A DNA stretch of 64,000 nucleotides from Lentilitoribacter sp. Alg239-R112 (GTDB lineage: Bacteria; Pseudomonadota; Alphaproteobacteria; Rhizobiales; Rhizobiaceae). The position numbers and the translations under genes are program-made. The stretch lies in NCBI RefSeq assembly GCF_900537175.1, contig NZ_LS999835.1, positions 407,141 to 471,140 of the forward strand, written 5' to 3'. The stretch's first letter is position 1. Each line of letters begins with the position of its first letter. Below the pieces are notes generated by a model, which saw only the letters and a program-made list of their open reading frames with translations, was not told the origin of the DNA and searched no databases. Of the stretch, positions 1 to 64,000 are shown piece after piece.

Positions 1-82
1 CTCTATGTTTAGTTCGCAAGAACGGCATAGATAAGAGAAACAGTAGACTAGATAGTAATAGGAAAATTAGAATCCAAATCAT
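1..82 (-). CDS. ccmI: CcmI (CycH)-type cytochrome c biogenesis protein, N-terminal fragment
   Basis: An open frame begins with ATG two bases after the ccmH stop codon and runs off the window edge. The 27 visible residues start MIWILIFLLLSSLLFLLS and form one hydrophobic segment followed by basic residues, as at the N-terminus of CcmI/CycH. CcmI is the TPR-bearing membrane protein that presents apocytochrome c to the CcmF-CcmH haem lyase. The call rests mainly on position directly after ccmF-ccmG-ccmH; no TPR region is visible, so another small membrane protein is possible. Confidence 0.6.
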   Translation of the reverse strand, partial: MIWILIFLLLSSLLFLLSMPFLRTKHR

Positions 83-84
83 GT

Positions 85-522
85 TTAAACCTCCATCTCA
101 TCTAGGCGTTGCTCGTCAAGCACATCTTTTTGACTAGGAGGATCGCGATGCATTGCTTTAATCAATCGGTAAGCAATGAAAATGAACAAAAAGCCAAACC
201 CAAACGGAAGAACCCACAGGAATAGACTGGGGCCATTTGTAGCCGGCTCTAGCAAAACATAGTCTCCATAACGGTCACGAAAAAACAGGATGATGGCATC
301 ATCAGTTGCCCCAGCTTCAATTTGTTCGCGCAGAAGAAACAACATTTCCTGTGCTATTGAGGCCTGGCTGTCCAGTATGTTCTCACTTTGACATACAGGG
401 CACCGGAGAATTGAAGCGAGCTCACGTACTCGAGGCTCATTCTTATTTTCTGTCACGAGTTGTTGGCCACCTGCATGAACAGTCAGCAAGATACCTAACA
501 AAATTGCTATTATGACTCTCAT
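85..522 (-). CDS. ccmH: Cytochrome c maturation protein CcmH (CycL/NrfF type)
   Basis: A 145-residue membrane-anchored periplasmic thioredox protein that reduces and holds the CXXCH motif of apocytochromes for haem attachment. It has an N-terminal signal or anchor segment (about 1-18), the family motif LRCPVCQSENI near residue 40 with its two redox cysteines, and a transmembrane helix at about 100-123. Length fits the short CcmH/CycL/NrfF family; the TPR part (CcmI) is a separate gene just downstream. The start codon overlaps the ccmG stop by 4 bp, so translational coupling is likely. Confidence 0.93.
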   Translation of the reverse strand: MRVIIAILLGILLTVHAGGQQLVTENKNEPRVRELASILRCPVCQSENILDSQASIAQEMLFLLREQIEAGATDDAIILFFRDRYGDYVLLEPATNGPSLFLWVLPFGFGFLFIFIAYRLIKAMHRDPPSQKDVLDEQRLDEMEV

Positions 523-1079
523 GGTTTTACCCCAATTTTGGGTAAAATTTCTTGCAGAACTCGCCTATTCAAAGGTCCAGTGTGACGCCATTGAACTATA
601 CCATCTTCATCTACAAAAAATGTTTCCGGCATGCCATATACGCCAAAATCTATACTTGTGCGGCCACGCGGATCGATGCCAGACGAATAGGGAAGTTGAC
701 CCTGAGTGCTAAGAAATTGTAGCGCGTTATTATTGGTGTCACGCGAGTTTACGCCAACCATGACGAATTCTTTCGTGTTATTTGCCTTACTACCAAGCCA
801 GATAAGTTCATCATGTTCCTGCCTGCAGCTTGTGCACCACGAGGCCCAGAAGTTGATAATAAAGGGCTTACCAAGATAGTCTTCAGTTTTCACTAGACCT
901 GTTTTTGTGAGCATCGGAAGTGAAAAGCCTGGAACCTCACGACCGATGAGAGCCGATGGCAAATAAGAAGGGTCCCGTGTCAAACCAACAGCAAATAGAA
1001 CCAGCAAACTTACTGCAGAACCAGCGAGAACTACACGCCAATTTAGGATATATGATTGCTTTCTGGTTGCGCAGGTCAT
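519..1079 (-). CDS. ccmG: Thiol:disulfide interchange protein CcmG/DsbE
   Basis: A 186-residue membrane-tethered periplasmic thioredoxin that supplies reductant for apocytochrome c maturation. The N-terminus carries one membrane segment (about 15-33). The thioredoxin fold follows, with the active site WASWCTSC (WCxxC) around residue 80 and a GMPETFFVD stretch holding the conserved cis-proline region. Both ends overlap neighbours by 4 bp (ccmF upstream, ccmH downstream). In the classical alphaproteobacterial cycHJKL arrangement ccmG lies elsewhere, so its place between ccmF and ccmH is noteworthy here. Confidence 0.93.
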   Translation of the reverse strand: MTCATRKQSYILNWRVVLAGSAVSLLVLFAVGLTRDPSYLPSALIGREVPGFSLPMLTKTGLVKTEDYLGKPFIINFWASWCTSCRQEHDELIWLGSKANNTKEFVMVGVNSRDTNNNALQFLSTQGQLPYSSGIDPRGRTSIDFGVYGMPETFFVDEDGIVQWRHTGPLNRRVLQEILPKIGVKP

Positions 1080-3079
1080 TCAGCTGGCACCTCAACACTT
1101 TTGGGTAAGTGTACATTAGGCTTACGAAAGGCGACTGATTGTGTGAGTGATAGCATGCTACCCGCAAGCACGATCATCCAACCGAGCCAAATCCATATAA
1201 TTAACGGGTTCCAAAATATTCGCGCTGTTATTCCTCCGCTTTCAGATTCATTGCCCATGACCATGTATAAATCCCCGCTGAAGAAACTATGTATCGCGAT
1301 CTCCGTTGTTGTCATATTTCGAATTTTATAAAATCGCTTCTGGGGCTGCATCACAAAAAGCAAGTTCCCGTTTTGCGAGACACTGAATTCTGCTACGCGG
1401 CCTTGAAAATTTTCGCCGTCCGTATCCGCCAGATTTCGCAGAGTCACCGTGAAATCTGAAATTTCAGTACTTTGTCCGATGTTTAAGAAAACTGTTTTTG
1501 TAGACTGGAAAAGACCGGAACCAATCATACCAGCTGCAATTAGCACGATACCAAAATGAACAATCAGGCTTCCCATTCGTCGCCGGCTATTCGTCAGTGT
1601 TTCATAAATAGAAAGCCACAAGCTAATGCTCTTCAGGCGTTTTCGTGTTGAAACAGCGATTGATATATCTCTGACAATGCAGGCTGCAGCGAAACCAACA
1701 GCAAAAGTTGCGAGAACTGTAATAGTGCGTGCAGCGGGCAAAAACATGCATGCAATAGCTAAGATAGAACCAAAAATTAGTTGCTTATATGATATGCGCC
1801 ATAACCTTTTAAGTGTCATACCACGCCAAGGAATGGATGGCCCGAGCGCCATCAAAAACATAAGCGCGACCATGACTGGCAAAATAACTATGTTGTAATA
1901 TGGTGCGCCAACGGATACTTTCTGGTCAGAGACAACCTCAAGGAAAAGCGGATAAATTGTACCGATAAATACGCATGTTGCTGTGAGTAACAGCAAGATA
2001 CTATTGATCAGAATTCCGCTCTCGCGCGAAATTAGTTTTTCGACAATTGCTTCACTTTCAAGGAGCTGACTGCGCCAAATAATAAGGCCATAGCTGACGA
2101 CCATGGCGACTGCCAAGAAGATCAACATGTAAGTGCCGCGTCCAGGGTCCACTGCGAACGAGTGCACAGACGTTAAAACACCTGAACGAACCAGAAAAGT
2201 TCCAAGTAATGTTAAAAGAAATGTTGTGGTAACAAGGAATACGTTCCAAGTTCGAAACATATGCCGTTTCTCTTGAACCATCATGGAATGCACAAGGGCT
2301 GTTGCAGTCAGCCATGGCATAAGGGAAGCATTTTCTACTGGGTCCCATGCCCAATAGCCTCCCCATCCCAATTCGTAGTAGGCCCAATAACCACCAAAAA
2401 TAATCCCGGAGGTAAGGGCTGCCCAAGAAAACAAAACCCAACGGCGGACTGCCACGACCCACTCTATTCCGCTATACCCGCGGATCAAAGCGGCAATGGC
2501 AAATGCAAATGGAACTGTAAAACCAACATAGCCCAGATAAAGTACAGGTGGATGAAACGCTAAACCGGGGTCCTGCAAGAGTGGGTTCAAGTCCTGACCA
2601 TTTAATGGGGTAGGAGTGAGCGTGAGGAATGGATTTGAAAGAAAAATAATGAAAATTAAAAACCCAATTTGAACCGCACTAAATGTTGCAATAATCAAAG
2701 GCATAGAGAGTGGGAAATTTCTCCAATGAACACAGATCGCACTGAAAGAAAATACCGCCAAATACAACGCCCAGAGAAGTAGGGAACCTTCATGCGCGCT
2801 CCAAAGTGCAGAAACTTTGTAGAGCATAGGCAGGTTCAAATTGCTATTTTGTGCAACATAGGCTGCTGAGAAATCATTTGTGATAAATGCTCGAAAGAGA
2901 ACCAAAACTCCAAACAACACCAATGCAGTATGAATACCCATGGCATTTCTTGCGGAAATCAGCGCAGAAAGATTTCGAGTGCGCTCTGCAACAGTTGCTA
3001 CGATAAAAGCATAGATTGACAATATCAGCGCTAAAGATACAGCAAGTTGGCCAAGTTTTAGATAACTGATGTCCATCAC
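1076..3079 (-). CDS. ccmF: Cytochrome c haem lyase subunit CcmF (CycK)
   Basis: A 667-residue polytopic membrane protein, the core of the haem lyase that attaches haem to CXXCH cysteines. The WWD signature is clear (WGGYWAWDPVENASLMPWL around residue 240) and many hydrophobic helices precede and follow it. Length is normal for CcmF. The start codon ATG overlaps the stop of the upstream MocR-type regulator by 4 bp, and the stop overlaps ccmG by 4 bp. No ccmE, the usual upstream partner that delivers haem to CcmF, is present; the gene must use CcmABCDE encoded elsewhere. Confidence 0.95.
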   Translation of the reverse strand: MMDISYLKLGQLAVSLALILSIYAFIVATVAERTRNLSALISARNAMGIHTALVLFGVLVLFRAFITNDFSAAYVAQNSNLNLPMLYKVSALWSAHEGSLLLWALYLAVFSFSAICVHWRNFPLSMPLIIATFSAVQIGFLIFIIFLSNPFLTLTPTPLNGQDLNPLLQDPGLAFHPPVLYLGYVGFTVPFAFAIAALIRGYSGIEWVVAVRRWVLFSWAALTSGIIFGGYWAYYELGWGGYWAWDPVENASLMPWLTATALVHSMMVQEKRHMFRTWNVFLVTTTFLLTLLGTFLVRSGVLTSVHSFAVDPGRGTYMLIFLAVAMVVSYGLIIWRSQLLESEAIVEKLISRESGILINSILLLLTATCVFIGTIYPLFLEVVSDQKVSVGAPYYNIVILPVMVALMFLMALGPSIPWRGMTLKRLWRISYKQLIFGSILAIACMFLPAARTITVLATFAVGFAAACIVRDISIAVSTRKRLKSISLWLSIYETLTNSRRRMGSLIVHFGIVLIAAGMIGSGLFQSTKTVFLNIGQSTEISDFTVTLRNLADTDGENFQGRVAEFSVSQNGNLLFVMQPQKRFYKIRNMTTTEIAIHSFFSGDLYMVMGNESESGGITARIFWNPLIIWIWLGWMIVLAGSMLSLTQSVAFRKPNVHLPKSVEVPAE

Positions 3080-4563
3080 TTTTCCAGCCCTCTCAAACAG
3101 TCATCAATTCCTGATATGGAGCTTTCTATCTTGGCTTCGCTTATCGCGGCATACCCCATAACAACAGTTTGTGAAAATGACTTGTTTTGCTTGGATATCC
3201 AGGCCCCGCCGGTCTCGGGTCTATATATGCCAATGCCATTTAGTAATGCGGACTTCTCCAACAAAGAAGGACTGCCGTATTTAGCTGGTAAAGACCATGA
3301 TATATGTATACCGGCTGTTTCGCCAACGATCTGACAATCGCCAAATAGGTTATGAAGACCAGAAACAAGGCAATCACGACGCTTCATATAAGCTGTTCGT
3401 ATTCGCCTGAGATGACGGCGGTAGCCGCCGCTATGGATGAACTCAGCCATTGCAGCCTGTTTCATCCAGCCAGTACCATTGCTAATAAGCTGTTTCCAAT
3501 CCCGTAGTGGATGCATGATCTTTGGATTGGCTATTAAGTAGCCTAACCGGAGTGCAGGACCGAAAGATTTAGAAAAGGTGCCGAGATAGATAACACGCCC
3601 TGTTTGATCCAGCCCCCTCAACGAGGTCAGAGGCGCTCCATCGTAACGAAATTCTCCGTCATAATCATCTTCTACAATATAGCTCCCGGTCTTTCTTGCC
3701 CATTCTAACAAGAGAAATCTTCGCTCAAGGGAAAGCGTTGAACCAATTGGATATTGGTGAGATGGCGTTACATAGACAATCCATTTACCTGTTTTGGGCA
3801 ACTCATCGATTTTGATGCCTTGATTATCGACTTGCACTCCTTTGCTTGCGTAGCCCATCGCAGTAAACAGAGCCAGCGCTCCAAGGTAACATGGGTCTTC
3901 GTGCAAAAACCCATATCCTTTGTCTTTGAAGGCCATTGCAAGCAATGTCAGACCATCCTGCGTACCACTTGTAATCAATACGTTATCAAAATTGGTGGAT
4001 ATACCACGAGATGGGCCTACATGATCTGATACCGCGGCGCGCAATGTCTCCAGTCCCTCAGGGCCTCCATAAACCGACATAGAATCGGTTTGATGTCGCA
4101 GTTTGGTTTCAACAATTTTACGCCATTCACTCTTCGGAAATAGTTTTGACTCCGTCCTGCCAATCCAGAAATCAGCCTTGAGCCGCCGACCGTCCGCCCT
4201 TTCATGCTTATGAACCAGAAGGCGATCTATCGGACTAGTTTCATCATCATTCTCGCTGGCAAGAACCCTCTCACCTCCGACGGTGTTTCCTCTTTGTGAG
4301 CTCATGGCAGCTTCAGGCAGTATTGAGCTTACAAAAGTTCCGACATTGGCTTGAGTTTCAATATACCCTTCCGCATATAATCTTTCATAGGCTAACACGA
4401 CAGTATTTCGCGAAACTCCAAGCTGCTCGCTAAGTACTCTCGTTCCAGGTACAGCATCACCGCTTCGCAATCTGCCCTCAAGAATCATCGCGCGAAGCTC
4501 TTGAAAGACTTGCGTTTGAAGTGTTCGTTTATCATCCGGATTTAGTGCTAAAACAACTGGCAT
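3076..4563 (-). CDS. MocR-family GntR/aminotransferase-fold transcriptional regulator
   Basis: A 495-residue regulator of the MocR/PdxR type: an N-terminal GntR winged helix (LSEQLGVSRNTVVLAYERL, about residues 45-75) followed by a type-I aminotransferase-like domain. The PLP lysine is visible in GTFSKSFGPALRLGYL (about residue 332), with the PLP-contacting ED-DYDGEFRYDG stretch ahead of it. I use the ATG at 4563 because a purine-rich GGGGGGGAA site sits just before it; an ATG 11 codons upstream has none. It lies 140 bp after haoB and overlaps ccmF by 4 bp on the same strand, so it probably shares transcription with both. The ligand is unknown; PLP-amino acid adducts are usual for the family. 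Confidence 0.9.
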   Translation of the reverse strand: MPVVLALNPDDKRTLQTQVFQELRAMILEGRLRSGDAVPGTRVLSEQLGVSRNTVVLAYERLYAEGYIETQANVGTFVSSILPEAAMSSQRGNTVGGERVLASENDDETSPIDRLLVHKHERADGRRLKADFWIGRTESKLFPKSEWRKIVETKLRHQTDSMSVYGGPEGLETLRAAVSDHVGPSRGISTNFDNVLITSGTQDGLTLLAMAFKDKGYGFLHEDPCYLGALALFTAMGYASKGVQVDNQGIKIDELPKTGKWIVYVTPSHQYPIGSTLSLERRFLLLEWARKTGSYIVEDDYDGEFRYDGAPLTSLRGLDQTGRVIYLGTFSKSFGPALRLGYLIANPKIMHPLRDWKQLISNGTGWMKQAAMAEFIHSGGYRRHLRRIRTAYMKRRDCLVSGLHNLFGDCQIVGETAGIHISWSLPAKYGSPSLLEKSALLNGIGIYRPETGGAWISKQNKSFSQTVVMGYAAISEAKIESSISGIDDCLRGLEK

Positions 4564-4703
4564 CTTTTCCCCCCCGGATCTACTATAACTTAACATGCGA
4601 CAATATGCATGGTGCCGGCTCCTCTCTTATTGTTGAGTCCGGCTCTAGTATTTGTATTTCGAAATAAGGAATCTACACGCATCAAACCAAAGTTTGGGAA
4701 AGA

Positions 4704-5738
4704 TTAAACTGGTAGTAATTTATAAACCCAGTAGCCGCCCGCCTGAAACACTAGTTTAGTCCCTGGTGCCAGTCCAACTCTCGCGCCATCAAATGGGAGC
4801 AGCAGGCCAATAATCGTCGACTTATCTTTGGCATCAGAGAGAAAGTATACACGTAAGCGCCCATCTGGGATCTTTACTGCGGCATAGGAAGCATAGTTAT
4901 TTACTGCCTGCCAATCCTTAATCAGACGTGTTAAATCATGAGCATGGGCGTCACCTTGAAAATCCTTCATGGCCACCAGCAGCCTGTCACCCAATTCAGC
5001 ACCAAGATCAAATATGTCGCGCAAGTGAAGAATAATATAAGTATCTTCATTTGCAGACAGCGCTCTCATTTGCGCAGCACCATAAATATCTTCTGAGACA
5101 AGCGCTTCACGAAAGTTCATCCATTGTTCGTTTGATGTTTCATTCTCAAAAACTTTAGGTTGCGCATAAGGAAGAATGGCTGAATCCAACCAGCCGTCTG
5201 GCATTTGAGTTGATATAATAGGAGTAACACCCGCCAACGGAACATTTACATCATCCATGATATTTTGAATACGGTTCGATAATTCGGGAAAAGCAAGTAC
5301 CGTCGCAGTCTTGGGCAAGTATTTTTCAAGCGCTGCAAAAAGTTGAAGTTCTTCCTTTGCATAAATATCTGAGCGGAAAATTGGTTGATTAACGTGACTT
5401 TTCCAATTGACTACCAAAGGAGGTTTGCCCTCCATTTCAAGCGCTTCAAATGATGTAATGGCCGCTCTAATTCCATCCATCTTGAGGTCGTATCGTTTAA
5501 TCGTGCCTCCCAGAAGTAGTTTGCTAAGCTCCTTTGTTTCCTCAGAAATATCGGCATCGTCGGCCAACTCCAGCCTAGGGCTTTCGATAGGCTTCTCATT
5601 AGCTTGATGTAAGAAAAACCAGCTGATTAGGATAATTGACGCCAAACCTAAAATGGTGACGGTCGCAATATGCGACCGCCGGAGGGAGTGTTTTGCGATA
5701 CTTGTTCTCTCATGACTTGCTGTTAAAAGAACCATCAC
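4704..5738 (-). CDS. haoB: HaoB-like protein, partner of hydroxylamine oxidoreductase
   Basis: A 344-residue protein with one N-terminal membrane helix (about residues 23-43) and a large extracytoplasmic domain without haem motifs. It matches my recollection of HaoB, the conserved protein of unknown function encoded directly after hydroxylamine oxidoreductase in ammonia oxidisers and some methylotrophs. Segments such as GKPPLVVNWKSHV and a C-terminal GARVGLAPGTKLVFQAGGYW are distinctive. The start overlaps the haoA stop by 4 bp, which supports a joint role. Assignment rests on genomic position and recalled family similarity; no alignment was run. Confidence 0.8.
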   Translation of the reverse strand: MMVLLTASHERTSIAKHSLRRSHIATVTILGLASIILISWFFLHQANEKPIESPRLELADDADISEETKELSKLLLGGTIKRYDLKMDGIRAAITSFEALEMEGKPPLVVNWKSHVNQPIFRSDIYAKEELQLFAALEKYLPKTATVLAFPELSNRIQNIMDDVNVPLAGVTPIISTQMPDGWLDSAILPYAQPKVFENETSNEQWMNFREALVSEDIYGAAQMRALSANEDTYIILHLRDIFDLGAELGDRLLVAMKDFQGDAHAHDLTRLIKDWQAVNNYASYAAVKIPDGRLRVYFLSDAKDKSTIIGLLLPFDGARVGLAPGTKLVFQAGGYWVYKLLPV

Positions 5739-7309
5739 TTAGCCTCAAGTTCTTCGATGCGTTTCTTAAGTGCAGCTTTCTCGCGAAGCTGTGTATCTGC
5801 ATCGCGGATACGCGCTAGGCTACGAACCAGTTTCGCCCAACCATCGGTGTAAGTAAAACCACCCGGGTTCACATGAGCAAGTCCTTTGAAATGCCTCATA
5901 TTATGTTGCTCCCACATTTCCGCGAATTCTACATCAACAGCGGTTGGGTTATTACCCTTAGTGAAAAAGAAGCTAAAGAAACCGCCAGGTCCGTCTTCAT
6001 CCGGATGAGGTGGTGCCGGACGATTTGTGGTTTGTCCGACTAGAAGACCATCGGCATATAAACCATCCATGACTTCTCTCGCCTGTGAAACTAAGGCAAT
6101 GCCTTGAGCCGTACCTTTATCAATAACGTCAAAGTAACTGCGAGCAAAACGCTCAGAATGGCATTGAGAACAGGTGGTTATCCAACTATCAAGTCGATCT
6201 GAATACCATTCATCATTAATGTTCTCTGCTGTTTCGGGCAGAGGATTGAAACCCCACCGTACTTTGCGAACTACATTATGGCCGTATTCTCCATCATATT
6301 CCATATGGCAGGTCTGGCAGGTTGGCGCAGTTTGACCACCCTTTTCAAAAGCATCAGCCAACGGTAGTTCCCAATCCCACTGATCACCTGAACTGTTGTA
6401 AATTGCGCCATGCCGGGAAAGCATAAAGTTTTCGAATTCATTATGATCGACACCATTATGGCATGTTGAACAAGCCTCTGGTTTTCGTGCTTCAGCTGCA
6501 GAAAACTTATGCCTTGAATGACAAGAACCGCAGGTGTTTTGCGTTGTGTGACACAGTGTGCAACCAACGGCAATTTCGCGTTCCTCCATGCCTGCCCAGA
6601 TGGCTGTGTCGACGTTTGCCAAATATGACAGCGCATGCGAAGGACGGCCAGCTGGCCATTGGCCTTGAGGCCAATTCTGGGTATCGCGTTCTGATTCACG
6701 CTCGGCGAACTCTTTTACATGGCACTGACCACATGCTGCGGCATCCGGCATTTTCAGATCAGCCTGGTGATTACCTTTCTCAGCACCCACCCCAATATGA
6801 CAATCGATACAACCAACCGAATTGAGTGGTTGATCCTTCTCTAACAATCCCATGGAACGAAGGTTGTTTTCGACATCATTGATCATGTCTTTTTTATAAA
6901 AACGAGAGTCCGTCGGATCCAGTTTACGGATTTCGTCCAGATTTCCATGCACGCTTCCTTTCCAGGAATGTACCCAACCAGGCGTCACCGATTCATGGCA
7001 GGCGACACAATCACTGCGTTCAACTTCAAAGTCTAACTCAGGCGGCACGTAGTGTTCGGTTGGATTTAGGTACATTGAAAATGGAATGGGTTCCCACAAA
7101 TCAGACAACGCTCCTTCACCTGCACCCTGAGCGGGGTCTCGATAACGCTCAACAATTGCATCATAAAGCACATTTGGCGCAACACTTTTCTCGAGATTAA
7201 GCGCCTCATAAAGTTCATCAGGAATGTCTGCCCGTGCACCGGAAGACGCCAACATTGCAAAGGTAGTGAACAAGACAATTAGCGTCTGAATACAGTTTCT
7301 ATGAATCAT
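5735..7309 (-). CDS. haoA: Octahaem hydroxylamine oxidoreductase-type cytochrome c
   Basis: A 524-residue periplasmic multihaem cytochrome c that by family oxidises hydroxylamine (product NO or nitrite). A signal peptide (about 1-27, ending SSGARA) is followed by eight CXXCH motifs at about residues 101, 167, 193, 250, 260, 280, 331 and 380, the spacing of HAO. After the last haem, GLAHVNPGGFTYTDGW (about 476-491) contains tyrosine 487, the best candidate for the P460 cross-link (Tyr467 of mature Nitrosomonas enzyme); that mapping is inference. The C-terminus is a short charged helix. I chose the ATG at 7309 because GGGAGGGGAA precedes it and it starts a signal peptide; the frame is open 28 codons further. 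No cytochrome c554 or cM552 gene adjoins it. Confidence 0.92.
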   Translation of the reverse strand: MIHRNCIQTLIVLFTTFAMLASSGARADIPDELYEALNLEKSVAPNVLYDAIVERYRDPAQGAGEGALSDLWEPIPFSMYLNPTEHYVPPELDFEVERSDCVACHESVTPGWVHSWKGSVHGNLDEIRKLDPTDSRFYKKDMINDVENNLRSMGLLEKDQPLNSVGCIDCHIGVGAEKGNHQADLKMPDAAACGQCHVKEFAERESERDTQNWPQGQWPAGRPSHALSYLANVDTAIWAGMEEREIAVGCTLCHTTQNTCGSCHSRHKFSAAEARKPEACSTCHNGVDHNEFENFMLSRHGAIYNSSGDQWDWELPLADAFEKGGQTAPTCQTCHMEYDGEYGHNVVRKVRWGFNPLPETAENINDEWYSDRLDSWITTCSQCHSERFARSYFDVIDKGTAQGIALVSQAREVMDGLYADGLLVGQTTNRPAPPHPDEDGPGGFFSFFFTKGNNPTAVDVEFAEMWEQHNMRHFKGLAHVNPGGFTYTDGWAKLVRSLARIRDADTQLREKAALKKRIEELEAK

Positions 7310-7413
7310 GAATTCCCCTCCCGTCCCACAAGCTGACGCAGGACTATCAAGAGGCAATATTACAATTGGTGCTCGAGAAGGAGGTAGATCCATGCCCCGA
7401 ATAAATGATGGGG

Positions 7414-7431
7414 CCGGTTGTAATCAACCGG
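7414..7431. promoter_or_regulatory. Inverted repeat upstream of haoA (possible operator)
   Basis: Perfect 7-bp arms CCGGTTG and CAACCGG flank the 4-base centre TAAT. It lies 105-122 bp upstream of the haoA start codon. No poly-T tract follows, so an operator is more likely than a terminator. The binding protein is unknown; the MocR-type regulator in the same gene train is one candidate. Confidence 0.4.
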
Positions 7432-7541
7432 TACTTGCTACATCAAAATGGCATCATTATAAAATTTGTGACTGTATAATTTCAAAGTAGAACAGCCAGC
7501 GTTGAGTAGGTGTTTGACGATTGCCATGAAAATTCAACAAC

Positions 7542-7585
7542 CCTTTATCATACCTTTATCATACCTTTATCATACCTTTATTACC
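7542..7585. repeat. 11-bp tandem repeat, about 3.7 copies
   Basis: The unit CCTTTATCATA occurs three times exactly at 7542, 7553 and 7564, with a fourth diverged copy from 7575. The 11-bp period is about one DNA helical turn, so all copies face the same side. It ends 25 bp before the start codon of the small membrane protein gene, within its promoter or leader region. Confidence 0.85.
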
Positions 7586-7610
7586 TGAATCATAGAAGAG
7601 AAACTCCACC

Positions 7611-7997
7611 ATGCATAAACTCCTGCTCCTCATAATTGGCACGATTTATATTATTAACTCGCTCGTCATGTGGTTCACACCAATATGGTGGTACGAAACC
7701 GTTCCAGGCATTACAATGATGGGTCCATTTAATTTGCATTTCGTACGCGATATAGGTTTGGTCTACCTCATTTCTGGCATCGGATTAATCTATGGCATAC
7801 GTGTGCCACAAGTTGCTATTTTCGCATGCTTATGGCCAGCTCTACATGCCTTATTTCATGCATGGATTTTTATCCAAAGAGGTATGCCATTTGATGTAAT
7901 CGCTGCAACAAATCTGTTCCTGATTCAGCTTCCAGCATGGTTGAGTGTTTGGGCTGCGATCCAACGCTTTCCTGCGCTGCAGGAAGAAGGACGTTGA
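7611..7997 (+). CDS. Small four-helix membrane protein, unknown function
   Basis: A 128-residue protein that is almost entirely hydrophobic, with four likely membrane helices (about 3-22, 45-63, 66-85, 98-117). It is rich in tryptophan and histidine (HFVRDIG, WPALHALFHAW), residues that could bind metal or haem, but no recognised motif is present. I do not recognise the family. It is divergent from haoA across a 300-bp region, so co-regulation is possible but unproven. ATG 7611 follows GAAGAGAAACTCCACC; the site is weak. Confidence 0.7.
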   Translation: MHKLLLLIIGTIYIINSLVMWFTPIWWYETVPGITMMGPFNLHFVRDIGLVYLISGIGLIYGIRVPQVAIFACLWPALHALFHAWIFIQRGMPFDVIAATNLFLIQLPAWLSVWAAIQRFPALQEEGR

Positions 7998-8208
7998 AGA
8001 TATTCAGAACCTCGACGAAGATTGTCGCATGAATTAGATAACAATGATTGCTACTTTGGAGGTCGTGGTACGAGTAAGCGGATTTCATAACAGGCATCAT
8101 CGTTTGTAAGCAAGATAATCCAACCTGACAATGCCGCTCTACATGCCTGCCAAACATAGAAGGGTGAAATGACAATGTACGGCAAATGACCAACTTGAAT
8201 TCCAGATA
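7998..8208. other. Intergenic gap between convergent genes
   Basis: About 210 bp between the small membrane protein gene and the response regulator, which converge. I see no gene and no convincing terminator hairpin. Confidence 0.5.
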
Positions 8209-8949
8209 TTATTCCCATGTTACATTTGCAACAAACATGTAACCAGCTCCATAAATAGTCTTTATGAGTTTTGGTGCTTGGGGGTCTTCATTTAGTTTTG
8301 AACGTAAGCGTGAAATGCGCACATCGATGGATCGATCGAAATTCTGTTCAGCATCAATATCTAATGTGTTGAGTATTTGAGAGCGTGAAAACAATCTATT
8401 TGGACCTGATATAAACATTTTCATAATGTCCATTTCAGCTTTGGTTAATGGTGTGGAATGACCATCGACATGTGTCAAAGAATAGTTGGTTAAATCAATT
8501 GTCCAGTCATCAAAGAATGCTTTAAGATATTTCTTACCGTATGTATCATTAATTACTGCAGGTGTGCTCGCCTTTTCCGTACGGCGTAAAACGGTTCGTA
8601 TACGGGCAATTAATTCCGCAGTTTCAAATGGTTTTGAAATGTAATCATCGGCACCCATTTCAAGGCCTACTATTTTGTCACTTAATCCACGTCTACCTGA
8701 AATTATAATACTGGCAATCTGGTATTTGTCGTTCAGCAACTTAATAAGATCCAACCCATTTTGGTCCGGCAGTCCAAGATCTATTAGGCATAGATCCGGC
8801 TTAAATACTTCTAGCTCGATCTCAAATGCAGAAGCCGATTCAAAATGTCGGGCAGTAAAACCATAACTCTCAACCGCGATACGGATGTTCTCAGCGATAT
8901 CGCAATCATCTTCGACAATAGCGATTTTGTGTGCAAGTGCATTTTTCAT
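8209..8949 (-). CDS. OmpR-family response regulator
   Basis: A 246-residue two-component regulator. The receiver domain (about 8-120) has the acidic pair ED at 13-14, the phosphoacceptor D57 in CLIDLGLPDQNG, and K106 in DDYISKPFE. The C-terminal winged helix (about 145-240) includes FSRSQILNTL and RSIDVRISRLRSKLNEDP-KLIKTIYGAGYMF, typical of OmpR/PhoB. It sits 31 bp after the hybrid kinase gene on the same strand, so the two form a pair. The likely target is the divergent ligase/ABC-transporter operon that begins at 11158, given the shared control region. Confidence 0.93.
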   Translation of the reverse strand: MKNALAHKIAIVEDDCDIAENIRIAVESYGFTARHFESASAFEIELEVFKPDLCLIDLGLPDQNGLDLIKLLNDKYQIASIIISGRRGLSDKIVGLEMGADDYISKPFETAELIARIRTVLRRTEKASTPAVINDTYGKKYLKAFFDDWTIDLTNYSLTHVDGHSTPLTKAEMDIMKMFISGPNRLFSRSQILNTLDIDAEQNFDRSIDVRISRLRSKLNEDPQAPKLIKTIYGAGYMFVANVTWE

Positions 8950-8980
8950 GTAACGATCTTCTTTTTTATGTCCGTTGACA

Positions 8981-11011
8981 TCAGCTTAGTAAGCCTAGAA
9001 TTGTTTTTGCAAAAACTTGAGAATCAAATGGTTTACGAAGGAGAGTGAATTCATTTTGAGCGTCTTTTATTATCGGGTCTTGTCGCGGTAAACCGCTTAC
9101 CAATAATATATTTAGTTCCGGTTTGATTACACTCCATTTGCGCGCTAAGTCTAATCCGTTTTCCAAACCGGGCATAATGATATCGGTAATCACTGTGGTT
9201 ATTTCTGGGACTTGTTCCACAAGGTTACAAGCTTCAATAGCACCATTTGCTTCGATATTTGGTATCCCAAGGGTGACTAGGTGATTTCGCATAAGTGCCC
9301 TAAGCTCCGGATCATCATCAACGATGAGGAACAACTGGTTACTTAAGTTCTTAAGTTGAGTTGGAGTCTCATTTAGTTTGTTTTGAGATGTACAGAATGG
9401 AATCTTCAAGCAGACCTGCCCGCCACCGTCTTGCGTATTTGACAGTTCCAGTTCTCCTGCGGATTGTTCAAGAAACGTATTTACCATGGAAAGCCCAAGT
9501 CCGGTTCCTTTCCCTTGTGGCTTAGTTGTAAAGAATGGCTCTTTTGCTTTAGCAATTACGTCTTCTGAGAAGCCATGACCGGTGTCCGTGATGTTAATAC
9601 AAACAGTTTTCTTTTCATCTTCATCTGTGTTTTCAATCTTTGCAGAGACGGTAATTTTACCTTCTCCATGGTGAGTTTCAATTGCATCTCGTGCATTAAA
9701 TAAAACATTTAGGATAGCATCTTGAAATGCGCCTTCGTCTACCTGGCTGATGATTTCTTCATCACCGAGTTCGAGGTTGATATTGATGGAGCTGGAAAGC
9801 GAAGCGGAAAAGAGTTTTACCAGATCTCGAAGCAAAGCAGATAAGTTCGTAATTTTAATATCAAGGTTTTGGCGAAATAAGAAAGACATCAAATTATCAA
9901 TTATGCGAGTACCGCGTCTAGCAGCCTGCTCTGTAGAGCGGATCAAATCGGACTGCGAGTTGTCTGCTGCTTTTTCGATACGTTCGAGATTACCCAAGAT
10001 TACGGTCAAAATATTTGAAAAGTCATGCGCAAGTCCGCTGGTCAATTGAGCAGTTGTTTCCAATCTATTTGCTCTTAACTGCATTTCGTTGGCAGCAATT
10101 TCCGCAGACACGTTTAGAGACTGAACAAAAACACCATGTGTTACCCCTTCTTCATCTATGTCTGGTGAGAATGTTGTGCGCACGGAATGTATATCGTCTT
10201 CGATGCCTTCTACCCTGTAACTAAAAGTTATTGTGTTCCCCTGAAGGGCGGTTTCCAAATTTGGTTGTATGTGTGCCAAAACTTTTTTGGGAAATACTTC
10301 TGTAATATTTTTATCAACGAGACTGTCTCGTTGGATTCCCATGACATCAGAAAATCGATTGTTGGAGAAGCGATAAATGCAGTGTTCGTCAATATAAGCA
10401 ATATGAGCTGGCATTGCGCGCGTAATCTTGCGCATTCGCCCTTCTGAAACAAGCAATTCTTGTTTGGTTTTTTGAAGAGCGCGATTTGCTGCCTCTAGAG
10501 CGCGGTTGGTTTCTGATAATTGGCCGGTACGACGCAATAGCTTGTCAGATAGTTCATCGCTGCGTGCTCTAAGTACTTGTTCATTTCGCCAAGTTTCGGT
10601 GATGTCAGAATAAATAGTCACCCATCCTCCGCTTTCAAGTGGGTGCCCCTCAACTGATATGCGTTGTCCATTTGGTCTGGTACGTTCAAAATAATGCGGT
10701 TCAAACAAGCGGGCACGTTCTATCCGTTCTGCCGCCAATAAGCCTACATCACCAGGCCCAAATTCACCGCGGCGTGCCAAAAAATAGTTCAGATCTGCAA
10801 AAGAAAGACCCGGGATGATAATCTCGTTAGGCAATTCAAATAGATCGATAAAACGTTGATTGCAGGTTACTAATGTCATGTTTGCATTAAAAATCGACAA
10901 GGCTTGCTGAATGAGATTCAGGCCTTGTTCGATAACGAGATGATCGTTTGATTTATCTGTGGTTCTGGTATTGTAAACTGCTGGCAAACTCGAACCCTCC
11001 TTGTCCAACAT
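8981..11011 (-). CDS. Hybrid sensor histidine kinase with two PAS domains and a receiver
   Basis: A 676-residue cytoplasmic kinase with no membrane segment. Order: PAS_7-type sensor (about 30-140), coiled coil (145-190), second PAS (195-305), HisKA with phosphoacceptor H329 in GLAHDFSN, HATPase with N435/N439, DTGHGF and GTGLGLSMV (about 425-540), and a receiver (558-676) with D610 and K660. A soluble sensor suggests an intracellular ligand. The ATG at 11011 has no clear ribosome site, whereas a TTG at 10987 (residue 9) is preceded by AAGGAGG, so the shorter form may be real. It is divergent from livG across 146 bp containing a large palindrome. Confidence 0.92.
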   Translation of the reverse strand: MLDKEGSSLPAVYNTRTTDKSNDHLVIEQGLNLIQQALSIFNANMTLVTCNQRFIDLFELPNEIIIPGLSFADLNYFLARRGEFGPGDVGLLAAERIERARLFEPHYFERTRPNGQRISVEGHPLESGGWVTIYSDITETWRNEQVLRARSDELSDKLLRRTGQLSETNRALEAANRALQKTKQELLVSEGRMRKITRAMPAHIAYIDEHCIYRFSNNRFSDVMGIQRDSLVDKNITEVFPKKVLAHIQPNLETALQGNTITFSYRVEGIEDDIHSVRTTFSPDIDEEGVTHGVFVQSLNVSAEIAANEMQLRANRLETTAQLTSGLAHDFSNILTVILGNLERIEKAADNSQSDLIRSTEQAARRGTRIIDNLMSFLFRQNLDIKITNLSALLRDLVKLFSASLSSSININLELGDEEIISQVDEGAFQDAILNVLFNARDAIETHHGEGKITVSAKIENTDEDEKKTVCINITDTGHGFSEDVIAKAKEPFFTTKPQGKGTGLGLSMVNTFLEQSAGELELSNTQDGGGQVCLKIPFCTSQNKLNETPTQLKNLSNQLFLIVDDDPELRALMRNHLVTLGIPNIEANGAIEACNLVEQVPEITTVITDIIMPGLENGLDLARKWSVIKPELNILLVSGLPRQDPIIKDAQNEFTLLRKPFDSQVFAKTILGLLS

Positions 11012-11032
11012 TTACGGCCAAGTATGACCAAA

Positions 11033-11055
11033 AATAAAGTTATATCAACTTTATT
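11033..11055. promoter_or_regulatory. 23-bp perfect inverted repeat, likely operator
   Basis: Arms AATAAAGTT and AACTTTATT (9 bp each, perfect) surround the 5-base centre ATATC. It lies 22 bp upstream of the kinase start codon and about 100 bp upstream of livG, between divergent units. There is no GC-rich stem, so a protein-binding site is more likely than a terminator. The adjacent response regulator or another transcription factor may bind it. Confidence 0.6.
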
Positions 11056-11157
11056 AGGTAGGAATATTTGCTGTAACATTTCGCAACATTGTTGAAATTT
11101 TTGTGAAAAATTTACCGCATATGGTGCTATTGTGAGTGTTTGGGAGGACACGCAGTT

Positions 11158-11964
11158 ATGCTATTGGAAGTTGACAATATTTCTCTATCTTTTGGCGGCA
11201 TCAAGGCGCTCAGTGAGGTCAGTTTTTCGGTTGAAAAAGCTGAGCTTTTTTCGATTATCGGACCAAATGGAGCCGGAAAAACGTCTATGCTGAATTGCAT
11301 TTCTGGACGATATACTCCCAATAATGGTTCCATTCGTTTCAAAGGTGATGAGCTCATTGGTCGTAATACGAGTGATCGCCCTGATATTGGTATTGGTCGT
11401 ACATTTCAGAACCTAGCCCTGTTTAATCACATGAGTGTACTCGACAATATTATGGTCGGGCGACACCATCTCCTCAAAAATAATTTTCTGACTGGAATGG
11501 CGTATTGGTTTGGTGCACGAACCGAGGAGTTAGAGCACCGCCGCGAAGTTGAAGACATTATCGATTTTTTGGAAATTCAACATATTCGCAACGCAACAGC
11601 TGGAACACTCTCTTACGGTTTGCGTAAACGGGTGGAGCTAGCCCGTGCTATCGCACTTAAACCTGAGCTTGTTCTGCTGGATGAGCCTATGGCTGGCATG
11701 AATATGGAAGAGAAAGAAGACATGGCGCGGTTCATTGTCGATCTCAATCAAGAGCTGGGCATGACTGTTATTATGATTGAGCATGACATGGGTGTTGTGA
11801 TGGATATTTCAGATCGTGTCATGGTTCTCGATTTCGGTGCGAAAGTTTGCGACGGGTTACCAGACGAAGTGATGCAGAATGAACATGTAAAAACGGCTTA
11901 CCTTGGTGCTGATTATGATGAATCTCCACTTTCATCTAGTGGGCGCGTTGAGGAGGTGGTGTGA
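11158..11964 (+). CDS. livG: Liv-type ABC transporter ATP-binding protein (LivG family)
   Basis: A 268-residue ATPase of the branched-chain amino acid/organic acid uptake family. Walker A GPNGAGKTS (about 36), signature LSYGLRKRVELARAI, Walker B LVLLDEPMAGMN and switch histidine IEHDMG are present, with the LivG-specific insert after the Q-loop. A TTG at 11140 is in frame, but the ATG at 11158 follows GGGAGGA and begins the conserved LLEVDNISLSFGGIKAL. It is the first gene of a seven-gene operon with two adenylate-forming enzymes. The unusual promoter-proximal place next to a ligase suggests an aromatic or fatty acid substrate rather than amino acids; that is inference. Confidence 0.92.
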   Translation: MLLEVDNISLSFGGIKALSEVSFSVEKAELFSIIGPNGAGKTSMLNCISGRYTPNNGSIRFKGDELIGRNTSDRPDIGIGRTFQNLALFNHMSVLDNIMVGRHHLLKNNFLTGMAYWFGARTEELEHRREVEDIIDFLEIQHIRNATAGTLSYGLRKRVELARAIALKPELVLLDEPMAGMNMEEKEDMARFIVDLNQELGMTVIMIEHDMGVVMDISDRVMVLDFGAKVCDGLPDEVMQNEHVKTAYLGADYDESPLSSSGRVEEVV

Positions 11965-13895
11965 TGAGTGCATTGATCAAAAAAGGTGATGGTCTGGATA
12001 CTCTTCCTAAGCTGCTGGCTCACAATGCCAAACATGTTCCAGATGAAGTCGCATTGCGTGAAAAGACATTTGGTATTTGGGTTAGCCAAACCTGGAATGA
12101 TTATAACAACAATGTCAGGCGTATTGCGTTGGGTCTTGTCGCCCTTGGAATCAAAACAGGTGACGTTGTTGGCCTTATCGGCGATAATCGGCCGGACTGG
12201 GTGGCAGGTGAAATAGCAGCGCAGGCGTGCGGTGCGGCGACACTTGGTCTTTACCGCGATTTGATGGAACAGGAGCTTGCTTATCTCATAAATTACGCTG
12301 AGACGCGATTTGTGTTCGCTGAAGATGAGGAACAGGTCGATAAGTTTCTTAATCTGGATAAAGATTGTGCCTCTATCGAAAAGATTATTTATGAAGACCC
12401 GCGCGGAATGCGCAAATATGATGATCCGCGCTTAATCCAACTTGAAGAGCTTCGAAAGCTTGGCGATGAATTGCATGCGAAAAAACCTAATCAATATAAC
12501 CAAATGGTTGAAGGTGTCGGCGGGAAAGATCTAGCGATTTTATGCACAACGTCTGGCACGACATCTAATCCCAAGCTAGCAATGCTGAGTGCTGGTAGCA
12601 TCATTGATCATTGTCATGATTACTTAATCGTTGATCCGAAAAACCATTTGGATGAATACGTATCCACACTTCCGTTACCCTGGATTATGGAGCAGGTTTA
12701 TGCGGTGGGTATGTCGCTGATATCGCGCATGACGGTAAATTTTGTTGAAGAACAAGAAACTACAATGTCTGACTTGCGTGAGATTGGGCCGACTTTCGTG
12801 CTTTTTGCGCCACGTGTTTGGGAAGATCTCGTGGCAACCGTGCGTGCGCGTATGATGGATTCTTCATGGACTAAGCGTTTAATGTACGACATTTTTTCTG
12901 AAATTGGCATCAATGCTTTTGATGCAGGAAAAAACTCAAAGTTGGCGCAGATTGGCTTGTTCAGTGCTCTAAAAGATAGACTTGGTTTGAGCCATGTAAC
13001 GTCCGCAGCGACAGGCGGCGCGGCACTTGGCCCAGATACATTTAAGTTTTTCCTTGCCATGGGTGTCCCCCTCCGGCAGTTATATGGCCAAACTGAGCTT
13101 CTAGGTGCCTATACAATTCACCGCTTTGATGATGTAGATTTTGATACTGTTGGTGTTCCGTTCACTAACGATATTAAGGTTGAAATCAAAGATCCTGATC
13201 CCGAAGGGATCGGAGAAATTGTAACAACCCATCAAAATATGTTTATGGGGTATTACAAAAATGAAGCTGCATCGAAAGCTGATATGAAAGATGGCTGGAT
13301 GCACACCGGCGATGCTGGCTATTATAATGATCAAGGCCACCTTGTGGTGATTGACCGTATTTCAGATTTGGCTGAAATGAAAAGCGGGCTTCGTTTCTCG
13401 CCACAATTCATTGAAAATAAGTTGAAGTTTAGCCCCTATGTGGGGGAGGCGGTGATCCTAGGCGCGGGGCGTGATTATCTGGCTGCCATGATTTGTATTC
13501 GCTATTCTATTTTAGCCAAGTGGGCTGAAAAGCGTCGAATATCTTTTACTACTTATACCGACCTCTCTTCGCGTCCGGAAGTTTACGAACTAATCGAGAA
13601 TGAAATTCTGGAAATCAACAAAACACTTCCGGAAGCTCAGCAGATAAAAAAATTCGTGCTGCTCTATAAAGAGTTGGACGCTGACGATGGCGAATTAACG
13701 CGCACGCGCAAAGTGCGCCGCAATGTTGTGGCTGAAAAATATGAGAACATTATTGATACAATCTACTCTCAGAATGATCATGTAGATATTGATACGATGA
13801 TTACCTTCCAAGATGGAACTAAGCAACGCATCCAAACAACAATCGCTGTTCGCGATCTTGATAGTGATGGCACAATGCCAATCGCTGCTGAATAG
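11964..13895 (+). CDS. AMP-dependent acyl-CoA synthetase (FadD/long-chain type)
   Basis: A 643-residue adenylate-forming enzyme that should activate a carboxylic acid to its CoA ester. The P-loop motif CTTSGTTSNPKLAML (about 192), the YGQTELLG adenine motif and DGWMHTGDAGYYNDQGHLVVIDR are intact, as are the C-terminal residues around a conserved lysine. Length fits the FadD15-like group. Start: ATG overlaps the livG stop in TGATG, with GAGGAGGTGG upstream. Being interleaved with Liv transporter genes implies that the imported acid is activated on entry; the substrate cannot be read from sequence. Confidence 0.92.
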   Translation: MSALIKKGDGLDTLPKLLAHNAKHVPDEVALREKTFGIWVSQTWNDYNNNVRRIALGLVALGIKTGDVVGLIGDNRPDWVAGEIAAQACGAATLGLYRDLMEQELAYLINYAETRFVFAEDEEQVDKFLNLDKDCASIEKIIYEDPRGMRKYDDPRLIQLEELRKLGDELHAKKPNQYNQMVEGVGGKDLAILCTTSGTTSNPKLAMLSAGSIIDHCHDYLIVDPKNHLDEYVSTLPLPWIMEQVYAVGMSLISRMTVNFVEEQETTMSDLREIGPTFVLFAPRVWEDLVATVRARMMDSSWTKRLMYDIFSEIGINAFDAGKNSKLAQIGLFSALKDRLGLSHVTSAATGGAALGPDTFKFFLAMGVPLRQLYGQTELLGAYTIHRFDDVDFDTVGVPFTNDIKVEIKDPDPEGIGEIVTTHQNMFMGYYKNEAASKADMKDGWMHTGDAGYYNDQGHLVVIDRISDLAEMKSGLRFSPQFIENKLKFSPYVGEAVILGAGRDYLAAMICIRYSILAKWAEKRRISFTTYTDLSSRPEVYELIENEILEINKTLPEAQQIKKFVLLYKELDADDGELTRTRKVRRNVVAEKYENIIDTIYSQNDHVDIDTMITFQDGTKQRIQTTIAVRDLDSDGTMPIAAE

Positions 13896-13905
13896 GAGCA
13901 GAATA

Positions 13906-14799
13906 ATGAATACATCACTGTTAATTCAGCTTCTGGCAAATGGACTGATCGTCGGGATGCTCTACGGTGTCATCGCAATGTGTTTTGTGTTGATTTATAA
14001 ATCAACGCAGGTCGTAAATTTTGCCCAAGGTGAGTTTCTTGTTCTTGGCGCTTGGGTTTGCTTAGCGATGGTTACGAAAGCTGAACTTCCTTTTTGGGTG
14101 GCATTTCCTTTCACATTGGTCTTTATGACCCTGTTCGGCATCATGATCCAGATTGTCGTTTTGCGACCACTCATCGGCGAGCCGATCATATCAATCATTA
14201 TGGTAACAATTGCACTTTCAATCATTATGCAAGCGGCCCTAAACTGGATGTTCGGAAATTCCGCAGCTAGTTTCCCGCAAATTTTTCCAATTCAAACAGT
14301 TGCATTCTTAGGCCTTCAAATTGAAATGGCCTATATTATGAGCCTCGTCCTATCTGTCATCGTAATGGGTGTTTTCTACGCTTTCTTTCAATATTCTAAA
14401 TACGGATTAGCAATGCGCGCGACTGCCTTCGATCAGCAGGCAGCTCAAAGTCTTGGTGTTTCGGTTGGTCAAGTTTTTGCAATGAGTTGGGCGATCTCCG
14501 CAGTTGTTTCCGGCATAGCCGGGATCATTATCGGCATCGTAAGCGGCGTTTCATCTTCCCTAGCTGTGATTGGTATTAAAGTTTTTCCTGCGGTCATTGT
14601 TGGCGGGCTAGACTCGATTGTCGGCTCAATTGTTGGTGGCGTTATTATCGGACTTTTAGAAAATCTTGCTGAATTTGTGGATGGGCAATATCTGCAATGG
14701 GGCAATCTTTACACTGTTGCGCCGTTCTATGTGCTCATCATCATCCTTGTAATTAAGCCATATGGTTTGTTTGGCACACGTGATATTGAGAGAATCTAA
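13906..14799 (+). CDS. livH: Liv-type ABC transporter permease (LivH family)
   Basis: A 297-residue inner-membrane permease with about eight hydrophobic helices. The family pattern NGLIVGMLYGVIAMCFVLIYKSTQVVNFAQGEF at the N-terminus and the GLDSIVGSIVGGVIIGLLEN loop near the C-terminus are diagnostic. The frame extends 31 codons upstream, but the ATG at 13906 follows AGGAGCAGAATA and starts the conserved region. It would pair with LivM in the membrane and with the LivG and LivF ATPases. Confidence 0.93.
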   Translation: MNTSLLIQLLANGLIVGMLYGVIAMCFVLIYKSTQVVNFAQGEFLVLGAWVCLAMVTKAELPFWVAFPFTLVFMTLFGIMIQIVVLRPLIGEPIISIIMVTIALSIIMQAALNWMFGNSAASFPQIFPIQTVAFLGLQIEMAYIMSLVLSVIVMGVFYAFFQYSKYGLAMRATAFDQQAAQSLGVSVGQVFAMSWAISAVVSGIAGIIIGIVSGVSSSLAVIGIKVFPAVIVGGLDSIVGSIVGGVIIGLLENLAEFVDGQYLQWGNLYTVAPFYVLIIILVIKPYGLFGTRDIERI

Positions 14800-14801
14800 A
14801 A

Positions 14802-15872
14802 ATGGCATCTACATCACTTCGTCCTTGCGGTGATTTCCGCACAAGTTACAAACAAGACCAGTATCTATTTCAGACAAAAGTAATCGGCTGGATCGCTGCT
14901 ATCGCTTTATTGGCTTCGATAGCAGCACCTGCATTTGTAAGCTCTTATCTTATTAATGTTTTGATCTTGGTTGGCATATCCGGAATTGCGGCATTAGGTT
15001 TAAATGTGCTTGTTGGCATGACAGGACAGATTAGTCTTGGTCATGCAGCTTTTTATGGTTTCGGTGCTTTTACATCTGCCTACCTTGTGAGCCATTATAG
15101 TGTGCCCGTGCTCATCGCAATTCCACTGGCGGGCATTGCGACTGCAATTGTCGGTATGATTTTTGGCTCTCCAGCTGCTCGCATTAAAGGTCTTTATCTA
15201 GCCATTGCGACATTGGCATCACAATTTATTCTGGAAGATTTTTTCTCTCGCGCCATCTGGTTTACCAATGGGTATGGCGTTGACGCCTTAAAGCCAGAGT
15301 TCTTTGGAATATCGCTTAATACCGACAGCAGTTATTATTATGTGGTTTTATTCTGGGCCGTTATTTCAATGATTGCCGTCGCAAATCTCAAACGTTCGCG
15401 AGATGGTCGCGCACTCGTCGCCGTGCGTGATCACTATCTATCTGCCGAAATCATGGGAATTAATCTCACAAAATATCGTATTCTGGCATTTGGTATTTCA
15501 TCATTTTTTGCAGGTGTTGCTGGAGCATTATATGCGCACTATATCGAATTTGTTTCGGTGGAAACATTTAGTATTGCGTTGTCGATAAACTTTCTGGCTA
15601 TGATAATTATTGGCGGGCTTGGCTCTGTTCCTGGCGCGTTTTTGGGCGCAGCTTTTATTGAGCTTCTGCCGCAATTCGTACAGTTTGTAACAGGTTGGCT
15701 AATTAGTGTTTTTCCGATGATCTTTGGATCACTATCGGAGGGTAAATCCTATATTGAGCAAATCTCTATTGGCACGGTTATCATTCTATTTCTAATTTTC
15801 GAACCGGAAGGGCTTGCGCATCGCGTTGGGCAAATCCGTAAATCGATCAAGCTATATCCGTTCTCCTATTAG
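14802..15872 (+). CDS. livM: Liv-type ABC transporter permease (LivM family)
   Basis: A 356-residue permease starting two bases after livH. A soluble N-terminal stretch of about 25 residues precedes the helices. The LivM pattern GLNVLVGMTGQISLGHAAFYGFGAF (about 65-90) and GSPAARIKGLYLAIATLA are clear, as is the EAA-like loop in RDHYLSAEIMGINLTKYRILAFGISSFFAGVAGALYA. It forms the second half of the translocation pore with LivH. Confidence 0.93.
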   Translation: MASTSLRPCGDFRTSYKQDQYLFQTKVIGWIAAIALLASIAAPAFVSSYLINVLILVGISGIAALGLNVLVGMTGQISLGHAAFYGFGAFTSAYLVSHYSVPVLIAIPLAGIATAIVGMIFGSPAARIKGLYLAIATLASQFILEDFFSRAIWFTNGYGVDALKPEFFGISLNTDSSYYYVVLFWAVISMIAVANLKRSRDGRALVAVRDHYLSAEIMGINLTKYRILAFGISSFFAGVAGALYAHYIEFVSVETFSIALSINFLAMIIIGGLGSVPGAFLGAAFIELLPQFVQFVTGWLISVFPMIFGSLSEGKSYIEQISIGTVIILFLIFEPEGLAHRVGQIRKSIKLYPFSY

Positions 15873-15937
15873 ACGGATCAACTCAGCGCTTAGTCTTGGG
15901 AGGACGGCGCTAAATCGAATATAAAAGGAGGAAGACT

Positions 15938-17173
15938 ATGAAGAATATTTCCAAGCTAATCTCAGGTGTTGCATTGGTAGCACTGATTGGTAGTACATCT
16001 GCAAATGCTGACAGTGTATTTGTTGGTAATCTTGTTGACTTTACTGGCCCAACTGCTTTCGTTGGTAAACTTTACGGTACTGGTATTAAAGATGCTGTTG
16101 ATTACATCAACAAAAATGGTGGCATCGACGGCACAACAATAGAGCTTGAGCAGATAGATTATGCCTATAAAGTGCCGCAGGCTATCGCGACCTATAAGCG
16201 TTGGACGTCAAGCGGTAAAATGGTCGGTCTTCAAGGTTGGGGTACCGGCGATACAGAAGCATTAATCTCATTTGTTGCTAAAGACAAAATTCCGGTTTGG
16301 TCCGCATCATATTCTGGCCACCTAACGGATCCATCCGGTGCGAACCCAAATACGAAGAAGCCAGCACCTTATAATTTCTTTTATGGTCCGAGTTATTCCG
16401 ATGCATGTCGTGCAATGGTTCAGTGGGCACAAGAAGATGCAAAATCTAAGGGCATGGAAAAAGCAAAATTTGTGCACCTAGGCGACAATCACCCTTATCC
16501 AAACGCACCTAAGAAAGCATGCGGTGAATATGCTGCTGAGTTGGGTATGGAGGTTTTGAATCCAATTGGTGTACCTATGAAACCTGGAGATTTTAAAGCT
16601 CAGTGCTTAACCATTAAAGAATCTGGTGCAAACTATGCATTTGTCGCAAATCTTGGTGGGTCGGTCGTATCGTTACTTAAGTCATGTAAAACAGTGGGTG
16701 CTGAAGTCACATACATGGCCAATATTTGGGGTGGTGATCATCTGACAATCGCGGCAGCGGAAGCTGTTGGTTATATTTTCCCTACGGCATCACCATTTTG
16801 GGAATCTGAGGTGCCTGGTATGAAGGTTATCAGAGAAATTTATGACCAAGGTACTGCCGATAAATCGGCTAAACCTACACACCACTATGTCCGTGCAATT
16901 TGCAGCGCTTTCTACATGAAAGAAGCAATGGAATGGGCCAAGGCAAATGGTGGTTTAACGGGTGAAAATATCCGCAACGGTATGTATGTCAAAACAGATT
17001 GGGTACCGGCTGGTCTTGAGGGCGTGTGCGAGCCATCAACATGGACCGACAAGGATCACCGCGGCACAACAAACGTATCAGTTAATAAAGGTACGTTTGA
17101 AGGTGGCGAAGTGAAAATTGAAAAAATCGCCAATGTCAGCCTACCACGTCGTGATGACTGGATTGGTTACTAA
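15938..17173 (+). CDS. Liv-type ABC transporter periplasmic substrate-binding protein
   Basis: A 411-residue periplasmic binding protein (Peripla_BP_6 family) with a signal peptide of about 24 residues ending SANA-D. The mature start SVFVGNLVDFTGPTAFVGKLYGTGIKDAVDYINKNGG is typical of organic-acid binders related to LivK. The start follows AAAAGGAGG. It contains several cysteines (for example SDACRAM, KKACGEY, FKAQCLT), probably disulfides. A strong hairpin directly after the gene may raise its mRNA level over the downstream livF. Substrate unknown; the two ligases in the operon suggest an acid destined for CoA activation. Confidence 0.92.
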   Translation: MKNISKLISGVALVALIGSTSANADSVFVGNLVDFTGPTAFVGKLYGTGIKDAVDYINKNGGIDGTTIELEQIDYAYKVPQAIATYKRWTSSGKMVGLQGWGTGDTEALISFVAKDKIPVWSASYSGHLTDPSGANPNTKKPAPYNFFYGPSYSDACRAMVQWAQEDAKSKGMEKAKFVHLGDNHPYPNAPKKACGEYAAELGMEVLNPIGVPMKPGDFKAQCLTIKESGANYAFVANLGGSVVSLLKSCKTVGAEVTYMANIWGGDHLTIAAAEAVGYIFPTASPFWESEVPGMKVIREIYDQGTADKSAKPTHHYVRAICSAFYMKEAMEWAKANGGLTGENIRNGMYVKTDWVPAGLEGVCEPSTWTDKDHRGTTNVSVNKGTFEGGEVKIEKIANVSLPRRDDWIGY

Positions 17174-17180
17174 AATTCAT

Positions 17181-17206
17181 CCCGCGACCTGTTTAAAGGT
17201 CGCGGG
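17181..17206 (+). terminator. Hairpin after the binding-protein gene (attenuator-like)
   Basis: Perfect 9-bp GC-rich arms CCCGCGACC and GGTCGCGGG flank an 8-base loop, followed by ATTATTT. The operon continues into livF 28 bp later on the same strand, so this is probably a partial terminator or 3' RNA stabiliser that gives excess binding protein. Confidence 0.75.
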
Positions 17207-17233
17207 ATTATTTACCTGATCGGAACCTGAACC

Positions 17234-18070
17234 ATGATGCAAGTTAAAGAAGAGACAATTGTTAATCCCGCAAAAGAGCGTGATATTATCTTGTCGGTTG
17301 ATAATATTGAAGTCGTTTATAACGAATATGTGCTTGTTTTACGCGGATTAAGTCTTGAGGTCGAGCGCGGCTCTATTACCGCTTTGCTTGGTGCAAACGG
17401 TGCTGGTAAATCAACAACGCTTAAGGCCATCAGTGGTTTATTGAAATCCGAAGATGGCGAAATTACACGTGGTTCAATTACTTTTGATGGCCAGACTATC
17501 AGCAATCAGGAACCGGATTCTACAGTTCGTTCAGGTGTTTTTCAGGTCATGGAAGGCCGACGAATTATTCAAGATATGACGGTGATGGAAAATCTTCGTT
17601 TGGGTGCGTTTACACGCAAAGACCGAGCAAATATTGCTGATGATATTGAGCTGGTTTATTCCTATTTTCCGCGCCTTAGAGAGCGTAATGGTCTTGCTGG
17701 TTACCTATCCGGCGGGGAACAGCAAATGCTAGCCATTGGTCGCGCGATGATGGCACGCCCAAAACTAATATTGATGGATGAGCCGTCTATGGGACTATCG
17801 CCTCTGCTGGTAAAAGAAGTCTTTGGCATCATTAAAAAACTCAACAAAGATTTTGGCGTTTCCATTTTGCTTGTGGAGCAGAACGCAGCAATGGCACTTA
17901 ATTGCGCCTCACACGGTTATATTATGGAAAATGGAAAAGTTGTGTTGGATGGGACTTCGGCAGAACTGCGTGAGAACGAAGATATCAAGGAATTTTATCT
18001 TGGTGGTAGTGGAGAAAGAAAAAGCTTCAAAAATATTAAGTCATTCAAACGTCGTAAACGCTGGTTGTAA
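17234..18070 (+). CDS. livF: Liv-type ABC transporter ATP-binding protein (LivF family)
   Basis: A 278-residue ATPase partner of LivG. Walker A GANGAGKSTT (about 54), signature YLSGGEQQMLAIGRAMM, Walker B LILMDEPSMGLSP and switch VEQNA are present. It is longer than usual LivF by about 20 N-terminal residues (charged) and a basic C-terminal tail (KSFKNIKSFKRRKRWL). It lies between the binding protein and the second ligase-like gene with short gaps, so it belongs to the operon. Confidence 0.92.
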   Translation: MMQVKEETIVNPAKERDIILSVDNIEVVYNEYVLVLRGLSLEVERGSITALLGANGAGKSTTLKAISGLLKSEDGEITRGSITFDGQTISNQEPDSTVRSGVFQVMEGRRIIQDMTVMENLRLGAFTRKDRANIADDIELVYSYFPRLRERNGLAGYLSGGEQQMLAIGRAMMARPKLILMDEPSMGLSPLLVKEVFGIIKKLNKDFGVSILLVEQNAAMALNCASHGYIMENGKVVLDGTSAELRENEDIKEFYLGGSGERKSFKNIKSFKRRKRWL

Positions 18071-18082
18071 GGGGATAAAAAT

Positions 18083-19357
18083 ATGGCAAAAGCAAATGTT
18101 AATAAAGCAAATCCCCGGACTTGGATTGACCCACGTGAGCTTCGATCTGAAAATGATAGAAAAGCCGAACAACTTAGTAGATTACGCGATGTAATTATTA
18201 ATGCGCGAAACCAACCATACTATGAAAAGGCTTTTCGCACAGTACCAGTTATCAATTCATTTTCTGATCTGGAAAAATTACCCGTATTACGCAAACAGGA
18301 TCTTATTGACATTCAACCAGCTGCTCCACCATTCGGCGGATTAATGGGGGATAGCAGCCGCGCAGATTATCTGTTTGTTTCTCCTGGACCAATTCACGAA
18401 CCTGGGTTCATGGATCCTGATTTTTGGCGCTCGGCACGCGCGTTGCGATCAGCAGGTTTTAAACAGGGTGATATCGTTCATAATACGTTTTCTTATCATT
18501 TAACCCCGGGTGCTTGGATTTTTGATTCTGGTTCTCGTGCGATTGGATGCTCTGTCATTCCAGCAGGAAATGCGCCGATTGAACAACAAGTTATGGCTAT
18601 TTTTCAATATCAGGCAAATGCTTATGTAGGCACGCCGGATTTTTTGAAAACACTTATTGAAGCATGTCAAGCTGCCGATCGCGGGCCAGTACCTTTCACC
18701 AAAGCCATGGTGAGCGGCGGTGCACTCACACCTGGTTTGCGCGATTTTTTCTTCAAATCGGGAGTTCAGGTTTTACAATGTTATGCGACTGCAGAATTAG
18801 GTCTTATAGCCTATGAAGTTGATATTTCTGGCCAGATGGTAGCTGATGAAGACGTAATTATAGAGATCATTGACCCGGATACCGGATGTAGTGTGCCCAA
18901 CGGCCAAGTTGGTGAAGTTGTTGTTACAACGCTTCGCAAGGATTACCCACTTATACGTTTTGGTACGGGTGACCTTTCCTCGTTTGTTGCACCCGAGTTT
19001 TGCAAGGCTGACCTTAATGGACGTACTGGCGCTATTCTTGCGGGCTGGCTGGGGCGAGCAGACCAAGCATCAAAGATTCGTGGAATGTTTGTCCGACCAA
19101 GCCAACTGACAGCTCTTTGCTCCCAAATTGAAGGATTGCAACGCGTCCGCCTTGTCATCGATCGTGATAATGAAAAAGACGACATTATGCTATTTTGCGA
19201 AATGGAAGATGCCCCAGTGGAAGCGGTGGAAGGTGAGGTGCTAGAAAACATAGCACAGTTATTTCGTGAGTTATGCCATCTAAAAACAAAAGTCTCTTTG
19301 GTTGACCATGGTACGCTTGTTGATGATGGCCGAGTAATCGTGGATATGCGCAGATAG
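18083..19357 (+). CDS. Phenylacetate-CoA ligase-like adenylate-forming protein, altered P-loop
   Basis: A 424-residue protein of the PaaK-like part of the adenylate-forming superfamily. Overall order fits: an N-terminal part (RSENDRKAEQLSRLRDVIINAR), a core with YHLTPGAWIFDSGSRAIGCSVIPAG, the YATAELG motif at about 233 and an RFGTGDLS hinge region, then a small C-terminal domain. Where PaaK has the SSGTTGxPT phosphate-binding loop, this protein reads SPGPIHEPGF (about 113-122), so ATP binding may be altered or lost. It ends the Liv operon, 12 bp after livF, with AAGGGGATAAAA before its ATG. Its reaction is unknown; it may be a variant ligase or an accessory protein for the FadD-like enzyme. 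Confidence 0.82.
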   Translation: MAKANVNKANPRTWIDPRELRSENDRKAEQLSRLRDVIINARNQPYYEKAFRTVPVINSFSDLEKLPVLRKQDLIDIQPAAPPFGGLMGDSSRADYLFVSPGPIHEPGFMDPDFWRSARALRSAGFKQGDIVHNTFSYHLTPGAWIFDSGSRAIGCSVIPAGNAPIEQQVMAIFQYQANAYVGTPDFLKTLIEACQAADRGPVPFTKAMVSGGALTPGLRDFFFKSGVQVLQCYATAELGLIAYEVDISGQMVADEDVIIEIIDPDTGCSVPNGQVGEVVVTTLRKDYPLIRFGTGDLSSFVAPEFCKADLNGRTGAILAGWLGRADQASKIRGMFVRPSQLTALCSQIEGLQRVRLVIDRDNEKDDIMLFCEMEDAPVEAVEGEVLENIAQLFRELCHLKTKVSLVDHGTLVDDGRVIVDMRR

Positions 19358-19454
19358 GTCTTTATCTACGCAGTTTGTATGATTGAGGTTATTTGGCGTT
19401 CTCGCATAGTTGGCGCAGTATTGTTGTATGTCTGTTCTGCTATTGTAAGCTTGT

Positions 19455-20123
19455 TTAATGTTTAACCTTGCGTAAAGCTTTTAGATTGCGCTGTGGATCA
19501 TCGACAAACCGCTCCGGCATTGATTCTATATGGATAATTCTGTCTAATCGGAAGTACCTGAAATCTTGTCGTAAACGACACCATGCCCCTATCATCCACC
19601 CTTCTGTAAACACAGTTAGGGAGAGTGGTTCGATTTCTCGTTCGCACCTTGTTTTATCTGGAGTTTTGTACAGTATCTTAAGCAACTCCCGCTGCTGGAT
19701 TGCTTTGCGTATCATTGGAGTAAAACTCGGTGGTCGAGTGGCATTGCGTGCTACAAAAAAGGGAGCAGCTTGAAGCAACTCGCTGGCTTCTGCTGGTAAT
19801 GTAGAGCTCAATTTGTCGCGTACTTCTTTGGCGGAGTAAGCAAGCTCTTCATCTGCGGCCTCGATTACAAATTTTAAACCGATTGCCACAGCTGAAATCT
19901 GATCAACCGTCATAGTCATTGGTGGGAGGTCAAACCCGGGACGCAGCATATAGCCGACGCCTGGCTCCCCATCAATTGGAACACCCGAAGCCTGCACATG
20001 AGCGATGTCGCGATAAATTGTGCGAACACTCACTTCCAACTGCTCAGCTAGATCGTCAGCTCGTGAAATTGATTGTGATCGCAGTAAAGCTATTAATCGA
20101 AACAAACGTTCAGCTCGACGCAA
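19455..20123 (-). CDS. HTH_11/WYL-domain transcriptional regulator (YafY type)
   Basis: A 223-residue regulator with an N-terminal HTH (RLFRLIALLRSQSISRADDLAEQLEVSVRTIYRDI) and a WYL-type ligand domain (SLTVFTEGWMIGAWCRLRQDFRYFRLDRI). The frame opens at an ATG at 20168, but the TTG at 20123 follows AGGAGA at correct spacing and starts at the conserved RRAERLFRL, so I prefer it. It ends facing the ligase operon (convergent). WYL proteins of this type often control a neighbouring gene; the short lipobox-like reading frame at 20189 or the SDR at 20607 are the nearest divergent candidates. Confidence 0.85.
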   Translation of the reverse strand: MRRAERLFRLIALLRSQSISRADDLAEQLEVSVRTIYRDIAHVQASGVPIDGEPGVGYMLRPGFDLPPMTMTVDQISAVAIGLKFVIEAADEELAYSAKEVRDKLSSTLPAEASELLQAAPFFVARNATRPPSFTPMIRKAIQQRELLKILYKTPDKTRCEREIEPLSLTVFTEGWMIGAWCRLRQDFRYFRLDRIIHIESMPERFVDDPQRNLKALRKVKH

Positions 20124-20168
20124 TATTCTCTCCTGACATAATGGTGTCAGGAGTAGTAGTGTATCCAT

Positions 20169-20606
20169 TTCATCTAAACAAGGTGTGTATGCATAAATGG
20201 TTACTGACTTTCTTCCTTTTGGCCGTTACATTGTCCTCGTGTCGGGGGTAAATTGTAGGTTGTTATTTTCGTCAAGAATGCGTCTTGGTGTAGTGCCGCC
20301 AATTCGGCATATCTGTGGTTCAATTGCTACTTTTTTATTGATCTTTATGGCTGTGCATGACGGGTTAGCTGCGCGTCTGGCAGCCTGTCCTTGGATCCAC
20401 GTCGCTTTGTCGATGGCAGTGGGTGTATTTATAATTATCTAGGCATAAAGCTGTTGCTAGCCGATCCACTCGACTTAGCGTTTGAACAGTAGACAGACCG
20501 CAAAAGCGAGGCAAGCAGGCCCCTAATGATGTTTAATTTTGTACTTGGCGGAATGATTATCCGAAGCGGTGCAAACCTTTTCGTTTCCAATTAGAAAGAT
20601 AACGCA
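20169..20606. other. 438-bp gap between WYL regulator and SDR
   Basis: No well-supported gene. A 20-codon frame at 20189-20251 encodes a peptide with a lipobox-like end (see findings). A longer overlapping frame lacks a ribosome site and has no recognisable content. Promoters for the two divergent genes must lie here. Confidence 0.5.
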
Positions 20607-21341
20607 ATGAAAACTTCCAAAATAGCAATAGTAACAGGTGCTTCGCGCGGGATCGGTGCAGCTATTGCAATGCGGTTAGCACGGGATGGGCTTTCAGTAG
20701 TTGTGAATTTTAATACCCAACAGGCGAGCGCGGAAGAAGTGTGTCAAAAAATTAGATCGGACGGTGGAACTGCTATGCCGATAGGTGCCGATATTGCAAC
20801 ATCAGTGGGCTGTAAAACATTGGTGGAGGCTGTCAAGTCTGAATTTGGGGGCATAGATGTGCTTGTAAACAATGCCGGGTGGGCGTGTAGATCTTCACTA
20901 AAAAAAGTCGCGCATGACACAATGAGGCGTCAACTTTCGATCAACGTAGAAGGTATGATTATGTTATCACAGTCAGCAACCGCCCACATGAACGATCACG
21001 GGCGTATTATCAATATTACCTCGATTGCGGCGGCTGGCGGACCAGATTTTACCGTTTACGGAGCTACCAAAGCAGCTGGAAATTCGATTACAAAAAGTCT
21101 TGCACATGAGCTTGGTCCAAGAGGAATAACAGTTAATGCTGTAGCACCAGCTGCTGTGGAGACAGATCTGTTTTATGAGGTCGGACTTGATAAATCGCGC
21201 GCGATAGGCCTTCAAAATACGCCACTTGGATTTGAAGGAAGTTGCGTGGATGTTGCAAATGCTGTTTCGTTCTTCGTTTCGCAGGATGCAAAGTGGATCA
21301 CAGGCCAAGTTCTAAATGTATGTGGCGGTAAGAGCCTGTAG
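20607..21341 (+). CDS. Short-chain dehydrogenase/reductase (FabG-like)
   Basis: A 244-residue classical SDR. The cofactor motif TGASRGIGAAIA (about 10), the NNAG motif, catalytic serine in NITSIAA and the YGATK active site (YxxxK, about 151-155) are all present. The N-terminal NFNT after the second strand suggests NADP(H). It resembles 3-oxoacyl-ACP reductases, but SDR substrates cannot be told from sequence. It stands alone between the WYL regulator and the redox-disulfide protein. Confidence 0.9.
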   Translation: MKTSKIAIVTGASRGIGAAIAMRLARDGLSVVVNFNTQQASAEEVCQKIRSDGGTAMPIGADIATSVGCKTLVEAVKSEFGGIDVLVNNAGWACRSSLKKVAHDTMRRQLSINVEGMIMLSQSATAHMNDHGRIINITSIAAAGGPDFTVYGATKAAGNSITKSLAHELGPRGITVNAVAPAAVETDLFYEVGLDKSRAIGLQNTPLGFEGSCVDVANAVSFFVSQDAKWITGQVLNVCGGKSL

Positions 21342-21473
21342 GCAATCACTATTGATTTTGTCTGGTTCCCATCAGATTGTTTCTATTGGTGTCGGGTGAA
21401 GTGAAAATCAACACGTCGAACCAATACCAAATGCTCCATAGCAATTTTACGTATAGACTTTATGCATGGCTGT

Positions 21474-21487
21474 TTGTTTTAAATCAA
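21474..21487 (+). promoter_or_regulatory. FNR/Dnr-type box upstream of the redox-disulfide gene
   Basis: TTGTTTTAAATCAA fits TTG-N8-CAA with a near-palindromic FNR pattern (ideal TTGAT-N4-ATCAA). Its centre is 41.5 bp before the ATG at 21522. The Crp/Fnr gene just downstream is the obvious regulator. Confidence 0.6.
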
Positions 21488-21521
21488 AGAAATTGCTGGA
21501 AAATTCTTCTAGATTATTTAA

Positions 21522-21800
21522 ATGATGAACTCGGTTGATTCACCCATAAAAGTAAACAACAAGCGTTTTCGGGCTATTGAACAAGCTTTTGCGCGCGATC
21601 TCTCAATGCAGGAGCTGCTCCAGCGTTTTCCTGAACTCCTTGTTGCGATTAACAAATATAAACTGCATTGTGCTGGCTGCTTACTTGCTCGATTTCATAA
21701 TGTCAGCGATGCAGCAATTGAACATGGATGGGATGAGGACGAACTGACGAAAGAATTGATCTTGGAGGTGGCCAGGGAATATGCGGGCCATTCCACATGA
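21522..21800 (+). CDS. DUF1858/hybrid-cluster-associated redox disulfide protein
   Basis: A 92-residue cytoplasmic protein. The core DLSMQELLQRFPELLVAINKYKLHCAGCLLARFHNVSDAA matches the short domain (TIGR03980/DUF1858 type) with a C-A-G-C motif that often accompanies hybrid cluster proteins or N-oxide metabolism genes. The domain is thought to carry a redox-active cysteine pair; its exact role is unknown. A 24-residue N-terminal extension precedes the domain. It is convergent with the Crp/Fnr gene (12 bp apart) and has an FNR-type box in its promoter, linking it to the NO/N2O module. Confidence 0.8.
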   Translation: MMNSVDSPIKVNNKRFRAIEQAFARDLSMQELLQRFPELLVAINKYKLHCAGCLLARFHNVSDAAIEHGWDEDELTKELILEVAREYAGHST

Positions 21801-21811
21801 TTGAAGCTAAT

Positions 21812-22513
21812 TTAATTTGTAATACCATTGGCAACCAACATAAGTTTATGTCCTTCCACCAGGGTGATTTTCTGCCGCCCAGATTTAATAAGTCCCTTAT
21901 CTTCCCAGGCACTCAAAAGTCGAGATACAGTATGAAGAGTAGTTCCTGTCATCTCAGAAATATCTTTTCGTGAAATAGGGAAGTCAATTAATATGCCTTC
22001 TTCGGTCTTTCGTCCTGTTTGATTTGCAAGCTTTAAAACGGCATTTGCAATACGTTGTTCGACTTTTTCTGTTGCTAACTCGACTACATGTTGTTGTGTC
22101 TCGATAAGCCGCTCACCGACAGTTTTGTAGGTGTTCGATGCAAATGTTGGGTACTTATCAGTTAACTCATCCCAAATTGCATCTGATATAACAAGCACAA
22201 CACAATCAACTGCAGCAATTGCACTGGCGGGGTAATTTTTTTGGCCAACGGCTTTGGCAATGCCAAATAATTCGCCACTGGTGATATATCTCATAACAAC
22301 TTGCTCACCATCAGGCGTAAGCTTTGCAACTTGTATATAGCCATCCAATAACACATAGAATTTATGGGCTTCATCGGCTTGAGAAAAAATTGCATCGCCT
22401 TTAGCAAAGTGCTCCGAGCGAGCTACACCCAATAGTTCGGCTAAGGCCTCGTGATCCATGTCAAGAAATGGAGGTAAATCCTTGATCAGCGATTGGTCGA
22501 GCGACATATTCAT
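21812..22513 (-). CDS. Crp/Fnr-family regulator (Dnr/NnrR-like)
   Basis: A 233-residue regulator: cyclic-nucleotide-like sensor domain (about 15-130), dimer helix, and Crp-type HTH (about 165-220, with FPISRKDISEMTGTTLHTVSRLLSAWEDKGLI). It lacks the N-terminal cysteine cluster of oxygen-sensing Fnr; only one cysteine is visible (AVDCVVLV). That and its place beside nnrS and nos fit a Dnr/NnrR-type NO-responsive activator, by inference. An FNR-type box lies 13-26 bp before its start codon, suggesting autoregulation. Confidence 0.88.
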   Translation of the reverse strand: MNMSLDQSLIKDLPPFLDMDHEALAELLGVARSEHFAKGDAIFSQADEAHKFYVLLDGYIQVAKLTPDGEQVVMRYITSGELFGIAKAVGQKNYPASAIAAVDCVVLVISDAIWDELTDKYPTFASNTYKTVGERLIETQQHVVELATEKVEQRIANAVLKLANQTGRKTEEGILIDFPISRKDISEMTGTTLHTVSRLLSAWEDKGLIKSGRQKITLVEGHKLMLVANGITN

Positions 22514-22525
22514 TTGTAATTTTCT

Positions 22526-22539
22526 TTGATCATACGCAA
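22526..22539 (-). promoter_or_regulatory. FNR/NnrR-type box upstream of the Crp/Fnr gene
   Basis: TTGATCATACGCAA fits TTG-N8-CAA, with one FNR-like half (TTGAT) and one NnrR-like half (CGCAA). It is very close to the Crp/Fnr start codon (22513), a position that would suit autorepression, and about 150 bp from nnrS. Confidence 0.5.
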
Positions 22540-22600
22540 GCCCAGCTCTTTAAACTCAGGTTATTAGTATCGTGTTGACTAACTATATATCTAGACCAAT

Positions 22601-22617
22601 ACTTGCCAACTGCAAGT
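22601..22617. promoter_or_regulatory. Inverted repeat upstream of nnrS
   Basis: Perfect 6-bp arms ACTTGC and GCAAGT flank the centre CAACT. It lies 68-84 bp before the nnrS ATG. The TTG-to-CAA gap is 7 rather than the 8 of Crp/Fnr boxes, so it may be bound by a different regulator. Confidence 0.35.
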
Positions 22618-22684
22618 GATAATCTTGCTCTAGAAATGCAAAGCGTTTTTGCAGATCATATCTTGCTGTTCTCAGGTGGTATAA

Positions 22685-23863
22685 ATGGCAGAAAAAACAA
22701 ATAGAAGTACTTTAACTATCCCACTGTTAAGTGTTGGTTTTAGACCGTTCTTTCTGCTTGCATCAGGATATACGGCTTTCAGCATGGTTTTATGGTTGCC
22801 TTATTTTCAAGGTGAACTGGAACTATACACCACATTTACTGTTGTTGATTGGCACATTCATGAGTGGCTTTTCGGTTTCCTACCGGCAATTATAACGGGA
22901 TTTCTTCTGACGGCAGTTCCAAACTGGACGGGTCGTCTGCCGATACGTGGTATATCGCTGGCTTTTCTAGTATCTATCTGGATTTTTGGGCGTATTGCCA
23001 TCTCATTTTCAGATCTGATAGGCTGGCTTTTTACCGCACTGATCGACTGTTCGTTCCTGATACTCGTTGCGCTCCTTATCGCACGCGAAGTAATAACGGG
23101 GAAGAACTGGAAGAATTTAAAGGTGCTTCTTCCGCTTTCAATCTTGGCACTGGCAAATATCTTCTTTCATATTGAAAGTGCTTTTCATGGCAGTACTGAC
23201 ATCAGTAGACGTTTTGGAATAGCCGCGAGCATAGCCCTTATACTCCTCATTGGAGGGCGCATTATACCAAGCTTCACAAGAAATTGGTTAGTTCGAGAGA
23301 ACCCAGGAAAGCTACCTAAACCATTTGGAAAATTTGATATGTATTCAATTGTAATGAGCATAATCGCACTACTATGCTGGATTGTGTTTCCAAATGTACT
23401 GGCAACAGGAATATTGCTTATTTTAGCAGGTGTTGTGCAGTTCATTCGGTTGTGCAGATGGGCGGGACACCGAACATGGTATGAGCCTTTGGTTGTGATT
23501 TTGCATCTAAGTTACTTGTTTATCCCGATCGGATTTCTTCTATTAAGTCTGGGTATATTTTTCCCCGAAACTGTTCCACTTGCTGCTGGCATTCACATTC
23601 TTGGGGTAGGTGCAATAGGAGGTATGACCCTTTCGGTTATGATGCGAGCATCACTTGGTCATACTGGCCAAGACCTTAAGGCCTCTCCATTTTCGGTTTT
23701 AATATTTGCTGGCCTTGTGGTGTCTGTGTGTGCAAGACTTTTTCAAGCTTTGTCGATAGGCGATTATGAACTTATGTTCACCATTTCTGGTGTGGCTTGG
23801 ATTTTCGCTTTTGGTGGTTTCGCGTTATCTTATGGTCCAGCACTGTTAAGACCAAAAGGCTAA
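22685..23863 (+). CDS. nnrS: NnrS family haem-copper membrane protein
   Basis: A 392-residue polytopic protein with about twelve hydrophobic helices. The family start LLSVGFRPFFLLASGYTAFSMVLWL and the WHIHEWLFGFLPAIITGFLLTAVPNWTG region with conserved histidines are clear. NnrS is a membrane haem/copper protein linked to NO stress and denitrification regulons; it eases nitrosative stress by a mechanism not fully settled. It is divergent from the Crp/Fnr regulator and converges on nosX. Confidence 0.93.
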   Translation: MAEKTNRSTLTIPLLSVGFRPFFLLASGYTAFSMVLWLPYFQGELELYTTFTVVDWHIHEWLFGFLPAIITGFLLTAVPNWTGRLPIRGISLAFLVSIWIFGRIAISFSDLIGWLFTALIDCSFLILVALLIAREVITGKNWKNLKVLLPLSILALANIFFHIESAFHGSTDISRRFGIAASIALILLIGGRIIPSFTRNWLVRENPGKLPKPFGKFDMYSIVMSIIALLCWIVFPNVLATGILLILAGVVQFIRLCRWAGHRTWYEPLVVILHLSYLFIPIGFLLLSLGIFFPETVPLAAGIHILGVGAIGGMTLSVMMRASLGHTGQDLKASPFSVLIFAGLVVSVCARLFQALSIGDYELMFTISGVAWIFAFGGFALSYGPALLRPKG

Positions 23864-23892
23864 CCTTTCTCGGAACATCAATCCTAATTGTG

Positions 23893-23911
23893 GTTTAGGG
23901 TGTACCTAAAC
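23893..23911. terminator. Weak hairpin between convergent nnrS and nosX
   Basis: Arms GTTTAGG and CCTAAAC (7 bp) flank a 5-base loop between the two converging genes. No long T-run follows on either strand, so it may be only a weak bidirectional terminator. Confidence 0.35.
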
Positions 23912-23997
23912 ACCACTCGTTAAAGTGAAAGGCGGTCTGATTTGAAGCAATGATAAAATCGACCTTTGCCCAGTAGCTTTATCTATCGTTTACCCAT

Positions 23998-24948
23998 TCA
24001 ACTTTGGTGCTTAAATTCTTCTCCGCTATTAAACTTAGCCAACAAGAGCGTATTTTGAAATCGGACAAGCATGTCTTCAATTTGACTTTCATTCATCAAA
24101 GATGCGGCAGTTGAAATACCATCTGCGAGCGAAGCTGATTTATTTATGACACTTATGCTTTGCCAAAGGTTCTGGCCGGGTATTCCATGTTTGGGGTCCA
24201 AGATATGTCCAATATACCCATCGAATGTTGTGCCATTTACAGATGATGTTGCAATTGATGTGTCCGACAGCGGGACTATTTTATCTGCAATATCCCGGTC
24301 TGCATTCGATAAACTCACATTCCAAGGCTTACCTCGCTCATTTTGGCCAAGGGCTGAGATTTCACCCATCTTTACAACCGCATTTCGCAAACCTTCTGAT
24401 TTGAGAACCTGCACAATACGATCTGTTACGAAACCCTGAGCAATACCATTTAAAGTCAATGCCATTGCAGGCATAGCAAATTGGATCACTTGAGTGGAAT
24501 GTTCCACATTATCCCAACCCACTAACTTAAGTTTCTGTTCTAATAAATTGCGTGGTGGGTGGCCTTTATGTTCCGCATAAATCTGCCAAAGCGGCTGTAT
24601 AGTTGGGTCAAAATATCCACCACTGGCGTCATGAATAAGGTCGATGGTTGAGAATAATGATACTAGCTCAAGCGGGGGATTTTCCAGCAGACCAAATCGG
24701 TTTAGTCGCATCAATGCACTATTTGACCTGTAAAGACTAAAGATATCTTCAAGTCGATTTACTTCATCGACTACGAGTTTAATAACTTGCTTCGCATCAT
24801 GCTCTGCCATGTCTGAGATAATAAGCTGCGAGTCAGCCCCCAAAACAATGCCTTTCCAGTTTACTGGTTTAACGTGAGCCGAGTATGTTGAAGTTGCAAA
24901 CGTCGCACCGGCAGCAATGGTTATGAATCGCCTTCGATTTATACTCAT
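23998..24948 (-). CDS. nosX: NosX, ApbE-family flavin transferase
   Basis: A 316-residue exported protein of the ApbE/NosX family, which attaches FMN covalently to a threonine of target proteins, here most likely NosR. A twin-arginine-type leader (NRRRFITIAAGATFA) is followed by ApbE motifs: EDIFSLYRSNSALMRLN, GGYFDPTIQPLW, LNGIAQGFVTDRI and a C-terminal region with DGISTAASLM. It overlaps nosL by 4 bp and ends the nos operon. Confidence 0.93.
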   Translation of the reverse strand: MSINRRRFITIAAGATFATSTYSAHVKPVNWKGIVLGADSQLIISDMAEHDAKQVIKLVVDEVNRLEDIFSLYRSNSALMRLNRFGLLENPPLELVSLFSTIDLIHDASGGYFDPTIQPLWQIYAEHKGHPPRNLLEQKLKLVGWDNVEHSTQVIQFAMPAMALTLNGIAQGFVTDRIVQVLKSEGLRNAVVKMGEISALGQNERGKPWNVSLSNADRDIADKIVPLSDTSIATSSVNGTTFDGYIGHILDPKHGIPGQNLWQSISVINKSASLADGISTAASLMNESQIEDMLVRFQNTLLLAKFNSGEEFKHQS

Positions 24949-25487
24949 TGAACGCTTCCTGTCGTCTGGTGATTAATATCAACGGGCCCTAGGACATATT
25001 CATCAGGAATATCATCAAGTTTTACGATGGTTCCGCCGTTCTCAAACTTAAAAGCCAGCGCACCCTCCATTGAATCAAATGGGATTGTTTCAGGCGCGCC
25101 CATGCCGCCCGTTGCGTTGCTATTTATTACGAAATATGCCTGATTTATATCTATCCATGCGTTGTCCCCCGGTGCTGCCCAGCTGGCAGCTTTAGACATG
25201 TCATGGACATAGATTGCTGCAATTTCAAAAGTTTCTTCGGGTAGTCGCGTATAAGCCACTGCATCGCGAACCTGTGAGAACCAGATTGGAAACTTTATGT
25301 TTTTGAGATGAATTTGAGCTTTCGGGCCTTCATGTTCAAGAATGTTCATATTGCAGTAATGGCCAACTGCTTCTTCCGTCATTGCGATAGCATCTGGTAC
25401 ATTCGTGCTCGTGCTTTGACCACTACACCCTGTCAAAACAAGTGATGCTAGCAGCGCTGAAAATTGGGTTAGATGTTTTACATTCAT
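24945..25487 (-). CDS. nosL: NosL copper-binding lipoprotein
   Basis: A 180-residue outer-face lipoprotein that supplies Cu(I) for assembly of NosZ copper sites. A signal peptide with lipobox LTGC (cysteine about residue 21) and the copper motif region HYCNMNILEHEGPKAQIHL are present. The frame is open 18 codons further up, but the ATG at 25487 follows AGAGGG and gives a normal lipoprotein signal; it overlaps the nosY stop by 4 bp. Confidence 0.92.
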   Translation of the reverse strand: MNVKHLTQFSALLASLVLTGCSGQSTSTNVPDAIAMTEEAVGHYCNMNILEHEGPKAQIHLKNIKFPIWFSQVRDAVAYTRLPEETFEIAAIYVHDMSKAASWAAPGDNAWIDINQAYFVINSNATGGMGAPETIPFDSMEGALAFKFENGGTIVKLDDIPDEYVLGPVDINHQTTGSVQ

Positions 25488-26314
25488 GGCTGAACCCTCT
25501 TTAAAATTACGGTTGAGATAACAAGTGCAACACCTGTCCAAACTAATGGGCTTAACATGGCAAATTTAGGCGCTAATGGCATTTGCTGCCCTCCTGAATC
25601 CAGCCCCGTCGAAAACCCCGATGTTTCGATGGCCGACATATTAAAAACTCGAAATGCATCGGCTGGATTGAGAAGAAGAAAGTATGGGAAGAGCACCTTT
25701 GCGAAATATCCATCGACACTTATGAGTAATCCCCCAAGCAACGCCAGATCATAAAGGACAACAGTAAATAGCCAGATTGAGATGGCCACGGCAGCAGCGG
25801 TGCCTGTTTGGCGAACGCTCGTGCTTGCGACATAACCAATGGCGATGAATGTTCCACCCAAGATTATGCTTGTTCCAATCAGGCGGGTGAGATCAACTAA
25901 ACTAGACCAAGGTGTTTCAGGATTGAAAAAAAATGAAACACCTCCAGCTGCGCCATAACCAATGATAACGGCGAGTGACAGGACAAAAAGGTGTCCCAAA
26001 AATTTTCCCAATAGAACGTCGGCGCGCGAAACCGGAGTTGCAAATGTTAACTGCAACGTGCCTTTATCTATCTCGCCGGCAATCGCGTCAAACGACAATA
26101 ACAGGGCGATGAGAGGAACAAGATATACAGTTAACGTGGATAGGCTCGCTACTACAACTGTCAAACTGTCAGTTTTGGTGGCTCCCGTAGGTGCACTCCC
26201 CAGAAGAACAAGAACGAGTGCAAAAACCAATAAAATAACAGATGCCAGAACAACCCAACGATTGCGAATGCCAATGCGTATTTCATTTTGGGCAATCGTA
26301 ATAACAGAATGCAT
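25484..26314 (-). CDS. nosY: NosY ABC transporter permease
   Basis: A 276-residue membrane protein with about six helices (for example 18-39, 58-75, 105-130, 140-165, 175-200, 250-270), typical of the ABC-2 type permease NosY. The cytoplasmic EIDKGTLQLTFATPVSRADVLLGKFLG segment is the usual coupling region. With NosF and NosD it forms the complex needed for maturation of the CuZ cluster of nitrous oxide reductase. The start overlaps the nosF stop by one base (TAATG). Confidence 0.94.
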   Translation of the reverse strand: MHSVITIAQNEIRIGIRNRWVVLASVILLVFALVLVLLGSAPTGATKTDSLTVVVASLSTLTVYLVPLIALLLSFDAIAGEIDKGTLQLTFATPVSRADVLLGKFLGHLFVLSLAVIIGYGAAGGVSFFFNPETPWSSLVDLTRLIGTSIILGGTFIAIGYVASTSVRQTGTAAAVAISIWLFTVVLYDLALLGGLLISVDGYFAKVLFPYFLLLNPADAFRVFNMSAIETSGFSTGLDSGGQQMPLAPKFAMLSPLVWTGVALVISTVILKRVQP

Positions 26315-27222
26315 TACATATCCTCGCTTTGTTCAGATGCGGAAAAATGTCGATAAATTTCATCCAGGGTGGGAGTAAATATTTCGACATCATTGATGGC
26401 GTTTCCCAAACTCGATATCTCCGCCAAATTTTTCATTTTTGAAGATTGCGAACATGAAAATTCCACAGATGAACCATTAATTCTTCGCCCCCCAAACTGC
26501 TCGTACACATTTTCGATCATGTCTGGTTTTGAACTAATTCTAATCCGAATGGGTAAGTTTGCTGCTGCCTGCAATTGGGATAACGAACCATTGGCTACCA
26601 AGGCGCCTTTACGCAGAATTGCCACTCGATCAGTTTTGGCTTCCAACTCGCTCAAACCGTGTGAGGATAAAAGCACAGCGGTCCCTTTGACTGATACATC
26701 CGAGATGATTTGATAGAATCGCTGCCGAGAGATCGGATCAAGACCTGATGTTGGTTCATCAAGTAGAAGCAGTTTGGGATCTCCAATCAGAGCCTGCGCT
26801 AACCCCAATCTCTGACGCATGCCTTTGGAATATGTTCCACATGGCCGATTAGCTGCTTCAACCAGGTCAACTTTCTCAAGGGATCCGTTCACATCAGAGA
26901 ACGAGGCTTTTTTTAATTTGGCGTAATAGGAAATGATTTCTCTGCCTGTCAGCATTTTTGGGAATGCTATGCTTTCCGGTAGATATGAGATTGCTCTTCT
27001 TGCGTCCTTGCTTCCAGGTAGGTGTCCCATAATTTCGACATTGCCACTATTTGCTGATAGAAAACCCAATACGATGCGAAATAGTGTTGTTTTCCCAGCA
27101 CCATTGTGCCCCAGTAATGCGACACGTTCACCTGGCTTAAGCTCTATGGAAACCTCATTCAGCGCTTGTAACGACTTGAACTGCTTTGAAACACAATTGG
27201 TTCTAAGTATCGGGGTTACCAT
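26314..27222 (-). CDS. nosF: NosF ABC transporter ATP-binding protein
   Basis: A 302-residue ATPase with Walker A GHNGAGKTT (about 38-46), signature YSKGMRQRLGLAQAL, Walker B LLLLDEPTSGLDP and the switch SSHGLSELE. It energises the NosDFY complex. The gene is joined to nosD and nosY by one-base overlaps, so the three are made together. Confidence 0.94.
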   Translation of the reverse strand: MVTPILRTNCVSKQFKSLQALNEVSIELKPGERVALLGHNGAGKTTLFRIVLGFLSANSGNVEIMGHLPGSKDARRAISYLPESIAFPKMLTGREIISYYAKLKKASFSDVNGSLEKVDLVEAANRPCGTYSKGMRQRLGLAQALIGDPKLLLLDEPTSGLDPISRQRFYQIISDVSVKGTAVLLSSHGLSELEAKTDRVAILRKGALVANGSLSQLQAAANLPIRIRISSKPDMIENVYEQFGGRRINGSSVEFSCSQSSKMKNLAEISSLGNAINDVEIFTPTLDEIYRHFSASEQSEDM

Positions 27223-28484
27223 TATATCCTACCTTGAATTCTTTTTGCCGCCATGCTTGCATTAAAAGTAGGTTTCATACGAGGTTGCTCATCGATAACA
27301 CCGCCTGGCAACAAGGATGGAAACTCTTTTTGTGCCCATTTAATGAGTTGAATTGCGGGGCTCCCCAGTAGTAATTTGGCGGTTGGTTGTGTCCATAATA
27401 TTTGATCCATCGTATCGTTTGGTCGAAACGCTTGATCAGCGATATTATCGCCGTTTACATCAAATGCTGCATGATCGCTCCAAAAATTACCCCGCCAATC
27501 ATGATCGCGAGAGCCAACATATTTGACCTGAATGCGATTGCCGATAAATGAGTTTCCAACGATCTCATTGCGTTCAGAACCTGCAGTAAAATGTATCCCT
27601 ATCGGACAGCCTTCAAAGTGATTGTCTCGTAAAATATTTTTATTGGCGTTGTACATGAACAGGCATTTCTTCCCGCCGTTTTGGATAACATTTCCTTTAA
27701 CAATTGCTTTGTTGGCATAGTTGAGCATGATGCCATGATCGCGATCACCTATTGATAAGTTGTTTTCAATTTTGACATGGGTTGTGAACATAATGGCATA
27801 ACCAAGGTGATTTCCAATTGACACATTTCCAGAAACTTCACTTTTGTCTGCATACATGTAATGCACAGCAAATCGCAGGTCTTCGAAGCGGTTATTGGTA
27901 AATGTGTTCTCCCGGCTTGAATTGACAAATATGCCGTCGCGCCCATACTTAATTTTGTTATTCTCGACCCGTGCGCCTGGCGCGTTCCAAACATAAACCC
28001 CATTACCTCGTCGGTTCATGCGTCGACCTTGCCGCCCAATTATCGTATTGTTTCGCACCAGTGCATTTCGTGCCCCATGAACATCAATGCCGTACAAATT
28101 GCCTTCTAAATAGTTATTCTGAATAATAGCATTTGCAGCTTTTTTCGTCAGTTGAACACCACTATCTATGGTTTTATGGTTGGAGCCTGAGCCTGTCAGG
28201 TGCAAGCCTGAAATCACAACATCAGGAACATCAACACGGATAACAGAACCCGTTTCTGCACCGATAATATTAACATCGCCATTTCCATGAATTTCAATGG
28301 ATTTGGTAAGCGTAAAACCGCCCACATAATCTCCGGCCTCAAGAATTAATCGGTCACCAGAGTTCGCCATTTCGATGGCCCGCACCAATGCATTTTTTCC
28401 GGGTTTAACAATCTCATCTGCAGCCATAACAGATGTAGAAAGCAAAGTTACCCAAAATAAACTAATTATGATGCGAGCTAACAT
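27222..28484 (-). CDS. nosD: NosD periplasmic copper-cluster maturation protein
   Basis: A 420-residue periplasmic protein with a signal peptide (about 1-21, ending VMA-ADE) and a right-handed parallel beta-helix made of repeated N-x-N/IxxN turns (for example NNYLEGNLYGIDVHGARNALV), the CASH fold of NosD. It interacts with the NosFY transporter and passes metal/sulfur components to NosZ. The gene starts 15 bp after nosZ. Confidence 0.94.
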   Translation of the reverse strand: MLARIIISLFWVTLLSTSVMAADEIVKPGKNALVRAIEMANSGDRLILEAGDYVGGFTLTKSIEIHGNGDVNIIGAETGSVIRVDVPDVVISGLHLTGSGSNHKTIDSGVQLTKKAANAIIQNNYLEGNLYGIDVHGARNALVRNNTIIGRQGRRMNRRGNGVYVWNAPGARVENNKIKYGRDGIFVNSSRENTFTNNRFEDLRFAVHYMYADKSEVSGNVSIGNHLGYAIMFTTHVKIENNLSIGDRDHGIMLNYANKAIVKGNVIQNGGKKCLFMYNANKNILRDNHFEGCPIGIHFTAGSERNEIVGNSFIGNRIQVKYVGSRDHDWRGNFWSDHAAFDVNGDNIADQAFRPNDTMDQILWTQPTAKLLLGSPAIQLIKWAQKEFPSLLPGGVIDEQPRMKPTFNASMAAKRIQGRI

Positions 28485-28499
28485 TGTCTTCTCCGTGGT

Positions 28500-30419
28500 T
28501 TAGCTTGAGCGTGGCTCAACAAACATCCGGCCGCGCATTTCCATGTGAAGTGCATGACAGAACCACTGGCAGTAGAACCAGTGAACACCGGGTCGATCTG
28601 CAGTGAATGTGACAGATGCTGTTGCTTGCGGAGCAACTTCCATCGCGACTCCGTAGTTGGAGATACAGAAACCGTGCGTAACGTCATCAACATCATCAAG
28701 ATTAGTGACATAGACTGTCACTTCATCTCCTTGTTTGACGGTGAATTTTTCAAGGCCAAACACTGGGGCAACAGAGGTCATATACACTCTGACTTTGTTG
28801 CCATCGCGGATCACCACATCGTCAGATTCGATATCAACGCCATCTGCTTCTGCCTGAGCAACCGCATCAGCAAAAACCGGATCTGCTCTGTCCCAAACAT
28901 TAACAGGTTTCACAATGTCAGAGCGAACAATAATACTGTCATGTGGTTCAGCGAAGGTTGGGCCATCATGAACAACTTTCATATCATCACTTGAGATATC
29001 AATGAGCTGTTCGTTCTCTGGTTTCAGTGGACCAACGTTGATGAAGCGATCTTTTGAGAACTTGTTCATTGAAATAAGCCACTCGCCGTCTGCATCGGCG
29101 GTTTCACCCATAGATGTAGAGTTATGACCAGGTTGGTAATGAACATCGACCTTTGAAATAATCGGATCAACATCTTCACCGGCATAAGCCTTAACGGCCT
29201 TATCAATATTCCACTTCACAACTTGGCTATCGAGGAACAAAGTTGTAAATGCATTTCCTTTGCCATCAAATGCTGTATGTAGCGGCCCTAAGCCGAGCTC
29301 TGGTTCGCCTACAATTGCAGAACGTGGATCTGCATCGCTTGCAAACAAAGCATCTAGTTTAGTCACGTCGATAATTGATACAGTCGGAGATAATTTTCCT
29401 GCGATCATGATGTGTTTTTTATCCGGGGCTGCATTTACCCCATGTGGACTGTTTGGAATAGGAATATAGCGTGTATATTTCTTGTTGGATCCCTTACGAC
29501 CGTCGATAACAGGAATGCCGTTGAGCATTTCTACATCACCAGAAGCGACCCCTTTTTCGATCTCTTTGAGATTAAAGACAACCACATGATCAAGCTCACT
29601 CTCAGTCATCTCTGCAAGGTTCATACCCATCTCTGAATTGTAACTTGTAGAGAAAGCATATTTCCCCTGATAGTCGCAATCAGTGTTATCTAAGTTCCCG
29701 GACACTTTGACTTGCCAGGCGACCTTCATTTCATCACCATCAATAGCGGTAAAAATATTCACATATGTGGATGGATCATCGAGAATTTTACCATCATTGA
29801 TAAGCGGAGCTTCATGCTCACCATTTGCAAACACATACCCCGTACGCGGATACTTTTGAGGGCGCATACCATGAATATCGTGCGCGTTTGGAATTTCGAT
29901 AATTTTATCGCATTTCATCACATCGCAGCGGATGCGTGCAACACGCGTGTTGGCTTTGTCATTAGCAAAAAGATAACGCCCGTCATATGTGCCTTCAGTG
30001 AATGACATATGCGGATGGTGAAGATCACCATTATCATAAGTTTTCATGCCTTTTGCAGCCAGGAACTCTTTTGTTTCATCTGTGAGGTTTTCAGTTAGAA
30101 TTTTTAAGCTCTCGTTAGTTTGTCCCCAACCTGTTGCAGAACAACGATTAAAAACAGGAATTCGCATAAGCTCGCGCATTGATGGAAACCCCAAAACTCT
30201 AACTTCACCTGATTGACCAGATGACCAGAACCCATAATATGGATCAAGTTCACCAGGTGATAGATTTGCCTTTGGTGTTGCGGCATTGGCTTTCGTGACA
30301 CCGACGTTCGGGAGCATATCTGTTCCCACTCCCGTTCCTGCTATCACTGCCCCTGCGGCACCAGCTCCAAGCAATGTTCTGCGTGAAAAGCCTTTTTCTT
30401 TAGTTTCTTCGGCTGACAT
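28500..30419 (-). CDS. nosZ: Nitrous oxide reductase NosZ, clade I (Tat-exported)
   Basis: A 639-residue periplasmic enzyme that reduces N2O to N2. It has a twin-arginine leader ([18 protein letters not shown], about 11-28), a seven-bladed propeller with CuZ histidines in [20 protein letters not shown] and GEHEAP, and a C-terminal cupredoxin domain with CuA ligands in [15 protein letters not shown] (C617, C621, H625, M628). The Tat leader and the nosR-linked operon are features of clade I. AGGGGAA precedes the ATG. All expected ligand motifs look intact. Confidence 0.96.
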
Positions 30420-30448
30420 AATATGTTCCCCTTTCCGAATGTGAACAT

Positions 30449-32677
30449 TTATGGATTTGGAGAAGCGCGACTGGCCTTTGCAGCCGCGCTGTCCGGTGGT
30501 AAATTTGCTAGTTTGTTTTTGCTTCTAAATTTTGCACGCTTCTCCTCAGAGATGATGCAAACCGGGCATTTGGTTTTGCTTTGGTACAGCACCTGACAAT
30601 GCAGACACTGATGGCATTCATTCGGGTTGATATGACCCTCTGGATGGATAGCTTGAACCATGCATTCTTTCGCGCACCGAGTGCACGGGTCGCCACATTC
30701 TTTATAGCGCTTGAGCCAATCAAACATTCGTAGACGGCCTGGAATTGCTAATGCCGCACCAAGTGGACATAAGTACCGGCAATAAAAGCGCTCTATAAAT
30801 AGTCCGGCGCCAAGCAGCGCAACAGCGAATAGAACATATGGCCAAGAGCGATCAAATTTAAGAATGATGGCCGTTTTAAACGGCTCAATTTCAGCATATT
30901 GCTCAGCTAATTCTAATGAATAGAGTGATAAGCCAAATAGACCTAAAAAGACCATATATTTGATTGGCCACAGGCGTTCGTGAATGCCCCACGGAACAAT
31001 ATATTGCGGGATTTTGCAGGCCCGAGCGATTTTGTTTGTTAGTTCCTGCAAAGCCCCAAACGGACATAGCCAGCCGCAGAAAACGCCTCGGCCCCAAAAT
31101 AGAAGGGATGCTGCAACTGAGAACCAAAGGATAAAAATCAACGGGTCCATCAAGAAAGCGGACCAAGAGAATTGAGATGTAAGTGCTGCAAAAAACGCCA
31201 TAATATTAACGACTGAGAGTTGCGCATTTGCGTACCAACCAAGCACTAATAAAGTGAATGTTAGGAATCCAATTCTGAACCAATAGGTGAATTTTTCATG
31301 ACGCGTAACTTGCATCTGAAAAAAGAACACACCGGTTAACACCGTGAGTGCTACAACAAGCAGTGCAACTTCGATCTGTTTCTGTTCCCAAATGCGTTTC
31401 CAAAGATGACTTAGTTCATCTGGGTTTGAAGAGGCAAAGCCAAGGTTTGAATTTGAATCTTCATGTGTTGGCTCAGTCCCTTTTACAATCTCAGTGTGTC
31501 TATCAGGAATTCGATAGCCAAGGTCAAACGTAATGAACGCCTTATCGATGGCGCCCACGGCTCGTTGTACAAGTAGCTGTAAACGGAATGGTTTTGTCGG
31601 TTCAAATTCCATATCAGCAGGAATTTTGAATATATCGAGTTCCGTAAATGATGGTGCATCACTAGGTGCCAAACGACCCAAACGACGATGTTGTTTATCA
31701 AAAAAGCGAGCAGATTTATCACCCTGAATAAGTTGTATGCGATCGAAGATGCCTCCGCGTACATAACCTGAACCTTTGAAAGAGTATTCGCCGCGACCCA
31801 AAACAAGAATTGCATCCTGACCATCATCAAGCCATTCAACTAAATTGTTATATTCATCATCACCCAAGAGAGTACGCCCAATTTCAGGTGCGCTTATCAG
31901 TGCGACATGCATATCGATGAACGTATCTTCTGGATCTCCTTTATCAGGACGTTTGATCGCACGCGCATCTCCACTATCAATAAAGGCTTGATTAATTTGA
32001 CTGATATCTAGTTTAAGCGCTCGGGAAGATCCGTCCCCCGCTAACGTCTGCCAATTCGAAATGGCTGCATTATCAGTAGTTGTGAGCGTCTTTTGAGGAC
32101 CGCTGGATTTTAATTCCGGTTCCAATCCACCAAGTCCTAATTGACGAGCAACCTTCAATCCTGCGCGAACAATTGAATCATCAATCACCATTATGGTGAC
32201 AGTCGCACCTGAAACAATATCCAGATCATGCGCGAAACCGCCTGCGCTTGCCTCTTTTATCAGGTCCAGCCCTGCATATTTTTCGGTTACAGCCTGAATT
32301 TTTTTATTTGGAATGCCTATCAGGACGATAGGTTCTGAATGCTTGACTAGCTTTACACCCGTCACCTTTGCATTGTTATCAACACCCATAATAACGTGAA
32401 TAGGCTTGCCTGAATATCCAGTTGTAGTCACAAAATCTGAAGTTAGAAAGACATATCCAACAACTTCATTGTTCTTCATTGCGGGGATAACTGGCAAGTT
32501 GCTTTGTAACACACCCAGACTGCTTGCGCCTGGTACGAGCTCGGTCACGTCTATGTCATCCAAAAATTTAGTGACAATTGGCGCAGCAAAAGCAGATTGC
32601 AAACCTATCAATCCTAACATTAGAACTAAAAATAGTGCTGTTTTCAGTCTGCATAGATTTTCTTTAAGCGTGCACAT
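30449..32677 (-). CDS. nosR: NosR, membrane flavo-iron-sulfur protein for N2O reduction
   Basis: A 742-residue membrane protein that supplies electrons to, and supports expression of, NosZ. A signal peptide (about 1-31) leads to a periplasmic FMN-binding domain with the covalent flavin motif SGATVT (about 156-161; Thr161 is the expected attachment site, a NosX target). Transmembrane helices follow (about 430-640), with [15 protein letters not shown] metal-binding cysteines in a loop. The C-terminus has two 4Fe-4S cysteine clusters ([13 protein letters not shown] and NECHQCLHC). First gene of nosRZDFYLX. Confidence 0.95.
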
Positions 32678-32733
32678 GTGAACCCATCTTCATTTCTGAA
32701 GACAAGCCTTATCAGTTCGCATAAATGCGTTCT

Positions 32734-32747
32734 TTGTGCTGCAACAA
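32734..32747 (-). promoter_or_regulatory. FNR/Dnr-type box in the nosR promoter
   Basis: TTGTGCTGCAACAA fits TTG-N8-CAA. Its centre is about 63 bp upstream of the nosR start codon; an activator bound at -41.5 would place the transcript start about 22 bp before the ATG. The Crp/Fnr protein at 21812 is the likely activator. Confidence 0.5.
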
Positions 32748-32906
32748 ACTTCTTTCTTGAAAGCTGTTTGTTTGCAATTTCAATGTCTCATCAACCGATC
32801 TTCCTCTGATGGACTCCGCATCAATGAGGAAGATCGATATAGTATCGATTTATGAGTTCTTGGCCTTCGGAAAGGATTGCTCTGTAAAGCAACCTAGACC
32901 GACTCA

Positions 32907-33311
32907 TCATGTTGAGAATGATGGTGGGCCAGTTTGCGGAGCCCCTTCAAACCGAATAGACTTTGATAAGTTTATAGTATTATCTGAAGGGGCAGTTGCC
33001 TTGAGGTTGCTGGCAACACGTGTAAACAATTCTGGTGAAATGTGCAGAGCTGCTGCTTTGACAAGAGTGCAATATGGACAGCCTTTTGCGTAGGCATTTT
33101 TTTCACCGTTTTCTCCGCTAATGCAAATAACAGGAACGGTTCCATCTGGCAGCGTATAGGCAGACAGATCTGCAGTTTGTTCAGTCTCAGAGGCGATAAC
33201 AGGCCTGTGTGCAAAGCTGGTCCATACCATTGCAATCGCGCAAAGGATTTTAAGTGCTTTACAAATGTTTCTACCTATCTTCAATTGTATCCCGCCGGGT
33301 AGGTGTATCAT
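32907..33311 (-). CDS. Small secreted CxxC protein (DUF2946-like)
   Basis: A 134-residue exported protein with an N-terminal hydrophobic signal (about 18-35, ending PVIASE). A short mature domain has one cysteine in VICISGENGE and a CPYC pair in AKGCPYCTLVKAAALHISPE, resembling the DUF2946 group often found near copper-handling genes. It lies on the nos strand 229 bp upstream of nosR, so a role in copper supply to NosZ is possible but only inferred. A start at an internal TTG before KIGRNIC is also possible. Confidence 0.6.
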   Translation of the reverse strand: MIHLPGGIQLKIGRNICKALKILCAIAMVWTSFAHRPVIASETEQTADLSAYTLPDGTVPVICISGENGEKNAYAKGCPYCTLVKAAALHISPELFTRVASNLKATAPSDNTINLSKSIRFEGAPQTGPPSFST

Positions 33312-33418
33312 ACATCTTCATACCGATATCATACCCAGATGGTGATTGAGTTTGTCGCAGCGCAAACAAAAATAATTTTGTAGGAATTGGGTTGCCGCCA
33401 GAATTACTTCACATTGGA

Positions 33419-33859
33419 TTAGGTTTGCCATGCTGGTGCGAAAAAAACATCATCAACCGAACTTCCCAACATACTCTGTTTCGGAATTCTTAAGAACTCA
33501 CGCGGGGTAGTTGTTGCGGCCATCAATGCATCGATGGGTGTTAATCCAACGTGCTCTACAAGGCGAATAACAGAGCTTTTGAGATCAATATGTGCACCTG
33601 CTAGAGACCCTTGTGAATTCACTAGCTTGCCATCATCAACTATAATCTTTTCACCATAGAGCGTAAAATGATCGGGACCAGCAATTGTCGACATAGCATC
33701 TGATACCAGAACCAACCGGTGGGGGATGGGACGGGCGCGAAAGGCGAGAGCTGTCATCCTATCATCCACATGATAACCATCAGCGATTATGCAGCAATAA
33801 GCGGAGCTGTTGATAGCTGCGCCAACTATGCCGGGTGTGCGTGATGTCATTGGCGGCAT
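33419..33859 (-). pseudogene. Truncated nagA (N-acetylglucosamine-6-phosphate deacetylase), 3' part only
   Basis: The frame encodes the C-terminal third of NagA: HLFNGMPPMTSRTPG (the reading frame continues a little upstream of the first ATG), GYHVDD, LVLVSDAMS with the catalytic aspartate, and ATTTPREFLRI. Full NagA is about 380 residues; the N-terminal metal-binding half is missing, and the upstream sequence decays (an HS-containing stretch near 33910 may be a relic) and runs into the zinT promoter. It cannot encode an active deacetylase. Probably the scar of a deletion or rearrangement. Confidence 0.85.
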
Positions 33860-33970
33860 GCCGTTGAAAAGATGGGTGATCGGTAATAACTGTTGGCAGA
33901 ATGAATGCGAGTGATAAAGATATGCTTGCTGCCACCGAATTAATAAAAGTGTGGAATATAAAAATATGTT

Positions 33971-34001
33971 ATGTTATTACGTAACATGTAATATTATTAC
34001 A
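33971..34001 (+). promoter_or_regulatory. Zur-like palindromic operator upstream of zinT
   Basis: Two adjoining AT-rich palindromes: ATGTTA-TTACG-TAACAT at 33971-33987 and the perfect TGTAATATTATTACA at 33987-34001. They end 32 bp before the zinT ATG, over the expected promoter. Zur boxes of alphaproteobacteria are AT-rich palindromes of the TGTTATA...TATAACA kind, and ZinT genes are typical Zur targets; which half binds Zur is not clear. Confidence 0.6.
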
Positions 34002-34033
34002 CTCCTTTCTAACAATTAAAAAGGTATGATAAG

Positions 34034-34693
34034 ATGAAAGTTTTATTCAATAAATACGTTGGTGCTGTCGCAATAAGTGTGATGGTGCTTTTTGCAGCGC
34101 AAGCACAGGAAACCAAAAAAACTGAACACTCAACAAAGCATAATCATGCTGAAAAAGTTGATGATGTCTACCGTGGATATTTTGATGACAATCAGATTAT
34201 GCCTCGAATGTTGGCAGACTGGAAAGGTGATTGGCAATCTGTCTATCCATTATTGCAAGATGGTACGTTGGACCCGGTAATGGCGCACAAGGCCGAAAAA
34301 GGGGATAAAACGGCTGAGGAATATCGCGCTAAATATGAGGTTGGATACAGAACAGATGTTAATCGAATTGTGATCAATGATAATGATGTTGCATTTTATG
34401 AAAAAGGCAAGGTTTACAAGGGTATTTATAAAGATGATGGTTATGAAATTTTAAATTATGACGCTGGAAACCGAGGTGTGCGTTTCATATTTGCGAAGGT
34501 TGAGGGAGATGCGGCAGCTCCCGAATTCATCCAATTTAGTGATCACCGTATCGCTCCGGCAGCTGTAGGACATTACCATCTCTACTGGGGGAATGACCGA
34601 GCTTTGCTTTTGAAAGAGCTAACTAATTGGCCAACTTACTATCCTTCTTCAAAAAGTGGTGAAGAAATTGTAGCCGAAATGACAGCGCACTAG
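34034..34693 (+). CDS. zinT: ZinT periplasmic zinc-binding protein
   Basis: A 219-residue periplasmic metal-binding protein (ZinT/YodA) that captures zinc under starvation and helps ZnuA. A signal peptide (about 1-24) is followed by a histidine-containing stretch (EHSTKHNHAEK) and the ZinT domain: LADWKGDWQSVYPLLQDGTLD, RGVRFIFAK, EFIQFSDHRIAPAAVGHYHLYWG with the zinc histidines, and TNWPTYYP. AAAAAGGT lies before the ATG. The palindromic operator upstream supports Zur control. No znuABC genes are nearby. Confidence 0.94.
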   Translation: MKVLFNKYVGAVAISVMVLFAAQAQETKKTEHSTKHNHAEKVDDVYRGYFDDNQIMPRMLADWKGDWQSVYPLLQDGTLDPVMAHKAEKGDKTAEEYRAKYEVGYRTDVNRIVINDNDVAFYEKGKVYKGIYKDDGYEILNYDAGNRGVRFIFAKVEGDAAAPEFIQFSDHRIAPAAVGHYHLYWGNDRALLLKELTNWPTYYPSSKSGEEIVAEMTAH

Positions 34694-34889
34694 TAAAAGC
34701 TCGTCTCTTAAATACTGATTGGTCTGGCTGCGGTTCGTAGTTAGACCAATTGGTGTGCCGGATGGAGTATAAGGCGCATAGATGATCTGAACGTGTAAAC
34801 TACAATCGTTTTAATGTTGCAAGAATGTCGTGTAGTTCACTTCATCTCAAACTTTAATAAAATGGCTTTTGGTTTGCTCAAGTATTTAT
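34694..34889. terminator. Convergent intergenic region with loose hairpin
   Basis: Arms ATTGGTCT (34718-34725) and AGACCAAT (34743-34750) could pair over a 17-base loop between convergent zinT and the transaminase gene. The stem is AT-rich and no T-run follows, so terminator activity is doubtful. Confidence 0.3.
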
Positions 34890-36086
34890 TTATGAGGTAA
34901 TATTTTCAAATTCCTCTTTGATAATCTGTGCAATAAGTGAACAATCATCTTCCTCGAAACTTAACGGAACGCGCATATCAATTAGGCGATGTAGGATCTC
35001 AAGGGTTTGATCCAGTTTTGGAGCCAAGGCGTAGCGCCAGCTATCATAGCGGCTGGTAAAGCCAACTGGATTAGCATCTCCAAACCACTTTAGCTCTACA
35101 CCACGGTCTGCACAGTTTTTTATAAATTGTTTAATTTGAACATCAGACCATTCAGGTACTAAAAACTGAATGGAAGAACCAACATAAAGTTCCTCCTCGG
35201 GTCTTAAGGGTAATGTTAGGCTTGATACGTCGCGAAGGGCTTTTTCTAGTATTTGATAACGTGCATTCCACCTCGCAATATTAAGTTCTAATTGTGAGAG
35301 CTGTGGACGCAATATTGCCGCTCGCAGATTATCCATTCGAGACGAGCAATTTGGCATATCAAAGCGTGCACGTTCGAATGCCTCCATATCAGGTCGCGCT
35401 TTATGTTTTTCATAAAGCATGTAAGAACCTGACAAGATAATAGCCCGCGCCATCAACTCGTCATCGTTGGTTGTTAAAAGCCCGCCTTCACCACTATTAA
35501 TATGCTTGTATGTTTGCGCGCTGAAACAACTTATTGAGCCGAAATTTCCGCTTTTTATGCCATTCCATTCTGCACCCATTGTATGAGCGCAGTCTTCGAT
35601 CATCTTCACCCCTAGGTCGTCCAGAATCTCTATCAGTTGTTCCATCGGTGCAATATGGCCGCGCATGTGCGATAGAAGCAAATATCGAGCACCGCTTATC
35701 ATGAGTTTATCTTTTAAGTCATCAAGATCAATGGTCAGGTTCTCGGTGGTTTCTATATAAACAGGTGAGGCGCCAACAGCTGCAATTGCACCTGGAACCG
35801 GCGCTAGGGTAAATGCGTTGGTTGCGACCCTGTCCCCGGGTTTAACGCCTATTGCCCTAAGTGCAATTTGCATTGCACCGCCGCCTGATGATGTTGCCAG
35901 ACAATATTTGGTATCCTGATAAGTCGCATATTCTTCTTCAAGAAGATTAACTTCACTATCCTCACCTTCGACCATGTTATACCGATGTAGGCGTCCGGTT
36001 TTCATGACCTTAACGGCCGCAGAAATAGCATCTTCAGAAATAGCTTCTTGCTGGGTGAACGGTTTTTTGAATTGAAGCTTTGGCAT
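34890..36086 (-). CDS. DegT/DnrJ/EryC1/StrS-family sugar aminotransferase
   Basis: A 398-residue PLP enzyme of the DegT/StrS family, which transaminates keto-sugars. The PLP lysine K194 is in FSAQTYKHINSGEGG; the SSGGGAMQIAL phosphate-binding stretch (about 66-75) and EDCAHTMGAEW (about 164-174, PLP-ring aspartate) are present. Length is normal. It is the last gene on the minus strand after two dehydrogenases and two isomerases. In this setting it may act as an aminotransferase or dehydratase on a 3-keto sugar made by the Gfo/Idh/MocA enzymes; this is inference. Confidence 0.9.
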   Translation of the reverse strand: MPKLQFKKPFTQQEAISEDAISAAVKVMKTGRLHRYNMVEGEDSEVNLLEEEYATYQDTKYCLATSSGGGAMQIALRAIGVKPGDRVATNAFTLAPVPGAIAAVGASPVYIETTENLTIDLDDLKDKLMISGARYLLLSHMRGHIAPMEQLIEILDDLGVKMIEDCAHTMGAEWNGIKSGNFGSISCFSAQTYKHINSGEGGLLTTNDDELMARAIILSGSYMLYEKHKARPDMEAFERARFDMPNCSSRMDNLRAAILRPQLSQLELNIARWNARYQILEKALRDVSSLTLPLRPEEELYVGSSIQFLVPEWSDVQIKQFIKNCADRGVELKWFGDANPVGFTSRYDSWRYALAPKLDQTLEILHRLIDMRVPLSFEEDDCSLIAQIIKEEFENITS

Positions 36087-36169
36087 TGTTTTTCTTTCTT
36101 ATTATCGCTGGTCTGATATGAGACGCTTTCGGGTTGAAAAGCAAGACGTTAAGTCAAAACAAATTTTGA

Positions 36170-36182
36170 GCTTCGTCGAAGC
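36170..36182. repeat. Short palindrome upstream of the DegT-type gene
   Basis: GCTTCGTCGAAGC is a 13-bp palindrome with one central base, 84 bp upstream of the aminotransferase start and 74 bp after the previous stop. It could be a small terminator hairpin or an operator; the sequence does not decide. Confidence 0.35.
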
Positions 36183-36255
36183 GAATTTGAAGATTTGATC
36201 ATGAATAATTACTTCGCATCATTTCCCAAAACATGATCCATGATAGGTGTTAGAA

Positions 36256-37407
36256 TTATAGGGATACCCAACTTGCATTGTTGATAGATGAACGTTGGCA
36301 GGCGTCGATGAATTTCATACCGTAAACACCATCTTCGATCGTATTAATATGGTGGCCTTCTGGCAGGCTCGCGCCGGTTTTATAAGCCTCGATGGCAATT
36401 GCAGCTTCTGAGTAAATTGTTGCAAAACCCTCAAGATATCCTTCAGGGTGTCCACCGGGTACCCGACTAACACGATTTGCAATGTCGCTGGCGCCATTAC
36501 CAGACCGTGTGATTAATCTCTTTGGTTCGCCAAATGGCGTATGCCAAAGATAATTAGGGTCTTCTTGTGACCATTCTAATCCGCCTTTTTCTCCATAGAT
36601 ACGTAGCGTAAGCGAGTTCTCGTTTCCGGGTGCCACTTGGCTGGCCCATATAGTCCCTCTAGCACCACCTTTGTAGCGAATATTAATGTGTGCATTATCA
36701 TCCAGTTGGCGGTTGGGTACAAAACGAGATAGTTCCGCTGATAATTGCTCAGTCTCAAGCCCGGAGACAAAATTAGCTAGATTGAAGGCATGTGTTCCAA
36801 TATCTCCTATTGCACCACTGCCTGCCATTTTAGGGTCTGAACGCCATGTGGCTTGTTTGTTATCATCATCAGCAGCCTCAGTAAGCCAGTCCTGAGCATA
36901 TTCAGCGCGAACAATTCGAATGTTTCCCAACGTGCCATTGGCAATCATTTCACGTGCTTGGCGAATGACCGGATAGCCCGTGTAATTATGCGTAAGAATG
37001 AATAGTTTCTTGCTTTGATGGACCTTCTTTTCGAGATCTATTGCTTCGTCAAGATTGGTTGTAAGTGGCTTGTCGCAAATCACATGAATGCCAGCGCTCA
37101 GGAAAGCGCTCGCTATAGGCGCGTGTAAATGATTAGGCGTAACAATTGCAACAGCTTCAATACCGTCCTTAAGATCAGCTTCATGGCGGGCCATTTCCTT
37201 ATAATCTGTATAGCTACGATCATCATCAAGTCCCAATTCTCGGCCAGATGCCAAGGCGCGTTCAGGATTGGATGAGAGGGCACCGGCAACGAGTTTGAAA
37301 CGATTGTCGATGCGCGAGGCTATACGATGAACAGCGCCTATAAATGCGCCTTGCCCACCGCCAACCATGCCAAGGCGTATAGTTTTTTTGGGGTTAGATG
37401 CGGCCAT
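36256..37407 (-). CDS. Gfo/Idh/MocA-family oxidoreductase
   Basis: A 383-residue NAD(P)-dependent sugar dehydrogenase. The Rossmann motif IRLGMVGGGQGAFIGAVH opens the protein and the catalytic-region motif CDKPLTTN (about 107) follows, with GSGAIGDIGTHAFNLANF containing the conserved D-x3-H. I chose the ATG at 37407 because AAGGAAC precedes it; an ATG 8 codons upstream would overlap the previous gene. It follows a sugar isomerase gene by 10 bp. Substrate unknown, likely an inositol or glycoside. Confidence 0.9.
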   Translation of the reverse strand: MAASNPKKTIRLGMVGGGQGAFIGAVHRIASRIDNRFKLVAGALSSNPERALASGRELGLDDDRSYTDYKEMARHEADLKDGIEAVAIVTPNHLHAPIASAFLSAGIHVICDKPLTTNLDEAIDLEKKVHQSKKLFILTHNYTGYPVIRQAREMIANGTLGNIRIVRAEYAQDWLTEAADDDNKQATWRSDPKMAGSGAIGDIGTHAFNLANFVSGLETEQLSAELSRFVPNRQLDDNAHINIRYKGGARGTIWASQVAPGNENSLTLRIYGEKGGLEWSQEDPNYLWHTPFGEPKRLITRSGNGASDIANRVSRVPGGHPEGYLEGFATIYSEAAIAIEAYKTGASLPEGHHINTIEDGVYGMKFIDACQRSSINNASWVSL

Positions 37408-37417
37408 TTTTTGTTCC

Positions 37418-38476
37418 TTACTTAGTGCCAATCATGCGGTGTATGGCTGCCATATCAGTTTCAGAATCTGCAAAATCATCAAATGCTTTATCTGTTAGAG
37501 GTATGGTATGTTTGCGGATAAATGGCGCACCTTCTGCGGCGCCAACTTCGGGATGTTTCAAACAACATTCCCACTCGAGAACAGGCCAACCATTAAATCC
37601 ATATGTTGCAAGACGTGAGAAAATACCCGAAAAATCAACTTGCCCATCTCCTAATGAGCGAAAGCGGCCCGCGCGCTCTGTCCAGTTTTGATACCCGGAG
37701 TAAACACCTTGACGACCAGTTGGATTAAATTCTGCATCTTTGACATGAAAAGCACTGATGCGTTCGTGGTAGATATCAATGAATTCGAGATAGTCTAATT
37801 GCTGTAATACAAAATGCGACGGATCATAATTAATCATGCATCTTGGATGGTTGCCAACGGCATCTAGAAACATTTCAAATGTTATGCCATCAAAAACATC
37901 CTCACCGGGATGGATTTCATAACCTATATTGCAGCCTGCATCTTCATATGCATTTAAAATTGGTGTCCATCTGCGTCCAAGCTCCGCAAATGTTTCTTCA
38001 ATAAGCCCTTGTGGACGCTGGGGCCATGGGTAGAGATAAGGAAATGCAAGAGAACCTGTAAATGAAACAGATCCTCCAAGTCCTAAATTTTGACTTGCCT
38101 TTGCAGCAAACAGCATTTGCTGCACGGCCCATTCCTGACGAGCCTTCGGATTGCCTCGAACATGTTCGGGCACGAAGCCGTCAAATTGTTCGTCATATAC
38201 GGGATTTACTGCAACCAGCTGGCCGATCAAGTGGGTCGATAATTCTGTGATTTCAACACCAGCATCGGAACAAATACCTTTAACTTCATCACAATAGATT
38301 CTTGATGTTGCGGCTTTTTCAAGATCAAAAAAGCGCGTATCCCAAGCAGGGATTTGTATCCCTTCATAACCAAGACCAGCAGCCCATTTTGCGATTGTAG
38401 GCAATGAATTAAATGGTGCGGTATCGCCAGCAAATTGGGCAAGAAATATCGCGGGGCCCTTCATGTTTTTTGTCAT
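37418..38476 (-). CDS. Sugar phosphate isomerase/epimerase family TIM-barrel protein
   Basis: A 352-residue AP-endonuclease-2-type TIM barrel. Metal-ligand strands are visible: GYEIHPGEDV, INYDPSHFVLQQ, ISAFHVKDAEFN and VLEWECC. Family members isomerise, epimerise or cleave keto-sugars with a divalent metal. It lies between two Gfo/Idh/MocA genes with small gaps, and probably acts on their keto product. Confidence 0.9.
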   Translation of the reverse strand: MTKNMKGPAIFLAQFAGDTAPFNSLPTIAKWAAGLGYEGIQIPAWDTRFFDLEKAATSRIYCDEVKGICSDAGVEITELSTHLIGQLVAVNPVYDEQFDGFVPEHVRGNPKARQEWAVQQMLFAAKASQNLGLGGSVSFTGSLAFPYLYPWPQRPQGLIEETFAELGRRWTPILNAYEDAGCNIGYEIHPGEDVFDGITFEMFLDAVGNHPRCMINYDPSHFVLQQLDYLEFIDIYHERISAFHVKDAEFNPTGRQGVYSGYQNWTERAGRFRSLGDGQVDFSGIFSRLATYGFNGWPVLEWECCLKHPEVGAAEGAPFIRKHTIPLTDKAFDDFADSETDMAAIHRMIGTK

Positions 38477-38499
38477 ATTTATCTCTTTCGAATAGTTGC

Positions 38500-39633
38500 C
38501 TACTTAAGCAATGCTTGTGCTGACTTTGCATCCAGTGCCGCCGGTCGATCGCACGTTGTCGATAATTCTATTGTTTGCCCGGTTTCGCCAGATTTTAAAA
38601 TGGACGCCATCACATCCACGACGTGATGCGCAAATTCAAGTGAGCAACGTTGCGGTCGACCTTCCTGGATAGCAAGTGCCATATCCGCTAAACCGGCGCC
38701 ACGGTAATTGGATTGATGATTTCCAGAATTCTTATCAACGTAATTTTCTTTTTCGAATGGGTGCTCCCAATGGGGTAAAACCACTTCTTCACTTTCTTCG
38801 GTTAGCCTTAATTCACCTCCAAAGAAGTTCGGGTCAGGTACAAATAATGTACCTTTTTCACCATATAGTTCCATATTGCTGTGGCTCTGCGCCCAAACAT
38901 CCCAGCTCGTAATCAAGTTGATGATTGCACCATTATCAAACTCAAGCAAAGCATGGATTGTTGTTGGTGTTTCAACCGGTACTTTTTCACCATCACGAGG
39001 CCCGCAGGAAATTGTTCGTGTTTTGGAAGGTGATGATGTCATTGCCGTTACACGTTTGACCGGACTAATAAGTTGGATCAAATTGGAAATGTAATAGGGT
39101 CCCAAATCTAACATTGGCCCTGCGCCAGGCTGGAAGAAGAAATCAGGATTTGGATGCCAATGTTCCATACCATGGCTTTGAACAACTGCAGTACCTGAGG
39201 TTATTTTACCCACTGCTCCACTATCGATTAATGCACGTGCACGCTGGTGTGTACTTCCCAAAAATGTATCTGGAGCAGACCCGATACGAAGACCTTTTTC
39301 ATTCGCAAGCTTTTTAAGAACATTACCCTCTTCTGTTGAGAGCACAAATGGTTTCTCTGAGTAAACATGCTTGCCAGCATTCAGAATTGCGCTTGATACT
39401 TCAACATGGGCTGCTGGAATTGTGAGGTTTACGATGATGTCGATATCACCTGCCATGAGCAAATCGTCTATTGACTCGGCACGAATATCAAATTCTTCTG
39501 CTCTTGCTACTGCCGCATTGTGATTGATATCGGCGCAAGCTCGAACTTGGATGCCTTTAAACATCGGAACCAATTGCATGTAGGCAGCTGAGATATTACC
39601 ACAGCCAATTATGCCAACACCTAGAGTTTTCAT
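38500..39633 (-). CDS. Gfo/Idh/MocA-family oxidoreductase
   Basis: A 377-residue sugar dehydrogenase of the same superfamily as the one at 36256 but clearly diverged. N-terminal GVGIIGCGNISAAYMQLVP binds NAD(P); SEKPFVL (about 95) carries the catalytic lysine; GPMLDLGPYYISNLIQL is the D-x3-Y variant of the usual D-x3-H, seen in part of the family. It starts after a 33-bp gap downstream of the 250-residue isomerase. Confidence 0.9.
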   Translation of the reverse strand: MKTLGVGIIGCGNISAAYMQLVPMFKGIQVRACADINHNAAVARAEEFDIRAESIDDLLMAGDIDIIVNLTIPAAHVEVSSAILNAGKHVYSEKPFVLSTEEGNVLKKLANEKGLRIGSAPDTFLGSTHQRARALIDSGAVGKITSGTAVVQSHGMEHWHPNPDFFFQPGAGPMLDLGPYYISNLIQLISPVKRVTAMTSSPSKTRTISCGPRDGEKVPVETPTTIHALLEFDNGAIINLITSWDVWAQSHSNMELYGEKGTLFVPDPNFFGGELRLTEESEEVVLPHWEHPFEKENYVDKNSGNHQSNYRGAGLADMALAIQEGRPQRCSLEFAHHVVDVMASILKSGETGQTIELSTTCDRPAALDAKSAQALLK

Positions 39634-39666
39634 CTATCTTACTTTCGTTAAATTTCGTGTTGTTTA

Positions 39667-40419
39667 TTAAAATGATTTTGCAGAGGCTAATGAACGGCTA
39701 GCAAAACGATTATGATCATTTGGATTATCATGTTCCATGATAAATAATTTGGTGCCGGATGCTTTAAGTGCGTCGTAAATTGTGGGCCAATCAACAATAC
39801 CATAGCCAACGTCGGCCCAACCATCCTCGTCAGCGCACTCGCCTGCAGCAGCTATATCTTTTATGTGCGCAGCTGTGATGCGAGCATTATGTTTCTTGAT
39901 GAATTCAATTGGATCACGACCGGCTTTCACACACCAGGCAACATCAAACTCGATCTCTAGATTTGTGAATTCACTAAGCATGACTTCAATTGGTATTTGA
40001 CCGTCTTCAAGCCTTAAAAACTCAAAATCATGATTGTGCCAACCAAACCCAAGTCCGGCATCAATTAACGGCTGACTGAGGCCCTTCAATTTTTTTGCAA
40101 AATCGATCCAGTCTTCAGTGTTTTTTGGGCGATCTTCTTCAAGTAAGTAAGGCCCATAGACTTTCTCAATGCCGATGGCCTTCGTGATGTCAATTACCCG
40201 CTGTGGGTCACTTTCGATAAGGTCCAATCCAACGTGGCTTGATGTCATCGTAAGATTGATTTTATCAAGCAATGTACGAAATTCGCGTGGGTTAACATCC
40301 TCTAATAGTGCTCCAAAGCCTTCAACATTATTGTAGCCGAGTTTAGAAAGCATCTCGAGAGTATCTTCCAATGGTGGAAAATTTCTTGAAGAGTAAAGTT
40401 GATATGAAAAACCTGTCAT
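39667..40419 (-). CDS. Sugar phosphate isomerase/epimerase family TIM-barrel protein
   Basis: A 250-residue AP-endonuclease-2-type TIM barrel, shorter than the one at 37418. Metal ligands appear in FGWHNHDFEF, IEFDVAWCVKAG, ITAAHIKDIAA and LFIMEHDNPND. It is the first gene of the five-gene sugar unit; the promoter should lie in 40420-40818. Confidence 0.9.
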   Translation of the reverse strand: MTGFSYQLYSSRNFPPLEDTLEMLSKLGYNNVEGFGALLEDVNPREFRTLLDKINLTMTSSHVGLDLIESDPQRVIDITKAIGIEKVYGPYLLEEDRPKNTEDWIDFAKKLKGLSQPLIDAGLGFGWHNHDFEFLRLEDGQIPIEVMLSEFTNLEIEFDVAWCVKAGRDPIEFIKKHNARITAAHIKDIAAAGECADEDGWADVGYGIVDWPTIYDALKASGTKLFIMEHDNPNDHNRFASRSLASAKSF

Positions 40420-40818
40420 GAGTATCCCTATGAGGCGTGTTTTTTATAATGTTTAATCTTACGGCTGTTGTATAGTTTGAATGTTTTGTTCCCCTCGTTA
40501 CAAGGGATGATAAGACCCGCAACTAATACATAAACGTGTGGTGAGCACTTTGTTGGTTGATATATTTGAGAGTCGCGTGATTCTTTATATGTGATAATTG
40601 ACATAAATGTCGAGTTGATTGAGCCTCGGAATTGGCAACGACCCGCCTCAAACTCACAGTGGGTTTATCTGCAAGAATAATATATTTACTAAAAATTAGG
40701 CACGGTCATAGTTTACTTTATAGAACCGCGCTAAATTCATTTAGTTTTCGAGTTTTTTAACGAGTTCTGTACAAGAATTACATTGTTATGAAAATCAAGT
40801 GTTTGGTGGTAATCTAAA
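40420..40818. promoter_or_regulatory. 399-bp divergent control region
   Basis: No gene is visible. It separates the minus-strand sugar unit from the plus-strand GNAT gene and must hold both promoters. A TTGACA at 40598-40603 lies within a small inverted repeat GACAT-AA-ATGTC (40600-40611); this may be a promoter with an operator, but the direction cannot be fixed. Confidence 0.35.
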
Positions 40819-41907
40819 ATGGTCGTACCTTCTATTGACGTGTTGCAAGCTGCTGCGACAAATCAGATTGAGGTTTCTGCACTGCGCAACTTTGATTTCA
40901 GTTCAGATGAATATGCAGTTCTTTATAACAATTCGAGTGCGTCGGTTTTTCAGCATCCAATTTGGCTGTCGGAATTTTATACAAATCTGGCATCAGAACG
41001 AGAGGCCGAAGCTCTTGTCATCGTGGGGCGTGATGTTGTCGATAGTTCTTTGTTATTTGTATTACCTCTCATAGAGCGTCATTTAAATTTTATTCGGCTA
41101 ATCGAAGCGGCAGATCTTGGTGTGAGTGACTATTCATCTCCAATTGTTGCCCCGCAGTTCCTCGAAACTCATCGCCAATCTGACCAGTTTTTTCAATTGA
41201 TAGCTGATGCTATCGGTCATTATGATGTTTTGCGTATCAAGCCGATACGCAAAGAAAAACGTATGGCTTGGCGCTGCTTCTTCGATTTTGAGTTTGAGAA
41301 GCTAAACTTTTCTGCTCATGCAACATGTGTGAGCGCACCCTATGACGATTGGCGTTTTGAGGCTTTTGGGAAAAGTCATGCAAATTACATTGATCGAAAA
41401 AAACGTAAAATTGAACGATATGGAGATGTTAAATTTACACTCCTAAACAACGAAGCCGACATTGATGATGCCTTGAGCTTTTTAATTGCGCAACGGAAAG
41501 GTCGTTTTGAGGGCGATGAAATTCAAAACGATTATGTCGAGAATTTTTATAAATCGGTTGCAAAGCGCGGTATTAGAACAGGATACAGCAAAACGTACTC
41601 TCTAGACGTAAATGAAAGTACAATAGGTGTTGTTTTTGGTGTCGCTTATAGAAATTGCTATCATTATCTTCTCATCGGTTGTGACTATGAAAGATTTGGA
41701 AAATTCTCGCCTGGATTTATCATGTATGATGAGATTATGCGTGATTGGGTAAATGCTGGTGGAGATACGTTTGACTTCACAATTGGGGATGAGCCGTTTA
41801 AGGAAAAATTTGCTGCGAAGTCGACGCAAATGTACCAGATTCTGCATGCAGGTAGTTTGATTGGTCGTCTTGCTAAGTATGCTTATGAATTCAAAAACGG
41901 TGAGTAG
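40819..41907 (+). CDS. GNAT-fold acyltransferase (BioF2/CelD-like)
   Basis: A 362-residue protein of the acetyltransferase_6 (FemAB/CelD-like) type. The double GNAT layout is suggested by an N-terminal half with SVFQHPIWLSEFYTNLA and RLIEAADLGVSDYSSPIV, and a C-terminal half with NYIDRKKRKIERYGDVKFTLLNN, RKGRFEG and FDFTIGDEPFKEKFA. Such proteins often acylate envelope sugars or polysaccharides. A PIG-L deacetylase gene follows, so the pair may tailor an N-acylated sugar. Substrate unknown. Confidence 0.82.
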   Translation: MVVPSIDVLQAAATNQIEVSALRNFDFSSDEYAVLYNNSSASVFQHPIWLSEFYTNLASEREAEALVIVGRDVVDSSLLFVLPLIERHLNFIRLIEAADLGVSDYSSPIVAPQFLETHRQSDQFFQLIADAIGHYDVLRIKPIRKEKRMAWRCFFDFEFEKLNFSAHATCVSAPYDDWRFEAFGKSHANYIDRKKRKIERYGDVKFTLLNNEADIDDALSFLIAQRKGRFEGDEIQNDYVENFYKSVAKRGIRTGYSKTYSLDVNESTIGVVFGVAYRNCYHYLLIGCDYERFGKFSPGFIMYDEIMRDWVNAGGDTFDFTIGDEPFKEKFAAKSTQMYQILHAGSLIGRLAKYAYEFKNGE

Positions 41908-41962
41908 ATGAAGACCGTTTTATTCGTTGATAAATGTTTTGCCAGTAATTTGGATGATTAGT

Positions 41963-42757
41963 ATGCAAAATCTAAACCAAGGGTTCTTGGAAAACTCGGT
42001 GATTATTGCGGCTCATCCGGATGATGAAATACTTTGGTTTTCATCGATCATGAAGGATGTGAATAAGGTTCTCATTGTTTACGAAGACTTTTGGGCGCAC
42101 CCGGAACTTGGGGCAAACAGAGCAAAGGCTGTAGCGGAACTGCCCCACGCTGATGTGACTAGTTTAAAAATTGCTGAAGCTGGGACATATGGTTTGGCAG
42201 ACTGGCACAACCCAAAGCTATCGCGATACGGTATAGCTTTTGGTTCAGAAGCAATTATACGCGAAGTAAAACGTCAGGTTAAAAGCGTTCTTCCTTCACC
42301 TGAGCAAACACCTGATCAAAGCGTTTGGGCGAATTACCGAGGTAATTATGATAAGTTATATGTGGCACTTGATGCCGTATTGAGCGAAGAGATGAATGTG
42401 TTTACGCATAATCCTTGGGGGGAGTATGGGCATGAGGAGCACATTCAGGTTTTTCGTGTAATTGACGACTTGCGTGCCAAAAAAGGTTTCAAACTCTGGA
42501 TGAGTAATTACGTAACCAATAGATCTTTGCCACTTGCGATGACTTATTTTAGTGCTTCTGAAGTTCAATATATCAAACGTCCTACCGACAAGATTTATGC
42601 TGAAGCTGTAGCTGACGTTTACCGGAAGCATGATTGCTGGACTTGGCACAATGATTGGAAGTGGTTCGACGAAGAGTGTTTTATGGAAGCGCCGACACAT
42701 CAGAAAAATAATGGTGAACAAGCACATTTGTCTCCACTCAATGTTTTTTCTATCTGA
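41963..42757 (+). CDS. PIG-L family deacetylase
   Basis: A 264-residue zinc-dependent deacetylase-like protein. The hallmark AAHPDDEILWFSS (HPDDE zinc motif) is near residue 15, and a further histidine cluster NPWGEYGHEEHIQVF (H-x2-H) is present, as in GlcNAc-PI/bacillithiol-type deacetylases. The frame opens upstream at a TTG; ATG 41963 is the simplest start though its ribosome site is poor. A 17-codon frame begins right after the GNAT stop (41908) and ends just before, and may couple translation. Likely N-deacetylates a sugar. Confidence 0.85.
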   Translation: MQNLNQGFLENSVIIAAHPDDEILWFSSIMKDVNKVLIVYEDFWAHPELGANRAKAVAELPHADVTSLKIAEAGTYGLADWHNPKLSRYGIAFGSEAIIREVKRQVKSVLPSPEQTPDQSVWANYRGNYDKLYVALDAVLSEEMNVFTHNPWGEYGHEEHIQVFRVIDDLRAKKGFKLWMSNYVTNRSLPLAMTYFSASEVQYIKRPTDKIYAEAVADVYRKHDCWTWHNDWKWFDEECFMEAPTHQKNNGEQAHLSPLNVFSI

Positions 42758-43007
42758 TTGGAGTTTGAAGGTAGTTTGTCATGTTCGCATCATCTTTTGC
42801 ATACATGGAATGTGCAAGTTGCAATGGGTGAACAAGTTCACAGTCGGGCTGGAGCCGGTTTAAAGTCAGTTAAGTTACCAACAAATAATATGCCACTTAT
42901 AGACTAGGAAAATTGATCGCAAAAATATTCAAAGATTGTGATTGCTTGTCAGGTCGTTAGCGTTTTATCCTGTGTGCAATAATTCAGATAATAATGGGAG
43001 AAATTGA

Positions 43008-44144
43008 ATGTTGAAATTGTTTGGTGGCCTCGCGGCTGCAACTATGCTTATGGTTGCGCCGGTGTTGGCTGATGGCCATAAACTTAAAGTCGGTATGATC
43101 ACAACTTTGTCTGGCGGCGGTTCTGGTCTTGGTATTGATGTTCGAGATGGGTTTATGCTTGCTGTAAAGGGCAATGATCATATTGATGTTGTTATAGAAG
43201 ATGACCAGCGAAAACCTGATATTGCCGTGCAGCTCGCGGATAAAATGATTCAGTCGGAAAAAGTAGATGTTCTAACGGGGATTATCTGGTCAAACCTTGC
43301 AATGGCTGTTGTGCCAGCAGCTGTTAATCAGGGTAAGTTTTATTTGTCACCGAATGCTGGCCCGTCAGCATTAGCTGGCAAAGGATGCCATCCAAACTAT
43401 TTCAATGTAGCTTGGCAGAATGATAATTTGCATGAGGCTGCCGGAGGTTATGCGAATAGCGAAGGTTATAAGAACACATTTATTCTTGCGCCCAATTATC
43501 CAGCCGGTAAAGACGCGTTAACAGGGTATAAGCGCTTCTTTGAGGGCGGACTTGCTGGCGAGCTTTATACAAAACTTGGCCAAACAGATTATGCTGCTGA
43601 AATAGCGCAAATTCGTGCATCTGGTGCTGACAGTGTGTTTTTCTTCTTGCCGGGCGGCATGGGGATTAGTTTCATGAAACAGCTCTCACAATCGGGGATA
43701 GATCTTCCTATCGTCGGACCTGCATTCTCATTTGATCAAGGTATTCTTAAAGCCGTTGGAGATGCAGCTTTAGGTGTTAAAAATACTTCTCAGTGGTCAA
43801 AAGATATCGACAATGAGGCAAACAAGAAGTTTGTTGCTGATTTTCAGGCTGAGTATGGTCGTTTGCCATCTCTTTACGCATCACAAGGTTATGACACTGC
43901 AAATCTATTAATCTCCGCTGCCGGTAAAGCAAATATTTCTGATGTTGATGGTTTCCGCGCTGCACTGAAGGCTGCAGATTTTGCTTCAACCCGAGGTGAT
44001 TTTAAATTTGATACTAATAATCACCCGGTTCAGGACATTTATGTACGCGAAGTGATTAAAGAGGGTGATGTTCTAACCAACAAGATTATTGCTGTTGGTC
44101 TGAAAGATCGTTCCAATGCTTATGTTAGCGATTGTAAGATGTAA
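43008..44144 (+). CDS. Orphan Liv-type ABC substrate-binding protein
   Basis: A 378-residue periplasmic binding protein (Peripla_BP_6) with a signal peptide ending PVLA-DGH (about 21). Mature sequence KVGMITTLSGGGSGLGIDVRDGFMLAV is typical of amide/organic-acid binding. GGGAGAAATTGA lies before the ATG. No permease or ATPase gene accompanies it; the only Liv permeases in the window are at 13906-15872, whose operon has its own binding protein. It may feed a transporter elsewhere. Confidence 0.88.
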   Translation: MLKLFGGLAAATMLMVAPVLADGHKLKVGMITTLSGGGSGLGIDVRDGFMLAVKGNDHIDVVIEDDQRKPDIAVQLADKMIQSEKVDVLTGIIWSNLAMAVVPAAVNQGKFYLSPNAGPSALAGKGCHPNYFNVAWQNDNLHEAAGGYANSEGYKNTFILAPNYPAGKDALTGYKRFFEGGLAGELYTKLGQTDYAAEIAQIRASGADSVFFFLPGGMGISFMKQLSQSGIDLPIVGPAFSFDQGILKAVGDAALGVKNTSQWSKDIDNEANKKFVADFQAEYGRLPSLYASQGYDTANLLISAAGKANISDVDGFRAALKAADFASTRGDFKFDTNNHPVQDIYVREVIKEGDVLTNKIIAVGLKDRSNAYVSDCKM

Positions 44145-44153
44145 TATCACTAC

Positions 44154-44178
44154 GATGTGCGGAGATAATCCGCACATC
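44154..44178. terminator. Bidirectional terminator between binding protein and uxuA
   Basis: Perfect 10-bp arms GATGTGCGGA and TCCGCACATC flank the loop GATAA, 9 bp after the binding-protein stop and just beyond the convergent uxuA stop. A strong hairpin; T-runs are short. Confidence 0.7.
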
Positions 44179-44182
44179 AACC

Positions 44183-45397
44183 CTAATTGTTGGGCTTATG
44201 TTGAATTGCTTTTATAACACCGCGCAATTCTGCTAGTCCTCGCATTCGGCCTATCAGTGGATAACCGGGCATAGAGTTTTTATCTAAATCATCTAATATT
44301 TCCTGGCCGTGGTCGGGGCGCATTGGAATATTCCAGTCTGCCCGCCCTTGTTCCCTGCGATGTTTTTCTTCGTTTAGAAGTGCTGCTATCACAGCCACCA
44401 TATCAGTATCACCTTCAAGGTGCTCTGCTTCAAAGAAGCTGTGCTTCTCATTGAAATTTGGCCCGTCACGTTTTGTGTTTCGCAAGTGAACGAAATGTAT
44501 TCTGGAACCCAAATTTTCAATCATCTTGACTATGTTTATGGACGGTGAAACGCCGAGGGAACCTGTGCAAAGCGTGATACCATTGTGCGGGCTATCAACG
44601 GCTCGCATAACGAACTCATAGTCTTCCATTGTCGACATGATGCGTGGCAAACCCATGATTGAGAAAGGGGGATCGTCAGGATGACAACATAGATTTATCT
44701 CCAACTCTTTGCATGTTGGAATGACCGCTTCCAGAAATGTAATCAAATTAGCGCGTAGCTGGGTGGCATTTATATCAGTATATGTGTTGAGTAAATCTTT
44801 GATGTCAGCAACATCCCATTTGTCATTTGAGCCGGGAAGGCCTGCTACAATATTATGTTGTAATACAGATTTCTGTTTTTCACTCAAGGTCCTGAAGTAA
44901 CCTTCGGCCGCCGTTCGGATATGCTCAGGATAATCATCAGCTGCATTTTCGCGCGACAGAATGAACATATCGAATGCGGTAAATTCCATCAGATCAAATC
45001 GCATGGCTGTCCCGCCATGAGCCATTGGGGAACGAAGGTCTGTTCGTGTCCAATCGAGAATCGGCATGAAGTTGTAGCAGATTGTTTTTAACCCACATTC
45101 AGCAAGATTGTGAAGGCTCTGTTTGTAATTTGCGATATGTTCTTCGAAATCACCCGTGCGTGTTTTTATGCTTTCAGAAATTGGCAGGCTTTCGACAACT
45201 TCCCATTTCAAGCCAGAAGGCGTGCCGTTTTCCAAAGCAGTGATCTGTTGCTGACGCATTTTGATCTCATCAATGGTCCATACAGCACCTGTATCAACAT
45301 GGTGAAGTGCCGTAACCACACCTTCTACACTGGATTGAAGAAGAGCATCCATCGAGATTGTATCTTCAGGCCCAAACCAGCGCCATGCCTGCATCAT
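44183..45397 (-). CDS. uxuA: Mannonate dehydratase UxuA
   Basis: A 404-residue TIM-barrel enzyme that dehydrates D-mannonate to 2-keto-3-deoxygluconate in hexuronate catabolism. Family motifs are clear: MMQAWRWFGPEDTISM at the start, YNFMPILDWTRTDL, HPDDPPFSIMGLPRIMS with metal ligands, LCTGSLG, HFVHLRNTKRDG and RPDHGQEILDD. It stands alone; no uxaC/uxuB gene is next to it, but the binding protein and sugar enzymes around suggest a sugar-acid catabolic zone. Confidence 0.95.
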   Translation of the reverse strand: MMQAWRWFGPEDTISMDALLQSSVEGVVTALHHVDTGAVWTIDEIKMRQQQITALENGTPSGLKWEVVESLPISESIKTRTGDFEEHIANYKQSLHNLAECGLKTICYNFMPILDWTRTDLRSPMAHGGTAMRFDLMEFTAFDMFILSRENAADDYPEHIRTAAEGYFRTLSEKQKSVLQHNIVAGLPGSNDKWDVADIKDLLNTYTDINATQLRANLITFLEAVIPTCKELEINLCCHPDDPPFSIMGLPRIMSTMEDYEFVMRAVDSPHNGITLCTGSLGVSPSINIVKMIENLGSRIHFVHLRNTKRDGPNFNEKHSFFEAEHLEGDTDMVAVIAALLNEEKHRREQGRADWNIPMRPDHGQEILDDLDKNSMPGYPLIGRMRGLAELRGVIKAIQHKPNN

Positions 45398-45909
45398 TTT
45401 GAGAGATCCTACTCTTAGTATTTAGATTATTTATTCCAACCTTGAGCAACAATATCCTTGTATTATAATGCCGTCTTATCAAGGGGTGTGATTATTTTTT
45501 ATTTCGGTCCACCATACTGTTAGTATTCAATTTTGGTTACGCGGTTGATAATTGTCAGATAGGAGCCAGCAGTTATTCAGGTTTGAATAATTGTAATGTT
45601 TATGACTAAATTTTCCGTAACAAACCGTTGAGTAGACATCTAGGATTAACATTGAATAGTTTAAGGAAGCTAAGTTAATATATATGTATGTAAGTAAAAT
45701 ATGAGTTATTCTCTTCTGTTGAAATTTGGTTCGTTTCTAAATTCGGAGATACATTTAAAGCATCTATATCTTTAAAATTTTAAATAAATTCAACTGATTA
45801 CATAAATTTCATTTTAACCAAACGACTTAACCAAGTGTTAAACATTTGCTTGTTCGAACTGGGAATTTGCATCATTTAAAGTCCAACTAAGTATGCGTTG
45901 GAGTTTGTG
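45398..45909. other. About 510 bp AT-rich non-coding region
   Basis: Very AT-rich; no reading frame with a ribosome site and no clear hairpin or repeat. It must contain the uxuA promoter and that of the small secreted protein gene. Confidence 0.5.
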
Positions 45910-46338
45910 ATGTCTGTTTTGATTAAATCACTCTATTTTCTTTTGTTCAGTAGTATTTTTGTAGGTATCTCTGTTGCATCTGCTCAGAATGTGCCACGCC
46001 TTTATACAAATGAGGCAAGCTGTGATGCAATTAAATCTGCTATTCGCAAAAATGGTAAAATTGTACTGAGATTTAAAAAACCGCGCGGTAAACGTATTAC
46101 CTATGATCTTTTCTATAAATCTCCATCCAGATGTACTACTGATGAAAAAGCTGCCTCAGAAAATGTCCCATCTGCGAATGGAAAATGCAATGTAAGTTTT
46201 CGTTGTATACCCCGGCTGGATCAGGGCCATGAATCGTCAGATGATCCTATCATCATTGCTGCCCCACCACCACCTCCTCCATCAAATCCTCCCGATGATG
46301 GGTGCAATGGGTGTGAAAGCGAAGGGCTGCCGATGTAG
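45910..46338 (+). CDS. Small secreted protein with proline-rich C-terminus, unknown function
   Basis: A 142-residue protein with a signal peptide (about 1-25, ending ASA-QN). The mature part has four or more cysteines (ASCDAIK, SRCTTD, KCNVSFRC) that may form disulfides, then an acidic/proline tail (APPPPPPSNPPDD) ending with a CNGC motif. I chose the ATG at 45910, with GGAG 5-6 bases before it; the frame opens four codons upstream at a TTG. I do not recognise the family. Confidence 0.6.
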   Translation: MSVLIKSLYFLLFSSIFVGISVASAQNVPRLYTNEASCDAIKSAIRKNGKIVLRFKKPRGKRITYDLFYKSPSRCTTDEKAASENVPSANGKCNVSFRCIPRLDQGHESSDDPIIIAAPPPPPPSNPPDDGCNGCESEGLPM

Positions 46339-46456
46339 CACAGTGTATTCAGTTTGACGTGTGCTCCGGATTCAACTTGTTTTATCGATCGGGTGCGTAA
46401 TGTCGGTTTGAATAAACGAAGGGCTGCCCAAATTTCAGCGAAAGTTTGATAGAGCT

Positions 46457-46867
46457 TTAACTTGCCATCCGCTCATCGCGTTTTTGCATTACGATGGCTC
46501 GATTTGATATAATGGAAGCTGTGATAACGCTTATCGTTACAAGACCAATCATAATTGTCGATAATGCATTTATTTCCGGACTGACGCCGAGGCGCACAGA
46601 TGAGAAATTTTTAATTGGAAGTGTCGTTGCTGATGGTCCTGTCACGAATGATGCAATGACTAGATCGTCAAGTGATAATGTGAAAGCAAGTAGCCATCCG
46701 GAGATTACAGCAGGCGCTATAATCGGTAGTGTTACGCTTCGAAAAGCGTCCCAATGAGTGCAGCCGAGGTCAAGAGCCGCGAATGCAAGTCCATTTTTCA
46801 TCAGTTGAATTAGCTGATCGAGTGAAGAGCCTGCTAAGTTGAAATAATTTACGGTTGGAAGTTTCAA
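46457..46867 (-). pseudogene. Truncated PotC/YdcV-type ABC permease, 3' part only
   Basis: The frame encodes the last ~110 residues of a polyamine/putrescine permease: AALDLGCTHWDAFRSVTLPIIAPAVISGW (EAA loop) and FTLSLDDLVIASFVTGP, RLGVSPEINALSTI. A full permease is about 270 residues; the first half is absent and replaced by unrelated sequence. It is not functional as a transporter. A second small frame overlaps the junction (see findings). Confidence 0.82.
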
Positions 46868-47112
46868 TATGCTCCTTTAGTTGTTCAAGTACTCGCGCGT
46901 CAGTATTTGTAAATGACGGATGTTCATTATTATCGTCATTCATATTTATCGCTTGTGTGCTTTCAGAAACGACGGCTATTCCTTATAAAAAATATCGCTT
47001 GTGACAAAATCAAGTTGTAGCAATGTAGTACGCTGATTTATTCGTCATTGTTGCGATCATAAGGAGAGATTTGGCAGTTAAAACAGCAAGATATCTTTCT
47101 TGGTAGTCGTAT

Positions 47113-47141
47113 TTGACAATTTTAGTACAACGTTGTACTAA
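47113..47141 (+). promoter_or_regulatory. Promoter of the mannoside operon
   Basis: A perfect -35 TTGACA (47113-47118), 17-bp spacer and a weak -10 TACTAA (47136-47141). The first LacI-type operator (47123-47140) covers the spacer and -10, the classical arrangement for repression. Confidence 0.55.
47123..47140. promoter_or_regulatory. LacI-type operator 1
   Basis: TAGTACAACGTTGTACTA is a perfect 18-bp palindrome with the central CG typical of LacI-family sites. It overlaps the promoter of the binding-protein gene. The LacI-type regulator at 54664 is the likely ligand-controlled repressor. Confidence 0.8.
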
Positions 47142-47152
47142 TCAAATTGTGA

Positions 47153-47170
47153 TAGTACAACGTTGTATTT
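47153..47170. promoter_or_regulatory. LacI-type operator 2
   Basis: TAGTACAACGTTGTATTT repeats operator 1 with three changed bases in the last arm. The centres are exactly 30 bp apart, about three helical turns, so two repressor dimers would lie on the same face. It ends 20 bp before the start codon. Confidence 0.75.
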
Positions 47171-47189
47171 ATGCATCTGGGAGGATTAT

Positions 47190-48509
47190 ATGCGGAAACA
47201 CATTATTGCTGGTCTGTTGGCCAGTGTTGCCTTGGGCATGGCTGGAACAGCTGCTCAAGCGGATATTACCATTACATATCCCACAGGCTGGGAAGAACTT
47301 ATGGAGCCTGCATTTAAGGCTTTTGAAGAAAAGACCGGTGAAAAGGTTATTGCAACGGTCGTACCAAAGGACTTGGATCAGCGTATCACTGTAGATTTTG
47401 CAGGTGGTGCAGCAACTGATGTTGTGGTTTATGATAGCTATAGAACGGCTGAATATACCGAAAGCGGCTATTTGGCTGACTTGACTAACTACTCAACGAA
47501 CTGGGCAGACTGGTCGCTTTATTTTGGTTCGCTTAAGGATATTTCCACTATCAATGGCGAAGTGCGCGGCGTTCCTGTTTACACCGATGTGCGTATGCTC
47601 TGGTATAACCGTGCCATTCTTGAGAAGGCAGGGGTGACTTTACCTTGGGAGCCTAAATCGTGGGCCGATATTCTTGATACGGCTGAGCAAGTTAAAAACA
47701 AAGTATCTGATGTTGAATATCCAATTTATTTCCCAGTTGGCACCAAGCTTGGTGAGGCAACAACAATGCAAGGCTTTTATATGGCGTTGCTAGGCGCTGA
47801 CGGTAATGAAGGCGGTGCTAACCGCTTGCGCGACTGGGATGAAAATAAATGGATTGGCGACAGTCCTGCTATCCGCAAGGTGCTTAACCTTTATCAGGAT
47901 ATCTTCATTAATCGCGAGCTTTCTGGTCGTGAGCTTTATTACACACCGGATGTATGGGGCGATATGCGTCGTGCCTTTGCAAACGGTAATATCGCGATTA
48001 TGGCAAACGGTTCGTGGGAGTTTGGGTCAGTTTGGCGCGCAGCTGGCATCGAAAAAACGGCTGAGGAAAAGTCAGAGTTTATGGCTTGGACGCCATTCCC
48101 TGGTGATGGATCTGCAAATGCTCCGAGCTACAGCAATATTTCCGGTGGTTGGAATGTGGCTGTTGCGGAACAATCAGTGCAGAAAGACCTTAGCTGGCAG
48201 TTGATTGAAACAATTCTGGAAGCAAAATCTTATGCTAAATGGGTAGCTGGTCAAGGGCGTGTTGCAGTGCGTACGGATGCTTTGGAGGCTGATGTTTATC
48301 AAGCCGATGCCTATCTTGCCGCTATCTCTCCATTGGTTGAAAAAACCACAGGGCGTGACACGTTCCCGGGATATTCTTCTGTTTCGGCATTTGTTCAACA
48401 GGCCACGACTTCAATTCTTGAAGGCCTATCTGTTGATGAGGCTGTTGAAGAGTTTAAAGCAAATCTCGTTGATGAGTTTGGCGAAGAAGAAGTCAAAACA
48501 ATCAAGTAA
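47190..48509 (+). CDS. Carbohydrate ABC transporter substrate-binding protein
   Basis: A 439-residue periplasmic sugar-binding protein (SBP_bac_1 family, MalE-like) with signal peptide ending AQA-DIT (about 25). ATG 47190 follows GGGAGGA. Typical features: TYPTGWEELMEPAFKAFEEKTG, a GVPVYTDVRMLWYNRAILEKAG hinge region, and SGGWNVAV. First gene of an operon with two permeases, a GH38 mannosidase and an ATPase, so it should bind mannosides or mannose-containing oligosaccharides. Confidence 0.93.
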   Translation: MRKHIIAGLLASVALGMAGTAAQADITITYPTGWEELMEPAFKAFEEKTGEKVIATVVPKDLDQRITVDFAGGAATDVVVYDSYRTAEYTESGYLADLTNYSTNWADWSLYFGSLKDISTINGEVRGVPVYTDVRMLWYNRAILEKAGVTLPWEPKSWADILDTAEQVKNKVSDVEYPIYFPVGTKLGEATTMQGFYMALLGADGNEGGANRLRDWDENKWIGDSPAIRKVLNLYQDIFINRELSGRELYYTPDVWGDMRRAFANGNIAIMANGSWEFGSVWRAAGIEKTAEEKSEFMAWTPFPGDGSANAPSYSNISGGWNVAVAEQSVQKDLSWQLIETILEAKSYAKWVAGQGRVAVRTDALEADVYQADAYLAAISPLVEKTTGRDTFPGYSSVSAFVQQATTSILEGLSVDEAVEEFKANLVDEFGEEEVKTIK

Positions 48510-48520
48510 ATCACTAATGT

Positions 48521-48541
48521 CCCACCGATATGTTCGGTGGG
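48521..48541 (+). terminator. Hairpin after the sugar-binding protein gene
   Basis: Arms CCCACCGA and TCGGTGGG (8 bp, perfect) flank the loop TATGT, 11 bp after the stop codon. The operon goes on 100 bp later, so it probably acts as an attenuator or mRNA stabiliser that favours the binding protein. Confidence 0.7.
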
Positions 48542-48644
48542 GCCTTCTATCGTAATAAGATGCGTGACGAGCGTGTCTTGTTTTGGACGAGCCGCGTCTT
48601 AATATGTTAGCTCTTCGTCTCGCTGTTTAAAAAGGTAAGTCGCC

Positions 48645-49538
48645 ATGATTTCCACCTCACATGTCTGGCTCCGGCGCTCAACATCTCTTATGACAATCGC
48701 TGCAATACCAGCCATATTGTTTATAGGACTATTTATTTTTTATGCCGGATGGACGATTTGGGTCAGTTTTACTGATTTGGCGCTCTTGGGAAAGAAGGCT
48801 ATCTCCCCCAATTTTATCTGGTTTGATAATTACATTCGTCTGATTACCCGTCGTGGATTTTTGGAATCTGTGTGGACCACAACAGTCTTCACATTCTTCT
48901 CGGCTATTGTCGGTCAATGCGGGTTGGGTTTTTTACTTGCGCTCCTGCTGAAAAACTATCCATTTCGATTGAAAGGAACAGTTGAGTTCGCGCTCCTGTT
49001 TGGTTGGCTTGCACCAGATGTTGTAGGTGCCTTTATGTGGAATGCGTTCGCCAGCCGTGATGGTTTTATAAATACTTTGGTCTTGAGCCCTCTTGGTTTT
49101 GACAACATAAATCTGCTGAACGCCTACGCAATGGAAGTTGTTGTAATCGCAAATATTTGGAAGGGAACTGCATGGTCGTATCTCCTGTTTTCAGCGGCCT
49201 TGGACACCGTTTCACGCGAAGTATTGGAAGCCGCCTATGTCGATGGAGCCAACGGACGGCAACGACTTCGCTATGTTCTTTTACCGCTCCTACGCGCTCA
49301 AATTGCAACTAATTTGCTATTTGTAACGATTTGGACCTATGCCTTCTTCTCCCTTATTTTTGCCCTCACTGGCGGTGGTCCAGGTCGTGAGACTGAGGTT
49401 CTTTCCATTTACATGTATAAACAGGCCTTTGATGTGGGTAAGTTGGGCTATGGCAGTGCTGTAGCAATAGCTATGATGGTTATTGTTGGCGGGTTGTCTA
49501 TCATCTATCTACGGCTAAGTCAGGAGCGGGCAAAATGA
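48645..49538 (+). CDS. Carbohydrate ABC transporter permease (MalF/UgpA type)
   Basis: A 297-residue inner-membrane permease with six main helices. The EAA loop EAAYVDGANGRQRLRYVLLPLLRAQI is clear (about 184-210). It pairs with the next gene, which overlaps by 4 bp. Part of the mannoside importer. Confidence 0.92.
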   Translation: MISTSHVWLRRSTSLMTIAAIPAILFIGLFIFYAGWTIWVSFTDLALLGKKAISPNFIWFDNYIRLITRRGFLESVWTTTVFTFFSAIVGQCGLGFLLALLLKNYPFRLKGTVEFALLFGWLAPDVVGAFMWNAFASRDGFINTLVLSPLGFDNINLLNAYAMEVVVIANIWKGTAWSYLLFSAALDTVSREVLEAAYVDGANGRQRLRYVLLPLLRAQIATNLLFVTIWTYAFFSLIFALTGGGPGRETEVLSIYMYKQAFDVGKLGYGSAVAIAMMVIVGGLSIIYLRLSQERAK

Positions 49539-50362
49539 TCAGTGCTGTCAAACAATCGCCTGCACGTGTTAGCGCAACAAATTTATTATTGGCGTTCATA
49601 ATTCTTGCCTGGCTCAGTCCGTTGAGTTGGCTGGTGATGACCTCGGTTAACCCGCAAGCAACGGGAGGTTTCTCCATCCCGAGCAGTCTCAGCCTGGAAC
49701 ACTTTGCGTCTGTGATGACTGGCACGTCCTTGCGCCAATTCATAAATTCTATGGTTATTGCTATCATTACCGCAACTTTGACTACCATTTTGGCAACACT
49801 TGCTGCTTATCCGTTCTCGCGACTTGATATTCCCTACAAGAACACCCTTTTGTGGAGCCTTGCCTTGCTGCGTATTCTCCCAGCAACCGCCATTATCATT
49901 CCAGTCTTTTTGACCGGGAGGGTAATGGGGTTGTTGAATGCGGGAGGGGTCATTATGGTTATGACGCTGCTTAATTTGCCGTTTGCCGTTTTACTGCTTA
50001 AAAACTTCTTTGACACGATCCCTACTGAACTAGAAGAAGCGGGTTATATGGAAGGCGCAACGCTTTGGCAGAGTATTTTGCATATTGTGCTGCCATTGTC
50101 TCGAGCGGGTCTGGCTGTGATCTGGTTCATGGCATTTACCAGTGCTTGGAATGAATTCTTATTTCCTTTCTTAATGTTGCGCAGCGATGAACATTTTCCA
50201 ATGGCAGTCGGTCTTTATGCGTCTTTCGGTCAGTATGGTGCAACAAATTACGGCTTCCTGACCGCTTATTCTATTATTTATGCGGCGCCAGCTGTTCTCG
50301 TCTACTTTCTGCTAAAACGTAACCTTACAACAGGTTTTGCAGGCGTTGGGGTCAAAGGTTAA
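49535..50362 (+). CDS. Carbohydrate ABC transporter permease (MalG/UgpE type)
   Basis: A 275-residue permease with six helices and the EAA loop EEAGYMEGATLWQSILHIVLPLSRAGL. It starts within the stop of the MalF-type gene and would form the pore with it. The GH38 mannosidase gene starts 15 bp later. Confidence 0.92.
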   Translation: MISAVKQSPARVSATNLLLAFIILAWLSPLSWLVMTSVNPQATGGFSIPSSLSLEHFASVMTGTSLRQFINSMVIAIITATLTTILATLAAYPFSRLDIPYKNTLLWSLALLRILPATAIIIPVFLTGRVMGLLNAGGVIMVMTLLNLPFAVLLLKNFFDTIPTELEEAGYMEGATLWQSILHIVLPLSRAGLAVIWFMAFTSAWNEFLFPFLMLRSDEHFPMAVGLYASFGQYGATNYGFLTAYSIIYAAPAVLVYFLLKRNLTTGFAGVGVKG

Positions 50363-50377
50363 CAAGGGAGTCAGGAC

Positions 50378-53300
50378 ATGAACCTGTCAAAACAGCAAGA
50401 GAAGCTGGCACGTTATCTTGTCGAGTTAGAGCAACATGCGGAATGGTCGGCGGAAGACCATGTAAAGCTGCATTTTCGAATTACTGAAGATGATGATGCT
50501 TCAGTATTAGCGGAAGATTGGCGCAGTTGGGACGTGGTTCCTCAGGACCTGATTTGGGGAGGTGCCAAGCGACATCATTGGTTTGCTGCCGAAATTGCGC
50601 TGACCGGACAGCCTGAAGGCGCAAAGCCTATCTTTAAGATCAAGGCCCAGAATGAAATTCTGATGGGCAGAACGCAAGGGCAGGGGCTGGTTTGGCTCAA
50701 TGGCGAATATCTGCAAGGGGTTGACGGGTATCATGCTGAAATTGATTTGACGCAAGTTTTGGCCCCAGGTGATACGGGCATTTTGCACATTAATCATTAT
50801 ACCGGTGATGCAAGCCGACTGTGCGGTTATGCATTGGAGCGGTTCTGGCGCGACCAAGAGGCTACAGACCTATATTATGATCTGCATGTTCCTTTTGAGG
50901 TTGCCGTTCGACTGCCGGATACGGACTTGCGTAAGCATAAAATTTTGACCTTGATTGATGATGCATTTCGACTTATCGATTTTAGAGATCGTTCTCATTT
51001 CATCGCATCGCTTAAGCCTGCGGCTGAAATTGCTGCCAAGATATATGAGCTAACGGATACTGAAGAAAAGCCGATTGCGAGTTGTATTGGACACACACAT
51101 TTAGATGTTGCGTGGTTATGGCCGGTTTCGCAAACACGCGAAAAAATGCTCCGCTCGATGGCAACAGCCCTCAAACTTCTGGATGAAAACCCTGACTTTG
51201 TGTTCATGTATAATCAGTGTGTGATGTTTGATTATTTGGAGCAAGATGCGCCCGAGTTACTTGAGCGTGTTAAGCAACATGTCAAATCAGGTCGTTTTGA
51301 AATTGAAGGAGCCATGTGGCTTGAGCCGGATGTGAATATTATCTCAGGCGAATCGATGGTGCGCCAAATTCAACGTGGCAAACGCTATCATCGCAAGCAT
51401 TTTGACGTAGATCCCAAAATTCTCTGGTTGCCGGATACGTTTGGTTATTCAGCCGCAATGCCGCAGATAATGCGTAAAGCAGGTGTTGAATTTCTGGTAA
51501 CGAGCAAATTATCGTGGAGCGATACCAACCGGATGCCTCATGATACATTTTTTTGGACGGGGATAGATGGTACAGATGTAAACACCTATTTGATTACCAC
51601 CCAGCGGGATGACGCCACGACAATTCGCACCGTATATGAGCCGGATTTGGATGTGTCTTATGTTATGGGGGCGTGGAACAGATACGAACCCAAAAATGTG
51701 AATGACAACTACCTAATTCCTTATGGTCATGGCGATGGCGGTGGAGGAGTTACCCAAGAAATGATCGAAGTCGGGCGCCGAATGGAGCGAGGCATTCCGG
51801 GCTGCCCATCAGTGAAGTTTGAAGGTGTGACGCCATTTATCAATCGCTTGGGCGATAAAATGGGAAAAGAACCAGATCGGTTTCCTAAATGGGTAGGTGA
51901 ACTTTATCTTGAATATCACCGTGGCACGTTAACGTCGATTGCCAAGAATAAGCGCAATAACCGATTGGCTGAAGACCGATTGCAAGATCTGGAGTTCGTT
52001 TTGGCTGCAAACAAGATTGATAGCGCTGCAAGTGATCTTCAATCTGAGGCGCTGGCGGAGTTTTGGCGCGTCATACTGCTCAATCAATTTCATGATATTT
52101 TGCCTGGCACGTCAATTGCAGAAGTTTATGAAGATAGTGATCGCGAATATGCCGAGTTTTTTGCAGATAGTTATGCTGCATTAAAATCGGCGTTGGGACA
52201 TCACTGCTCTGGCGATATTGCACTTATAAATGCTTTGGGTAGCGATAGAAGTGGCGAGTTGGTGACACTTCCATTTGGTCTTGCACAAACAGGAACTCAG
52301 TTATCCTCTGGTTCAGGTAGCACACCGCTTCAGGCCATAACTCGGGCAGATGGTAGCACTGAATGGGTTGCGCCAGTTGCTAATATTCCGGCTACAAGTA
52401 TTCTCAATCTATCTGTTACACCAGACAGAACGGGTGTTGCAAACAGTGGTTTAAACGCTTCCAAACATATGCTCGAAAACTCATTCCTGCGAGTCGAATT
52501 TGCAGAGAATGGGGAAATCACTTCTGTGTTTGACAAAGCGGCTGGTCGTGAACTTCTCAAGCCAGGCAGCGTAGCTAATCAACTTCAAGCGTTTGAAGAT
52601 AAACCCATACAGTGGGATGCTTGGGATGTTGATTGGTATTTCGATCAAAAATATTGGCCAGTGGATACGTGCGCTAATTTTGAACTGATAGAGGAAGGTC
52701 CTCATAGAGCAGCGCTTAAGGTGGAACGAAATTATGCTGGTTCAAAAATCGTGCAGATCATTTCGTTGGCACAAGACTCAATGGTTCTTGAGTTTGATAC
52801 CTATGTCGACTGGAATGAAAGTCAGACTTTGCTCAAAGCGGGTTTTGAATTTGCACTTAATAGCAATGAAGTGAAGTCCGAAATTCAGTTTGGTCACGTT
52901 ACGCGGCCCACCCATGCAAATACCAGTTGGGATATGGCGCGGTTTGAAGCGAGTATGCATCGTTGGGTTGCCATGAGTGAAGGTGATTATACGGTGGCAC
53001 TTATTAATGATAGCAAGTATGGATATGATGCACGTGGGCAGCGTATTCGCATGACGCTTATAAAGTCGGGCATTTTCCCATTTGAAACTGCTGACCGTGA
53101 ACAACATCATTGCAGGTATGGACTTACCTTTGCCACCGGTTCAAACACTATTGCTACAATTTCACGCCGCGCGGAAGCCTTTAGTCACCCGCTCATGGCA
53201 ATTGCTGTCGAGAACGGTGGAAATGCAGAAGCAGACGATCAAAATGGTTTGCTGAGTATAGACACTAAAAATGTTGCAATTCACGCCATCAAGCCGAACG

Positions 53301-53521
53301 AGGACGAAGATGAAATAATAATTCGTCTGGTCGAAGAGAGTAATCGCCAGACAACTGCAAAAATCAGTTTCGGATTTCCAGTCAAAAGCGTCCGCTTAGT
53401 CGATCTTATGGATCAGCATGAAGCGGATTTAGAAGTTGATAAAGACGGGTCTGCGATCGTGAAATTCCGTGCATTTGAAATTATCACACTAGCGGTCGCC
53501 AAACAGCGCGACCCGAATTAA
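50378..53521 (+). CDS. Alpha-mannosidase, glycoside hydrolase family 38
   Basis: A 1047-residue GH38 enzyme that removes alpha-mannosyl residues. An N-terminal lectin-like part (about 1-230) precedes the catalytic domain with the zinc motif GHTHLDVAWLWP (H239, H241, D243) and the catalytic nucleophile D353 in LPDTFGYSAAMPQIM; a second zinc site lies in LNQFHDILPGTSI. The C-terminal beta-domains follow. No signal peptide, so it is cytoplasmic, consistent with hydrolysis after import by the surrounding ABC transporter. Length is normal for bacterial class II enzymes. Confidence 0.95.
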   Translation: MNLSKQQEKLARYLVELEQHAEWSAEDHVKLHFRITEDDDASVLAEDWRSWDVVPQDLIWGGAKRHHWFAAEIALTGQPEGAKPIFKIKAQNEILMGRTQGQGLVWLNGEYLQGVDGYHAEIDLTQVLAPGDTGILHINHYTGDASRLCGYALERFWRDQEATDLYYDLHVPFEVAVRLPDTDLRKHKILTLIDDAFRLIDFRDRSHFIASLKPAAEIAAKIYELTDTEEKPIASCIGHTHLDVAWLWPVSQTREKMLRSMATALKLLDENPDFVFMYNQCVMFDYLEQDAPELLERVKQHVKSGRFEIEGAMWLEPDVNIISGESMVRQIQRGKRYHRKHFDVDPKILWLPDTFGYSAAMPQIMRKAGVEFLVTSKLSWSDTNRMPHDTFFWTGIDGTDVNTYLITTQRDDATTIRTVYEPDLDVSYVMGAWNRYEPKNVNDNYLIPYGHGDGGGGVTQEMIEVGRRMERGIPGCPSVKFEGVTPFINRLGDKMGKEPDRFPKWVGELYLEYHRGTLTSIAKNKRNNRLAEDRLQDLEFVLAANKIDSAASDLQSEALAEFWRVILLNQFHDILPGTSIAEVYEDSDREYAEFFADSYAALKSALGHHCSGDIALINALGSDRSGELVTLPFGLAQTGTQLSSGSGSTPLQAITRADGSTEWVAPVANIPATSILNLSVTPDRTGVANSGLNASKHMLENSFLRVEFAENGEITSVFDKAAGRELLKPGSVANQLQAFEDKPIQWDAWDVDWYFDQKYWPVDTCANFELIEEGPHRAALKVERNYAGSKIVQIISLAQDSMVLEFDTYVDWNESQTLLKAGFEFALNSNEVKSEIQFGHVTRPTHANTSWDMARFEASMHRWVAMSEGDYTVALINDSKYGYDARGQRIRMTLIKSGIFPFETADREQHHCRYGLTFATGSNTIATISRRAEAFSHPLMAIAVENGGNAEADDQNGLLSIDTKNVAIHAIKPNEDEDEIIIRLVEESNRQTTAKISFGFPVKSVRLVDLMDQHEADLEVDKDGSAIVKFRAFEIITLAVAKQRDPN

Positions 53522-53533
53522 GGAGTGGGGAAC

Positions 53534-54601
53534 ATGGCAGTTTTATCCGCAGTTAACCTCAAGAAAAATTATGGCGATGTTAATGTAATTCCTAACCTTA
53601 ACCTAGATGTGGAGGAGGGGGATTTCACGGTTCTGGTGGGCCCGTCGGGGTGTGGTAAATCAACCCTGTTGCGCATGATGGCTGGCCTAGAAGATGTTAC
53701 AAACGGAGAGTTGCAGATTGATGGCCGTAGAGCCAATGACCTGCACCCGCGCGAGCGAGGCGTCTCAATGGTGTTTCAATCATATGCACTCTACCCGCAT
53801 ATGACTGTTGCCGATAACATCGGTTTTGGTTTGAAACTTGAAGGACGCAAAAAAAGCGAAATAAAGCAGGCTGTTCATGAGGTTGCAGATACGCTTCAAT
53901 TGGGAGAACTTTTAGAGCGCAAACCCGGCCAACTTTCTGGCGGGCAAAGACAGCGCGTAGCAATTGGCCGTGCAATTGTGCGTAAGCCTCGCATAATTTT
54001 GTTTGATGAGCCTTTGTCTAATCTTGATGCCAAACTACGTGTTGAGATGCGCATGGAGTTGATGAAATTCCATCGCAATCATAACATTACAACAATCTAT
54101 GTTACCCACGATCAAGTCGAAGCGATGACAATGGCAGATAAAATTGCCGTTATGGAGAAGGGGCATATTCAGCAATTTGATACGCCCAAAAACCTGTTTT
54201 CTGCTCCGGCCAATCCATTCGTTGCGGGTTTCATTGGCTCACCACAAATGAATTTGTTTGATATCACGAAAGTGACCGATGCAAGTTTGCAAACCAGCGG
54301 CAACGCCGAGATCAAAATCAACCCAAGTGCGGCATCTCATTTTTCGGATATCGCAGCACTAGGTGTTCGCCCAGAGCATCTCTCTATTCATGAGCAGTCA
54401 GACAATTTGAGTATTGAAGCCGAGGTAGACCTAATTGAAAGTCTTGGCGATGAAAGCATCATCCATTTTGTGTCAGGCAATGAACGTATTACTGGGCGGT
54501 TTTATACAGAAATTAACTGTCAAATCGGGCAAAAACTGTTTCTATCCTTTGATATGGAACACGTTCATTTATTCGATGAGAAGAACAATAGAGTAAGCTA
54601 G
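53534..54601 (+). CDS. Carbohydrate ABC transporter ATP-binding protein (MalK/UgpC type)
   Basis: A 355-residue ATPase with Walker [17 protein letters not shown], signature [19 protein letters not shown], Walker [13 protein letters not shown] and the MalK-type C-terminal OB/TOBE regulatory domain (GVRPEHLS). ATG 53534 follows AAGGAGTGGGGAAC; a GTG at 53525 is in frame. It completes the mannoside importer. Confidence 0.93.
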
Positions 54602-54614
54602 TATTTTGAGTTAA

Positions 54615-54636
54615 CTGAAAGGTTTTCGCCTTTCAG
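54615..54636 (+). terminator. Terminator of the mannoside operon
   Basis: Arms CTGAAAGG and CCTTTCAG (8 bp, perfect) flank the loop TTTTCG, 14 bp after the ATPase stop. No clear T-run follows. Confidence 0.6.
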
Positions 54637-54642
54637 CCTCCC

Positions 54643-54674
54643 GGCAAGATTAACTCGCAAGATTTAATCTTGCC
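54643..54674 (-). terminator. Hairpin overlapping the end of the LacI gene
   Basis: Perfect 10-bp arms GGCAAGATTA and TAATCTTGCC surround a 12-base loop and include the lacI stop codon. It may serve as terminator or RNA-end stabiliser between the convergent units. Confidence 0.5.
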
Positions 54675-55692
54675 ACATCACTTTAGGCGCACCAATCATT
54701 TGCAGATCTTCAGGTGCTTCGCCATTGATGCGCCGGATCAGTAATTTGGCAAGCACTTCTCCTGCGCCGATAAGGTCTTCCGAAATCATGTCCAGTCTGG
54801 GACGACAAAAGTCTAGCATTGTTGAGGTTCGACGCGAGACAATATCTATATCTTTACCGATGATAACATCAGATTCAATGAGCGCATCGATGAGCGCCAG
54901 GCTACCGATATCACTGGAACTAATAATACCATCAGGTAAGCTATGATTGTTGGCAGCACGAAGCACCGCTTCGTGCATCGCAGCTGCGAAAGGTTTCACT
55001 CCTTGGGCCGGATTAAGAGTGCTTACTTTGGCACCTTCCTCTTGTGTTGCCCGGTGGAGGCCCGCCTTTGCGTGCTCAAAATAAGTAAGTCCCACTGTGC
55101 CTGACGCTATTGCCAGGTTCTTTCGTCCTTTTTGTATCAGTCGTTTTGCCGCCTGATACACGAATGCCTCATTGTCGAAATCATAATAAGCATGAGGAAC
55201 AGCAAGGTTTGTTCGTCCGTGAGTTACAAATGGAAAGTCCAGCTCTGTTAACAGCTTAACCCGCTTGTCATCTGGTGTAGTATTGGTAAAAATTATGCCA
55301 TCAGCAGCGTGAGAGGTGGCGATGTCGCGGAAGACTTCTATTTCATCGGTGTGAGCAAAAATGGGTGTGAATGACATTTCATACGGGGTAGCACTTAATG
55401 CGGTCGATACGCCGGTAACAATTCGACGTTCAAAGTCAGAAATATCATCGGAGTGGTCAACCGCAACTGTAATTACGAACGTGCGCCCGGTTCGAAGGCC
55501 AACACCAGACCTGTTCGGGCGATAGCCTATCTCGCGCGCAACCGCGTGGACGCGTTTGACGGTTTCAGCATTTAGATTGCCACCACCCCTTAGCGCCTTT
55601 GAGACAGTCGTTATCGCAAGCCCCGTACGTTCAGCAATCGACTTCAAGGTCGGTTGATTGCGCCGTTTTTGTCTTGGTTCTTGTTCTAACAT
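54664..55692 (-). CDS. LacI-family transcriptional regulator
   Basis: A 342-residue repressor: N-terminal HTH and hinge (TLKSIAERTGLAITTVSKALRGGGNLN..., about 14-70, with YRPNRSGVGLRTGRT) and a periplasmic-binding-like sugar domain. It is convergent with the mannoside operon and its probable operators are at 47123 and 47153. A half-site TACAACGT at 55856-55863, about 165 bp upstream of its own start, may point to weak autoregulation. Confidence 0.93.
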   Translation of the reverse strand: MLEQEPRQKRRNQPTLKSIAERTGLAITTVSKALRGGGNLNAETVKRVHAVAREIGYRPNRSGVGLRTGRTFVITVAVDHSDDISDFERRIVTGVSTALSATPYEMSFTPIFAHTDEIEVFRDIATSHAADGIIFTNTTPDDKRVKLLTELDFPFVTHGRTNLAVPHAYYDFDNEAFVYQAAKRLIQKGRKNLAIASGTVGLTYFEHAKAGLHRATQEEGAKVSTLNPAQGVKPFAAAMHEAVLRAANNHSLPDGIISSSDIGSLALIDALIESDVIIGKDIDIVSRRTSTMLDFCRPRLDMISEDLIGAGEVLAKLLIRRINGEAPEDLQMIGAPKVMWQD

Positions 55693-55926
55693 AAAATTGT
55701 TACTTCCATGATACTTAAGCTACCACAAAACCACCCTTATGCCGAGCTTTGAAGTACGTATCTTGATGTTTTCCAAGTACTTTACAGGTTCATTTTAAAA
55801 CGGCTTGCAACTATGTCCCTTTGGTCGAGTTGTATATTTTTTGGTTTGTAGAAAATACAACGTAATGAAGCACGTCTAACCTTGCCGCGCCGCGCTTTTG
55901 CCGTCCTTCATAAAGGTCTTCAAAGA

Positions 55927-57528
55927 CTACGGTCGTAATATCATATTTGCAGCCTTTTCAGCGATCATGATCGTCGGCGAATTTGTGTTACCAGAAGGGA
56001 TTGTCGGCATAATGGATGCGTCGACAACGCGTAATCCACTCACACCTTTAACTCGCAAGTCCGGCCCAACAACGGCTTCTTCATCTGGTCCCATGCGACA
56101 AGTACCAACGGGATGAAAAATTGTTGTGCCAATATCACCGGCAACTTTGGCCAGGTCTTCATCAGATTGATATTTGTTTCCCGGTTTAATTTCGAAAGGC
56201 TGATATTTATCCATAGCGGGTTGTCTGGCAAGCTCGCGCGCTAAACGAATGGCACGTGCCGCTACTCTTTTGTCCGCTTCCGCACTCAGATAGTTGGGAT
56301 TAATTGTTGGATGCGTTGCGGGATCAGGCGTTTTGATGTGGCTTGACCCGCGACTTTGCGGGCGCAATGGCACAACACTGGCCGTGAATGCCGGAAATGG
56401 GTGCAATGGGTCTCCGAATTTTTCGAGTGACAACGGTTGGACGTGAAATTCCAGATCTGCAGTTTCAATTTCTGGTCCGGATTTGGCAAATATCCCTAAC
56501 TGGCTGGGAGCCATTGACATCGGCCCTTTTCGCGACAGAACATATTCAAGACCAATGCCAATTCGCCCCAATATTGAACCTGCTTTCTGATTAAGTGTTT
56601 TGACATTTTTGACACGAAAAGCAACACGTAGTTGCAAATGGTCCTGTAGGTTTTCACCCACTCCATCTGATTGATGAACTACATTGATCCCCATTTTTTT
56701 CAGGTGTGTTGGGTTGCCTATCCCTGACAATTCCAAAATTTGCGGAGAACCCACTGCACCCGCCGCTAATATAACTTCGCCATTGGTCAGATATGTCTCA
56801 CTTTTACCGTAACGTTCTACCTCAACACCACATGCGCGTTTGCCTTCGAATATGACACGTTGTACCTGCGCATGGGTTATTACAGTCAGGTTAGTACGTT
56901 TCTTGGCAGGTCGTAAGAAACCTTTGGATGTGTTCCATCGCCAGCCACTTTTTTGGTTTACGCGGAAATAGGAAGAACCTTCATTATCTCCACGATTGAA
57001 ATCTTCAACCTTGGAGATTCCTACCTGTTCGGCCGCATTTTGATAGGCATCCAAAATTTCCCAAGACAGACGTTGTTTTTCTACGCGCCACTCGCCACCT
57101 GATCCGTGCATTTCATCAGCGCCATCATAATAGTCTTCCGATTTTTTGAAGTAGGGTAAAACATCCTCCCAACCCCATCCTGTATTTCCCATCTGACGCC
57201 AACCGTCATAATCATTTGCCTGCCCTCGCATATAGATCATACCGTTGATTGATGAGCATCCGCCTAAAACCCGCCCGCGAGGGTAGTTCAATGCACGCCC
57301 ATTCAGTCCTTCTTGTTCGGTTGTTTTATATTTCCAATCAGTGCGGGGGTTACCCATGCAATAAAGGTATCCAACCGGTACATGTATCCAGATGTAGTTA
57401 TCTTTACCGCCGGCTTCTAACAGCAGAACTTTGTTCTTTGGGTCTGTTGACAAGCGGTTAGCCAGAACACAACCTGCGGATCCGCCACCAACAATGATAA
57501 AGTCGTAATTTGTAGAAGATTCGATCAT
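55927..57528 (-). CDS. GMC-family oxidoreductase (choline/alcohol dehydrogenase type)
   Basis: A 533-residue FAD enzyme. FAD motif [19 protein letters not shown] starts at about residue 9; GMC signatures [18 protein letters not shown] and [15 protein letters not shown] are present, and the C-terminal active site holds HPVGTCRMG (histidine) and [14 protein letters not shown]. It resembles BetA and related alcohol dehydrogenases; no betB gene is adjacent, so choline is not assured. A TetR gene lies upstream on the same strand with a matching operator between them. Confidence 0.92.
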
Positions 57529-57806
57529 GATACTGCCTGTCGTTGAAGAGGTGATGAAGTCTTGTGCTCCAAATGCGTGGTTATAAGATTCTTAGTTCGT
57601 AGCCACATGAGCGTACATACTAATATGAGCGTTCTAAAAGCAGTAAGGTAGGCTTTTTCCGAAAGGTGACAGTTATGCAAAAATTTGATATTTAAAGCGA
57701 TACTTTTTCCGCTACGATTAAGCCATATAGGGTTTGCGCTTTTCGCAACCATACTGTTCATCTTCGTCCTTTCCTTAAAATATTAGAAACTTAGTTATTC
57801 AAAAAA

Positions 57807-57821
57807 TAGACCGATCGACTA
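57807..57821. promoter_or_regulatory. TetR-type operator between TetR and GMC genes
   Basis: TAGACCGATCGACTA differs by one base from the site at 58500. Near-palindromic. It lies about 280 bp upstream of the GMC start, 15 bp after the TetR stop, suggesting the promoter of the GMC gene is near here. Confidence 0.55.
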
Positions 57822-57836
57822 GTTAAATATGAAAAA

Positions 57837-58469
57837 TTACCGCGCATACCCTGATAAAAAACCTTTCATAAATTGGCGTAGTGGTGCTTCGGACTGTTCG
57901 AGTTTAGCGCGCAAAACAGCACCTTCCCAGCCGATCCAGAAATACTCAGCTGCGGCATCGCAATCGATATCAGGGTGAATTTCACCCATGTCGACTGCTG
58001 CTTTTAAGCAGGTGGCAGTCCGGTTCTGCCAAGTGTGAAAAACATCAATCAATAGATTGCGATATGCAGGAGGTAGTGCACCCATTTCCTGACCCAGGTT
58101 ACCCACAAGGCAGCCGCGCGTAAATTCAAACCGTTGCATGCCAATTACTGCATCCTCAACAAAATCTTCCATTCGTTGAAGAGGTGCGCGCGCTTCATTA
58201 AGTAATATGCGGTCTAATTTCGACGTGAAATAAACTGCGTACCGGTCAATTAGTTGAGCGCCGAAAGCTTCTTTACTTTTGAAATAATGATAAAATGACC
58301 CTTTGGGAACATCGACGCTCCGTAGGATTTCATCAATACCTGTCGCCGAAAAACCTTTTGCGGTTAGTGCTGCCACTCCGGCGTTCAAGAGCGCTTCGCG
58401 GGTTTCGCTGTGGCCAGTCATTTCTTTGGGTGGTCGGCCACGGCGACGTTTTTCAGTATTCGTTTGCAA
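57837..58469 (-). CDS. TetR/AcrR-family transcriptional regulator
   Basis: A 210-residue repressor. HTH in the region AALTAKGFSATGIDEILRSVDVPKGSFYHYFKSKEAFGAQLIDRY (about 32-77); the rest is an all-alpha ligand domain. A basic N-terminus (KRRRGRPPKE) precedes it. Operators of the same sequence lie upstream of it (58500) and upstream of the GMC gene (57807), so it likely controls both. Confidence 0.93.
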   Translation of the reverse strand: MQTNTEKRRRGRPPKEMTGHSETREALLNAGVAALTAKGFSATGIDEILRSVDVPKGSFYHYFKSKEAFGAQLIDRYAVYFTSKLDRILLNEARAPLQRMEDFVEDAVIGMQRFEFTRGCLVGNLGQEMGALPPAYRNLLIDVFHTWQNRTATCLKAAVDMGEIHPDIDCDAAAEYFWIGWEGAVLRAKLEQSEAPLRQFMKGFLSGYAR

Positions 58470-58499
58470 GTATATAGCTCCAGTATCTAGTTATTTTAT

Positions 58500-58514
58500 T
58501 AGACCGATCGTCTA
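58500..58514. promoter_or_regulatory. TetR-type operator upstream of the TetR gene
   Basis: TAGACCGATCGTCTA has arms TAGAC/GTCTA around CGATC and lies 31-45 bp before the TetR start. It shares 14 of 15 bases with the site at 57807, which supports autoregulation. Confidence 0.65.
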
Positions 58515-58950
58515 TTAAAAGTCAAGAAGGCTTTAAAATTGTGTTTTTCGCGGGCATGATTTAGTTTTGTGTTACATACGACCCATCAGACTAACCTGAT
58601 AGAAATATGCTTGTTTGAAGTTGATAAAAGAGTCAAGAATACATCAACTTAGGTATACTCATAGATTGTTATTAACAATGTATTTAGGGCAGTTGTGGGT
58701 TCTTGTGTATATAATAATCCATTTTTTAAGTAATCCGCCATCGGAAATATTTGGAATTTAGGGTTATATTCTCATTTCATAAATTTACATTGGGCTTGCC
58801 AGATAAAGAGTGGTTCTTTCTGTGGGGTCGCAAGCGTACGTTTCTCCATGTTAGTAGCGGTGCTGGATTTATTTGATAACAATAGCTCCATACCTCCGCC
58901 TCCATGAATCTTCATGAAAGCAGTATAAACTGATGGATTTCTTCAAAAGA
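58515..58950. other. 436-bp non-coding gap
   Basis: AT-rich sequence between the TetR promoter and the phosphomannomutase 3' end. I see no reading frame with a ribosome site and no strong hairpin or repeat. Confidence 0.5.
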
Positions 58951-60372
58951 TTATTTCACAGCAACATGAGATCGGATATGTGTGATTACTTTTCTAACAA
59001 GTTCGTCAGCGTGCGTTTCATCTCTTGCTTCAATATAACACCGCATTTCCGGAGCATTTCCTGATGGGCGAAGATGAATTATATCTTCATTATCAAGTGT
59101 TACACGCAAACCATCAATTGTGTTGATGTTGGCGATTTTTCCAAATGATGCAAAAAAACGATCACTTGAAACTCTGTTATTTTTAAGTTCGGCAATTAGT
59201 TTTTGACCAACATCGGTTGGAAACTCCTGAATACGACCTGCCTGGGTGGTGGGTAGAGCATGATCTATCACCAACTCTGAAAGCGACTTATTCCTAGAAA
59301 AAGCCAGAGAAAGTGGTGCCAGAATTGGTAATATACAATCTCGTGTTGGTAATGCATCAAGTGTTTTGCTACCTATCGCAATATCATTTGCAACAAGAAA
59401 GCCACCGTTAGCTTCAAAGCCTGTAACGCGTGTGCCGCCTTGTGCAATTGCTTCATTCATTGCTTCGATAACGTAAGGTGACCCGACGCGTGTTTTGGTG
59501 ACTTTCACATGATCGGTATCTTTAATTCCGGAGTTGGAACTAATTGGTGTGGCTATCCTGTCAGCTTCTAAGAAGCGACATGTAATAAAGCCAAGCACAT
59601 CACCTTTGATAACCTTGCCATTTTCATCTGATAAAAGCGGTCGGTCCGCATCTCCATCGGTAGAGATGATAGCGTCAAGGTTATATTCTGGCGTCCATTT
59701 TTTAATCGCGGCTTGAGTTTCTTCGCTCACTGCTTCCGTATCCACTGGAATAAAGCCCTCCGAACGACCAAGCGAGATGGTCTCCGCACCAAATGATTGT
59801 AATAAATCATGCAAGAAATCACGTGCAACGGAGCTATGTTCATAAATACCAATGCGTTTGCCCAAAAATGCATCTGCTGGAATTAATCCGGAAAATCGCT
59901 CGGCAAAAAGCTTCATTGCAGCCTTATGTTCATTGCTAATATTGAAGGTGTTAGCTGCGGTTTGAATTTCAACGTCATTTGCAAAATTCGCGATAGCTAT
60001 TTCATCTGTTTTATCGATTTCACCATCTCTACGGTAGAATTTGATACCATTCCGGTCCGATGGAATATGTGAACCGGTAATCATAATTGATGCTGAAGCA
60101 TTCTTCATGGCGTAATTTGCAAGTGCTGGTGTCGGCAAGGCACCACAATCTATCGGAACGAACCCTTCGAGAAATACTGCATTGAATGTTTGAGTTGCAA
60201 TTTTCAGGCTTGAGGGGCGAAAATCTTGTCCAATATAGACATTATCCCCCTTCTTCGCAGAACCTTTAGCAATTAGATGACGTAGATAGCCGCGTACATG
60301 TCGTTCGCAGGTTCCATCTGTTATATCTTCGACAAGTCCACGTAGACCGCTTGTGCCAAATCTTGCGGGCAT
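58951..60372 (-). CDS. manB: Phosphomannomutase/phosphoglucomutase (ManB type)
   Basis: A 473-residue phosphohexomutase that interconverts mannose-6-P and mannose-1-P. N-terminal FGTSGLRGLV, phosphoserine motif TGSHIPSDRNGIKFY (S101), metal motif DGDADRPLL (about 235), sugar-binding GFEANGGF and the C-terminal phosphate loop RPSGNAPEMRCY are all intact. The start is 33 bp after the guanylyltransferase fusion gene, which supplies the next and previous steps. Glucose specificity cannot be excluded. Confidence 0.92.
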   Translation of the reverse strand: MPARFGTSGLRGLVEDITDGTCERHVRGYLRHLIAKGSAKKGDNVYIGQDFRPSSLKIATQTFNAVFLEGFVPIDCGALPTPALANYAMKNASASIMITGSHIPSDRNGIKFYRRDGEIDKTDEIAIANFANDVEIQTAANTFNISNEHKAAMKLFAERFSGLIPADAFLGKRIGIYEHSSVARDFLHDLLQSFGAETISLGRSEGFIPVDTEAVSEETQAAIKKWTPEYNLDAIISTDGDADRPLLSDENGKVIKGDVLGFITCRFLEADRIATPISSNSGIKDTDHVKVTKTRVGSPYVIEAMNEAIAQGGTRVTGFEANGGFLVANDIAIGSKTLDALPTRDCILPILAPLSLAFSRNKSLSELVIDHALPTTQAGRIQEFPTDVGQKLIAELKNNRVSSDRFFASFGKIANINTIDGLRVTLDNEDIIHLRPSGNAPEMRCYIEARDETHADELVRKVITHIRSHVAVK

Positions 60373-60405
60373 TATCGTTTCCTCTTGCGAGTCTGATTTA
60401 AAATA

Positions 60406-62640
60406 TCACAATGCATCTTTATGTTCTAAATATTCGATGAAAGCGCAAAAGACATGATAGAAAGTGCTTGAGGGCATATTCTCAGACACAACATGTCCTT
60501 TATCATCGATTCCATCATACCACCCACCCTCTATTGGAGTGTTTAGATATCTATTATAAAGCTGATCAAGCATACGAACCTGCAAGTTGCCATCCACATG
60601 CATGTTATGCTGTTCCATCGCAATGGAAGCTTTTAACGCCTCGGTCTGGCACCACATTCGCCCAATTGGTGAAAGGTTGGTGCCATCAGCATTGACGAAT
60701 TGTGCAACGCCATCGGTCTTTACATGATGACCAAAAGAGAGCGCTGTCGCATAAATTTTTCGCGCGTAATTGTAAACAGACCGATCTCCAGACATTTTTG
60801 AGTATCTTAGAAGCAGCCAGACCCATTCGTAATGATGCCCTGGCTCCACCAGATTGGTGCCATCTTCAAGTGGTGTCCAAGATGTGTCAAACATTTCATG
60901 CACACGCCAGTTTTCATGATCAAAGAATTTAGTCTTGAATAAATCGACAAGTTTTGCAGCTCGATCAAGATAGTCCTGTTCTCCAGTTGCTTCATACCAA
61001 GCAAGCATTGCCTCAAAGAAATGCATGTGCGGATTGGCCCTGCGAATATCGGGCTTCTTCGTTGTTTCGAAGTAACCACCCAGGTCAGGATCAGCTAATG
61101 TCTCATCCACGAATTTAAGCGTTTTTTCACCCCATTCTTTAGCAAGTGGAGACTTTGTCGCCTGCCACAAGGTCGCCATTGCAAGTAGCACAAAGCATTG
61201 ATCATACATATCGCGCATGTCATCTTGTATTGTTCCATCGGGATTATATAGGTGAATGAAACCGCCATCATCATGCCAGCCCGTTGTAATTAATGTATTT
61301 AGGCAATGGTCGGTAATCCTGACGCATTCATCGCGATTCCAACCGAGTTCATATGCTTTCGCATAGCAATAGATTTGTCGCGCTGTAACTCTGAGACGTC
61401 TTTGGCCAAGATCAACAGGGTTGCCTGCGTAATCCAGTGCTTCATGGGCACCGCCGAATTTATAGTCAAATCCATGTTCAGCCCAGAAAGGAAGCGCTTT
61501 ATCAAAGACCCAATTTTTAACGGTATCAATATAGGGAACGGTTTTACCAGATGTATTGACCATTTTGGGCGGCCAGCTTGTTTTGGATATTTGATCATGA
61601 AGTTCTTTGACCATATGACTTTTATCGCGATGAACCACCATCAAAGCATCGGCGAGAGAAACAATAACCAAATCATCTATGCCTGCCACTGCCACGGGGC
61701 GATCTTGTACTCTTATATAGCTATTACTAACTTTATGTGAGACAATGTCACCTATCAACACATTGTTATTTTTGTCTTGAGGTGAGATCTCATACAATCG
61801 GTTCCAAGAGCCTAAGTCGCTCCAATCGAAACTGGCTTCTATAGTACGAATATGTGTGGCACTTTGCATTATTCCATAGTCAATAGATATTTTCTTGCAT
61901 CGTTCAAAATCTGCTTCTCTTAAGAAGAGAAGGTTACCTTCACGTTTTCCGTTTTGTGATGCTAATTTTGCATGATGCCAAATGTCTGGTTGCTGTCGCT
62001 CCAACTCAGTTACCATATCTTTAACGCGGAACATGAATATGCCGCCATTCCAGAAAAAGGAGCCTGCTTCGAGAAATGCTTTGGCGTCTTCTGCGTTTGG
62101 TTTTTCTTTAAAGCGCAGCACGTCATAAATTGGGCCATTGTCGTCAGCATGTTCAATATAACCAAATTGTGTCTCGGGTCGCGTAGGTTTTATACCAATG
62201 GTCATTATTCCACCAGAAACTGCAACAGATTGAGCTGCCGTCTGCATGACTGAATTAAAACTTTTGATATCGGTCACATGGTGGTCCGAAGGAAGGATTA
62301 AGACAATTTGATTTGGATCGGTGTCTGCCAACTCTGCAATTGCCGCTGCAATTGCTGCTGATGTTTCGCGCATGCAAGGTTCTAGTATTATACTATCAAT
62401 ATCTGCAATTGAAGTGCGACACTGTTCCGAAATTTCAGCAGCAAAATGCGTGGAGCCGATCACGCAAGCTGAGCCATACAATTCTTCATTTCCGTTTGCG
62501 GCGGCAACTCTATCAAGTGTGGCGACAAGCATTGTCTTTTTGCCAGCTAGTTGGTGAAACTGTTTCGGGGCATGTGCTCGTGATAATGGCCATAAACGAC
62601 TGCCAGAGCCACCACACAAAATAATCGGTGTTATGTTCAA
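60406..62640 (-). CDS. Fused mannose-1-phosphate guanylyltransferase and AGE-family isomerase
   Basis: A 744-residue fusion. The N-terminal nucleotidyltransferase (about 1-280) has ILCGGSGSRLWPLSR, HAPKQF and RFKEKP, the marks of GDP-mannose pyrophosphorylase, and is followed by a beta-helix-like part to about 340. The C-terminal half (about 360-744) is an (alpha/alpha)6-barrel of the N-acylglucosamine 2-epimerase family (GGAHEALDYAGN, HMHFFEAMLAW, EPGHHYEWVWLL, WCQTEALKA), a family that includes a rhizobial mannose-6-phosphate isomerase. Usual bifunctional enzymes carry a cupin isomerase instead. Start: the frame is open to 62772, but a TTG at 62640 follows AGAGGAAA and opens the conserved NITPIILCGG. 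Confidence 0.88.
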   Translation of the reverse strand: MNITPIILCGGSGSRLWPLSRAHAPKQFHQLAGKKTMLVATLDRVAAANGNEELYGSACVIGSTHFAAEISEQCRTSIADIDSIILEPCMRETSAAIAAAIAELADTDPNQIVLILPSDHHVTDIKSFNSVMQTAAQSVAVSGGIMTIGIKPTRPETQFGYIEHADDNGPIYDVLRFKEKPNAEDAKAFLEAGSFFWNGGIFMFRVKDMVTELERQQPDIWHHAKLASQNGKREGNLLFLREADFERCKKISIDYGIMQSATHIRTIEASFDWSDLGSWNRLYEISPQDKNNNVLIGDIVSHKVSNSYIRVQDRPVAVAGIDDLVIVSLADALMVVHRDKSHMVKELHDQISKTSWPPKMVNTSGKTVPYIDTVKNWVFDKALPFWAEHGFDYKFGGAHEALDYAGNPVDLGQRRLRVTARQIYCYAKAYELGWNRDECVRITDHCLNTLITTGWHDDGGFIHLYNPDGTIQDDMRDMYDQCFVLLAMATLWQATKSPLAKEWGEKTLKFVDETLADPDLGGYFETTKKPDIRRANPHMHFFEAMLAWYEATGEQDYLDRAAKLVDLFKTKFFDHENWRVHEMFDTSWTPLEDGTNLVEPGHHYEWVWLLLRYSKMSGDRSVYNYARKIYATALSFGHHVKTDGVAQFVNADGTNLSPIGRMWCQTEALKASIAMEQHNMHVDGNLQVRMLDQLYNRYLNTPIEGGWYDGIDDKGHVVSENMPSSTFYHVFCAFIEYLEHKDAL

Positions 62641-62772
62641 GTTTAAATTTCCTCTTAAATGCCTTGTTGAAGAGTATATTGTAAGTGCAAATATTTTGTT
62701 ACGGTTCCGCGAGGCTTTATAAGCGTGGGTTGATACCAAATTGAATTTGTAAATGACACCTTGTTGAGACAT

Positions 62773-63399
62773 GATGACATTTTCGTTTTATTATAATGAG
62801 GGTGTGACAAGTGAATTGTTGCGCATGTTACTTCTTTATCTATCAAACCTGAAACAGTCCACATACGAGTTTCTCAATCTAAATTAAATCCGTTCAAAAC
62901 CTCGCTCACTGCTAACAAAATATGGCGGGTTTCTTGATTGAGTCACGAGCTGGGATGATTTTACTCCAATAAGGCGGTTCTAATGATCAATCATGTAAGC
63001 GGGCCTTCGTTCTACTTATTTAGAGGGCGTAGTATTATGGCATGCTATACAATCTTCGTGAAAATGAAGTTTGGTGCTCATTACGGCTAATGTTTTCATA
63101 AGCCTAACGTCAATATTGATTGCTAATGTATATATGCTGTTATTTCATCGGAGTCGTACTGTTTAATGTGGGTTGAGAAACTTGTGATGTAGTCTTTCTC
63201 GGGTACCTTTATTCTTTCTCAGTGCGCCGTACTAAATGTCGTACTAGATATTGTATATTTAAGCATTCATCTGTCTATAAGCCATGAAAAAGCCCAGTAT
63301 TTGTCTGTTTCAGAAAAGTAGAGTAATGTAAGCTTGGACTGACATTAAAGGCACCACGAAATTAATTTTACTTTTTGTGATATTTTTGTGAAATATAGT
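62773..63399. other. Non-coding region upstream of the rrn promoter
   Basis: AT-rich intergenic sequence with no supported gene, repeat or hairpin. The promoter of the guanylyltransferase/phosphomannomutase pair should lie near its start. Confidence 0.5.
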
Positions 63400-63429
63400 T
63401 TGACATGTTTTATTGTTTGGTTCTATAAG
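63400..63429 (+). promoter_or_regulatory. rrn operon promoter
   Basis: TTGACA (63400-63405), 18-bp spacer and TATAAG (63424-63429), about 390 bp before the 16S start. The -35 is perfect and the -10 near consensus, as expected for rRNA. Confidence 0.7.
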
Positions 63430-63815
63430 GCGTCTACCGGAGCTTGGCAGCTTAGGTTGCCGGCGGGCTTCAACGTGTTTGTTGAGGACAGCGGGTTTCG
63501 GTAAGGCTTCATAGAGGCGGCGGCATTTGATCCAGCTTAGTTTTAAGCGAGTTGGGGATGGTGGTTTTTGCGCCTCTAAGAGATGTTTTTATAGCATCTG
63601 ATCTTTGACAATTGAATATTGTAAGAAAGAGAAACGTGGACGGCGGGCTCGGTGAATGGTTCTGAATTTATTTGGAATACATTCGATAAGAGACTTTGGC
63701 GGTCACGTTTCAAGAGAAGTTACACAGTGACAAAAGATATTTCGGTATCTGGTGTTATCGTGCAAGTTCTCGTCAATTTGACGTAAACGTGACGTAAAAG
63801 CCAATATCAAATTTC
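63430..63815 (+). other. 16S rRNA leader
   Basis: Transcribed leader between promoter and 16S. It contains TTTGACAATTGAATATTG (63605-63622) and an antitermination boxA-like AGAAAGAGAAACG near 63625, as seen before rRNA genes of rhizobia and relatives. Confidence 0.6.
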
Positions 63816-64000
63816 TCAACTTGAGAGTTTGATCCTGGCTCAGAACGAACGCTGGCGGCAGGCTTAACACATGCAAGTCGAACGATCTCTTCGGAGATAG
63901 TGGCAGACGGGTGAGTAACGCGTGGGAACCTACCTTATTCTACGGAATAACAGTTAGAAATGACTGCTAATACCGTATACGCCCTTCGGGGTCTGTCTCG
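63816..64000 (+). rRNA. rrs: 16S ribosomal RNA, 5' part (cut by window edge)
   Basis: The universal 5' region is present: GAGAGTTTGATCCTGGCTCAG, GAACGCTGGCGGCAGGC, ACACATGCAAGTCGAACG and GGCAGACGGGTGAGTAACG. The variable region TCTCTTCGGAGATAGT and CTACGGAATAACAG look alphaproteobacterial. About 185 bases of some 1480 are visible. Confidence 0.97.

Follow-up and report, generated by a model that had tools for sequence, protein, structure and literature searches.

A gene train of Lentilitoribacter sp. Alg239-R112 probably forms a self-contained cassette for hydroxylamine oxidation, composed of HaoAB, a dedicated haem lyase CcmFGHI, HemA, and a MocR-type switch. Judged from the sequence, the probability of this reading is roughly 70%.

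Gene order and composition of the cassette

The cassette lies at the edge of the window, i.e., the whole stretch of 64,000 nucleotides that was analyzed, and its genes are encoded on the minus strand in the order haoA-haoB-mocR-ccmF-ccmG-ccmH-ccmI-hemA (Table 1). The initial annotation had described a train of seven genes on one strand, with 4-bp overlaps at haoA/haoB, mocR/ccmF, ccmF/ccmG, and ccmG/ccmH. The minus strand indeed carries every one of these genes, and all four overlaps are exact. The genes and their order were retained, but not the end of the train at ccmI, as hemA follows 18 bp later; this terminal hemA had been overlooked. The ccmI gene starts at position 82, 2 bp past ccmH. 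The longest open reading frame of haoA opens at position 7393, but the start at 7309 is preferred because it is directly preceded by GGAGGGG and because a conserved operator overlaps 7393.

Table 1. Genes and candidate operator boxes of the hao cassette
Feature	Position	Strand	Description
haoA	5735..7309	-	Octahaem hydroxylamine oxidoreductase, 524 aa; match to PDB HAO, eight CXXCH, 73.8% to Ruegeria pomeroyi HaoA
haoB	4704..5738	-	TIGR04392, 197.5 bits vs cut-off 200; 43% identity to R. pomeroyi HaoB
mocR	3076..4596	-	GntR-aminotransferase regulator, hao-specific MocR clade, PLP lysine K343
ccmF	1076..3079	-	Second haem lyase of the genome; four conserved His, WWD-type motif GGYWAWD
ccmG/dsbE	519..1079	-	Thioredoxin-like; TIGR00385, 135.3 bits vs cut-off 123.15; WCTSC
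ccmH	85..522	-	Short, NrfF-like; PF03918; LRCPVC
ccmI	1..82	-	First codons only in the window; whole gene contig C3:406293-407222 (L004 7294-8223)
hemA	contig C3:404979-406274		5-Aminolevulinate synthase, outside the window; 18 bp past ccmI
Paired operator boxes before haoA	7385..7417	-	Cores 24 bp apart; 76-108 bp ahead of the haoA start
Candidate paired boxes before mocR	4610..4642	-	Cores 24 bp apart; 14-46 bp ahead of the mocR start

The gene order is not due to chance, because 11 further loci show the full order from haoA through hemA (L015, L018-L021, L023, L024, L026, L030, L031, and L055; in L026 the frames of haoB and mocR are broken). In R. pomeroyi, Mesorhizobium, and Roseovarius the same order is followed by ccmE, and the present cassette lacks this gene that its nearest relatives carry. 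Two neighbors were rejected as parts of the cassette. A two-component system (8209-11011) had no counterpart above 60 bits at other hao loci, with the exception of a 26% kinase match in L057, and a 128-aa protein (7611-7997) had none at all above this value.

HaoA matched the solved HAO structures 6m0p, 4fas, and 1fgj over its full length, with E values from 6e-199 to 3e-198. It contains eight CXXCH motifs and no other type of CXXC motif. Y487 lies within the motif GG[FW]TY[TS]xGW, is invariant across 21 sequences, and was aligned with the HAO structures; we take the tyrosine of this motif to be that of the P460 cross-link. The list of HaoA relatives covers 120 of 630, and another search kept 80 of 244. 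HaoB scored slightly below the TIGR04392 cut-off, and its counterpart in R. pomeroyi is annotated as HaoB (Table 1). AMO was not found in this genome by a search that, repeated with other genomes, detected one Methylocystis genome and missed a Nitrosomonas MAG, and AMO is likely to be absent.

A second haem lyase that is found together with HaoB

CcmF, CcmG/DsbE, and CcmH each matched their own families in profile searches. CcmI had no Pfam match, and its assignment is based on its position and on 36% identity to the R. pomeroyi counterpart, which is annotated merely as a TPR protein. The motifs characteristic of a System I (Ccm) haem lyase are all present, i.e., the four histidines of CcmF, LRCXXC in CcmH, and WCXXC in CcmG, and the WWD-type motif of CcmF reads GGYWAWD, not GGWWFWD. 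The CcmF score was below the cut-offs for NrfE-type proteins (TIGR03145, 527.8 vs. 927.3; TIGR00353, 549.2 vs. 569.05) and above that of PRK10369 (413.7 vs. 394).

The absence of ccmE, ccmB, and ccmC from the locus, which had been noted initially, was corroborated, as none of them had a match in the 17 kb that make up L004, the cassette locus, and the lone ccmA match is the ABC ATPase of another transporter. The suggested search for another ccmF/ccmH set revealed that the genome contains an ordinary ccm system at other sites (ccmI-E-F-H and ccmA-B-C-G), and therefore, the cassette encodes a second haem lyase. The two CcmF proteins are 38% identical. The hemA gene of the cassette is one of three in the genome.

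Among 394 genomes of the same family, with at most three candidates per genome scored for each protein, a cassette-type CcmF (E ≤ 1e-170) was present in exactly four, and these are the genomes with HaoB. A cassette-type MocR (at least 548 bits) was present in exactly the same four, and a cassette-type CcmF was not found in any of the 390 genomes that lack HaoB. The initial annotation would have regarded the link to HAO as incidental if the cassette carried the only ccm set and if relatives without haoA had the same mocR-ccmF order, and given the second set and this distribution, the link is not refuted in this way.

In the phylogenetic tree, 14 hao-linked CcmFs of the alphaproteobacterial type form one clade apart from the canonical CcmFs (support 100/100). 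This number includes L021, which is titled only Proteobacteria and was assigned by its cassette; the trees do not contain L015, which is nearly a duplicate of L023 judging from the CcmF scores, and the CcmF tree does not contain the partial CcmF of L063 or repeat copies of CcmF genes that were already included. A shared history of CcmF and HaoA, which had been proposed for testing, is borne out by their distances (r = 0.84 over 12 loci). In 6 genomes the correlation with the HaoA distances was 0.89 for the hao-CcmF vs. 0.60 for the canonical CcmF, for which one of two non-hao copies was chosen in L024 and L030. The correlated history may reflect simple co-transfer of one block.

Transfer of the cassette, also suggested initially, is likely, because it occurs in only 4 of the 394 family genomes and in none of three other genomes of the genus (two of them 82-87% complete), and because it resides on a 471-kb contig here and on a megaplasmid in R. 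pomeroyi.

HaoA together with a single CcmF, encoded on another contig than hao, was found in 4 of the 14 genomes that were searched whole (Oceanibacterium, Methylocystis Sn-Cys, Sedimenticola, and Ideonella). These four genomes rule out a strict need of HaoA for a hao-linked lyase, and therefore, the cassette lyase, although probably dedicated to HaoA, is dispensable. The earlier view of a haem lyase copy devoted to HAO is supported by the second ccm system, the separate CcmF clade, the co-occurrence with HaoB only, and the HaoA-like distances.

The MocR regulator and its candidate operator

MocR consists of a GntR winged helix and an aminotransferase I (fold-type I) domain, in which the PLP lysine is conserved. 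40 hao-linked MocRs from alpha-, beta-, and gammaproteobacteria form one clade together with two unlinked MocRs (SH-aLRT 100; the MocR of the MAG L026 was left out of the MocR sets due to its broken reading frame). Of the 33 non-nitrifier loci with long flanks, 23 have a MocR gene no farther than 6 kb from haoA, against a background of seven MocR-like genes in the whole genome analyzed here. The eight long-flank loci without mocR all belong to the Methylocystis clade, and mocR was also not found in 17 Nitrosomonas/Nitrosospira loci, 14 of which are short. Among the partners of HaoA, MocR is thus second only to HaoB in how widely it is conserved, and the HaoA-MocR link is wider than the link between HaoA and the lyase. 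This wide conservation had not been noticed in the initial annotation. Two MocRs with 38-40% identity in family genomes without HaoB (G032 and G358) have other neighborhoods, and MocRs beside AurF, which are presumed to be dnf-like, were rejected as members of the clade, since they fall outside of it.

Both haoA and mocR are preceded by palindromic TGGNNCCA boxes, for which spacings of 24 or 35 bp are frequent. In the window, both haoA boxes are above the threshold (6.3 and 7.3 bits), and of the mocR boxes the near one reaches 8.6 bits and the far one 2.6 bits, which is below the threshold of 4.5. With a box model that was trained on the same regions, 26 pairs had the 24-bp spacing and 15 had the 35-bp spacing, compared with shuffle means of 0.28 and 0.23; seven divergent duplicate upstream regions and the near copies L020, L046, L073, and L078 were left out. 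Boxes trained on beta-/gammaproteobacteria yielded 7 (24 bp) and 5 (35 bp) pairs in alphaproteobacteria vs. 0.04 and 0.04, and the converse test yielded 11 and 7 pairs vs. 0.45 and 0.30, with the same outcome irrespective of whether L064 (Rhodospirillales) and L025 (Steroidobacteraceae) were sorted by title or left out. No spaced pair was found before 14 haoA genes, mostly of Nitrosomonas, that have no mocR on the sequence examined. Random 260-mers of the same loci contained 3 pairs at 24 bp, 2 at 35 bp, and 3 at 59 bp (shuffle means 0.12, 0.20, and 0.21), and some of these may cover real operators. At a threshold of 6, there were no boxes before the AurF-linked MocRs of L200, L202, and L203 and one single box in L201; ahead of the AurF genes, L202 had three weak boxes and L203 one.

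A model for the function of the cassette

In this model, the octahaem enzyme HaoA has HaoB as its partner. CcmFGHI would serve as an extra haem-ligation complex with a preference for HaoA and would be fed by the ordinary Ccm system, while the HemA of the cassette would supply additional haem precursor. The MocR, for which we propose the name HaoR, is predicted to bind to the paired TGGNNCCA boxes before haoA and before mocR, and the presence of boxes at both sites suggests that mocR-ccmFGHI-hemA probably rise together with haoAB. HaoR would activate haoA from the upstream site, whereas binding close to the mocR start would repress mocR.

The cofactor PLP is known to be attacked by hydroxylamine. 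We infer that hydroxylamine acting on the PLP of MocR would be the trigger, and that it may be sensed by oxime formation or by the loss of PLP that it causes. A more specific version, which is put forward tentatively and at somewhat below even odds, is that HaoR is a direct hydroxylamine sensor: the PLP-lysine aldimine would be attacked to yield a PLP-oxime, and the freed lysine and the changed pocket would switch the regulator, which in turn would induce HAO, the enzyme that removes hydroxylamine. The hemA product, itself a PLP enzyme, would at the same time replace hydroxylamine-damaged ALAS and provide haem to the octahaem protein.

Alternatively, the ccm-hemA block might simply raise the overall capacity for cytochrome c and be transferred along with haoAB; it would then mature c-type cytochromes of any kind and not favor HaoA. 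This is a serious competitor, not far short of an even chance, because the HaoA motifs are ordinary CXXCH motifs, similar ccmFGHI blocks are found beside other genes on plasmids of Ruegeria and Roseovarius, and hao-mocR of beta- and gammaproteobacteria is paired with unrelated, canonical-type ccm genes. However, the restriction of the hao CcmF type to family genomes with HaoB and its HaoA-like distances argue for a dedicated lyase.

The regulator might also respond to another signal. It is possible, albeit less likely than not, that MocR senses PLP itself in a PdxR-like manner and feels hydroxylamine only via the loss of PLP. The NCBIfam PdxR model scored 409.8 (cut-off 320), and the window MocR lacks arginine at the three positions that hold the ligand carboxylate in relatives, which is equally compatible with PLP as effector. 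Yet, PLP-synthesis genes are listed neither in the window nor in the R. pomeroyi cassette, PdxY and YggS homologues were not found at hao loci, and the MocR clade goes with haoA. The same arginine positions make it unlikely that the signal for MocR is a different amine or amino acid, e.g., a glycine or GABA-like signal, and that the link to hao reflects general nitrogen control. This would be in line with GabR being a solved MocR relative that uses GABA and with the use of glycine by hemA. The score with the GabR model was 278 bits (cut-off 600). Arginine occupies the position of AAT Arg386 in 0 of 40 hao-linked MocRs vs. 19 of 26 paralogues, GabR position 430 in 1 of 40 vs. 4 of 26, and GabR position 207 in 0 of 40 vs. 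0 of 26. The window MocR has G and T at the positions of GabR Arg207 and Arg430, respectively, the arginines for the GABA carboxylate.

In the literature searched, we found no paper on hydroxylamine sensing to switch on HAO outside the classical nitrifiers. The locus names a single candidate regulator that is conserved in alpha-, beta-, and gammaproteobacteria and has a likely operator, and it offers a chemically plausible trigger, the attack of hydroxylamine on the cofactor PLP. It is also a case of a haem-supply and haem-attachment set that moves with one multihaem enzyme, and in beta- and gammaproteobacteria other ccm genes were recruited separately beside hao. R. pomeroyi DSS-3 is a culturable strain and has the same locus, and therefore, the ideas about sensing and the lyase are directly testable.

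Comparison with known systems

The haoA-haoB pair is common to the cassette and the hao clusters of the ammonia oxidizers Nitrosomonas and N. oceani. For Nitrosococcus oceani, a GntR regulator is listed beside haoA (Noc0891-0895; PMC3772326), and c554 and cM552 are listed after haoB; the cassette, found in a genome without a detected AMO, instead continues with mocR and then ccmFGHI-hemA.

DnfR is a MocR regulator that governs the hydroxylamine-related dnf cluster of Alcaligenes (PMC12575085), and its ligand was still to be identified according to PMC11440038. The AurF-adjacent MocRs differ from the hao-MocR clade in that each keeps one of the carboxylate-holding arginines.

In E. coli, NrfEFG is a haem lyase dedicated to NrfA, and both systems are alike in that CcmF/CcmH/CcmI paralogues adjoin the multihaem enzyme that they may serve (PMC12285233). 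However, NrfEFG serves a CXXCK motif, and the parallel drawn initially does not hold as stated, as it implies an unusual haem motif; an NrfEFG-type need based on a deviant haem motif is ruled out by the CXXCH-only HaoA. E. coli NrfE, on a long branch, lies outside the hao-CcmF clade.

The closest counterpart is the megaplasmid locus of R. pomeroyi DSS-3 (NC_006569.1), which is annotated in its record and for which no description was found in the literature searched. It has the identical order haoA-haoB-mocR-ccmF-G-H-I-hemA and, unlike the present cassette, additionally contains ccmE and genes for a truncated haemoglobin and a cbb3 oxidase.

Gene content and surroundings of the cassette

The genome amounts to 3.91 Mb in four contigs, and the window corresponds to C3:407141-471140. 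The gene assignments of the initial annotation were confirmed as a whole, including the four 4-bp gene overlaps. HaoA aligns with solved HAO structures and contains eight CXXCH motifs and no CXXC of another kind. The haoA start at window position 7309 was preferred over 7393, because GGAGGGG precedes the former and the latter would fall within the conserved operator. The cassette hemA is one of three 5-aminolevulinate synthase (ALAS) genes above the cut-off in this genome, the other two being located at C1:1055748 and C1:1459236. The identical gene order occurs on a 491-kb megaplasmid of R. pomeroyi DSS-3, where it is followed by ccmE; behind hemA in the cassette of the present genome, ccmE is absent.

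Features of the cassette and its surroundings (window positions unless stated otherwise)
Feature	Strand	Position	Remark
haoA, haoB, mocR, ccmF, ccmG, ccmH	minus	all inside window	
ccmI		begins at 82	runs on beyond window edge
hemA (ALAS)		18 bp beyond ccmI, outside window	581.5 bits, cut-off 338.55
Candidate haoA site		76-108 bp before haoA start	
Candidate mocR site		14-46 bp before mocR start	
Two-component genes		8209-11011	beside haoA
N2O-reductase region		21812-32677	close to cassette

In the N2O-reductase region, NnrS, NosL, and ApbE-type proteins were confirmed by Pfam, and a Crp/Fnr-like regulator and nosY/F/D/Z/R-like ORFs were judged by eye. Denitrification and hydroxylamine oxidation genes lie close to each other in this window. 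The two-component genes encode a response regulator and a PAS-PAS-histidine kinase-receiver hybrid, for which no counterpart above 60 bits was found at other hao loci, apart from one 26% kinase match.

A haem lyase linked to hao

A second ccm set was searched for elsewhere in the genome and found, namely ordinary ccmI-E-F-H and ccmA-B-C-G sets (ccmA identified by Pfam merely as an ABC ATPase). The three Cytochrom_C_asm genes of the genome encode the CcmF and the CcmC of these sets and the cassette CcmF. The latter is only 38% identical to the canonical CcmF of its own genome, in contrast to 62.5% to the R. pomeroyi cassette CcmF; the next match, among those listed from 194 matching plasmid records, has 40.4% identity.

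HaoA loci were taken from genome contigs, many of them short, and 80 loci were kept out of 244 relatives. At least one of ccmF, ccmG, and ccmH was present on the fragment in 18 of the 80, 12 of which also contained hemA. HaoB, cassette-type CcmF (E<=1e-170), and MocR (at least 548 bits) coincide in the same 4 of 394 genomes of the family. This co-occurrence (4/4 versus 0/390) has a chance of about 1e-9 by simple counting, though two of the four genomes belong to one genus. In two further family genomes, a MocR scores about 300 bits and lies in a different gene neighbourhood.

In a CcmF tree of 37 rows, the 14 hao-linked alpha-type CcmFs formed a single clade (support 100/100), with the window CcmF adjacent to the R. 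pomeroyi protein (82/96). In two Rhodocyclales and two gammaproteobacteria, the hao-linked CcmF nested within the beta/gamma canonical group, and therefore, ccm genes were placed beside hao more than once. Distances in 12 loci correlated with those of HaoA at 0.85 for MocR, 0.84 for CcmF and HaoB, 0.81 for CcmH and HemA, 0.79 for CcmG, and 0.75 for CcmI. In a small sample of six genomes, the correlation with HaoA was 0.89 for hao-CcmF versus 0.60 for canonical CcmF; co-transfer as one block would produce this outcome as well. The HaoA tree required 9 label changes for the 15 alpha-type ccm-bearing loci, compared to a shuffled mean of 14.0, and thus, a mixture of gains, losses, or truncated contigs is indicated.

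Two or three CcmFs were present in each of six alpha-type cassette genomes (loci L019, L020, L024, L026, L030, and L039), and two gammaproteobacteria (L078, L091) had two each, one of them hao-linked. In two Rhodocyclales genomes, the single CcmF is hao-linked. The proposal that the cassette set is a haem lyase dedicated to hao is well supported by these distribution and history comparisons, but a need for it is not, because Oceanibacterium, Methylocystis Sn-Cys, Sedimenticola, and Ideonella contain HaoA, no hao-linked ccm genes, and one CcmF each.

The WWD motif of the alpha-type hao-CcmFs in the tree reads GGYW[AG]WD in 14/14 cases, replacing GGWWFWD; the solved CcmF 6zmq also reads GGYWAWD. 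Plasmids of Ruegeria THAF33 and Roseovarius THAF8 (L136, L137) carry ccmF-dsbE-ccmH-ccmI blocks, and the annotation shows no hao gene up to 7 kb away. These blocks adjoin DsbD-like genes, and one also SCO and copper-chaperone genes.

A MocR clade linked to haoA

Compared with the lyase, the stronger finding is a clade of MocRs linked to HaoA, together with an operator pattern that is conserved. In the 33 loci outside the nitrifiers whose haoA is flanked by 5 kb or more on each side, MocR was encoded within 6 kb of haoA in 23 and anywhere on the fragment in 25. The eight without MocR all belong to the Methylocystis clade; in one of these genomes, a MocR of the hao type is encoded elsewhere, on a contig of 97,779 bases, equal in size to that of haoA. 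The 17 loci from Nitrosomonas or Nitrosospira, 14 of which were short, showed no MocR, and a search of one whole Nitrosomonas genome retrieved none at E<=1e-20. A Rhodocyclales locus has genes for cytochrome c554 and a NapC/NirT cytochrome between haoB and mocR, and a NapC/NirT gene was confirmed in this gap in one gammaproteobacterium.

The 40 MocRs linked to hao formed one clade against 26 paralogues (SH-aLRT 100), together with two unlinked MocRs of genomes that have HaoA. The PLP lysine is retained in 38/40 and 2/2, respectively; the MocRs of L067 and L085 have Asn or Arg instead and are either sequence errors or PLP-independent members. Arginine is missing from the hao-linked MocRs at the site equivalent to aspartate aminotransferase Arg386 (40/40), at GabR 207 (40/40), and at GabR 430 (39/40), whereas 19, 0, and 4 of the 26 paralogues have it. 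In relatives, arginines at these positions grip the ligand carboxylate, a role that other residues could take over.

Candidate operator boxes

Palindromic TGGNNCCA boxes were enriched upstream of haoA and mocR. In 67 regions, 26 pairs were spaced at 24 bp, 15 at 35 bp, and 13 at 59 bp, versus means of 0.28, 0.23, and 0.11 (maxima 2, 2, and 1) in 100 rounds of shuffling. For a cross-test, loci were sorted by title into alpha and beta/gamma; an earlier, less clean sorting agrees. The beta/gamma-trained model found 54 sites in 37 alpha regions (16.3 shuffled), with 7 pairs at 24 bp and 5 at 35 bp (shuffled means 0.04 and 0.04). Conversely, the alpha-trained model found 89 sites in 26 beta/gamma regions (40.8 shuffled), with 11 and 7 pairs (0.45 and 0.30).

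Spaced pairs did not occur upstream of 14 haoA genes, mostly from Nitrosomonas, whose fragments contain no mocR (8 sites versus 8.3 shuffled), nor in 15 regions of the Methylocystis-Hyphomicrobium range (22 versus 12). Sixty-six random pieces of hao loci yielded 80 sites versus 62, and the spaced pairs among them numbered 3, 2, and 3; some of these may be genuine operators.

Of the two pairs in the window, the one before haoA exceeds the threshold, whereas the one before mocR has a far box below it, at 2.6 bits. A composite pattern was written to fit both sites and thus recovers them by construction; it has no third match anywhere in the genome. The distances of the sites from the two gene starts suggest that MocR would activate haoA and repress itself.

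Proposed hydroxylamine sensing and comparison with DnfR

The MocR is a candidate hydroxylamine sensor, because it is of the PLP type, adjoins a hydroxylamine-removing enzyme, and has a pocket without the usual grip on an amino-acid carboxylate. In yeast ALAS, according to PMC7077987, hydroxylamine breaks the PLP-lysine bond and leaves a PLP-oxime. It would cleave the corresponding bond of MocR likewise. For the hao MocR, the mechanism that fits best, and that can readily be tested, is a response to hydroxylamine by way of PLP, whether direct or indirect. The spare hemA might supply haem for the octahaem enzyme, or it might substitute for a PLP enzyme damaged by hydroxylamine. In Methylocystis SC2, HaoA and HaoB increase with ammonium, and so does one ALAS, with p values from 0.000 to 0.079 over four steps (PMC9600857).

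A description of the cassette was not found in the literature searched, in which subscription papers, including two on DnfR, were thinly covered, so that novelty is unproven. The nearest published item found is a table row of PMC3772326, which for Nitrosococcus oceani lists a GntR gene next to haoA.

An AurF gene above the cut-off was present in 64 of 399 genomes of the order of Ideonella, and the five best-scoring loci were examined. Four contained an FNR-like gene, and these Burkholderiales clusters (L200-L203) have several PLP-related genes beside the presumed hydroxylamine pathway: a YggS-like (Ala_racemase_N) gene in 4/4, a PdxY-like kinase gene in 3/4, and an SHMT gene in two (tested only there). 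These gene sets agree with a general connection of hydroxylamine with PLP, provided that the clusters are dnf-like. The dnf cluster of Alcaligenes is controlled by DnfR, also a MocR (PMC12575085). In contrast to the hao-linked MocRs, the four AurF-linked MocRs fall outside the hao clade, and each has an arginine at the Arg386 position or at GabR 430.
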